Source: Runella sp.
GTDB lineage: Bacteria; Bacteroidota; Bacteroidia; Cytophagales; Spirosomataceae
Direction: 5' to 3'
DNA length: 34,686 nucleotides
Assembly (NCBI RefSeq): GCF_027484545.1
Contig: NZ_JAIXST010000315.1
Span: 1 to 34,686, forward strand
The notes under the pieces were generated by a model. The model was not told where the DNA came from. It did not search any database and worked only from the letters and a program-made list of their open reading frames with translations. How positions within the stretch are numbered: the first letter of the stretch is position 1; each line of letters begins with the position of its first letter. Of the stretch, positions 1 through 34,686 are shown piece by piece. The translations under genes were made by a program, and so were the position numbers.

Positions 1-110
1 TAACTCAGGCTGTTGAGAATATTTTAACCAACTTGGCTAAGGAATTTAAAATTGATTTTTCTGAATTGAAGCATTTTATAGATTGCAAAACGTCGTTTAA
101 TTTTAGCTGA
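1..110 (+). CDS. C-terminal end of a gene entering from the left edge (uncertain)
   Basis: A plus-strand frame is open from base 3 and ends with TGA at 108-110, giving about 35 residues (ending DCKTSFNFS). It would be the tail of a gene that starts outside the window. The residues look like ordinary coding composition, with alternating hydrophobic and charged residues around LAKEFKIDFSELKHFI, but I recognise no family. Bases 111-163 between this stop and the converging J-domain gene hold no clear terminator. An open frame this short can occur by chance, so the call is weak. Confidence 0.3.
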   Translation, partial: TQAVENILTNLAKEFKIDFSELKHFIDCKTSFNFS

Positions 111-163
111 CTACTTAAAAGCCGGACTCCGTAGTATGTTTCTACCCAATAGCTCAATTTCTA

Positions 164-1291
164 TCAAAACAAGAAATCAAAGCCGTCATTATCATTGTGT
201 TTCGGAATTTTGAACGACTTAAGAAAACCCTTTACAACCTCATCATCCTCAAAAGCTTTGAGGTCTTTCTTAATGCTTTTTACCGTTTTTTTATACTCAC
301 TGATTTGCTGATCAAAAGCAAATTCCAAGCCAAAAGGATTTGAAACTATGTACTTAGGCTGTCCGCTCATCAGGTGGGCCTGTGTCTGTAAACTATCGAA
401 TTCTTCTTCCAATTCTTTGGATTGTTCCCGCAGAATTTTATTATAATACTTGAGGTGGTCTTCGGCCAATGATTCAATGTGAGACTGGTCTATTCGCTCA
501 AATTCTAATTGTAAGCGCAATAAACCCAACACATCATTTTTTTCGTAGGCTTCCGTCACCCGTTGTATGATTTCAGTTTTCCGATTCTTTTCTTCTTCCT
601 CTTTTTCACGATCTGGATGAAAAGCTTTGACTAAATCCATGTAAATTGTCCGTACTGCCTTCGTGATATTTCGAGTTTCAAGCTCTCTTTTTTCTTCTCG
701 CTCTATCTGTTTTTGTGTTTTAGGGCGTTTGGCGCGTAGTTCTTCATTTTCACGTTGCTGTTCGGCAAAGGAGGCTTGTTGTTCCGCAATTTTTTGTTGC
801 AATTTTTCCTGCATTTTTTCAGGGTCATTGAGGTCAACGTCATCTCCTAAATCTATCCCAAACATCGAAAACAAACTTTTCATGCGTTCGGCTACTTCTT
901 GGTTAGCATCCTCATTGATGGAGTCGAAGCTACCCTCTTCGCTGTATTTATCATAAATCGGCTTGAGTTCTTCCATTCTTCCCGAATCAATCGCCTCAAA
1001 CGCAATTTCCTGAATCAGATAAGCTAATTTCTTTTTTTCAGGCTTTTTATACACCGCAGACTCATAGGCACGGTCAAAACGATACACCAATTGGGCACGT
1101 TGCTCAAAATATTGCTTACGAATCGGCTCCAAATCCATCGCTTCACGCTGCTGAATTTTGGTCATAGCTACCCGATAGTCCGTAATGTTCTTTTCGAGCG
1201 TTTCTATTTTTTTTACCAAGCGATTAAAATCTTTCTGAGCCTTGGTTTGTTCGGCTTTTGCCTTGGTAATTTGAACAATTTTAGCGCACAT
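164..1291 (-). CDS. J-domain (DnaJ-like) coiled-coil protein
   Basis: A 375-residue cytosolic protein. Residues about 10-60 and 155-205 are rich in K, E and Q and look like coiled coil. A J-domain-like segment lies at about 207-265, with the diagnostic HPD tripeptide at 225-227 (KAFHPDREK) preceded by a helix-II-like stretch. J-domains stimulate the ATPase of Hsp70 (DnaK), so a co-chaperone role is likely. The client is unknown. There is no G/F region or zinc finger, so it is not DnaJ itself. The ATG start lies 3 bases after the stop of the DUF4199 gene, which suggests one transcript with it and the dihydroorotase-like gene. No signal peptide is seen. Confidence 0.75.
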   Translation of the reverse strand: MCAKIVQITKAKAEQTKAQKDFNRLVKKIETLEKNITDYRVAMTKIQQREAMDLEPIRKQYFEQRAQLVYRFDRAYESAVYKKPEKKKLAYLIQEIAFEAIDSGRMEELKPIYDKYSEEGSFDSINEDANQEVAERMKSLFSMFGIDLGDDVDLNDPEKMQEKLQQKIAEQQASFAEQQRENEELRAKRPKTQKQIEREEKRELETRNITKAVRTIYMDLVKAFHPDREKEEEEKNRKTEIIQRVTEAYEKNDVLGLLRLQLEFERIDQSHIESLAEDHLKYYNKILREQSKELEEEFDSLQTQAHLMSGQPKYIVSNPFGLEFAFDQQISEYKKTVKSIKKDLKAFEDDEVVKGFLKSFKIPKHNDNDGFDFLF

Positions 1292-1294
1292 AAT

Positions 1295-1831
1295 TTATAA
1301 CGGCCTTGCTTTACGAAAAATAAGGGCAATGAGCAGAATAGCGATGATAATCAGTAAGAGGGTAAAACGAAATTCGTCGAAAATAAAGCTTGAAGGTTCA
1401 ACCAAACTAATCTCTGACAATTTTTGCAGATAGGTTTCTTTTCCCCATGCCTTAATCGCTTCGGCCTGATTGGTAACCAAGGATTGACGTAATGTGTTTT
1501 TGTAGTGAGCAAGTGCCTCCGGAGAGAAATAAAAAAAGATAAACGACAAATACCCACATAACAAAGCACCCGTCAGCCATACTACGTAACCAATCGAAAT
1601 CCCTTCCCAAATGTGGAAATATCCTTCCCCGATATGCTTCCGATAATACCAACAAGCCGCGGCGATGATGATACTGAAAAAGCCTACGTCCAACGCACGG
1701 CTGGTTGCAGAAAATTTATCTAAACTCTGAGTCAACAGAAAATACAGGAAACAAACGACTCCCGCCAGCAAACCAAAGACGAGCGGAATTTTAAGCAACG
1801 GCTTATTAAAAAAGTTAATCACATTTTGCAT
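1295..1831 (-). CDS. DUF4199-type integral membrane protein
   Basis: A 178-residue protein with four hydrophobic segments: about 14-34, 47-62, 77-103 and 155-172. A polar loop containing the KNTLRQSLVTNQAEAI region lies between the third and fourth. The layout and the segment around WEGISIGYVVWLTGALLCGYLSF resemble the DUF4199 family of Bacteroidota, whose function is not known. It sits 15 bases downstream of the dihydroorotase-like gene and 3 bases upstream of the J-domain gene, all on the minus strand, so the three probably share a transcript. The ATG at 1829-1831 is the natural start because the first helix begins soon after it. Confidence 0.7.
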   Translation of the reverse strand: MQNVINFFNKPLLKIPLVFGLLAGVVCFLYFLLTQSLDKFSATSRALDVGFFSIIIAAACWYYRKHIGEGYFHIWEGISIGYVVWLTGALLCGYLSFIFFYFSPEALAHYKNTLRQSLVTNQAEAIKAWGKETYLQKLSEISLVEPSSFIFDEFRFTLLLIIIAILLIALIFRKARPL

Positions 1832-1846
1832 AGTTTATTCACAAAG

Positions 1847-3118
1847 TTATCCACACATTTCCACCATTTCGCGATTTAACACGTAAATCGCTTTTCCTTT
1901 GAGATGTTTCCCGAAGAAAGGTGAGTTTTTGGATTTAGAACGCGTTTCGGAGAAAACCCATTCCAAGGTTGGGTCAAAAATGGTAAGATTGGCAGCAGTA
2001 CCCTCAAAAATTACATTCTCTGGTAATCTTAAAATGGTACGTGGCTGATGGGTAAATTTATCTACCAACTGACTGATTGAAAGACTGTTGTTGTACGTGT
2101 TTAATAAAGCAAAGGCCGTTTCAAGCCCAATAATTCCAAACTCTGCTAAGTCAAATTCTAAGTTTTTTGACTCTTCATCCTGTGGATTATGGTCTGATAC
2201 CACGGCATCAATTGTACCATCAGCAAGACCTTCCCAAAGTGCCGCAATATCTTCAGCAGCGCGAAAGGGTGGATTTACTTTGTAATTGGTATCAAATTCG
2301 CCCAAAACGGTATCATCAAAAGCGATTTGGTGCGCAGCTATATCACAGGAAACAGGTAAACCCTCTGCTTTTGCTTTACGAATTAAATCTACTGCGGTAG
2401 CCGTTGAAATGGTGGAGAAGTGGAGTAGGGGAATCATACTTTTTACCCCCATGTAGTCGAGCAACTTGAGATCACGCATAATCATCAACTCTTCGGCTAC
2501 TTTGGGTATACCGCGCATACCAAGCAACGTACTCGACTCACCCTCATTCATTTGACCAAACACCGTTAAATCAAAATCTTCGGGGCGATTCATCAGCACG
2601 CGATTAACCTGCTGCAAATACTGAAGCGATTTCAGGAAAATATGGGTGTTGTGAATGGCATGAATTCCATCCGAAAAAGCCACGGCACCTGCTCGTGTCA
2701 GGTCAATCATTTCCGTAAAATCTTTCCCTTCACAACTCTTGGTCACGGCCCCGATTGGGTGCACATTAACGGCTTGACCACGGGCTCTGTGCTTCACATA
2801 AATAAGCGTATCTTTAGAATCAAGTGCCGGTTTAGTATTGGGCAAAACGGCTATTTCAGTAAAACCGCCTGCCATTGCTGCTTCACAAGTAGTAGTAAGG
2901 TCTTCTTTGTGCTCCTGACCGGGGTCATGCGCCAAAACCCGCATGTCTACCCAACCGGGGGAAATATGCCAATTTTCGCCAGCCAAAATTTCAGCATGGG
3001 GTGCTTCAATTCGGTCTTCGATACGGGTTATTATCCCCTTTTCAACCAAAATGTCTTTTGTTTGCCCATTGTAAGGCGAACGCGCGTCTATAATTTTTAC
3101 AGAACGAATCAGTACCAT
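1847..3118 (-). CDS. Dihydroorotase-like amidohydrolase, metal site degenerate
   Basis: A 423-residue amidohydrolase-superfamily protein that would be annotated as dihydroorotase (pyrimidine synthesis, carbamoyl-aspartate to dihydroorotate) by overall similarity. Landmarks are WVDMRVLAHDPGQEHKEDL near 56-74, GGFTEIAVLPNTKP at 84-97, LLHFST near 231-236, and VVSDHNPQDEE at 306-316. The usual D-x-H-x-H-x-R metal motif reads D58-M-R60-V-L62-A-H64, so both metal-binding histidines are missing. The usual DHAPH reads DHNPQ. It may therefore be a non-catalytic partner like PyrC' of Pseudomonas (which supports aspartate transcarbamoylase), or have another role. The reading frame can be extended four codons to a TTG, but I chose the ATG at 3116-3118. 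It heads the unit with DUF4199 and the J-domain gene. Confidence 0.75.
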   Translation of the reverse strand: MVLIRSVKIIDARSPYNGQTKDILVEKGIITRIEDRIEAPHAEILAGENWHISPGWVDMRVLAHDPGQEHKEDLTTTCEAAMAGGFTEIAVLPNTKPALDSKDTLIYVKHRARGQAVNVHPIGAVTKSCEGKDFTEMIDLTRAGAVAFSDGIHAIHNTHIFLKSLQYLQQVNRVLMNRPEDFDLTVFGQMNEGESSTLLGMRGIPKVAEELMIMRDLKLLDYMGVKSMIPLLHFSTISTATAVDLIRKAKAEGLPVSCDIAAHQIAFDDTVLGEFDTNYKVNPPFRAAEDIAALWEGLADGTIDAVVSDHNPQDEESKNLEFDLAEFGIIGLETAFALLNTYNNSLSISQLVDKFTHQPRTILRLPENVIFEGTAANLTIFDPTLEWVFSETRSKSKNSPFFGKHLKGKAIYVLNREMVEMCG

Positions 3119-3160
3119 GTTTTTAATCAACTTTCAAATTCCCCTTTGGGAGTAGGGGCT

Positions 3161-3183
3161 AAAAAAAGCTCCTTTCGGAGCTT
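3161..3183 (-). terminator. Intrinsic terminator after gcvH
   Basis: Read on the minus strand, the 7-bp arms AAGCTCC and GGAGCTT enclose a GAAA loop, and the second arm runs into a tract of seven T. It lies just downstream of the gcvH stop (3188-3190) and upstream of the dihydroorotase-like start, so it separates gcvH from the next gene on the same strand. Confidence 0.75.
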
Positions 3184-3187
3184 CTAT

Positions 3188-3565
3188 TTATTCGCCAATC
3201 AATTCTTTATAGGCTTCAACGGAAAGTAAATCATTGGTAGAGCCCGTGATTTTGATACGTACCATCCAACCTTTTCCATACGGATCTTCGTTGACCAATT
3301 CAGGTGAGGCTTCCAATTCATCATTGAATTCGAGGATTTCGCCCGATACAGGAATAAAAAGGTCTGAAACTGTCTTCACAGCTTCAACTGAGCCAAAAAT
3401 CTCGCCTTCTTCGATGGTTTGTCCCACAGTAGTAATGTCCACGTATACAATATCACCCAATTCATGTTGGGCAAAATCAGTAACTCCTACTATAGCGGTG
3501 TCGTCGCCTTCAAAGCGAATCCACTCGTGATCTTTGGTGTATTTAAGTTCTTCTGGAAATGTCAT
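3188..3565 (-). CDS. gcvH: Glycine cleavage system H protein
   Basis: A 125-residue lipoyl carrier of the glycine cleavage complex. It shuttles the aminomethyl group between the P, T and L proteins on a lipoyl arm in the cytosol. The protein opens [15 protein letters not shown], typical of GcvH, and carries the lipoylation motif [11 protein letters not shown] with the modified lysine at K64. The frame can be extended 16 codons upstream to another ATG at 3613, but that extension ([15 protein letters not shown]) is not part of the family, so the start at 3563-3565 is chosen. gcvT and gcvP are not nearby. A terminator follows directly, so it appears monocistronic. Confidence 0.95.
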
Positions 3566-3762
3566 GGTTTCTTGAGGCTTTTCGTTTGGGCTTGCAAGAT
3601 AATACGAAAACATAAATTATGCGAGATACGCGAGTTACTTTACGGGTTTTTCTAAGTTAATCCATTACAATCTATAAACTTCTCATTTTATTGGCATAAG
3701 AAGCCATTAGGAGAATAGTCTTCATTACACCTTTGGAGGTATGAGTAAATAAATGCCTTAAT

Positions 3763-5751
3763 ATGAAACTTCTTCGTCTTTGCATCGCCCTCTTTTTGCA
3801 TTTCCACCTTTTTGCCCAAACACCTTTGCGACGTTCTGAGAGTTTTTTTGGTCTGCACTTTGACTTTCATGCCAGCTTGGAAGACACACTCATTGGCAAA
3901 ACCCTCACTGACAGTATGATAGATTCGCTGTTGGTAAAGGTAAAACCTGATTTTATTCAAGTAGATTGTAAAGGGCATACAGGCGTTACGAGCTATCCGA
4001 CCAGGGTTGGATATACGCCTAAACGCTTTGAAAAAGATATTCTTCGCCTTTTTAGGGAGGTTACACGTCGGCACAGAGTAGCGCTTTATGTGCATTACTC
4101 GGGTGTTTGGGACAATGAAGCGATAAAACATCATCCCAATTGGGCCAGAATAGATGCTGAAGGAAAGCAGGACAATCAAAAAGCATCGCTTTGGGGTGCC
4201 TATACCGACAGTTTATTGATTCCACAACTCAAAGAAATTAGTGATTATGGCGTGGACGGCGTATGGGTGGACGGTGATTGCTGGGCTACCAACTCTGATT
4301 ATTGCGCCGCCGCGGTTGATGAGTTTCGTTTTGTGACGGGAATTCAAGAAATTCCTAAAAAGAAAACCGACCCTAACTACGGCAAATGGCTTGAATTTCA
4401 ACGTGATGCGTTTCGACGTTATGTCCGAAAATATACGGACGCTCTTCATGCTTACAATCCGCGTTTTCAAGTAGCCAGTAATTGGTCTTTTTCGGCCATG
4501 ATGCCCGAAAAGGTGGATATTAACGTTGATTTTTTGTCGGGCGACACCGAACCGCTTAATGGCGCCAATCAATCGGCATTTCAGGCGCGATGTTTAGCTC
4601 CTCAGGGAAAACCTTGGGATTTGATGTCTTGGAGCTTTGGTTATGGCTGGGACGACCAAATTTTCTCGGCTAAAAGTGCAACTCAACTTTCACAGGAAGC
4701 CGCGCATGTCATTGCAATGGGAGGTGGGTATCAGGCGTATTGGACCCAACACAGAGACGGAAGCCTTAAAACCTACGCTTACGGTACCATGGCTGATTTG
4801 GCAAAATTCTGTCGTCAGCGTCAGCCCTATTGCCAAAATACCAAACCCGTACCGCAGGTAGCCTTGTTGTATTCAAACACAGCATATAAAAGTGAAGTAA
4901 CAACGGTTTATAACACCGGTGACCGAAAACAGGAGCCGATGATTGGCGTGTTGAATGCGTTGCTATACAGTCAATTACCAACCGAAATCCTACAGGAACA
5001 TCACCTTAAAGGCAGAACCAAAGACTATCCGCTCATTGTGATTCCCGAATGGAAAAAAATTGACGAACAACTTAGAACAGAACTTATAGAATATGTTCAA
5101 CAGGGAGGGAATTTACTGGTGATTGGGAGCGAAACTGTCAAAATTTTCGAAAATGAATTAGGGGTAAAATTAAATCCAACTGTCCAATCCATTCCTTTTT
5201 GGGGGTATGATAATCTTATTACCGGTACAAAAGCAACGTATCGGCCCTTTGAATCACTTGGGACTACGCATACTTTTGGACAATGGTTTAGTCAGGAAGA
5301 TAAGCGTTTTGCTCAAGGTGCGATTGCTTCTATTGCTTCACTTGGCAAAGGAAAAATAGCCGGAATCTATTTCAATTTCGGTGAACAACACTTCAAACGG
5401 GAAACCTACGTGGGTCGTGATTTCATCAATGCATTGGCTTTGCAGCTATTTCAACCTCAAGTTAAAGTGAGCGGCTCAAAAGCGCTTAACGTAGTTTTGA
5501 ACCAAAAACAAAAAAGCACTTTTGTCAATCTCATCAATATGACGGGCAACCATGCCAATAAAGCCATTCATTCTTCTGATGAAATTCCGCCGCTTTATAA
5601 TCTTCAAGTTACCGTAAAAACGCCTCAAAGACCTCGTCAGATAGTACTCCAACCCGAAAATAAACCCATAACTTTTGCGTATAAAAATGGAGAATCGGTC
5701 TTTATAATAAGTAAATTAGATATTCTTTCGATTGTTGAAATCAAACCATGA
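3763..5751 (+). CDS. Secreted glycoside-hydrolase-like protein (TIM barrel plus GATase-like domain)
   Basis: A 662-residue exported protein. Residues 1-19 form a signal peptide (KLLRLCIALFLHFHLFAQ). About 25-350 looks like a TIM-barrel hydrolase: DFIQVDCKGHTGVTSYPT at 63-80, ALYVHYSGVWDNEA at 107-120, and GVDGVWVDGDCW at 163-174, where D170 or D172 could be the catalytic nucleophile. SGDTEP follows at 259-264. About 362-470 resembles the glutamine-amidotransferase-like trimerisation domain of beta-galactosidases (VALLYS, YPLIVIPEW, YVQQGGNLLVIGS). This layout suits the hypothetical glycosyl hydrolase 6 / alpha-L-fucosidase-like group. The substrate is unknown. Its TGA overlaps the next ATG (ATGA), indicating translational coupling to the cytochrome/LRR membrane protein. 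Confidence 0.7.
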   Translation: MKLLRLCIALFLHFHLFAQTPLRRSESFFGLHFDFHASLEDTLIGKTLTDSMIDSLLVKVKPDFIQVDCKGHTGVTSYPTRVGYTPKRFEKDILRLFREVTRRHRVALYVHYSGVWDNEAIKHHPNWARIDAEGKQDNQKASLWGAYTDSLLIPQLKEISDYGVDGVWVDGDCWATNSDYCAAAVDEFRFVTGIQEIPKKKTDPNYGKWLEFQRDAFRRYVRKYTDALHAYNPRFQVASNWSFSAMMPEKVDINVDFLSGDTEPLNGANQSAFQARCLAPQGKPWDLMSWSFGYGWDDQIFSAKSATQLSQEAAHVIAMGGGYQAYWTQHRDGSLKTYAYGTMADLAKFCRQRQPYCQNTKPVPQVALLYSNTAYKSEVTTVYNTGDRKQEPMIGVLNALLYSQLPTEILQEHHLKGRTKDYPLIVIPEWKKIDEQLRTELIEYVQQGGNLLVIGSETVKIFENELGVKLNPTVQSIPFWGYDNLITGTKATYRPFESLGTTHTFGQWFSQEDKRFAQGAIASIASLGKGKIAGIYFNFGEQHFKRETYVGRDFINALALQLFQPQVKVSGSKALNVVLNQKQKSTFVNLINMTGNHANKAIHSSDEIPPLYNLQVTVKTPQRPRQIVLQPENKPITFAYKNGESVFIISKLDILSIVEIKP

Positions 5752-7259
5752 TTCTGTTACAAGCTTCTTCTGACTGGGCCGCTTTTATCGGTCGTTTCCA
5801 TCCTGTTTTGGTACACTTACCTATTGGATTTCTGATTTTGGCGGGATTACTCGAAATCGGCAGATTAGTCAACAAAATTGACGTCAAAGAGTCCACAATC
5901 AGTTTTATCCTTTTTTGGTCTGCTATTGGCGCTACTTTGTCCTGTATTGCGGGATACTTTTTGTCTTTAGGAGGCGGTTATGAGGCAGAATTATTGGAAG
6001 AACATAAATGGCAGGGAATTTGGGTCGCCGTAGCTTCTTGGATAGCTTGGATAGCCAAATCAGAATTATTTATCAACAAAATCCCGTTTGGAAGTCTGCT
6101 TTACTTCCCCGCTTTGGTCGTTGGAGGCTTTTTTACGATGATTGCCGGACATCACGGCGGGTCATTAACTCATGGAGAAGGTTACCTGACCCAAGAAACC
6201 CCGGAACCATTTCGGGATTGGATGGGAATGGAAGCTAAAAAAGACAAAGGTTCCGACGAAATCAAGCCCATTGCGGATGTGAACAACGCCATGGTATTTC
6301 AGGATGTGGTAAATCCCATTATCAAAGCACGCTGTATCCAATGCCACAACGCCAACAAATCGAAGGGCGATTTACGCATGGACCAAGTGGAATTGTTGAA
6401 AAAAGGAGGCGAGAACGGGCCTATTTTTGTAGTCGGAAAGGGAGAAGAAAGTGAAATGGTTAAGCGCTGTCTGCTTCCGCTCGAAGATGAAAACCACATG
6501 CCGCCCAAAGGCAAAACCCAGCTTACCGAAGGACAGGTTGCTATTTTATCGTGGTGGATTGACCAAGGCGCACCTTTTGATAAAAAAGTAGCTGAACTCA
6601 AAGCTACGGATGCTGTAAAATCTGTTTTGGCCGCATTGAGTGGTTCACAGTCAACAAGCAGCTATTCGCAAATGACTGCAACAACAAAGGAATCACCTGT
6701 ATTGAGTTTAAAAGTACCTTCTGCCGATGCAAAAGCGGTGGAAGCGCTTAAAAAAGCAGGTTTATTGGTGATGCCCATTACCAATGAAAGCAATTTATTA
6801 GAAGTGAATGCAGTAAATGTAGGCAGTTTAATTGACGCTCAAATAGCTCTACTTGAACCACTTAAAGAGCAAATTATTTGGCTCAAACTCGGTGACACTA
6901 AAATTACAGACCAAGCCGCTGGCACGATTGCCAAATTGAAAAACTTGCAAAAACTTCATTTGGAAAATACAGGTATTACCGACGCTACTATGCGTCAAAT
7001 CAAGTCCTTACCGTACTTAGAATACTTGAATTTGGTCAACACGCAAGTAACTGACGCAGGTATAAAAGAGCTTTCTGCAACCCCTAATCTACTGAGTCTT
7101 CACGTTTGGCATTCCAAAGTAACAGAGGCGGGTGTAGCTGCGCTGAAACAGGCTAAACCCAATTTGGACGTAACGATCGGCATCAACGAACAGCAAATTG
7201 CTGATTTTATAAAAGCCGGAGAAACAGCACCAAAACCTGAAGAAGCGAAAAAGAAATAA
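5748..7259 (+). CDS. Membrane protein with DUF2231, c-type cytochrome and leucine-rich-repeat parts
   Basis: A 503-residue three-part protein. Residues 1-135 hold about four membrane helices and match the DUF2231 style (FHPVLVHLPIGFLILAGLLE near 17-36). About 180-285 is a cytochrome-c-like domain of the type common in Planctomycetes and Bacteroidota, with one haem motif CIQCH at 196-200 and a likely axial methionine in ENHMPPKGK at 248-256. About 365-475 carries leucine-rich repeats (KLKNLQKLHLENTGITDATM, YLEYLNLVNTQVTDAGI). Such proteins are inferred to pass electrons at the inner membrane, with haem and repeats in the periplasm. Its start overlaps the end of the hydrolase gene by 4 bases. 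The stop abuts the convergent cyclase gene with no base between them. Confidence 0.8.
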   Translation: MILLQASSDWAAFIGRFHPVLVHLPIGFLILAGLLEIGRLVNKIDVKESTISFILFWSAIGATLSCIAGYFLSLGGGYEAELLEEHKWQGIWVAVASWIAWIAKSELFINKIPFGSLLYFPALVVGGFFTMIAGHHGGSLTHGEGYLTQETPEPFRDWMGMEAKKDKGSDEIKPIADVNNAMVFQDVVNPIIKARCIQCHNANKSKGDLRMDQVELLKKGGENGPIFVVGKGEESEMVKRCLLPLEDENHMPPKGKTQLTEGQVAILSWWIDQGAPFDKKVAELKATDAVKSVLAALSGSQSTSSYSQMTATTKESPVLSLKVPSADAKAVEALKKAGLLVMPITNESNLLEVNAVNVGSLIDAQIALLEPLKEQIIWLKLGDTKITDQAAGTIAKLKNLQKLHLENTGITDATMRQIKSLPYLEYLNLVNTQVTDAGIKELSATPNLLSLHVWHSKVTEAGVAALKQAKPNLDVTIGINEQQIADFIKAGETAPKPEEAKKK

Positions 7260-8036
7260 TTAATCTTCCAATATAGCCACTACACGAGCTGGCGCGGCCG
7301 AAGCACCAACTATTTTAAGTGGAAAAACCCATACTTTAAATCCAAAAGGAGGCAATGCTCCCATATTGACCAATTGCTCAATATGGCAATATTCTTTTTC
7401 ACGACCCACTAAATGTGCTTGCCAAAAGACATGTTGATTATTGGTTTCTTTGGCTTTTTGAATCATGTAACGCATAGGTAAATCCCAACCCCATTGGTCG
7501 ATTCCCATCACTTTGATACCTTTGTCTATGAGCCATTCGGTTGCTTCTTTGCTCATTCCTGTACCAACATCCGCAAATTGTTTGGTTCCGTTAAATTTAT
7601 CGCGCCCTGTTTTTATCAATACTATCATTCCTGCCTTCAAGACAGCTCCTGTTTTTGCTAAATCCTGTTGAATATCATAAATGGTAATCGCCTCAAAATC
7701 TAATTTGTGGCTCATATTTACCACTAAACCATCTCCATAGCACCATTCAAGCGGGATTTGGTCAATAGTTTTGGCCAGTTTTCCCGCCACAGTAGGGTAG
7801 TAGTGCCAGGGCACATCTATGTGCGTCGTAGAATGAACACCCATGTGTTTGATGGTATCGATGGTATCATCGGCCCAACCCACAAAATCTTTAGGAAATA
7901 ATCGAAATGGTAAACCTAAAAAACGAATAAGCCACTTAGCTGTATTATGTCGTTTATGTTTGATTTTAACTCGCATAAACCAAGGGTCTTCTGCGTTGTA
8001 ACGAATGGATTTAGAGAGGTCTATGATGCGCGGCAT
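7260..8036 (-). CDS. Cyclase-family (kynurenine-formamidase-like) hydrolase
   Basis: A 258-residue protein of the metal-dependent cyclase family (PF04199), which includes kynurenine formamidase and other amide or lactone hydrolases. The signature reads HSTTHIDVPWHYYP, corresponding to the usual H-x-G-T-H-x-D-x-P-x-H. The H, D and H metal ligands are present, and the first T replaces the usual G. A second landmark is VMGIDQWGWDLPM. The protein opens MPRIIDLSKSIRYN, typical of the family. An ATG three codons earlier (8045) is possible but less natural. The substrate is not evident, since no tryptophan-degradation genes are nearby. It runs tail to tail into the preceding plus-strand gene and is divergent from murD. 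Confidence 0.75.
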   Translation of the reverse strand: MPRIIDLSKSIRYNAEDPWFMRVKIKHKRHNTAKWLIRFLGLPFRLFPKDFVGWADDTIDTIKHMGVHSTTHIDVPWHYYPTVAGKLAKTIDQIPLEWCYGDGLVVNMSHKLDFEAITIYDIQQDLAKTGAVLKAGMIVLIKTGRDKFNGTKQFADVGTGMSKEATEWLIDKGIKVMGIDQWGWDLPMRYMIQKAKETNNQHVFWQAHLVGREKEYCHIEQLVNMGALPPFGFKVWVFPLKIVGASAAPARVVAILED

Positions 8037-8114
8037 AAAGAGCATAGTTAAATTTATAAAAGTCCGATATTAAACATATATCAATTACACGTCAAACAAT
8101 AGCGTCTTCTTTTC

Positions 8115-8146
8115 TTTGCAATTTCCTGCAAAAAAGCCTTATTTTG
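8115..8146 (+). promoter_or_regulatory. Candidate promoter for the murD-ftsZ cluster
   Basis: TTTG at 8115-8118 and TTATTTTG at 8139-8146 are 20 bases apart. The Bacteroidota housekeeping promoter is TTTG (-33) and TAnnTTTG (-7) with about 19-21 bases between. The -7 element has one mismatch, T for A at its second position. It lies about 40 bases before the murD ATG in the divergent space with the cyclase gene, where a promoter for the cluster is expected. Confidence 0.35.
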
Positions 8147-8187
8147 GCTTAAATTTTCGTTTTTCTGCTTTATCCCCTACACGTTAA

Positions 8188-9543
8188 ATGAATTCCCAAA
8201 ACTCCTTCAAAATCGTCATTTTAGGCGGAGGTGAAAGTGGCGTAGGTGCTGCGTTGCTGGCCCAAGCCAAAGGTTTTGATGTATTTCTTTCGGACAAAGG
8301 TGCGCTCTCCGAGGAATATCGTTCCATTCTTCACACTCACTCTATCCCATTTGAAGAAGGTCAACATACCGAAGAGAGAATTTTAGCCGCTGACGAAATC
8401 ATTAAAAGCCCCGGAATTCCTGATAAAGTACCCTTAATAAAAAAACTATGTGCGCAGGGCACCCCTATTATTTCCGAAATTGAATTTGCTTCCCGTTATA
8501 CAAAAGCCAAAAAGATAGCCATTACGGGAAGTAACGGCAAAACAACCACGACCTTACTTACCTATCATTTGCTGAAATCAGCAGGGATGAACGTTGGTTT
8601 AGCCGGTAACATCGGCGAGAGTTTTGCCAAACAAGTCATTGACGATACGTTTGATTGGTTCGTCCTGGAACAGAGCAGCTTTCAATTGGACAACATGTAC
8701 GACTTTAAAGCAGATGTGGGAGTTTTGCTGAATATCACCCCTGATCACTTAGACCGTTACGAATATACTTTTCAGAAATACGTCGATTCAAAGTTTCGGA
8801 TACTGCAAAATATGCAGCCTGACGACGATTTTATTTATTTTGTCGACAATGAAGCAATCGCTCAGGAGTTAAAAAAGAAATCATTCAATGTCAATCACTT
8901 ACCTATTTCTTTTTTAAAAAAAGAAATGAATGGTGGATTTTTTCACGACGGAGTATTGCATCTGACACGCCATCCTCGTACTTTTGATATAAGCGCAGAT
9001 GAATTACCAATCAAAGGTCCGCACAATGCCATAAATGCTATGGCGGCAACATTGGCCGCAATGGCTGTAGGGCTCACAGATGAACAGATAAAAACCGGAT
9101 TGTTGACTTTCCAAAACGCAGCCCATCGGCTGGAACCTGTCGAAAAAATCAACGGAATTCAGTTCATCAATGACTCAAAGGCAACTAATGTTGATTCAGT
9201 TTTTTACGCGCTTAACAGTTACGATACCCCAATCATTTGGATAGCCGGCGGGCTGGATAAAGGCAACGATTATACCCAAATCGAGTCTTTGGTTCGCCAA
9301 AAAGTGAAAGCCCTTATCTGTCTGGGCAAAGACAATAGCAAACTTCTCTCGTTTTTTACCCCTATCGTTCCCATTGTCATTGAGACACAGGACGTAAAGG
9401 AGGCAGTACAGCACGCATTGTCGTTAGGCCAACCTAACGATGTGGCGCTTCTATCTCCTGCCTGCGCCAGTTTCGACCTGTTCAAAAATTACGAAGATCG
9501 CGGAGATCAATTCAAAGCGACTGTCCGAAGTTTTGTACCTTAA
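8188..9543 (+). CDS. murD: UDP-N-acetylmuramoyl-L-alanine--D-glutamate ligase
   Basis: A 451-residue cytoplasmic Mur ligase that adds D-glutamate to UDP-MurNAc-L-Ala using ATP. The N-terminal Rossmann-like part opens KIVILGGGESGVGAALLA (8-25). The ATP-binding loop ITGSNGKTTTT is at 112-122. The central domain shows LLNITPDHLDRY, and the C-terminal domain INDSKATNVDSV and LSPACASFDLF, all typical of MurD. The length is normal. It is the first cell-wall gene of the cluster here, whereas most bacteria have mraY directly upstream. ftsW starts 12 bases after its stop. Confidence 0.97.
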   Translation: MNSQNSFKIVILGGGESGVGAALLAQAKGFDVFLSDKGALSEEYRSILHTHSIPFEEGQHTEERILAADEIIKSPGIPDKVPLIKKLCAQGTPIISEIEFASRYTKAKKIAITGSNGKTTTTLLTYHLLKSAGMNVGLAGNIGESFAKQVIDDTFDWFVLEQSSFQLDNMYDFKADVGVLLNITPDHLDRYEYTFQKYVDSKFRILQNMQPDDDFIYFVDNEAIAQELKKKSFNVNHLPISFLKKEMNGGFFHDGVLHLTRHPRTFDISADELPIKGPHNAINAMAATLAAMAVGLTDEQIKTGLLTFQNAAHRLEPVEKINGIQFINDSKATNVDSVFYALNSYDTPIIWIAGGLDKGNDYTQIESLVRQKVKALICLGKDNSKLLSFFTPIVPIVIETQDVKEAVQHALSLGQPNDVALLSPACASFDLFKNYEDRGDQFKATVRSFVP

Positions 9544-9555
9544 TTCCAAAAAACG

Positions 9556-10755
9556 ATGAATAATTCCGAGATGAATGCTTTTGACACCCCATCAGGCTAT
9601 CGCCCCCCTACTGACGGCTGGCAAACCGCTAAGGATTGGCTAAGCCAAAACTTAAAGGGCGATGTAGTCATTTGGATTATTGTAGCGATACTTTCGCTCA
9701 TCAGTATGCTCATTGTTTACAGTGCTACCGGTACGTTGGCCTACCAACGCGGAGGAGGTTACCCTGAAGTTTTTCTCTTTAAACACATTTTCTTTACCGG
9801 CATCGGATTATTTGTGATGTGGTGGGTACATCGCATCAACTATACCTATTTTTCGCGTTTATCGCGCGCTGCTTTGTTGATTTCCATTCCCTTACTGATT
9901 TTGGTAAAAGTTGCGGGAGTTACCATCAACGGTGCAACTCGTTGGTTGGCAATTCCCGGCACAGGTTTTACATTCCAACCCTCCGATTTTGCACGTTTAG
10001 CATTAATTGCCAATCTGGCTGCCATGCTTGCCAAACGGCAACGAATTGAGTATAGCTGGCAAATTTTCAATAAAATGATTCTATGGGTTGGGATTATCTG
10101 TTTTCTAATTGCCCTATCCAGTACTTCAACTGCCGTTTTACTCGGTTTTGCCTGTTTTTTAATGCTTTATGTCGGTCGTGTTCCTAAGAAGTACTTAATC
10201 GCCATGCTGATTTCCATTGGTTTGGCAGGAACATTAGGTTTGATTTTAGGCCAGAGATACGATACGGCAAAAAAACGAGTAGAGCGCTTTGTATACCGTG
10301 AAAATGATAAAACCAAGAAAGGTCTGGATCAATCTGATCAAGGATTTATTGCCATCGCCCATGGCGGAATTATTGGCCAAGGCCTTGGTAACAGCCACCA
10401 ACGAAACTACCTTACTCAAGCGTACTCCGACTTTATTTATGCCATTATTATTGAAGAATATGGCCTGATAGGAGGAGTTTTTATTGTGCTTTTATACGCC
10501 GTTTTATTGATGCGAGGTGTTCAAAATATTAATCAAACCAATCGAGCGTTTGGTGGCCTGCTATCTGCCGGTCTAACATTGAGCATTGGTTTGCAGGCAT
10601 TTACAAATATGGCAGTGGCGGTAGGTATTTTCCCAGTTACCGGCCAACCACTTCCTTTGCTCAGTATGGGTGGCACTTCCGTCTTATTTACGTGTATTTC
10701 ACTCGGTATTATTCTCAGCGTAAGCAGGGGAGAAGCTGATGAAAGTAATATTTAA
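9556..10755 (+). CDS. ftsW: Septal peptidoglycan polymerase FtsW (SEDS family)
   Basis: A 399-residue polytopic inner-membrane protein with about ten hydrophobic segments after a polar N-terminus of about 35 residues. SEDS landmarks include GATRWLAIPGTGFTFQPSDFARLA, DQSDQGFIAIAHGGIIGQGLGNS, DFIYAIIIEEYGLIGG and TGQPLPLLSMGGTSVLF. FtsW polymerises lipid II at the division septum with a class-B penicillin-binding protein. The location between murD and murG points to FtsW rather than RodA. An ATG five codons further in (9571) is an alternative start. Confidence 0.95.
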   Translation: MNNSEMNAFDTPSGYRPPTDGWQTAKDWLSQNLKGDVVIWIIVAILSLISMLIVYSATGTLAYQRGGGYPEVFLFKHIFFTGIGLFVMWWVHRINYTYFSRLSRAALLISIPLLILVKVAGVTINGATRWLAIPGTGFTFQPSDFARLALIANLAAMLAKRQRIEYSWQIFNKMILWVGIICFLIALSSTSTAVLLGFACFLMLYVGRVPKKYLIAMLISIGLAGTLGLILGQRYDTAKKRVERFVYRENDKTKKGLDQSDQGFIAIAHGGIIGQGLGNSHQRNYLTQAYSDFIYAIIIEEYGLIGGVFIVLLYAVLLMRGVQNINQTNRAFGGLLSAGLTLSIGLQAFTNMAVAVGIFPVTGQPLPLLSMGGTSVLFTCISLGIILSVSRGEADESNI

Positions 10756-10760
10756 TTAGT

Positions 10761-11852
10761 ATGAAAAAAATTATTATTAGCGGAGGGGGAACCGGAGGGC
10801 ATATTTACCCGGCCATTGCCATTGCCAATGCGCTCAAAGCCATTGATCCGACCATTCAGATTTTGTTTGTAGGGGCTTTGGGGAAAATGGAGATGGAAAA
10901 AGTACCGAGAGCGGGCTACGAAATCATTGGTTTACCCATTGCGGGCATAAAACGAGAGTTGTCAGTGGATAATATTTCGTTTCCGTTTAAACTTACGCGC
11001 AGTTTGCTAAAGGCTCGAAGTATTATTAAAAGTTTCAAACCTGACATCGCCATTGGAGTAGGTGGTTTTGCCAGCGGACCTTTGTTAATAATTGCCTCCC
11101 TTATGGGCATCCCGACGTTGATTCAGGAGCAAAATTCGTATGCGGGTGTTACCAATAAGCTTTTGGCAAAACGAGCCAAAGCCATTTGTGTAGCATACCC
11201 CAACATGGATGCTTTTTTTCCAAAAAGTAAACTTAAATTGACCGGAAACCCTGTTCGTAACGATATTTTGTCAGTATCCCACAAACGCGAACAGGCATAC
11301 GCACATTTTGGCCTGCAACCCAATCACAAAACACTGCTCATTATTGGTGGAAGTTTGGGTGCAAAAACAATCAATGAAAGCATTGAAGCAGGTTTAAAAA
11401 TGATTATTGATTCCAGTTATCAGGTACTGTGGCAAACCGGTAAACCTTATTTTGAACGCGCTAAAGCCGCAATCAGTGCACTTAAAACGCCTTATGCTCA
11501 AGCCTTTGATTTCATTTACGAAATGGATTTGGCCTATGCTTTGGCAGATGTTGTGGTTTCCAGAGCGGGTGCATTATCGGTTTCTGAACTTTGTTTAGTG
11601 GAAAAACCGGCAATTTTAGTACCTTTTCCCTATGCCTCTGAAGACCACCAAACTAAAAATGCCATGAGTTTGGTAGAACAAAATGCAGCTTTATTAGTAA
11701 AAGACAAAAACGCAGGAGAAGAATTGGTACAAACAGCCTTACGACTTCTGCAAGATGCTGATAAACAGCACGAATTGAGTAAAAATATTAAAAAATTAGC
11801 CAAACCAAATGCAGCGAAGGAAATTGCCGAAACGGTTTTGAAATTATGTTAA
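10761..11852 (+). CDS. murG: UDP-GlcNAc:lipid I N-acetylglucosaminyltransferase
   Basis: A 363-residue GT28 glycosyltransferase that converts lipid I to lipid II on the inner face of the membrane. The GGGTGGH loop is at 8-14 (ISGGGTGGHIYPAIA). The second Rossmann domain has LIIGGSLGAKTINES, the nucleotide-sugar site SRAGALSVSELCLVEKPAILVPFPYASEDHQTKNA lies in the C-terminal half, and the length is typical. It starts 5 bases after ftsW, and its last 7 bases overlap murC, consistent with coupled translation. Confidence 0.97.
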   Translation: MKKIIISGGGTGGHIYPAIAIANALKAIDPTIQILFVGALGKMEMEKVPRAGYEIIGLPIAGIKRELSVDNISFPFKLTRSLLKARSIIKSFKPDIAIGVGGFASGPLLIIASLMGIPTLIQEQNSYAGVTNKLLAKRAKAICVAYPNMDAFFPKSKLKLTGNPVRNDILSVSHKREQAYAHFGLQPNHKTLLIIGGSLGAKTINESIEAGLKMIIDSSYQVLWQTGKPYFERAKAAISALKTPYAQAFDFIYEMDLAYALADVVVSRAGALSVSELCLVEKPAILVPFPYASEDHQTKNAMSLVEQNAALLVKDKNAGEELVQTALRLLQDADKQHELSKNIKKLAKPNAAKEIAETVLKLC

Positions 11853-13225
11853 AACAATACAAATACATTTATTTCCTCGGCATCGGAGGCATCGGCATGA
11901 GTGCTTTGGCTCGTTGGTTCAAAATCAATGGTTTTGAAGTGGCCGGCTACGACCGTACTCCTACCGCTTTGACAGATACACTGCAAGAAGAAGGAATTTC
12001 GGTTCACTTTGAGGATTCTGTAGCAATGATACCTGCTGATTTTTTGCAAAATACGACTCAAACTCTTGTTGTATTAACGCCTGCTGTACCTGCCGACCAT
12101 TCAGAGTATAATTATCTCAAAGACAATGGATTTACCATTCAAAAACGTTCACAGGTATTGGGGTTGATTGCGGGAGGAATGTTTACAATTGGCATTGCTG
12201 GAACACATGGCAAAACCACAACATCGTCCATGACGGCGCATTTGTTACGTCATGCGGGTGTGAATTGTTCCGCATTTTTGGGGGGAATTACCCAAAATTA
12301 CGGAACTAATATGCTGCTTAATGAACCTGCGGATGATTTAAGCCAAGTTCCCTGTATAGTTGAAGCCGATGAATTTGATCGTTCTTTTCTAACCTTATTT
12401 CCTGAAATAGCCGTTGTGACATCCACTGATGCTGACCATTTAGACATTTATGGAAGTCATGCCTCTGTTCTGGACTCGTTTTCGGCTTACGTAAGCCAAA
12501 TCAAACCTAGCGGGCGGCTTTTTATGAGAACGGGGCTTGAATTAGCCGATAAAACTCGCGCTCAAGTAGCTGAATACTCTCTCAATGAAGGTGATTATCA
12601 CGCCGAAAATGTGCATATAGAAAATGCCTGTTTCATTTTTGACGCCGTACATCCCAATGGGAGAATCAACAATCTTACTTTACAGGTCCCCGGTTTTCAT
12701 AACGTAGAAAATGCGATTGCTGCCATTGCGGTTGGATTGGAAATAGGGCTTTCTGAAGAACAGATTCGGTCAGGTATCAATACGTTTGGAGGAGTGAAAC
12801 GGCGATTTGAATATTACCTTAAAACTGACTCAAAGGTTCTGATTGATGACTATGCCCACCATCCTGCGGAGGTTTCGGCATTTTTGTCATCGGCAAAAGC
12901 TTTATATCCGGATCGCCATGTAACGGCTATTTTTCAGCCCCATTTGTACAGTCGGACCCGTGATTTTTCGGAAGAGTTTGCCAAAAGTCTTTCTTTGGCA
13001 GACAGTGTAATTCTGTTGGATATTTATCCCGCCAGAGAGTTGCCGATTCAAGGGGTTACCTCTGATTTAATTTTTGACCGTATTACTTGTGACAAAGTCT
13101 TATGTAAGAAGTCGGAGTTAGTAGAGCTTATTAAAAATCGCTCCACTGACGTTGTCGCAACGATTGGCGCCGGTGATATTGATCGATACATTGAGCCTAT
13201 TAAAACAGTTTTGCAGTCTGTGTAG
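11846..13225 (+). CDS. murC: UDP-N-acetylmuramate--L-alanine ligase
   Basis: A 459-residue cytoplasmic Mur ligase that attaches L-alanine to UDP-MurNAc. It opens YIYFLGIGGIGMSALARWF (7-25), the MurC nucleotide-sugar signature. The ATP loop AGTHGKTTT is at 118-126, followed by VEADEFDRSFL, STDADHLDIYG, and the C-terminal DDYAHHPAEVSA and QPHLYSRT motifs. The length is normal. It overlaps murG by 7 bases and is followed after 27 bases by ftsQ. MurC lies after MurD and MurG, the usual order in this cluster. Confidence 0.97.
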   Translation: MLKQYKYIYFLGIGGIGMSALARWFKINGFEVAGYDRTPTALTDTLQEEGISVHFEDSVAMIPADFLQNTTQTLVVLTPAVPADHSEYNYLKDNGFTIQKRSQVLGLIAGGMFTIGIAGTHGKTTTSSMTAHLLRHAGVNCSAFLGGITQNYGTNMLLNEPADDLSQVPCIVEADEFDRSFLTLFPEIAVVTSTDADHLDIYGSHASVLDSFSAYVSQIKPSGRLFMRTGLELADKTRAQVAEYSLNEGDYHAENVHIENACFIFDAVHPNGRINNLTLQVPGFHNVENAIAAIAVGLEIGLSEEQIRSGINTFGGVKRRFEYYLKTDSKVLIDDYAHHPAEVSAFLSSAKALYPDRHVTAIFQPHLYSRTRDFSEEFAKSLSLADSVILLDIYPARELPIQGVTSDLIFDRITCDKVLCKKSELVELIKNRSTDVVATIGAGDIDRYIEPIKTVLQSV

Positions 13226-13252
13226 ATTTAGTTATACCAAATCAGTAATAAA

Positions 13253-14020
13253 ATGAAACGTTGGGTTTGGGGAGTTTTGGGGTGTTTCCTTGTAGGAACG
13301 ATTTTTTTATTCGTCGAAATGCAGCAAAAAAGCAAACGCTGCAAAGGCATTATTGTGAAATTAGACGAAACCGCAGAATATCCCTTCTTCACCGAACAAG
13401 ATATTGAAAATCTTCTTACCCTTAAAGGGGTAGACGCCGTTGTAGGCATGAGTTTTTCAAAAATCAACCTAAAAGGCCTCGAAAAAAGAGTATTAAAAAA
13501 CCGCTTGATAAATAAATGTGAAGTATTTCGAGATTTATCCGGAAATTTGGTTGTGTCTATTGATCAACAGCACCCTGTTGGAAGATTAATTCCTAACGCC
13601 ACTCTATCGAAAGAACAATCTCTTTCCGCCTCTCAGGGGGGATATTTGACTGAATCGGGTGAAATTGTGCCTTTATCAGCACGATTTGCCGCCAGAACAG
13701 TACTTATTTCGGGTGATTTTTTCGATAAAACACAGAATTTAAAAACGGTAAAAGGCCAACATTTAATAGTTTTTCTGAAAAACCTTCAACAAAACCCTTT
13801 CTGGAAAGCTCAAGTAGCCGAAGTAATCGTAGATAAGGATAGTGAACTGACTCTTGTGCCTCAGGTAGGACAGCATCAAATTGATTTTGGTTTACCAGAT
13901 GACATTGAAATAAAGTTTAAAAAACTAAAGATTTTTTACAAAACTATTTTACCGCTCAAAGGGTGGAATAAATACAAACGCGTAAGCGTAAAATTTAAGA
14001 ATCAAATAGTGTGTGAGTGA
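13253..14020 (+). CDS. ftsQ: Cell division protein FtsQ/DivIB
   Basis: A 255-residue bitopic membrane protein with a short cytoplasmic start, one membrane helix at about 4-21 (WVWGVLGCFLVGTIFLFV) and a periplasmic remainder. The first periplasmic stretch (IIVKLDETAEYPFFTEQDIENLLT) fits a POTRA-like domain. The following FtsQ region includes RVLKNRLINKCEVFRDLSGNLVVSIDQQHPVGRLI and ends with a KKLKIFYKTILPLKGWNKYKRVSVKF segment. FtsQ links early cytoplasmic and late periplasmic divisome parts. Sequence conservation in this family is low, so the position between murC and ftsA carries much of the evidence. Confidence 0.9.
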   Translation: MKRWVWGVLGCFLVGTIFLFVEMQQKSKRCKGIIVKLDETAEYPFFTEQDIENLLTLKGVDAVVGMSFSKINLKGLEKRVLKNRLINKCEVFRDLSGNLVVSIDQQHPVGRLIPNATLSKEQSLSASQGGYLTESGEIVPLSARFAARTVLISGDFFDKTQNLKTVKGQHLIVFLKNLQQNPFWKAQVAEVIVDKDSELTLVPQVGQHQIDFGLPDDIEIKFKKLKIFYKTILPLKGWNKYKRVSVKFKNQIVCE

Positions 14021-14089
14021 TTCATTATTAGGACAACTTATTTATAGATATTGTTTAACCATGCGCTGAACTTAAAGCTCTAACTCATC

Positions 14090-15454
14090 ATGTCAGAAAA
14101 TGAATTTTATTTAGGAATTGATATTGGTAGCACCAAGGTTGCTGCTGTTTTGGCAAAGCCAAAAAAACAGAATAATCTCATTATGCTCGAAATCTTGGGA
14201 ATAGGATCGGCTCGTAATGAGGGTGTACACAGAGGAAATATCAACAATCCTATCAAAACCAAGGAAGCCATTCGACAAGCGTTAGAAATGGCTGCAAAAA
14301 AAGCCGAAAGGACTGATTTGCTATCTATTTCACTTTCTGCCACTGTCAACGTCAGTGGTACACACTTGGAAACAACGTCTGAAACGGGTTCTGTAACCTG
14401 TAAATCAGCATCTGTAAAGGGTGAAGATGTCGGTTTTTTGTTTGAAAATATGCAACAAACGTTTGATTCAGATACCAATCAAATCATTCACTTATTGCCC
14501 CTTAGATTTGCAGTTGGAGAACAACACGAAATCGAAGATCCGGTTGGACATATCGGTCTGAAACTCAGCGGTGATTTTAAAATAGTTACAGCAAAGAAAT
14601 CTGCTTTGCATCAGATTCGTGACTCGTTGCAAAAAGCTAATATTCAAATTGATGAAGAAGACGGTTTTGCAGCTTCTCCTTTGGCTTCTGGATTGGCTGT
14701 TTTGTCTGAAGATCACAAAAAACTCGGGGTTGTTTTGGTTGATATTGGTGGTGGCACAACCGATATCGCCATTTATCACGAGGGTTTATTAAGACACACG
14801 ATTGTTCTTCCGTTTGGGGGGAGCCACATTACCAACGACATTAGAGAAGGGTGCCATCTGACAGTAGAAAGTGCCGAGGAAGCAAAAACCACGTTGAGTG
14901 AAACTGACCCTAACGCGTGCAGTTTAAATCAATTGTTGGTTGTACCTACTGCTGAAGGCATTCCACCCATTGAGATTGTAGCAAGAAATATCGTTTTGAT
15001 TGCCCGGGCACGTTTACGCGAAATTGCCGCTTTGGTATTAGCTGAAATCAAAAAAGCAGGTTTTGAACATAAACTACGTGCAGGAATCGTGCTGACAGGC
15101 GGAACGGCTAAAATCAACGGAATTGAGAATATTTTTCGGGAAGTAACGGGGATGTATGTTCAAATTGGCAAACCCAAGAACTTAGAGCGTACCAATGGCG
15201 CATTATATGATGCACTCATCAATGACCCTTCTTATACAACAGCATTAGGATTGGCTTGGTCGAGTGTAAAACCTCTGGATAAACGGGTTGTGAAAAGCCG
15301 TACCGTTCAGGAAATAGAAAGTAAGAAACCCAGCAGTAGCTGGAATTTCCCTGGTTTTGGTAAAAGTGTGAAAGATTTTAATATCAAAGAAATCGGTACT
15401 TTTATCTGGAAAGGGCTCACTCAAGATGATATCAAAGGGCAGGACAGCTATTAA
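14090..15454 (+). CDS. ftsA: Cell division protein FtsA
   Basis: A 454-residue actin-like ATPase that tethers FtsZ filaments to the membrane. Phosphate-1 motif YLGIDIGSTKVAAVLA is at 7-22, phosphate-2 motif VVLVDIGGGTTDIAIYHEG at 214-232, and the adenosine motif AGIVLTGGTAKINGIENIF is in the C-terminal third. The last 30 residues include IKEIGTFIWKGL, which could be the membrane-binding amphipathic helix. The protein is longer than Escherichia coli FtsA (about 420). The gap of 69 bases after ftsQ and 45 bases before ftsZ could hold an internal promoter, but I see no clear -7 element. Confidence 0.96.
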   Translation: MSENEFYLGIDIGSTKVAAVLAKPKKQNNLIMLEILGIGSARNEGVHRGNINNPIKTKEAIRQALEMAAKKAERTDLLSISLSATVNVSGTHLETTSETGSVTCKSASVKGEDVGFLFENMQQTFDSDTNQIIHLLPLRFAVGEQHEIEDPVGHIGLKLSGDFKIVTAKKSALHQIRDSLQKANIQIDEEDGFAASPLASGLAVLSEDHKKLGVVLVDIGGGTTDIAIYHEGLLRHTIVLPFGGSHITNDIREGCHLTVESAEEAKTTLSETDPNACSLNQLLVVPTAEGIPPIEIVARNIVLIARARLREIAALVLAEIKKAGFEHKLRAGIVLTGGTAKINGIENIFREVTGMYVQIGKPKNLERTNGALYDALINDPSYTTALGLAWSSVKPLDKRVVKSRTVQEIESKKPSSSWNFPGFGKSVKDFNIKEIGTFIWKGLTQDDIKGQDSY

Positions 15455-15499
15455 AAAAGATAAAAATATACCTACTTTATTGCTTATTTTTAAGAAATT

Positions 15500-17002
15500 A
15501 TGGTTTTTGCAAGAAAAAACGTTTTTGAGCACGACTACGAATTTGTTATGGAAGAGCCAAAACAATCGGAAGAAGCCCCTATTATCAAGGTAATCGGGGT
15601 AGGAGGAGGAGGTAGCAATGCCGTCAATCACATGTTTACAAAAGGCATCAAAGATGTCGTATTTGTGGTGTGTAACACTGACAAGCAGGCTCTGATGCGC
15701 AGCCCTATCCATAATAAAATTCAATTAGGGGCTGATACACTGAAGGGGCTTGGAGCAGGTACAGATTCTGCTACGGGTCGTAAAGCTGCTGAAGAAAGCA
15801 TTGAGTACATCCGACAATTGATGCAGCCGCCCACCCAAATGGTTTTCATTACGGCGGGTATGGGGGGAGGTACTGGTACGGGTGCAGCCCCTGTAATCGC
15901 TCAGGTGGCTAAAGAAATGGGTATGCTGACAGTAGCCGTTGTAACGGCTCCTTACAGCCATGAAGGTCGTATCAAAAAGAATCAGGCATTGGATGGTATT
16001 AATGCTCTTAAAGAGCACTGTGATACTGTTCTTGTCATTCTGAACGATGAATTGGCCAAGCTGTATGGGAAATTACCCATTTTGCGCGCTTATGAACACG
16101 CTGACAATGTACTTTCCAACGCTGTAAAAAGCATTGCAGAAATCATAACTGTCCATGGAAGCGTCAATTCAGACTTCATGGATGTGAAAAAAGTGCTTCA
16201 GGGTGCGGGCACATCGGTAATGAGTTCCGCGGTTGCTACTGGTGAAAATCGTGCTGAGTTGGCCATTGAAGCTGCACTTAACTCTCCATTGCTCAACAAC
16301 CGTGACATACGAGGAGCCGAACGAATTCTTATCACGCTGGCCTCCAGCAAAAATGAGAAATTTATGGCTACTCTGGACGAACAAATGGCGATTACCGATT
16401 ACATCGAAAGCTTGATTGGTGACGAAGCTGATATGTGTAAGGTAGGGGTCATCTTCGATGATGCTTTGGAAGAAGAACTGCTTGTAACTGTTATTGCGGC
16501 AGGTTTTGAAGATTCTCATCTACCCTTTAAATACGATTCTCTCGGGTCGAAAGCAGCCTCAAAAGCTCCCTTAGCTCCCCCTGTATCCGCAGACCCTAAA
16601 CCACCTGTGGTACAGCCTGTTCAAGATAACAATATAGAAATTCAAAAAGAAGAAACAACACCTACAACAGCCGTAACGCCGCCCTCACCTTCAGAGCCTG
16701 TCAATAAAGGCGGATACACTGTAGGAGTAAATTCAGTTCCCGAACCATCTAAAGATGATTTTTCTGAACCGGAAAAACCAAGTTCCGAATCGCCTGCCAA
16801 GCCAACGTTTCAGAACAAACCGGAGCCTCAGGAAGATCCTCAAATTTTGCGCCGATTAGTGCAGGATATTATCAATGGACGTTACTCCGCCAGTGAACTT
16901 GAAAAGCCTGCTTATTTGCGGCAGAATGTGACCTTACATCAAAAACCGAATTTACCCGAAGAAGCATTTATTCCAATTAAGTTGGATAAGCACAAGCGAT
17001 AA
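15500..17002 (+). CDS. ftsZ: Cell division GTPase FtsZ
   Basis: A 500-residue tubulin homologue that forms the Z-ring. The GTP-binding region begins IIKVIGVGGGGSNAVNHMF (28-46). The tubulin signature GGGTGTG is at 122-128 within FITAGMGGGTGTGAAP, and the T7-loop region follows HGSVNSDFMDVKKVL. The GTPase body ends near residue 335. It is followed by a long linker rich in proline, glutamate and serine (about 340-455). The C-terminal segment includes KPAYLRQNVTLHQKPNLPEEAFIPIKL, which may be the conserved tail that binds FtsA. M17 (MEEPKQSEE) is an alternative start. alkD begins one base after the stop. Confidence 0.97.
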   Translation: MVFARKNVFEHDYEFVMEEPKQSEEAPIIKVIGVGGGGSNAVNHMFTKGIKDVVFVVCNTDKQALMRSPIHNKIQLGADTLKGLGAGTDSATGRKAAEESIEYIRQLMQPPTQMVFITAGMGGGTGTGAAPVIAQVAKEMGMLTVAVVTAPYSHEGRIKKNQALDGINALKEHCDTVLVILNDELAKLYGKLPILRAYEHADNVLSNAVKSIAEIITVHGSVNSDFMDVKKVLQGAGTSVMSSAVATGENRAELAIEAALNSPLLNNRDIRGAERILITLASSKNEKFMATLDEQMAITDYIESLIGDEADMCKVGVIFDDALEEELLVTVIAAGFEDSHLPFKYDSLGSKAASKAPLAPPVSADPKPPVVQPVQDNNIEIQKEETTPTTAVTPPSPSEPVNKGGYTVGVNSVPEPSKDDFSEPEKPSSESPAKPTFQNKPEPQEDPQILRRLVQDIINGRYSASELEKPAYLRQNVTLHQKPNLPEEAFIPIKLDKHKR

Positions 17003-17003
17003 A

Positions 17004-17711
17004 ATGGTAGGTTTACAAGAATTACAGAACGAACTTCAAGCATTAGGCAGCCCCGAAAAGGCTGCCTTTCTTTCTCGCTTTTTTAAAACTGGGAAAGGAC
17101 AGTATGGCGAAGGTGACCAATTTTTAGGAATTACTATGCCTGAAATCAGGGCTGTGGTTGCAAAGTACAGTTCTCTCTCAATACAGGGTTGGCAACTACT
17201 TCTTCATAGCCCTTTTCACGAATTCAGGATGGCGGCTTTGATAGGATTGATGAAGCGTTTTCAAAAATCAAAGAAAGACGAAACTATCCAACAGGCTATT
17301 TTTGAAGTTTATCTAAACAATCTCGATTACATAAATAATTGGGATTTAGTAGATGTAACCTGCCGTGACATCGTTGGGGCTTATTTACTTCATAAAGACC
17401 GCAACATTTTATATGAACTTGTGCAACGTTCTCATCTTTGGGCACAACGTGTAGCGATTGTTTCAACGTGGTATTTTATAACCCATAATCAATTTTCGGA
17501 TACAATTCGGATTTCAGAACTGCTACTTACCCACAAACATGATCTCATCCACAAAGCAGTCGGGTGGATGCTCCGCGAGATCGGAAAGCGCGACGAATTG
17601 GTGTTAGAAGAGTTTTTGGATACCCATGTAAAGCAAATGCCTCGTACGGCTTTACGCTACGCTATTGAGCGTTTTCCAGAATCTAAACGCAAGTATTATC
17701 TCTCGCTTTGA
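17004..17711 (+). CDS. AlkD-type DNA alkylation repair glycosylase
   Basis: A 235-residue all-helical HEAT-like protein of the DNA alkylation repair family (PF08713), which excises N3- and N7-alkylated purines without base flipping. Residues equivalent to the catalytic set of Bacillus AlkD are present: W113 and D117 in NNWDLVDVTCRD, R149 in WAQRVAIVSTW, and W188 in AVGWMLREIGKRD. The start lies one base after the ftsZ stop, so it is probably translated from the ftsZ message. A terminator-like hairpin occupies codons 14-22. No other repair gene is nearby. Confidence 0.9.
   Translation: MVGLQELQNELQALGSPEKAAFLSRFFKTGKGQYGEGDQFLGITMPEIRAVVAKYSSLSIQGWQLLLHSPFHEFRMAALIGLMKRFQKSKKDETIQQAIFEVYLNNLDYINNWDLVDVTCRDIVGAYLLHKDRNILYELVQRSHLWAQRVAIVSTWYFITHNQFSDTIRISELLLTHKHDLIHKAVGWMLREIGKRDELVLEEFLDTHVKQMPRTALRYAIERFPESKRKYYLSL
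17045..17075 (+). terminator. Terminator-like hairpin inside the start of alkD, just after ftsZ
   Basis: The 8-bp GC-rich arms AGGCAGCC (17045-17052) and GGCTGCCT (17060-17067) enclose a 7-base loop and are followed by TTCTTTCT. The structure begins 43 bases after the ftsZ stop but lies in the alkD reading frame. It could end or reduce transcription after ftsZ. The T tract is interrupted by C, so termination may be partial. Confidence 0.45.
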
Positions 17712-17739
17712 CGCTTAGACAAAAAACTTAGTATCTTTG
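17707..17739 (+). promoter_or_regulatory. Candidate accD promoter
   Basis: TTTG at 17707-17710 and an exact TAnnTTTG element (TATCTTTG) at 17732-17739 are 21 bases apart, matching the Bacteroidota sigma-70 promoter pattern. The upstream element overlaps the alkD stop codon. Transcription would start near 17746, leaving a leader of about 95 bases that contains the 21-base palindrome before the accD ATG. Confidence 0.5.
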
Positions 17740-17782
17740 AAGCCGCTTTTGCGGTAGTTGATTGCTGTCCGTTAATCGTTAT

Positions 17783-17803
17783 TTATTGACTATCAGTCAA
17801 TAA
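17783..17803. promoter_or_regulatory. Perfect 9-bp inverted repeat upstream of accD
   Basis: Arms TTATTGACT (17783-17791) and AGTCAATAA (17795-17803) are separated by ATC. The size and symmetry fit a dimeric repressor operator, about 39 bases before the accD ATG and downstream of the candidate promoter. No poly-T tract follows, so it is not a terminator. The binding protein is unknown. Confidence 0.4.
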
Positions 17804-17841
17804 CGCGTTTTCAACTGTAAACTATAACCTGCATACTAACA

Positions 17842-18684
17842 ATGTCTTGGTTTACCAGAAAAGAAAGAGGCATTCAGACGCCCACTGAAATGAAACGTGA
17901 AGCCCCCGATGGGCTTTGGTATCAATGTCCGAATTGTAAGCATGTCATGCACACACGCGAACACAAGCTTAACGCTTGTACGTGCGTAAAGTGTAGTTAC
18001 CACGAAAAAATTGGCTCTGAGGCCTATTTTGGAGTCTTATTTGATGATGGCGAATACACCGAATTGGATGTCAATATGCTGTCAGGCGACCCCCTTAATT
18101 TTGAAGACACAAAAAAATACCCTGACCGTATTCGCGATACTGTCAAAAAAACAGGTTTGAAAGATGCCGTCCGGACTGCTTATGGCAAAATGGATGAGCT
18201 TGACATTGTGGTAAGCTGCATGGATTTTAATTTCATCGGTGGCTCAATGGGTTCAGTAGTAGGGGAGAAGATTGCAAGAGGAATTGATCATGCAATAACC
18301 CATCGTAAGCCCTTTTTAATGATCTCCCGTTCCGGTGGTGCACGTATGATGGAAGCGGGATATTCGTTAATGCAAATGGCAAAAACATCGGCAAAATTAG
18401 CTTTATTGTCGGAAGCTAAAGTTCCTTATATTTCTCTTTTAACCGATCCTACTACGGGTGGGGTAACTGCATCTTATGCTATGTTAGGTGATTTTAACAT
18501 AGCTGAGCCAGGTGCATTAATTGGTTTTGCCGGGCCGCGTGTGATTCGGGAAACAATTGGAAAGGATCTACCAAAAGGTTTTCAAAGTGCCGAATTTGTC
18601 TTAGAACATGGTTTTTTAGATTTTATCGTTGATCGTAAAGATTTAAAAGATAAACTCGCCAGTCTGTTGAGAATGCTGCAGTAA
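17842..18684 (+). CDS. accD: Acetyl-CoA carboxylase carboxyltransferase subunit beta
   Basis: A 280-residue subunit that, with AccA, transfers carboxyl from carboxybiotin to acetyl-CoA to make malonyl-CoA, the first step of fatty-acid synthesis. The N-terminal zinc ribbon has four cysteines, C29, C32, C48 and C51 (QCPNCKH ... CVKCSYH). The carboxyltransferase core shows [47 protein letters not shown] and [26 protein letters not shown], all typical of AccD. The length is normal. It appears to have its own promoter within the end of alkD, and a hairpin follows its stop. Confidence 0.97.
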
Positions 18685-18709
18685 CTAATTTTCTGGAAAA
18701 ATTAGTTTT
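18683..18709 (+). terminator. AT-rich hairpin terminator after accD
   Basis: The 10-bp arms AACTAATTTT (18683-18692) and AAAATTAGTT (18698-18707) overlap the accD stop codon and end in a short TTTT run. The stem is AT-rich, so it is a moderate candidate. Confidence 0.5.
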
Positions 18710-18731
18710 ATGGAAACTTAATCTCTACGTT

Positions 18732-19703
18732 ATGCGACTCGTTTCCCATCCTGTTCTTTGTAATTACTACGTGACGTACCGCTGCAACGCCACCTGTAGT
18801 TTTTGTGATATTTGGGAACGACCTTCACCTTACGTAACAACAGAAAATGCCAGTTCCAACATTTCTTCGTTAAAACGTCTGGGTGTAAAGGTGATTGACT
18901 TTACAGGTGGAGAACCCCTTTTGCATCGTCAATTAGATCAATTACTTAGAGAGACCAAACGTCAGGGACTGCTTACAACCGTTACATCAAATGCGCTTCT
19001 TTACCCAAAATATGCTCAGCGATTACGCGGCTTGATTGATATGCTGCATTTTTCCCTCGATTCTCCTGATGGCGATGAGCACGACAAATCTCGGGGGGTA
19101 AAGTGCTTTGATAAAGTAATGGAGTCTATTCAGGTAGCCAAATCACTTGGTGAACATCCTGATATTCTGTTTACGGTTTTTGAGAATAATATTCATCAAA
19201 TAGAACGTGTTTGGAAAGAAATATGCCTGCCCAATGATTTGGTTCTTATTTTAAATCCTGTATTTGAATATAATACCGTTGGTTCCCAACTTTCACCACA
19301 AGCACTTCAGAAATTACGGTACTGGGGAAAACAGCGAAATATTTATCTAAATGATGCTTTTGTACAACTTCGACTTGATGGAGGGAACCACGTTGAAAAC
19401 CCTATATGTCTTGCCGGAAGTACAACAATCGTTATTTCTCCCGAAAACAAACTTGTTTTACCGTGTTATCATTTAGGTTTAAAAGAATTCCCAATTGAGG
19501 ATAATTTATATAATCTGTATCGTTCTGACGAAGTTCAAAAATTTGTAGCATTGGAAGGGCGTTTGCCTGCTTGTGAAGGTTGCGCCATTAACTGCTATAT
19601 GCAACCTTCTTTCGCCGTAGAAATCAACAAATACTGGTGGAAAGCCCTTCCAAGCACTCTCAAATACAATCGCCTTAAAGGCACTTGGAAACAGTTATTT
19701 TGA
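18732..19703 (+). CDS. Radical SAM protein with SPASM-like C-terminus, function unknown
   Basis: A 323-residue iron-sulfur enzyme-like protein. The radical SAM cluster motif C18-x3-C22-x2-C25 (YRCNATCSFCDIW) binds the 4Fe-4S cluster that cleaves S-adenosylmethionine. TGGEPLL at 58-64 contacts SAM, and HFSLDSPDGDEHDKSRG at 106-122 is a typical later strand. The C-terminal region has C226, C245, C281, C284 and C288 (PACEGCAINCYM), suggesting an auxiliary cluster of the SPASM or twitch kind, used in peptide or cofactor maturation. No partner peptide or substrate gene is seen beside it. It sits 47 bases after accD with a hairpin between them, and 139 bases before ybeY. Confidence 0.8.
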   Translation: MRLVSHPVLCNYYVTYRCNATCSFCDIWERPSPYVTTENASSNISSLKRLGVKVIDFTGGEPLLHRQLDQLLRETKRQGLLTTVTSNALLYPKYAQRLRGLIDMLHFSLDSPDGDEHDKSRGVKCFDKVMESIQVAKSLGEHPDILFTVFENNIHQIERVWKEICLPNDLVLILNPVFEYNTVGSQLSPQALQKLRYWGKQRNIYLNDAFVQLRLDGGNHVENPICLAGSTTIVISPENKLVLPCYHLGLKEFPIEDNLYNLYRSDEVQKFVALEGRLPACEGCAINCYMQPSFAVEINKYWWKALPSTLKYNRLKGTWKQLF

Positions 19704-19732
19704 AACTTCGCTCTCTCTTGGCTAATTTTGTA

Positions 19733-19740
19733 CTTTGGCA
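19733..19740 (+). promoter_or_regulatory. TAnnTTTG -7 element upstream of ybeY
   Basis: TAATTTTG is an exact match to the Bacteroidota -7 element, in the 139-base space before ybeY. No TTTG or TTG at the normal distance is evident, so only half of the promoter is supported. Confidence 0.3.
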
Positions 19741-19842
19741 TTGAGAATTAAGTTATTAGCCTTCAGATAAAACCTTTTCAGCTACCTACTGCTCGCTGCC
19801 CATTTCTCACTCTACGGCTAATACCGTACACTTACTATTTTA

Positions 19843-20256
19843 ATGATACATTTTTTCAACGAAGATGTAGATTTCAAAGTCTCACATCCCCGCAAAACAA
19901 AAGCATGGCTTAAATCGATCGCAAAAGCGGAGAGCTACGAGGTGAACCAACTCAATTATATTTTTTGTTCAGATGAATACCTGCTTACTATAAATCAACA
20001 ATACCTCAACCACGATTTTTATACTGATATCATCACTTTTGATAATAGTGAAGAAGAAGGAATTGTTGAGGGCGACATTTTTATCAGCCTTGATCGCATC
20101 CGCGAAAATGCCAATGAACTTAATAAACCATTTGAAGAGGAATTGTTCCGTGTATTAGCGCATGGGGTATTACATTTAGTAGGATATGACGATATAAATG
20201 ATGAGCAGGAATTAGAAATGAGAGAAAAAGAAGACCTCTATCTATCACAACTGTAA
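19843..20256 (+). CDS. ybeY: Endoribonuclease YbeY (rRNA maturation)
   Basis: A 137-residue metal-dependent RNase of the UPF0054 family, involved in 16S rRNA 3'-end maturation and ribosome quality control. Landmarks are TDIITFDNSEEEGIVEGDIFIS (61-82) and the metal site AHGVLHLVGYDD at 106-117. The usual motif is H-G-x-L-H-L-x-G-Y-D-H. Here H107 and H111 are present and the third histidine is D117, a substitution I believe is common in this phylum. The length is slightly short but complete. It precedes the parS-like site and mnmG. Confidence 0.93.
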   Translation: MIHFFNEDVDFKVSHPRKTKAWLKSIAKAESYEVNQLNYIFCSDEYLLTINQQYLNHDFYTDIITFDNSEEEGIVEGDIFISLDRIRENANELNKPFEEELFRVLAHGVLHLVGYDDINDEQELEMREKEDLYLSQL

Positions 20257-20284
20257 CTCGCTTTATATCAACACAATACACACA

Positions 20285-20300
20285 TGCTTCACGTGAAACA
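20285..20300. other. parS: parS-like ParB-binding site
   Basis: TGCTTCACGTGAAACA matches the bacterial parS consensus TGTTTCACGTGAAACA at 15 of 16 positions, with C for T at position 3. It lies in the 93-base space between ybeY and mnmG, about 4.4 kb from the DnaA-box array at 24699-25221. ParB binds such sites near the origin to load SMC and segregate new origins. The position beside an independently recognised origin makes a chance match unlikely. parA and parB are not in the window. Confidence 0.8.
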
Positions 20301-20315
20301 TTTTTGAATTTTCTC

Positions 20316-20331
20316 AAAAACACGTGAAACT
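20316..20331. other. Second, half-conserved parS-like site
   Basis: CACGTGAAAC at 20321-20330 repeats the core and right arm of the parS-like site 31 bases further on, but the left arm is AAAAA instead of TGTTT. Between the two cores, TTTTTGA (20301-20307) and TCAAAAA (20314-20320) are complementary, so the region can also fold as a hairpin. It may be a weak accessory site or a decayed copy. Confidence 0.4.
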
Positions 20332-20349
20332 AAAATATTTTCAAAAGAT

Positions 20350-22212
20350 ATGTTTTCAAAATACGATGTAATTGTAGTAGGAGCAGGTCATGCCGGTTGC
20401 GAAGCAGCAGCAGCAGCAGCCAACATGGGCTCAAAAGTTTTGTTGGTCACAATGAATATGCAAACCATTGCACAGATGTCCTGTAATCCTGCAATGGGGG
20501 GGGTGGCAAAAGGACAAATCGTTCGGGAGATAGATGCTTTGGGGGGACAGTCAGGAATTATTAGTGATAAGACAATGATTCAATTCCGTATGCTCAATCG
20601 CTCAAAAGGTCCGGCTATGTGGTCACCACGATGCCAAAGTGACCGAATGCGTTTTGCAGAAGAATGGCGTCTGACATTGGAACAAACGCCCAATGTTGAT
20701 TTTTGGCAAGACACTGCCCGCGAGGTTATTGTAAAAGACGGCCGTGTAATCGGCATAAAAACAACTCTCGGATTAGAAATTTTAGGTAATTCAGTAGTAC
20801 TTACCAATGGTACATTTCTAAATGGCCTCATTCATATTGGCGAAAAAAACTTCGGCGGAGGAAGGGTAGGGGAGAGGGCTGCTACAGGAATTACCGAGCA
20901 ATTGATTACACTTGGGTTTGAATCAGGGCGAATGAAAACAGGAACGCCTCCTCGTGTTGATGGGCGTTCACTCGATTACACTCGGATGGAAGAACAACCC
21001 GGCGACGAAAATCCTAGCCAATTTTCATATACAGACACGCCTAAATTAACCAATCAAAGATGCTGTTGGATTACCTACACCAATGAGGCTGTTCATGCAG
21101 TTTTGAGAACAGGGTTTGACAGATCTCCAATGTTTACAGGAAGAATTAAAGGATTAGGTCCACGCTACTGTCCTTCCGTTGAAGATAAAATCAACCGATT
21201 TGCAGACAAAGACAGTCACCAAATTTTTGTCGAGCCAGAAGGATGGAATACTGTTGAAATGTACATTAACGGCTTTTCCACTTCATTACCTGAAGACATA
21301 CAATACAAAGCGATTCGTCTTATACCTGGTTTTGAAAACGCAAAAATATTCCGCCCAGGATATGCTATTGAATATGATTATTTTCCGCCTACTCAATTAA
21401 AATTAACACTTGAAACCCATCTCATAAAAAATCTATTTTTTGCGGGGCAAATCAACGGAACTACGGGTTACGAAGAAGCGGCCTGTCAAGGGTTAGTTGC
21501 TGGAATAAATGCGCATCAAAATGCGCATGAGTTAGACGCATTTGTATTGAAGCGTTCAGAAGCATACATAGGAGTATTGGTAGATGATTTAGTAAATAAA
21601 GGGACCGAAGAACCGTATCGAATGTTTACCTCTCGCGCAGAGTATCGCACACTACTCCGCCAAGATAATGCCGATATTCGATTAACAGCATTAGGTCATA
21701 AAATTGGATTGGCTAATGATGCACGGTTAGAACGCGTACAAAAAAAAATTGCAAATACCGAAGCAATATTGGAAGAGTTGCGAAAAGTAAAAGTTTTACC
21801 TGAAGAAGTAAATGGACTGCTTTCAGAAATAGGGACCTCAACGATTAGAGAAAAACAACCGTTGTTTCAACTACTCAAGCGTCCCGACATTGAAATAGAA
21901 GATATCAAAAAACTGAATCCTGCTTTTGCAGAGTTCTTAAATCGCTTCGACGAAGAATCGGCAGAGCAAGCAATGATTAAGATCAAGTACGAAAGCTATA
22001 TTGAAAAGGAACGGCTCATGGTCGAAAAAATGAGCAAACTGGAAGACCTCGAAATCATAACTAATTTTGACTATGATCGTGTCTCTGCTTTGTCTTTTGA
22101 AGGACGGCAGAAACTAAAAAAATTACGACCTCAAACGTTAGGTCAGGCTTCTCGCATAAGTGGCGTAAGCCCATCAGATGTTTCCGTGCTTCTAATTTAT
22201 TTAGGAAGGTAG
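20350..22212 (+). CDS. mnmG: tRNA uridine-5-carboxymethylaminomethyl modification enzyme MnmG (GidA)
   Basis: A 620-residue FAD enzyme that, with MnmE, modifies the wobble uridine of several tRNAs. The FAD dinucleotide-binding motif VIVVGAGHAGCEAA is at 7-20, followed by MSCNPAMGGVAKGQIVREIDALGG, PRCQSDRMRFAEEWR, GTPPRVDGRSLDY, GRIKGLGPRYCPSVEDKI, and FFAGQINGTTGYEEAACQGLVAGINA. The C-terminal tRNA-binding part includes FTSRAEYRTLLRQDNADIRLT. The length is full. It is a classical neighbour of oriC (its old name gidA comes from this), and here it lies between a parS-like site and the DnaA-box array. A strong terminator follows. Confidence 0.98.
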   Translation: MFSKYDVIVVGAGHAGCEAAAAAANMGSKVLLVTMNMQTIAQMSCNPAMGGVAKGQIVREIDALGGQSGIISDKTMIQFRMLNRSKGPAMWSPRCQSDRMRFAEEWRLTLEQTPNVDFWQDTAREVIVKDGRVIGIKTTLGLEILGNSVVLTNGTFLNGLIHIGEKNFGGGRVGERAATGITEQLITLGFESGRMKTGTPPRVDGRSLDYTRMEEQPGDENPSQFSYTDTPKLTNQRCCWITYTNEAVHAVLRTGFDRSPMFTGRIKGLGPRYCPSVEDKINRFADKDSHQIFVEPEGWNTVEMYINGFSTSLPEDIQYKAIRLIPGFENAKIFRPGYAIEYDYFPPTQLKLTLETHLIKNLFFAGQINGTTGYEEAACQGLVAGINAHQNAHELDAFVLKRSEAYIGVLVDDLVNKGTEEPYRMFTSRAEYRTLLRQDNADIRLTALGHKIGLANDARLERVQKKIANTEAILEELRKVKVLPEEVNGLLSEIGTSTIREKQPLFQLLKRPDIEIEDIKKLNPAFAEFLNRFDEESAEQAMIKIKYESYIEKERLMVEKMSKLEDLEIITNFDYDRVSALSFEGRQKLKKLRPQTLGQASRISGVSPSDVSVLLIYLGR

Positions 22213-22246
22213 TTCACAAGAAGTATACGCGTTAAAAGATGTTAAT

Positions 22247-22279
22247 AAATAGGGGCTTTGAAAGCCCCTATTTATTTTT
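22247..22279 (+). terminator. Intrinsic terminator after mnmG
   Basis: AAATAGGGGCTTT (22247-22259) and AAAGCCCCTATTT (22261-22273) form a long hairpin with a small loop, followed by a T-rich tract. It lies 35 bases after the mnmG stop. It overlaps the upstream in-frame ATG (22239) of the next gene's frame, which is why I place that gene's start at 22287. Confidence 0.85.
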
Positions 22280-22280
22280 G
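22273..22280 (+). promoter_or_regulatory. TAnnTTTG -7 element formed by the terminator tail
   Basis: TATTTTTG fits the -7 element exactly and is made from the T tract of the mnmG terminator. Transcription would begin at about 22287, the ATG of the next gene, giving a leaderless or nearly leaderless message. No TTTG is present at the usual upstream distance. Confidence 0.35.
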
Positions 22281-22286
22281 TCACCT

Positions 22287-22973
22287 ATGAAACCAAAACT
22301 AACTTTTTTACTAATCGCGTTTTTACTCGTCTTTATCACAGTGATTGTTTCCTATATTTTCCTTTCTAAGCTCTGGTTCAATCGTCAAGTTACCGCAAGA
22401 AATATCACCTTCTATTTCGACTCTCCTGATAAATGCTTAGATATGCCCGATGAAACCATTAAAACTCAAATTATTCAGGCCACCGATTATTTTTATAAAA
22501 ACTGCTTATACGCCGATTCATCCATAAAGCACCAAATCATATTTTATAAAAATCCATTGATAAGGCAGCTGGTTTTATTTTATGCGTCTAAACATAATTT
22601 AGGCTTTTGCTTAACGAAATTTAACCGGCTGATTCTTATTTATAAAGTGGATTTTTGTACAGACGGTGTACCTATGCATATCCCTTATTCTGAAAACAAT
22701 TTATATTTATACCGTAGAAATAAAGTCATTATTCATGAACTTGTTCACAGCAGTATGGTAGCAAAGCTTGGTCATAAACGTTATTATCGCCTTCCCGTTT
22801 GGGTAAGAGAAGGCTATGCTGAATGGATTACCCATGAGACCGATGACTATCTATGTAGATTCACCAAAGAACAGTATCCCTATCAAGGCTACTATTCTCA
22901 ATTTTATAATGCGGCACAAAAATACAATGGGAACGTAAGGCATTTAATAAATGACTTAGAGAAAGCACAATAA
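22287..22973 (+). CDS. Membrane-anchored HExxH metallopeptidase-like protein
   Basis: A 228-residue protein. An N-terminal membrane anchor or signal sequence lies at about 5-28 (LTFLLIAFLLVFITVIVSYIFLS), so the rest is probably extracytoplasmic. The zinc-peptidase motif HELVHSS has H150, E151 and H154. LPVWVREGYAEW follows at 169-180, where E175 is 21 residues after H154, as in gluzincins of the peptidase MA type. Four cysteines (C50, C73, C108, C124) lie in the middle region and could form disulfides. The family and substrate are unknown. An in-frame ATG 16 codons upstream lies before the mnmG terminator and was rejected. It is isolated between two terminator modules, so it is monocistronic. 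Confidence 0.65.
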   Translation: MKPKLTFLLIAFLLVFITVIVSYIFLSKLWFNRQVTARNITFYFDSPDKCLDMPDETIKTQIIQATDYFYKNCLYADSSIKHQIIFYKNPLIRQLVLFYASKHNLGFCLTKFNRLILIYKVDFCTDGVPMHIPYSENNLYLYRRNKVIIHELVHSSMVAKLGHKRYYRLPVWVREGYAEWITHETDDYLCRFTKEQYPYQGYYSQFYNAAQKYNGNVRHLINDLEKAQ

Positions 22974-22999
22974 TCAAAATTTAAAAGATGTTAATTTGC

Positions 23000-23029
23000 A
23001 GAGGCTTAATCAAAGCCTCTTTTATTTTT
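23000..23029 (+). terminator. Intrinsic terminator after the metallopeptidase-like gene
   Basis: AGAGGCTT (23000-23007) and AAGCCTCT (23013-23020) pair around a 5-base loop and are followed by TTTATTTTT. It starts 26 bases after the stop codon. The tail is the same as in the terminator after mnmG. Confidence 0.8.
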
Positions 23030-23030
23030 G
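23023..23030 (+). promoter_or_regulatory. TAnnTTTG -7 element before the Ig-like lipoprotein gene
   Basis: TATTTTTG is an exact -7 match at the end of the preceding terminator. A TTTG lies at 22995-22998, 24 bases upstream, slightly farther than usual. Transcription would start near 23037, about 27 bases before the ATG at 23064. Confidence 0.4.
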
Positions 23031-23063
23031 TTAAAAATCCAGAAAACTATAGTTGCTTTCAGC

Positions 23064-24713
23064 ATGATAAAATCAATAAGAGTTCTTTTTTATTTCGGCC
23101 TATTGCCGGTATTCTATTGCTTAATATTAGTTAGCTGTTCACAGCCCATTTCACCTACGGGAGGTAAGCGTGATACTATTCCCCCTAAGCTTGTAAAAAG
23201 TACACCTGCCAACAAACAGACAAACTACAAAGGAAAGACCGTTGATTTGGAATTTGACGAATACGTGGTAGCAGAAAATTTGCAACAAAAGCTCCTCATT
23301 ACGCCCGATGCCGGCGAGTATGATTCTAAGATTAGACCTAATGGGCTTCGTCTTACATTCAGAAAATCGCTAGATTCTGCCAAGACTTATTCTCTTTCTT
23401 TTGGAGATGCCATCAAAGACTTTAGTGAGAAAAATCCTGCACAAAATCTCCGGGTTGTTTTTAGCACAGGCATGTATATAGACTCTGCATTGGTGAAAGG
23501 TGAGGTGAAAGACTTGCTAACCAATAAGCCTTTATTGGATGTGTTAGTCGGAATGTATCCAAACTCAGACACGCTTAATATCGAAAAAATGAAACCCAGT
23601 TACTTTACTCGTTCCGATAGTTCAGGGCGATTCAGCATTGAGAATATAAAATCCAACACCTATCAACTCGTGGCATTTGATGATAAAAATCGCTCTTTGA
23701 CGTACAATCCGAAGGCCGAGAGAATAGCCTATTTAAGAGATAGTATGGTTTTAAAGGATTCTACGCAAGTCTCAGGCGTTTTATTAAAGGTGTTCATGGC
23801 CAATAATACCCTCGCAAAAGTGCGAAATACGACTCCCAGGGCCTATTATTACTCTGTTAATTATGACAAAGGATTTGTGGACTACAAAGTGAAATTTGAT
23901 AACCCCGAAGATTCAATTCCCCACTTTCAGGCTGGGACAAATGAATTGCGATTTTACAATACTAAAAACCGAAAGGATACGCTGATAACAAAAATAATGA
24001 TTAGAGATTCCATTGGCTTGACCTTTGAACACACTCAAAAAATCAAATTTCGGGAAATAAGAACAGGGAGTAAGAACGCCGATTCAAACCGTGACCCGTT
24101 TGAAATGAAGACTAATTTTCAGCCAAATGATGAGATAGAGCCTCGCCTGTTTACATTAAAATTAACATTTACAAAGCCCTTAGCCGAGGCTCGACTCAAT
24201 CAAATACAACTATTTAGTGATAGTACTAAAGTCGAGAAAGTACAGCCTTCTGACTTTATTTGGGATAACAATAAGACGATACTATCGCTTTCACGCCCCA
24301 TTGCTGCTCAACGTCAACTAAAAATAATTCTTCCAAAATCTACTTTTTTCAGTGTTGAAAACGACACAATCCCCGAACGGATTTATAAACTGCCAATTAT
24401 GGAAGAAGATAACTACAGCACATTGGAAGGAGAAATCCGCGGTGCTAAAGGTAAATTCATCATCGAATTGTTGGATGATAAGTTTGAGGTTGTCAAATCC
24501 ATTGCTAACAAAACTTCCTATCAATTTAATTATCTTAAACCTTCGACGTATTCTGTACGAGTTATTGTAGATGCAAATAATAATGGTCGTTGGGATACGG
24601 GTGATTTCAAGACTAAGCGATTAGCTGAACCTATCGTTTTTTATCCTGATCCCATTAAAGTGAAGAAGAATTTTGTGATGAGTGTCGCAGATATAGACTT
24701 ATCCACAAAATAA
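23064..24713 (+). CDS. SbsA Ig-like domain lipoprotein
   Basis: A 549-residue envelope lipoprotein. Residues 1-24 are a type II signal peptide, and the lipobox LVSC places the lipidated cysteine at C25. The mature protein starts CSQPISPTGGKRDTIPPKLVKSTPANKQTNYKG, the typical opening of Bacteroidota proteins with an SbsA-type Ig-like domain (about 40-140, with VDLEFDEYVVAENL and RPNGLRLTF). Further beta-rich regions follow, including DLLTNKPLLDVLVGMYPNSDT and YSVRVIVDANNNGRWDTGDF near the end. The molecular role is unknown, but surface or periplasmic location is likely. The frame can extend upstream to a TTG at 23028, which would overlap the promoter element, so the ATG is preferred. Its last codons contain an exact DnaA box of the origin. 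Confidence 0.8.
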   Translation: MIKSIRVLFYFGLLPVFYCLILVSCSQPISPTGGKRDTIPPKLVKSTPANKQTNYKGKTVDLEFDEYVVAENLQQKLLITPDAGEYDSKIRPNGLRLTFRKSLDSAKTYSLSFGDAIKDFSEKNPAQNLRVVFSTGMYIDSALVKGEVKDLLTNKPLLDVLVGMYPNSDTLNIEKMKPSYFTRSDSSGRFSIENIKSNTYQLVAFDDKNRSLTYNPKAERIAYLRDSMVLKDSTQVSGVLLKVFMANNTLAKVRNTTPRAYYYSVNYDKGFVDYKVKFDNPEDSIPHFQAGTNELRFYNTKNRKDTLITKIMIRDSIGLTFEHTQKIKFREIRTGSKNADSNRDPFEMKTNFQPNDEIEPRLFTLKLTFTKPLAEARLNQIQLFSDSTKVEKVQPSDFIWDNNKTILSLSRPIAAQRQLKIILPKSTFFSVENDTIPERIYKLPIMEEDNYSTLEGEIRGAKGKFIIELLDDKFEVVKSIANKTSYQFNYLKPSTYSVRVIVDANNNGRWDTGDFKTKRLAEPIVFYPDPIKVKKNFVMSVADIDLSTK

Positions 24714-24743
24714 TTCACAATTCACATCCACTGTGGATAAGTT

Positions 24744-24767
24744 AATGCGCTAAACAGCGCATTTTTT
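24744..24767 (+). terminator. Terminator after the Ig-like lipoprotein gene, inside oriC
   Basis: AATGCGC (24744-24750) and GCGCATT (24757-24763) enclose TAAACA and run into six T. It lies 30 bases after the lipoprotein stop, between the second and third exact DnaA boxes, so it would keep transcription out of the rest of the origin. Confidence 0.75.
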
Positions 24768-24901
24768 GTAAATACCAAAATGAGCTTAGGTAGCTTTTGC
24801 ATTGTGAAACGCGTTTTTCACAAAACGTAACTTTCTGAGGAAAAAATGTGTACAACTTTGTGGATAACTTGGTTTATGTGGGCAAATAAGTGGATAACTA
24901 T

Positions 24902-24978
24902 CAGGATAACTTGTAGATAACACAAATCGAATGTGTATAAAAAGATATGCACATTCGATTTGTGGGTATGTTATCCTG
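24902..24978. repeat. Nested inverted repeat in the middle of oriC
   Basis: The inner arms CACAAATCGAATGTG (24921-24935) and CACATTCGATTTGTG (24950-24964) are a perfect 15-bp inverted repeat around a 14-base loop. Outside them, CAGGATAAC (24902-24910) and GTTATCCTG (24970-24978) form a second perfect pair of 9 bp. No T tract follows, so it is not a terminator. The outer arms contain DnaA-box-like GGATAA/TTATCC cores. Confidence 0.85.
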
Positions 24979-25063
24979 TTGTACACAATGTTTCAAGGCA
25001 TTTTGCACAGTGTTTTATGTGGAAAACAAATAATCCACAACGTTGATAAAGCTATCCACAATC

Positions 25064-25084
25064 CACAATTAATTGTGCACAATT
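25064..25084. repeat. Two overlapping 14-base palindromes in oriC
   Basis: CACAATTAATTGTG (25064-25077) and AATTGTGCACAATT (25071-25084) are each perfect palindromes and share seven bases. They lie between the DnaA-box matches at 25052 and 25116, directly after a run of ATCCACA repeats. Confidence 0.7.
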
Positions 25085-25225
25085 GTATATATGATTGAAA
25101 AACAGTAATTTCAGTTGTGGATAAAAATAAAATTTGGTGGATAACCTTATAATTTATTCACAATTACGTTTTAGAAGAAAGTGGATAAGTCGTTTATAAC
25201 TTATTTATCCACTTATCCACGGAGG

Positions 25226-25271
25226 TAATAACTCTTAATAGTTTTAAATATTAATATTATTTGTTTTTATA
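25226..25271. other. AT-rich candidate DNA-unwinding element of oriC
   Basis: Only four of these 46 bases are G or C. The segment directly follows the last two overlapping DnaA boxes (25205-25221) and lies immediately before the TPR gene, the typical place for duplex opening. It must also serve as the leader of the TPR gene, though I see no convincing promoter in it. Confidence 0.55.
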
Positions 25272-27110
25272 ATGGGTGCAGGAAAAATGTGTATAACTCT
25301 AAAACGTGGGTGGATACTCAGCGTAGGGTTACTTATTGTTTTGATGTGTGCAACCGGTTATGCACAAAGTGATGCTGACTTAGCTGATGCCTACTTTCAA
25401 AAAGGAGAATGCGATAAAGTCGTTTCATTGTATCAAAAAGTGCTGCGAAAGGATTTTAATAAAATCTATTTGCGGCGTTACATAAGCTGCGTGATAAAAC
25501 TGAAAGAGTTTGAAGACGCCGAAAAATTTTTGAAACGTCAGCAAAAGGCAGACGCAAACTTTGGCTATTTGTACACCTTGTATTGGGGACGCATGTTAGA
25601 ACAAACAGGCCAAGCCGATGCAGCTGCCCTAAAGTATGAAGAAAGTATTGCACAGGTATCCTCCAAGGATTTGAATGCGTACAAAGAATTATCAGATGAA
25701 TTTAGAGAAATAGACAATTCAGAAGCGGCGATTAAGTCTATCCTGAAAGCACGTGATGCTGCGGGGAATGAGAATTTATTTAAAATGGAGTTGGCTGGTC
25801 TGTATGCGCAAACCGGAAAGACGGACCAAATGATTGAGGAATTATTGAGTCTGGGAGTAGCTATTCAGAGCAAAGAGGTGATTCAAAATTACTTTCAGGA
25901 CTTTTTACGTGAAGAGAAAGACCAAGTCAAGTTTGAGAAAATTTTGTACGAAAAAATCCAAAGACAACCCAACGAGCCTTTCTACGCTGAAATGCTGATT
26001 TGGTTTTTGACACAAAAAAAACAGTTTGGAAAAGCGTTTATTCAGGAAAGAGCGTTAGACCGACGATTTAAATACAACGGTACAAAAGTATTTGATTTGG
26101 GTAATCTGGCACTTCAAAACAAAGATTACAACGCCGCTATTCAATCATTTGAATACATTATCAAAGATTATCCACAGGGACAGCTTTACCCCTACTCGCG
26201 CCGAATGGTGATTGTGGCAAGGGAAGAGCAAGTAAAAAATACATTTCCGGTGGAACAAGTATCTGTCAGGAGGCTAATTCAAGACTATAGAAAACTGTTA
26301 GAAGAGCTGGGACAAAATAATCGGACACTCGAAGCTATGCGCAGTATGGCGAATCTGTATGCGTTTTATCTGAATGAGAAAGATACCGCTACAATTGTGT
26401 TGCAGGATGCAATCAAAATCGGACGTGCTGAAAGTGATTTTATAGATAAGTGCAAACTGGATTTAGGCGATATTTATCTTTTGAAAAACGAACCGTGGGA
26501 ATCTACCCTGTTGTATTCACAGGTAGAAAAGTCGCAACGAGAAACCCCGCTTGGATATGAAGCCAAGTTGCGCAATGCTCGGCAGTATTACTACACAGGT
26601 GATTTTGAGTTGGCAAAAGCATTACTTGATATTTTAAAAATGGCTACAACTCGTGAAATTGCCAACGACGCTGGAGCATTAAGTTTATTAATACAGGATA
26701 ATACGGGTTTAGATACCTCAGAAGACGCGATGAAGGAATATGCGTCAATTGATCTGTTACTTTATCAAAATCAAACTGAGCTAGCTTTAGGACGCTTAGA
26801 TGACCTATTTAAAAAGTACAAAGATCACCCATTGTCGGATGAAATACTATGGCTCAAAGCTCGGACCTATGCCAAAATGGGAGAAAACCAAAAAGCAGTA
26901 GATAACTTACAGGTAATTGTGGATAAGTTTTCGACAGATATTTTAGCGGATGACGCTTTGTATATGATGGCCGAATTGTACCAAAATCGCTTCAAAGACA
27001 AAGAAAAATCAATGGAATTATATCAAAAAATTCTGGAAAAATACCCGGCCAGCATTCATTCAGCAGATGCACGTAAACGGTTTAGACAATTGAGAGGAGA
27101 TAACCTTTAA
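25272..27110 (+). CDS. Exported tetratricopeptide-repeat protein
   Basis: A 612-residue protein with a signal peptide (about 10-31, ending CATGYAQ) and a mature part built from helical repeats of TPR type. Clear units include DADLADAYFQKGECDKVVSLYQKVLRKDF near 33-61, TKVFDLGNLALQNKDYNAAIQSFEYIIKDYP, and near the C-terminus DEILWLKARTYAKMGENQKAVDNLQVIVDKFSTDILADDALYMMAELYQNRFKDKEKSMELYQKILEKYP. Such proteins act as periplasmic scaffolds. The partner is unknown. M6 is an alternative start that gives the same signal peptide. Its coding sequence has two further exact DnaA boxes (26168-26176 and 26918-26926). The next gene follows after 27 bases, probably in the same transcript. Confidence 0.8.
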   Translation: MGAGKMCITLKRGWILSVGLLIVLMCATGYAQSDADLADAYFQKGECDKVVSLYQKVLRKDFNKIYLRRYISCVIKLKEFEDAEKFLKRQQKADANFGYLYTLYWGRMLEQTGQADAAALKYEESIAQVSSKDLNAYKELSDEFREIDNSEAAIKSILKARDAAGNENLFKMELAGLYAQTGKTDQMIEELLSLGVAIQSKEVIQNYFQDFLREEKDQVKFEKILYEKIQRQPNEPFYAEMLIWFLTQKKQFGKAFIQERALDRRFKYNGTKVFDLGNLALQNKDYNAAIQSFEYIIKDYPQGQLYPYSRRMVIVAREEQVKNTFPVEQVSVRRLIQDYRKLLEELGQNNRTLEAMRSMANLYAFYLNEKDTATIVLQDAIKIGRAESDFIDKCKLDLGDIYLLKNEPWESTLLYSQVEKSQRETPLGYEAKLRNARQYYYTGDFELAKALLDILKMATTREIANDAGALSLLIQDNTGLDTSEDAMKEYASIDLLLYQNQTELALGRLDDLFKKYKDHPLSDEILWLKARTYAKMGENQKAVDNLQVIVDKFSTDILADDALYMMAELYQNRFKDKEKSMELYQKILEKYPASIHSADARKRFRQLRGDNL

Positions 27111-27137
27111 TTGTATTCACAGACTTTGTCAGATTTC

Positions 27138-27659
27138 ATGAAAAAACAATCACTTATCTCGTTTTTTATAGTTTGTGTATTATTGGAAAGCTTGAGTTCC
27201 TGTTATACTTCAAAAATTTACATTGTACGTCATGGAGAAAGGTTAGACCAAAGTGAAGATACGCCGCTCTCTCCCGCAGGACTACAAAGGGCAAAAGCTT
27301 TGGCAGAAAATCTGGGTAAGGAAAATATTGATTCGATATTTGTTAGTAAATATCAGCGCAATCGCCAAACCGCTCAGCCATTAGTTGACCTTTTAGGGAA
27401 ACAGTACGCTATTTATGAACCGAAGCCGATTCGTGTGATTGTAAATCGTTTAAACCATTTGAAAGGTAAAAATGCCTTGGTGGTAGGCCACAGTGATACT
27501 ATAATAGAGATTGCTCAAGGATTGGGAACAAGACCCTCACTTCCAAAAATTGAATCTTCCGATTATGATAATTTGTACTTTGTGACAATAAAGAAAACGC
27601 TGTTTGGTCGAACAGCAACGTTGATAGAAAGTACGTATGGGGTAAAAACACTTCCATAA
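27138..27659 (+). CDS. Histidine-phosphatase-family lipoprotein
   Basis: A 173-residue protein. Residues 1-21 are a type II signal peptide with lipobox LSSC, so C22 is probably lipidated. The phosphatase domain begins immediately: IYIVRHGERLD has the catalytic R31-H32-G33-E34, followed by TPLSPAGLQRAKALAENL, IFVSKYQRNRQTAQPL, and the second catalytic histidine in LVVGHSDTI. The size fits compact SixA/phosphoglycerate-mutase-like phosphatases. The substrate is unknown. The frame can open at a TTG at 27111, one base after the TPR stop, but the ATG at 27138 gives the better signal peptide. It ends in a strong shared terminator. Confidence 0.85.
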   Translation: MKKQSLISFFIVCVLLESLSSCYTSKIYIVRHGERLDQSEDTPLSPAGLQRAKALAENLGKENIDSIFVSKYQRNRQTAQPLVDLLGKQYAIYEPKPIRVIVNRLNHLKGKNALVVGHSDTIIEIAQGLGTRPSLPKIESSDYDNLYFVTIKKTLFGRTATLIESTYGVKTLP

Positions 27660-27700
27660 AAAAAGGGAAAGCTAAACGTAAGCTTTCCCTTTTTTTATGG
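27654..27700. terminator. Bidirectional terminator with perfect 20-bp stem
   Basis: The arms at 27654-27673 and 27681-27700 are perfect reverse complements around a 7-base loop. The core is GGGAAAGCT/AGCTTTCCC with seven A on one side and seven T on the other, so it can end transcription from both directions. It overlaps the stop codon of the histidine-phosphatase gene and lies 21 bases beyond the stop of the convergent mraY. Confidence 0.93.
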
Positions 27701-27721
27701 AAATCAATTGATTTTAATGGA

Positions 27722-28936
27722 CTAACGCAGTTTCAACGTTACTAAAGTTGCAATGGCTAAAATGATTCCAACAATCCAAAAACGGGTTACAATCTTAGCT
27801 TCGTGGTAACCCTTCTTCTGAAAATGATGGTGTAAAGGAGACATTAAGAAGATACGGCGACCCTCTCCAAATTTGCGTTTTGTATATTTGAAATAGCTCA
27901 CCTGCATAATAACAGATAGAAGTTCGGCCAGAAAAATTCCGCACATGACAGGAATCAGTAATTCTTTACGAATGGCCAATGAAATAACAGCGATAACCCC
28001 ACCGAGCATTAAACTGCCCGTATCCCCCATAAACACCTGCGCCGGATACGAATTATACCATAGAAACCCAACACAAGCCCCGACAAAAGCGGCAATGAAA
28101 ATTACCATTTCGCCTGAATTAGGAATGTACATGATGTTGAGGTATTGCGAAAATTTGGCATTTCCTGAGATATACGCCAGTACACCTAAAGTTAGAGCAA
28201 TGATAACTGATGTTCCTGCTGCTAAACCATCAATTCCGTCTGTGATATTTGCACCATTAGATACGGCCGTAATAATGAAAATAGCTACAGCTGTGTAAAT
28301 TATCCAAGTATAACTGTCGGGTAATAACGCAAATAAAAGATTTGAATAATCAAATTCGTTGTTTTTTATGAATGGTAAGGTCGTAATGGTTGGATTAATA
28401 ACATCACTGTAACGTTGTACTTCACCAATAGCCGAACTAATGAGTGGTTTATCGTAAACTCGAATTTTTACGTGCTGGTTGAAAGAAAGAGTGATTCCAA
28501 CAATAAGCCCTAAACCTACCTGCCCAACTACTTTAAATTTCCCTTCCAAGCCATCTTTATTATTCTTGAATTTTTTGATGTAATCATCTATAAAGCCAAT
28601 CAAGCCTGTCCAAACTGCGGTAATCAGTAGTAAGACAATATACACATTGGAAAGTTTGGCGAATAACAAAACAGGGATAAGAAGTGAAGCCAAAATAATG
28701 AACCCTCCCATAGTAGGTGTTCCCTTTTTTTCCATTTGGCCTTGCAAACCTAAATCACGGATGGTTTCACCGATTTGCTGCTTCCGTAAGAAGTCAATAA
28801 TGCGTCGGCCAAATATAGCTGCAATTAGCAGGGATGAAACTGTGGCACCCAGTGCGCGAAAAGAAATGTACTGAAAAACTCCAGCTCCCGGGAAGTTAAA
28901 TTCTTTATCTAAGTACGAGAAAAGATAGTAAAGCAT
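27722..28936 (-). CDS. mraY: Phospho-N-acetylmuramoyl-pentapeptide-transferase
   Basis: A 404-residue polytopic membrane enzyme that transfers phospho-MurNAc-pentapeptide to undecaprenyl phosphate, making lipid I, the substrate of MurG. Landmarks are [13 protein letters not shown] (69-81), the acidic pair D117-D118 in [49 protein letters not shown], and [24 protein letters not shown] loop of about 45 residues between membrane segments ([23 protein letters not shown]) makes it longer than the Escherichia coli enzyme (360), as usual for Bacteroidota. It normally lies between murE and murD. Here it stands alone on the opposite strand, about 18 kb from murD. Confidence 0.97.
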
Positions 28937-28961
28937 GTTAGAGATTGTTTAGGCTAAAGCC

Positions 28962-29008
28962 AAAAATGCCTATACATTGGCACGTTGGTGGCAAGTATAG
29001 GCATTTTT
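28962..29008 (-). terminator. Hairpin terminator between the hypothetical gene and mraY
   Basis: AAAAATGCCTATAC (28962-28975) and GTATAGGCATTTTT (28995-29008) are a perfect 14-bp inverted repeat around a 19-base loop. On the minus strand the second arm ends in TTTTT, right after the stop of the hypothetical gene (29024-29026). It also lies in the mraY leader, within 30 bases of the mraY ATG, so mraY must start from a promoter inside or beside it, or by read-through. Confidence 0.7.
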
Positions 29009-29023
29009 AAGAAATTCAGAAAA

Positions 29024-29539
29024 TTAATCTTCTAAATGAAAAGCTGCTTTGACCGTTTCGTAATCTCCCATGTTTATAAGTGATTTTTTTACCAAAGAGT
29101 TAGGTATCAGTACATAACGATATTTCTGTTCGCCTATCGGACTAAATTCACCTTTAAGACCAATCATAACTATACGTAAGGTCGAAGTCTTTGGAATTGT
29201 ATAATCAAATCGCAATTCAATATTATCGACATTGATGTTAAAAGGCATCGGGTGTACTTCATTCTCAATTTTAGAATAAACATAAAGTTGACTATTGTCT
29301 AATGTGCTGTTATTGAGTGTTTTATTTGTTAATTCGCAGGCACGGGCAGGCAAGCCGAAAACACTGGTACTTACCCATTGGTCGGTATTTATCCAATCGG
29401 AAGATACAACTTGGTCAGTGCTGAAGTTTAGTAATGATTGAGGAACTGGGGTTCCTTCGATTCTTGGACAGTTGAGAATCCAAACGATTAAGAAAGTAAA
29501 GGTTGATCCTAAAATTCCAAAGTGGTAAAGACGCTTCAT
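29024..29539 (-). CDS. Hypothetical exported or membrane-anchored protein
   Basis: A 171-residue protein that I do not recognise. The N-terminus MKRLYHFGILGSTFTFLIVWILNC is a basic, then hydrophobic segment. C24 follows ILN, which is a poor lipobox, so it may be a signal anchor or an atypical lipoprotein. The remainder is rich in S, T, N and V with alternating hydrophobics (QLYVYSKIENEVHPMPFNINVDNIELRFDYTI, TLRIVMIGLKGEF), suggesting a beta-sandwich. The ending is KYRYVLIPNSLVKKSLINMGDYETVKAAFHLED. The frame can extend two codons to a TTG, but the ATG at 29537-29539 is preferred. It is followed by the hairpin at 28962-29008 and preceded by 128 non-coding bases. Confidence 0.6.
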   Translation of the reverse strand: MKRLYHFGILGSTFTFLIVWILNCPRIEGTPVPQSLLNFSTDQVVSSDWINTDQWVSTSVFGLPARACELTNKTLNNSTLDNSQLYVYSKIENEVHPMPFNINVDNIELRFDYTIPKTSTLRIVMIGLKGEFSPIGEQKYRYVLIPNSLVKKSLINMGDYETVKAAFHLED

Positions 29540-29667
29540 AAGCAAAAATTAATGTATTGATAAACAAAGGGTTAGTGCACTTTTTAAGTGGTAATAACTC
29601 CATTGTCAATAATGATGCCAAAAATTAAAAGCTGTATTTGGGGAAGCAGAAAGTCAAATAAATATTC

Positions 29668-31743
29668 CTAAAAGCTATATCTTATCTGGATTTTTATCTC
29701 AGTACGGTGCGAACCTTTTATTTCGTCTACGTAAGAACTGAGTTTTTCTCTGTCCGGCATATCAGTTCTTGAAAAACGCAGCCAAATATCGGTACTTCGA
29801 TGAGGTGTGTAGCGAAATAATACAAAATTACGAAAGCCACGTTCGTAATAAGCAGGCATAGAAATTGCATATAGTACATCACGCTCAATGGCGTATTGGC
29901 GAGCATCATAACTATCACTATTATAAGCTGAAATACGGGTAGTTGCCGAGAATTTACCCCAATCTGCCGTTATTTCCTGAAACAGAAGCCAACCTTTATC
30001 TGCTTTAAAATTTTCGTAACCAAAGGTGCCGCCTTGAATGCGCGTACGGAAAGACCATATTTTACTTAGTGTGTATTCAGCATTCAGTATCAAATTGCGA
30101 CGTGTGTAGTGGGTTACGAATTTCTGTTTAGATAAATCAGAAGGTATATTGTGTTCTTTACGTTCTTGACGATAAACTGCGTAAAAGGCCCATTTTTTTG
30201 AAGGGGTCCATGTATCCTGAACTAAAAAATCAAAGCCGCTCGTGGGCTTTTTATCCACCAGATAACGATACCAGGAAAATCGATATACGTCTACATAGGC
30301 GGCAAATTTCATTTTTTTATGAATGGTGTATTTAGCACCTGTGTAAAGACCCGTTTCATTTATGTTTCGACTGCTTTCTCCAAAAGCGTTTGCGTATAAG
30401 CTATGGAAGTTTTTATCATAATGTCTGAATAATACGGTCGCATCCCAACGCTTATTAAGACTGGCTAAAACCCCGGCAATTGCTCCTACTCCACCACTTT
30501 GCGAACGAGCCGTTTCTCCAAACAAATTGAGATTTCGCCATAAATAACTTCCGTGTAGCCCTGCTAATAGGTTTTTCCTGCCGCTAAACTCGTAGTTGTT
30601 CCGTAGGGCTTCGGTTTTTTGAAGAGGTTGATCAAAGTGAGTATAAAGTAAGGTAGCCCCAAATTGCCCACGACTGGAATGATACTGTAAATGTCCTCCA
30701 ATATTTTGCTCAACAATGTTGGCACGATATTGCAATTCATTTGGAATACGGTTTAAACCGTCAGTTTGTAAAGAGCTGATAACATCTTCAGTGGTGGGGT
30801 CAGAATCAGTACTCACACTTCCACTCCGCCGAGCTCGTGAATATAAAGTAGTAATTTCAAGTTTTTTAGTAATCGTATAAGTAGCGGCAATTCCCCTGAA
30901 AAAGCCGGATTCTGTAACAGAGGTATAAGGTCGAATACCCGTTGAAGGGCGACGTACGGTATAAACCGTTTCCATCCCTTTCCCCAATGAAAAACCCGAC
31001 GAATAAATTAACCCCTGTCCTATTTGGAGTTGATAATCCCCAATCAGTATGTTTTTGAATCGTCCTCTGTTTTGAACCTGTGCGTGAAAAGACACATAAT
31101 CAGCGCCATATTTATATTTTGAAGGTTGCCAACGAAAAGCTTCGCCTTCGTCCTTTTCCATAGTAAGTCCAAAACTAAAATCTCGACTCCTGCTGTACCG
31201 ATAACGAGCGTACCACTGCACAGGGCTTCCTTCAAATCGTTGCAGTGTGCCGTCGCGTGATTTTGGGGCATTGCCAGTAGCTCCGCGTTTTTCTTCCATT
31301 AGCTGTTCGGTACGAATGAGTAGGTAATTATCCGTTGGATTGTTGAGTCCATTCCACAATTTTCGGTTCGTTGGAATAACCGCAACAAATGGAAGCATTT
31401 TGTAAATAGTTGCTAAATCAAAATCAGGAATTGCCTGAAGTTCATAAATTGAGAGAAATTTGTCAAATTGGCTCCGATACTCAAAAAAACTGTTCAATTG
31501 TAACTCAGTGAGTAAATAAGTAGCCGACAATTCATCACGAGTGCAGGTATTTAGATCAAGTGGAGTTGCATAAAGCTGAATGAGGTTCTCGTAAAGCTCA
31601 TTGTAATTCAGATCTTCAGTTTGAATCGGGAGCAAATTTTGTACAAAACCATTGAGGTCAATTTCGCGACGGCGGAAATCTTGTGTTTTACAAACCCTGT
31701 AAAATCCAATAAAGCTTAGGATAAAAAGTAGAAATGATTTCAA
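29668..31743 (-). CDS. Helix-hairpin-helix protein with predicted outer-membrane beta-barrel
   Basis: A protein of about 691 residues. With a TTG start at 31741-31743 it opens MKSFLLFILSFIGFYRVCKTQ, a plausible signal peptide. About 48-122 resembles tandem ComEA-like helix-hairpin-helix units (TPLDLNTCTRDELSATYLLTELQLNSFFEYRSQFDKFLSIYELQAIPDFD). The rest, from about residue 150, alternates aromatic and polar residues with many Y/F-rich strands (WYARYRYSRSRDFSFGLTMEKDEGEAF), ending HRTEIKIQIRYSF with the terminal phenylalanine typical of outer-membrane barrels. The role is unknown. DNA uptake is only a guess from the HhH part. No ATG is available before codon 130 of the frame, so the start is uncertain (31791 is another TTG). 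Confidence 0.7.
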   Translation of the reverse strand: MKSFLLFILSFIGFYRVCKTQDFRRREIDLNGFVQNLLPIQTEDLNYNELYENLIQLYATPLDLNTCTRDELSATYLLTELQLNSFFEYRSQFDKFLSIYELQAIPDFDLATIYKMLPFVAVIPTNRKLWNGLNNPTDNYLLIRTEQLMEEKRGATGNAPKSRDGTLQRFEGSPVQWYARYRYSRSRDFSFGLTMEKDEGEAFRWQPSKYKYGADYVSFHAQVQNRGRFKNILIGDYQLQIGQGLIYSSGFSLGKGMETVYTVRRPSTGIRPYTSVTESGFFRGIAATYTITKKLEITTLYSRARRSGSVSTDSDPTTEDVISSLQTDGLNRIPNELQYRANIVEQNIGGHLQYHSSRGQFGATLLYTHFDQPLQKTEALRNNYEFSGRKNLLAGLHGSYLWRNLNLFGETARSQSGGVGAIAGVLASLNKRWDATVLFRHYDKNFHSLYANAFGESSRNINETGLYTGAKYTIHKKMKFAAYVDVYRFSWYRYLVDKKPTSGFDFLVQDTWTPSKKWAFYAVYRQERKEHNIPSDLSKQKFVTHYTRRNLILNAEYTLSKIWSFRTRIQGGTFGYENFKADKGWLLFQEITADWGKFSATTRISAYNSDSYDARQYAIERDVLYAISMPAYYERGFRNFVLFRYTPHRSTDIWLRFSRTDMPDREKLSSYVDEIKGSHRTEIKIQIRYSF

Positions 31744-31968
31744 ATTGTTGGAAATATTCAATTTAAAACAAAGAATCTGCCATTTGGCCAAAATTTTATT
31801 TTGGCAACTTACCCTTTAGACTCAATAAATTGTTGAAAGAAACCATTCAAATTATTAAATCTTGTTTATTCTCATTAATTTTAATGGTATTTGTGTGTAT
31901 TTCTTGAAAATGTACAATTTTATTTCTTTATTCGCTTTTTATTACCCACCTAAATTTAACAACCCACA

Positions 31969-34542
31969 ATGCCTAATGTTTATCAAGATGCTGTTGTAAC
32001 AAAGTACAATATCTTCAACAGCCTATTCCTGAGTTTGCCGTTTCATCACATTTTTCGAACAGGAACGCTGCTGCCACTGCTTGTACAAGCGAGTGAAGAG
32101 GGATTTATAGCAGGAAACAGCCCGCAACAAATCATTGAGTCTTTTTTTGAAGAATATACTGAACATGCAACCGAGCATGAAAGACGTGATTTGCTTTTCA
32201 ACTTTATTAAATTCATCGAACGTCAGGTAGTTTTGTTTGATTCCGTAGAAGATGCAGGATTTGATAAAACACATGATTTAAATGGACCTGGCTCCATTAC
32301 GCAACTGCTGAACCGCGTTGATAGCGATGACCTGCGTGAAAAATTGCTCAAAAAATTGGATGATTTTTGCGTTCGTATCGTTTTGACCGCCCACCCTACC
32401 CAATTTTACCCGGGAAAAGTACTGGGAATTATTACCGATTTAGAAGAAGCCATTAAAGATAATGACTTTGTGACGGTTAATAATTTATTGCTGCAATTGG
32501 GAAAAACAGGGTTTATTAACAAAAATAAACCTACGCCTTTTGATGAAGCGTTAACGTTGGGCTGGTTTTTGGAAAATGTATTTTACGAAGCTATCCCGGC
32601 TATTTTACAGAAACTTTTAAGAGGGCTTTCTATTCCCATCAATGAATGGCCTCACACGGAATTATTCCGTTTGGGCTTTTGGCCAGGTGGTGACCGTGAC
32701 GGTAATCCCTTTGTTACTTCAGACGTAACACTTCAGGTTGCTGACCGTTTGCGCCAAATTTTGCTCAAGTGTTACTGGAGAGATATTAAAAATCTTAAAC
32801 GTCGTCTGACGTTTGATGGAGTGGAAGATTTTATTTCTACTGCAGAGCGCAAAGTCAACAACGCTATTTATTATCCTGACCAAGAGCATTATGGTACTTC
32901 TTCAGAATTGCTTCAGGATTTGCAACAGGCACGTGAGGTTTTGGTAAAATACCATGATAGCTTTTTTGTCGATTCATTGGATGATACCATATTGAAAATC
33001 AAACTTTTTGGTTTCTTCTTTGCCAGCTTGGACATTCGTCAGGTGAGTCCAAAGCATACATTAGCCTGGCAGGAAGTTTTGAACAAGATAGAAAAGCAAG
33101 TACCCGTTTTTACGTATGCCGATTATCAAAATTGGGATGAAAAACGTAAAATAGACTTTTTGCTTTCATTACAAGTGGAGTTGACTGAATCGGACTTTCA
33201 CGACCCAATTACCCAAGATATTTATGGCTCTATGCTGGCAATTCGAGAGATTCAACGTCGAAACGGAGAAGCCGGTGCTCACCGCTATGTAATTAGCAAC
33301 TGTGCCAGCGCGTTGAATGTGGTAGAAGTAATAGCCATGATGAAAAACGTCTGGAAAACGACGGAAATAGGAGTTGACATCGTTCCCTTGTTTGAAACGG
33401 TCGACGATTTAGCGGGAGCGGCAGAGGTGATGAAACAATTGTTTGAAAATACGTATTATCACGCTCATTTGACCAGACGGGGCAATCAGCAGACCATCAT
33501 GGTAGGGTTTTCGGATGGAACTAAAGATGGCGGTTATTTACGAGCTAACTGGTCTATTTTTACCGCCAAAGAACAATTAACTAAAATTTCGCGTGAATAC
33601 GGTGTCAAAGTGACGTTTTTCGACGGGCGTGGAGGGCCTCCGGGTCGTGGTGGTGGAAACAATCACGCTTTCTATGCTTCACTTGGAAAAGAAATTGAAG
33701 ATAAAGAAATACAATTAACTGTTCAAGGGCAGACGATTAGCTCTAATTACGGTACAGTTCCAACGGCCATGTATAACTTAGAGCGACTCTTTACGGCAGG
33801 TTTAGAAAACCACCTTTTTACGCCAAAAAGCACCAAAGATCAGCTTTCAGAAGCCGATAAAGCGCTAATGGAAGAATTGGCTGATGCGGCTTATCACGCG
33901 TATTTAGGCCTCAAAAATCACCCGACTTTTGTGCCGTATCTGGAAAAAATCACCCCCTTACGTTTTTATGGACAGACTAAAATCGGTAGCCGTCCTGATA
34001 AACGCGGAAGTGGTGGCGGACTCAAATTTGAAGATTTACGGGCCATTCCGTTTGTGGGCTCGTGGGCGCAGATGAAACAAAACGTTCCCGGTTTTTACGG
34101 ATTTGGTTCAGCGCTCGAAAAATTGAAGAAGGAAGGTAAAATAGATACCCTGAAAAAACTGTACAAACGCTCTCTTTTTGTGCGTACGTTGGTGGAAAAC
34201 TCCATGCAATCGCTGATGAAAGCGTATTATCCGGCTACAAAATACCTCAAAGAAAATCCCGAATTCAGTACTCTTTGGAACATGATGTTTGAAGAATACG
34301 AGCGCAGTATCAGTCTGATGTTGGAGTTTTCAGGAGAAAAAGAGTTGATGAATCAAAACCCTGTAACCAAAGAATCCATCATTGTACGTGAAAGAATCGT
34401 TTTACCGCTCATGACGATTCAACAATACGCGCTTCAAAAGCTACAATCGGCAGATTTACCTGCGGCGGAAGTAGATGTATACAGCAAGTTGGTAATGCGG
34501 GCGATGTTTGGAATCATTAACGCCGCGCGTAATTCGGCTTAA
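31969..34542 (+). CDS. ppc: Phosphoenolpyruvate carboxylase
   Basis: An 857-residue cytoplasmic enzyme that carboxylates PEP to oxaloacetate, replenishing the TCA cycle. Landmarks are VLTAHPTQFYPGK with catalytic H142, LGFWPGGDRDGNPFVT (235-250), QQTIMVGFSDGTKDGGYLRANWSIF (507-531), GRGGPPGRGGGNNHA (553-567), GSRPDKRGSGGGLKFEDLRAIPFVGSWAQMKQNVPGFYG, and the C-terminal end INAARNSA. The length is close to the usual 850-950. Differences from the Escherichia coli type include TAHPTQF for TAHPTE and F-D552-GRGG for FHGRGG. It is divergent from the HhH/barrel gene across about 225 non-coding AT-rich bases with no exact TAnnTTTG element. Confidence 0.95.
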   Translation: MPNVYQDAVVTKYNIFNSLFLSLPFHHIFRTGTLLPLLVQASEEGFIAGNSPQQIIESFFEEYTEHATEHERRDLLFNFIKFIERQVVLFDSVEDAGFDKTHDLNGPGSITQLLNRVDSDDLREKLLKKLDDFCVRIVLTAHPTQFYPGKVLGIITDLEEAIKDNDFVTVNNLLLQLGKTGFINKNKPTPFDEALTLGWFLENVFYEAIPAILQKLLRGLSIPINEWPHTELFRLGFWPGGDRDGNPFVTSDVTLQVADRLRQILLKCYWRDIKNLKRRLTFDGVEDFISTAERKVNNAIYYPDQEHYGTSSELLQDLQQAREVLVKYHDSFFVDSLDDTILKIKLFGFFFASLDIRQVSPKHTLAWQEVLNKIEKQVPVFTYADYQNWDEKRKIDFLLSLQVELTESDFHDPITQDIYGSMLAIREIQRRNGEAGAHRYVISNCASALNVVEVIAMMKNVWKTTEIGVDIVPLFETVDDLAGAAEVMKQLFENTYYHAHLTRRGNQQTIMVGFSDGTKDGGYLRANWSIFTAKEQLTKISREYGVKVTFFDGRGGPPGRGGGNNHAFYASLGKEIEDKEIQLTVQGQTISSNYGTVPTAMYNLERLFTAGLENHLFTPKSTKDQLSEADKALMEELADAAYHAYLGLKNHPTFVPYLEKITPLRFYGQTKIGSRPDKRGSGGGLKFEDLRAIPFVGSWAQMKQNVPGFYGFGSALEKLKKEGKIDTLKKLYKRSLFVRTLVENSMQSLMKAYYPATKYLKENPEFSTLWNMMFEEYERSISLMLEFSGEKELMNQNPVTKESIIVRERIVLPLMTIQQYALQKLQSADLPAAEVDVYSKLVMRAMFGIINAARNSA

Positions 34543-34657
34543 TTAATAAAATAAAGACTTGGAAAGTTTCGCAGATTCAGATTTGAAGTGCAATTATCCA
34601 GCCGTTACTTGTTAGTGACTGCTGATGAAAGAGCCAACTGTTGTGAATAATAAACCA

Positions 34658-34665
34658 TAGTTTTG
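34658..34665 (+). promoter_or_regulatory. TAnnTTTG -7 element at the right edge
   Basis: TAGTTTTG matches the -7 element exactly and lies 21 bases before the window end, so it could belong to a gene beyond the edge. No -33 TTTG is seen at the right distance. The rest of 34543-34686 shows no gene and no clear ppc terminator. Confidence 0.25.
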
Positions 34666-34686
34666 TGGTGTCGAATCATAAAACAA

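Follow-up and report, generated by a model that had tools for sequence, protein, structure and literature searches.

Does a dense array of DnaA boxes, found in a Runella species between a gene for an Ig-like protein and a gene for a TPR protein, mark the place where replication of the main chromosome starts? The window analyzed here, i.e. the whole stretch of DNA of 34,686 bases, is contig C233 of a 7.12-Mb draft genome consisting of 354 contigs. An origin had been proposed at 24699..25271 in the initial annotation, based on about 14 box matches, four of them exact, in roughly 520 bases. These limits proved correct: the first box overlaps the end of the Ig-like gene, the stop codon of which ends at 24713, and 25271 is the last base before the ATG of the TPR gene. 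The four exact TTATCCACA boxes and the distribution over both strands were also found again, but the number of boxes had been set too low, as the array contains 23 matches with at most one mismatch to TTATNCACA. Six of them are exact, including the four TTATCCACA boxes; the matches at 25073 and 25074 represent the two strands of one palindromic place. Further exact TTATNCACA matches are located at 25288 and 25358, just within the TPR gene. The features of the locus are listed in Table 1.

Table 1. Features of the DnaA-box array and its surroundings; positions refer to the window, and rows are those of the 14-row alignment described in the text.
Feature	Position	Strand	Remarks
mnmG	20350..22212	+	Pfam PF01134, E 2.3e-163; 2.5 kb from array, 3' end facing the proposed origin
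Ig-like gene with Big_5 domain, left neighbour	23028..24713	+	Pfam PF13205, E 4.7e-16
DnaA-box array (almost certainly oriC proper)	24699..25221	both	23 boxes with at most one mismatch to TTATNCACA
Exact DnaA box TTATCCACA	24699..24707	+	Overlaps last codons of Ig-like gene; kept in 13 of 14 rows
Exact DnaA box TTATCCACA	24732..24740	-	Kept in all rows, 12 of them with exact TTWTNCACA
Exact DnaA box TTATCCACA	24859..24867	-	Exact TTWTNCACA in 14 of 14 rows
Exact DnaA box TTATCCACA	25116..25124	-	Kept in all rows, 13 of them with exact TTWTNCACA
DnaA box TTATTCACA	25154..25162	+	Exact TTWTNCACA in 14 of 14 rows
Tandem DnaA-box pair TTATCCACT, TTATCCACG	25205..25221	+	One base shared; directed at AT-rich edge
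Probable duplex unwinding element	25222..25271		Short GC stretch, then AT-rich stretch with TAATA..TAATAG
TPR protein gene, right neighbour	25272..27110	+	Pfam TPR families; orthologues in relatives

The clustering of DnaA boxes is well above chance. The whole window harbors 73 TTATNCACA matches with at most one mismatch, whereas 100 shuffles averaged 41.95 matches and reached 60 at most. The densest 500 bp contain 23 sites (TTWTNCACA, at most one mismatch), a density for which 40 Markov simulations of this locus gave no value above 8. In its own genome, TTATNCACA occurs at 271 places and exact TTATCCACA 89 times, all of which were listed; four of the latter fall within 426 bp in the array, and none of the 89 forms a second pair at a distance of up to 600 bp on one contig. 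A second, denser cluster, named initially as evidence that would speak against the origin, was therefore absent among the exact boxes of this genome. It was also absent from the parts of three relatives that were scanned (0.52 Mb of G010 and 0.52 Mb of G009, both of the same genus, and 0.4 Mb of G016, of the same family), where no other cluster exceeded 8 sites per 500 bp; at the origin, 21 (G010) and 23 (G009) sites per 500 bp were counted with one mismatch allowed. Exact TTATCCACA was found 97 times in G009, with five copies in 428 bp at the origin and the next group, three copies in 232 bp, about 23 kb away. A pattern of three TCCAC gave 20 matches in the own genome, none of them in the array, as two TCCAC there are separated by 2 bases and the pattern required a gap of at least 3. 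Rfam at gathering score revealed no RNA element and ARAGORN no tRNA in the window.

Additionally, the own genome and two relatives share a small tandem pair of DnaA boxes at a distance of about 23-24 kb from the origin (window 1835-1855; G009:C1 4250782-4250802; G010:C1 5872318-5872338). By eye, the gene at whose end the pair is located resembles a dihydroorotase gene; the pair is perhaps a DnaA-controlled promoter or a titration site.

Conservation of the boxes was analyzed in an alignment of 14 rows comprising the own window, 12 genomes of the same genus and one of another genus of the family. Allowing one mismatch to TTWTNCACA, 26 boxes were identified in the own sequence of 24650-25340; 24 of them are kept in at least 7 of the 14 rows, the own row included. 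Thirteen are kept in all rows, 12 of these in the array and one just inside the TPR gene. Of the tandem pair, TTATCCACT is retained in 12 rows and TTATCCACG in 7 when one mismatch is allowed. By eye, comparable head-to-tail pairs were recognized in many of another 41 loci, two of which (L136 and L154) gave no anchor box, and related arrangements recur in numerous other genera. The array also contains an inverted repeat at 24921-24964 with 19-nt arms, 95% complementary and separated by 6 nt, with two boxes in dyad arrangement. This repeat was rejected as a conserved origin element, as it is not apparent in the other 13 rows.

An AT-rich edge, as described initially, was confirmed next to the boxes: AT content is 0.72 at 25211-25250 and 0.78 at 25251-25290, a stretch which adjoins the tandem pair and has a putative unwinding role. 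The segment 25091-25170 within the array is equally AT-rich (0.75-0.78). The tandem boxes at 25205-25221 face the presumed unwinding region, and TAATAGTTT in the AT-rich stretch is kept in all 14 rows; we infer that strands are unwound at 25222-25271. A TAA..AATA/AACAA spacing characterizes 24 of 36 loci, as compared to 5.7 expected; the pattern was chosen after viewing the data, and the rows are related. The rule for DnaA-trios was drawn from PMC8287927; the own sequence passes its permissive form with a run of 5, and 22 of the 36 loci pass as compared to 18.4 expected in shuffles. Runs of at least three are thus hardly commoner than in shuffles, and DnaA-trios were rejected as a discriminator. 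The arrangement of a tandem pair, a short GC stretch and an AT-rich edge follows the same order as the basal unwinding system of Bacillus subtilis, as outlined in PMC8287927 and PMC10316083; unlike in B. subtilis, the trio repeat of Runella is weak by the count given above.

The genomic setting described initially, between an Ig-like and a TPR gene with mnmG 2.5 kb away, was borne out by the Pfam matches to Big_5 and TPR and by the end of mnmG at 22212. By eye, the N-terminus of the Ig-like protein resembles a lipoprotein signal. The contig also encodes ybeY and mraY. An mraY-like gene lies across the origin at 27722-28936, and a run resembling murD-ftsW-murG-murC-ftsQ-ftsA-ftsZ, identified by eye at 8188-17002 of the window, is transcribed towards the origin, i.e. 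against the presumed fork.

Likewise, dnaA is absent from the window, as had been noted. The genome encodes DnaA from a single dnaA copy on another contig, C310, with one Bac_DnaA_C match (E 2.9e-31), and at most 2 sites per 500 bp were counted in the 3.2 kb examined around this gene. In eight relatives, dnaA and the cluster are separated by 1.2-2.9 Mb when the large contig is taken as a circle (about 2.0 Mb in G003, 1.97 in G009, 2.9 in G010, 1.7 in G013, 1.8 in G015, 1.3 in G016, 1.2 in G033 and 2.8 in G040); the cluster of G033 is weak, with 8 sites as compared to a Markov maximum of 6. In the large contigs G003:C4, G013:C6 and G033:C1, the dnaA C-terminal domain is encoded no more than about 1.3 kb from the start, and the cluster is located about 2.0, 1.7 and 1.2 Mb away, respectively. 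Since these contigs start near dnaA and the cluster lies 1.2-2.0 Mb away, base 1 of the three records is not likely to be the origin. An origin not next to dnaA had been described initially; this is no surprise, as the Prevotella intermedia paper (PMC4755523), citing DoriC, already states that oriC is commonly far from dnaA in Bacteroidetes. Like the Runella array, the predicted oriC of P. intermedia OMA14 and other Bacteroidetes origins in DoriC combine DnaA boxes and a skew transition at a great distance from dnaA (PMC4755523).

The TPR gene was used as a landmark to locate the origin in relatives. Both place and sequence are kept within the genus and the family, Spirosomataceae: the array was found upstream of the TPR gene in all 12 genomes of the same genus. 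Of 19 genomes testable outside the genus but within the family, 18 had an array exceeding their own Markov maximum; the exception is G031, whose 8 sites equal this maximum. Among the other families of the order, the array was detected at the TPR gene in 7 of 17 genomes examined, six of them with at least 10 sites, and was not found at this place in 10 of the 17. In the family, these counts leave out G024, G026 and G019 (L030), the last of which lacks upstream sequence; in the order, they leave out G046, G048 and G054. No TPR match was obtained for G021, G035, G043 and G057. Named loci overlap with the genome set and were therefore kept out of the counts. Among named records, Persicobacter carries the array with 12 and Thermonema with 22 sites; in L073 (Thermonema rossianum), from 4432, 20 mismatch-free TTWTNCACA were seen in the 500 bases upstream of the TPR gene.

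In all 11 loci from Rufibacter, Adhaeribacter and Sabulibacter (L056-L060, L062-L064, L066-L068) the TPR gene is kept and the array is absent; a search of the 5 kb preceding their TPR genes revealed neither mnmG nor the Big_5 gene. For a link between keeping mnmG/Ig upstream and keeping the array, a comparison of 20 loci gave 8 of 13 as compared to 1 of 7 (Fisher p 0.07), which is only suggestive. In L065, L140 and L141 the gene order is partly or wholly kept, and repeats resembling TTGAATAA or TTGAACAA by eye replace TTATCCACA; this change possibly reflects drift of the DnaA box. We regard it as conceivable, if somewhat doubtful, that the gap between mnmG/Big_5 and TPR is an old, fixed oriC address of the Cytophagales in which the box sequence drifts, and that the Rufibacter group has lost this address. 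If true, the order would provide a natural series for the co-evolution of DnaA and its box at a constant site.

Furthermore, mnmG was screened class-wide. A match was obtained in 56 genomes of the same class and other orders, one of them of only 22 residues, and 40 regions were examined. Five clusters exceeded the cut-off (8, 9, 9, 10 and 12 sites; 10 Markov runs each) and 35 regions were without one. A class-wide link between origin and mnmG is thus unsupported with E. coli-type boxes. A scan of viral contigs for mnmG gave one short match.

GC skew was sampled in three relatives with chromosome-sized contigs, because the own genome consists of unordered contigs. In each of them, 20-kb stretches were taken on either side of the site, twenty in total and at approximately corresponding distances. 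In G010, 9 of 10 samples were positive on one side and 9 of 10 negative on the other, with the outermost sample at 3.4 Mb; the corresponding values were 9 of 10 and 10 of 10 for G009 (3.2 Mb) and 8 of 10 and 10 of 10 for G016 (3.3 Mb). GC skew flips its sign at the orthologous site in all three relatives, and the sign is mostly held to near the antipode when the contigs are taken as circles. A skew minimum at this place had been suggested initially as a check. The sign flip bears this out, but over 200 kb the raw cumulative minimum was displaced from the array towards mnmG, by 20.5 kb in G009 and by 14.9 kb in G010. This displacement of 15-20 kb is attributed to the one-sided gene orientation on the mnmG side, where about 20 kb contain 0 coding bases on the plus and 18123 on the minus strand in G009, and 807 and 18750, respectively, in G010. 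A correction using third positions or noncoding bases was applied after the raw offset had been seen; measured from a point in the array, it placed the minimum over 200 kb at +346 bp (G009) and -265 bp (G010) for third positions and at +266 bp (G009) and +209 bp (G010) for noncoding bases, i.e. within 350 bp.

The own window is consistent with such a switch in strand composition. Its third-position cumulative minimum is at 24464; the skew of 15 of 21 genes to the left of the array is negative (five positive, one zero) and that of all six genes to the right is positive. In G045, an order-level genome sampled at three places a side, no sign change was seen at the TPR-linked place.

Three other explanations of the array were considered. 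DnaA boxes are also contained in sites of the datA/DARS type, so the array might serve titration or reactivation of DnaA, with the origin elsewhere. DnaA sites do exist outside the origin, as illustrated by the small tandem pair described above for the own genome and its relatives G009 and G010. However, 23 boxes in about 520 bp next to an AT-rich edge argue against this explanation, as does the finding that exact boxes form no further close pair in the own genome and that no other cluster exceeds 8 sites per 500 bp in the scanned stretches of G009, G010 and G016. Moreover, datA/DARS sites are expected away from the skew switch, whereas the skew flips its sign at this very site; hence, we consider a titration or reactivation site highly improbable. 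The chance that the boxes constitute a DnaA-controlled promoter region of the TPR gene appears just as slim. The array abuts the start codon of this gene and the boxes at 25288 and 25358 lie inside it, yet neither the size of the array nor the skew is accounted for by a promoter, and the TPR gene occurs without the array in all 11 Rufibacter, Adhaeribacter and Sabulibacter loci. Both roles, promoter and origin, may be true together.

An origin of a plasmid or chromid, or a misassembled contig, might be considered because the genome is available as a draft and additional contigs occur in relatives. The presence of mnmG, ybeY and mraY on the contig argues against this explanation, as does the location of the orthologous site on a contig of 5.4-7.4 Mb in six relatives (L011, L013, L016, L027, L034, L039); the likelihood of this third explanation is negligible. 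Box density, conservation and the skew switch in relatives support the original reading, and the array is almost certainly the DnaA-dependent oriC of the main chromosome of a Runella species.

In Escherichia coli, oriC is likewise not adjacent to dnaA. The oriC of E. coli MG1655 (NC_000913.3 3925744-3925975) shares with Runella the TTATCCACA boxes and the neighbour mnmG. Its outermost box is aimed at an AT-rich region with CTAATAA..AATAG beyond, the counterpart of TAATA..TAATAG in Runella. In contrast to the 232 bp annotated between the mnmG 5' end and mioC in E. coli, the Runella array comprises about 520 bp, lies between the Big_5 and TPR genes and is located 2.5 kb past the mnmG stop codon.

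From this arrangement, a course of initiation can be proposed. DnaA produced from the distant dnaA gene would bind to the array, and the tandem pair at 25205-25221 would steer a DnaA oligomer into the adjoining AT-rich region 25222-25271. Strands would open there, followed by helicase loading, and two forks would depart, one via the TPR gene and the other via the Ig-like gene and mnmG.

The Runella site is an oriC of the ordinary type with a nearly family-wide address, and its kind is already known. Cytophaga hutchinsonii is a member of the same order as Runella. The initial statement that few origins have been experimentally mapped in the phylum needs correction, as PMC5288383 reports a replicative plasmid for C. 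hutchinsonii together with derivatives listed with 'oriC' in use. Our results pin down where the site lies in Runella and show that nearly the whole family shares this address and that part of the order lacks it. Ideas on how bacterial origins work are unchanged by this finding. Via the TPR landmark, a candidate origin is now available in 30 of 31 testable genomes of the family, and a localised origin in Runella permits the construction of oriC plasmids, marker-frequency work and the correct rotation of genome records.
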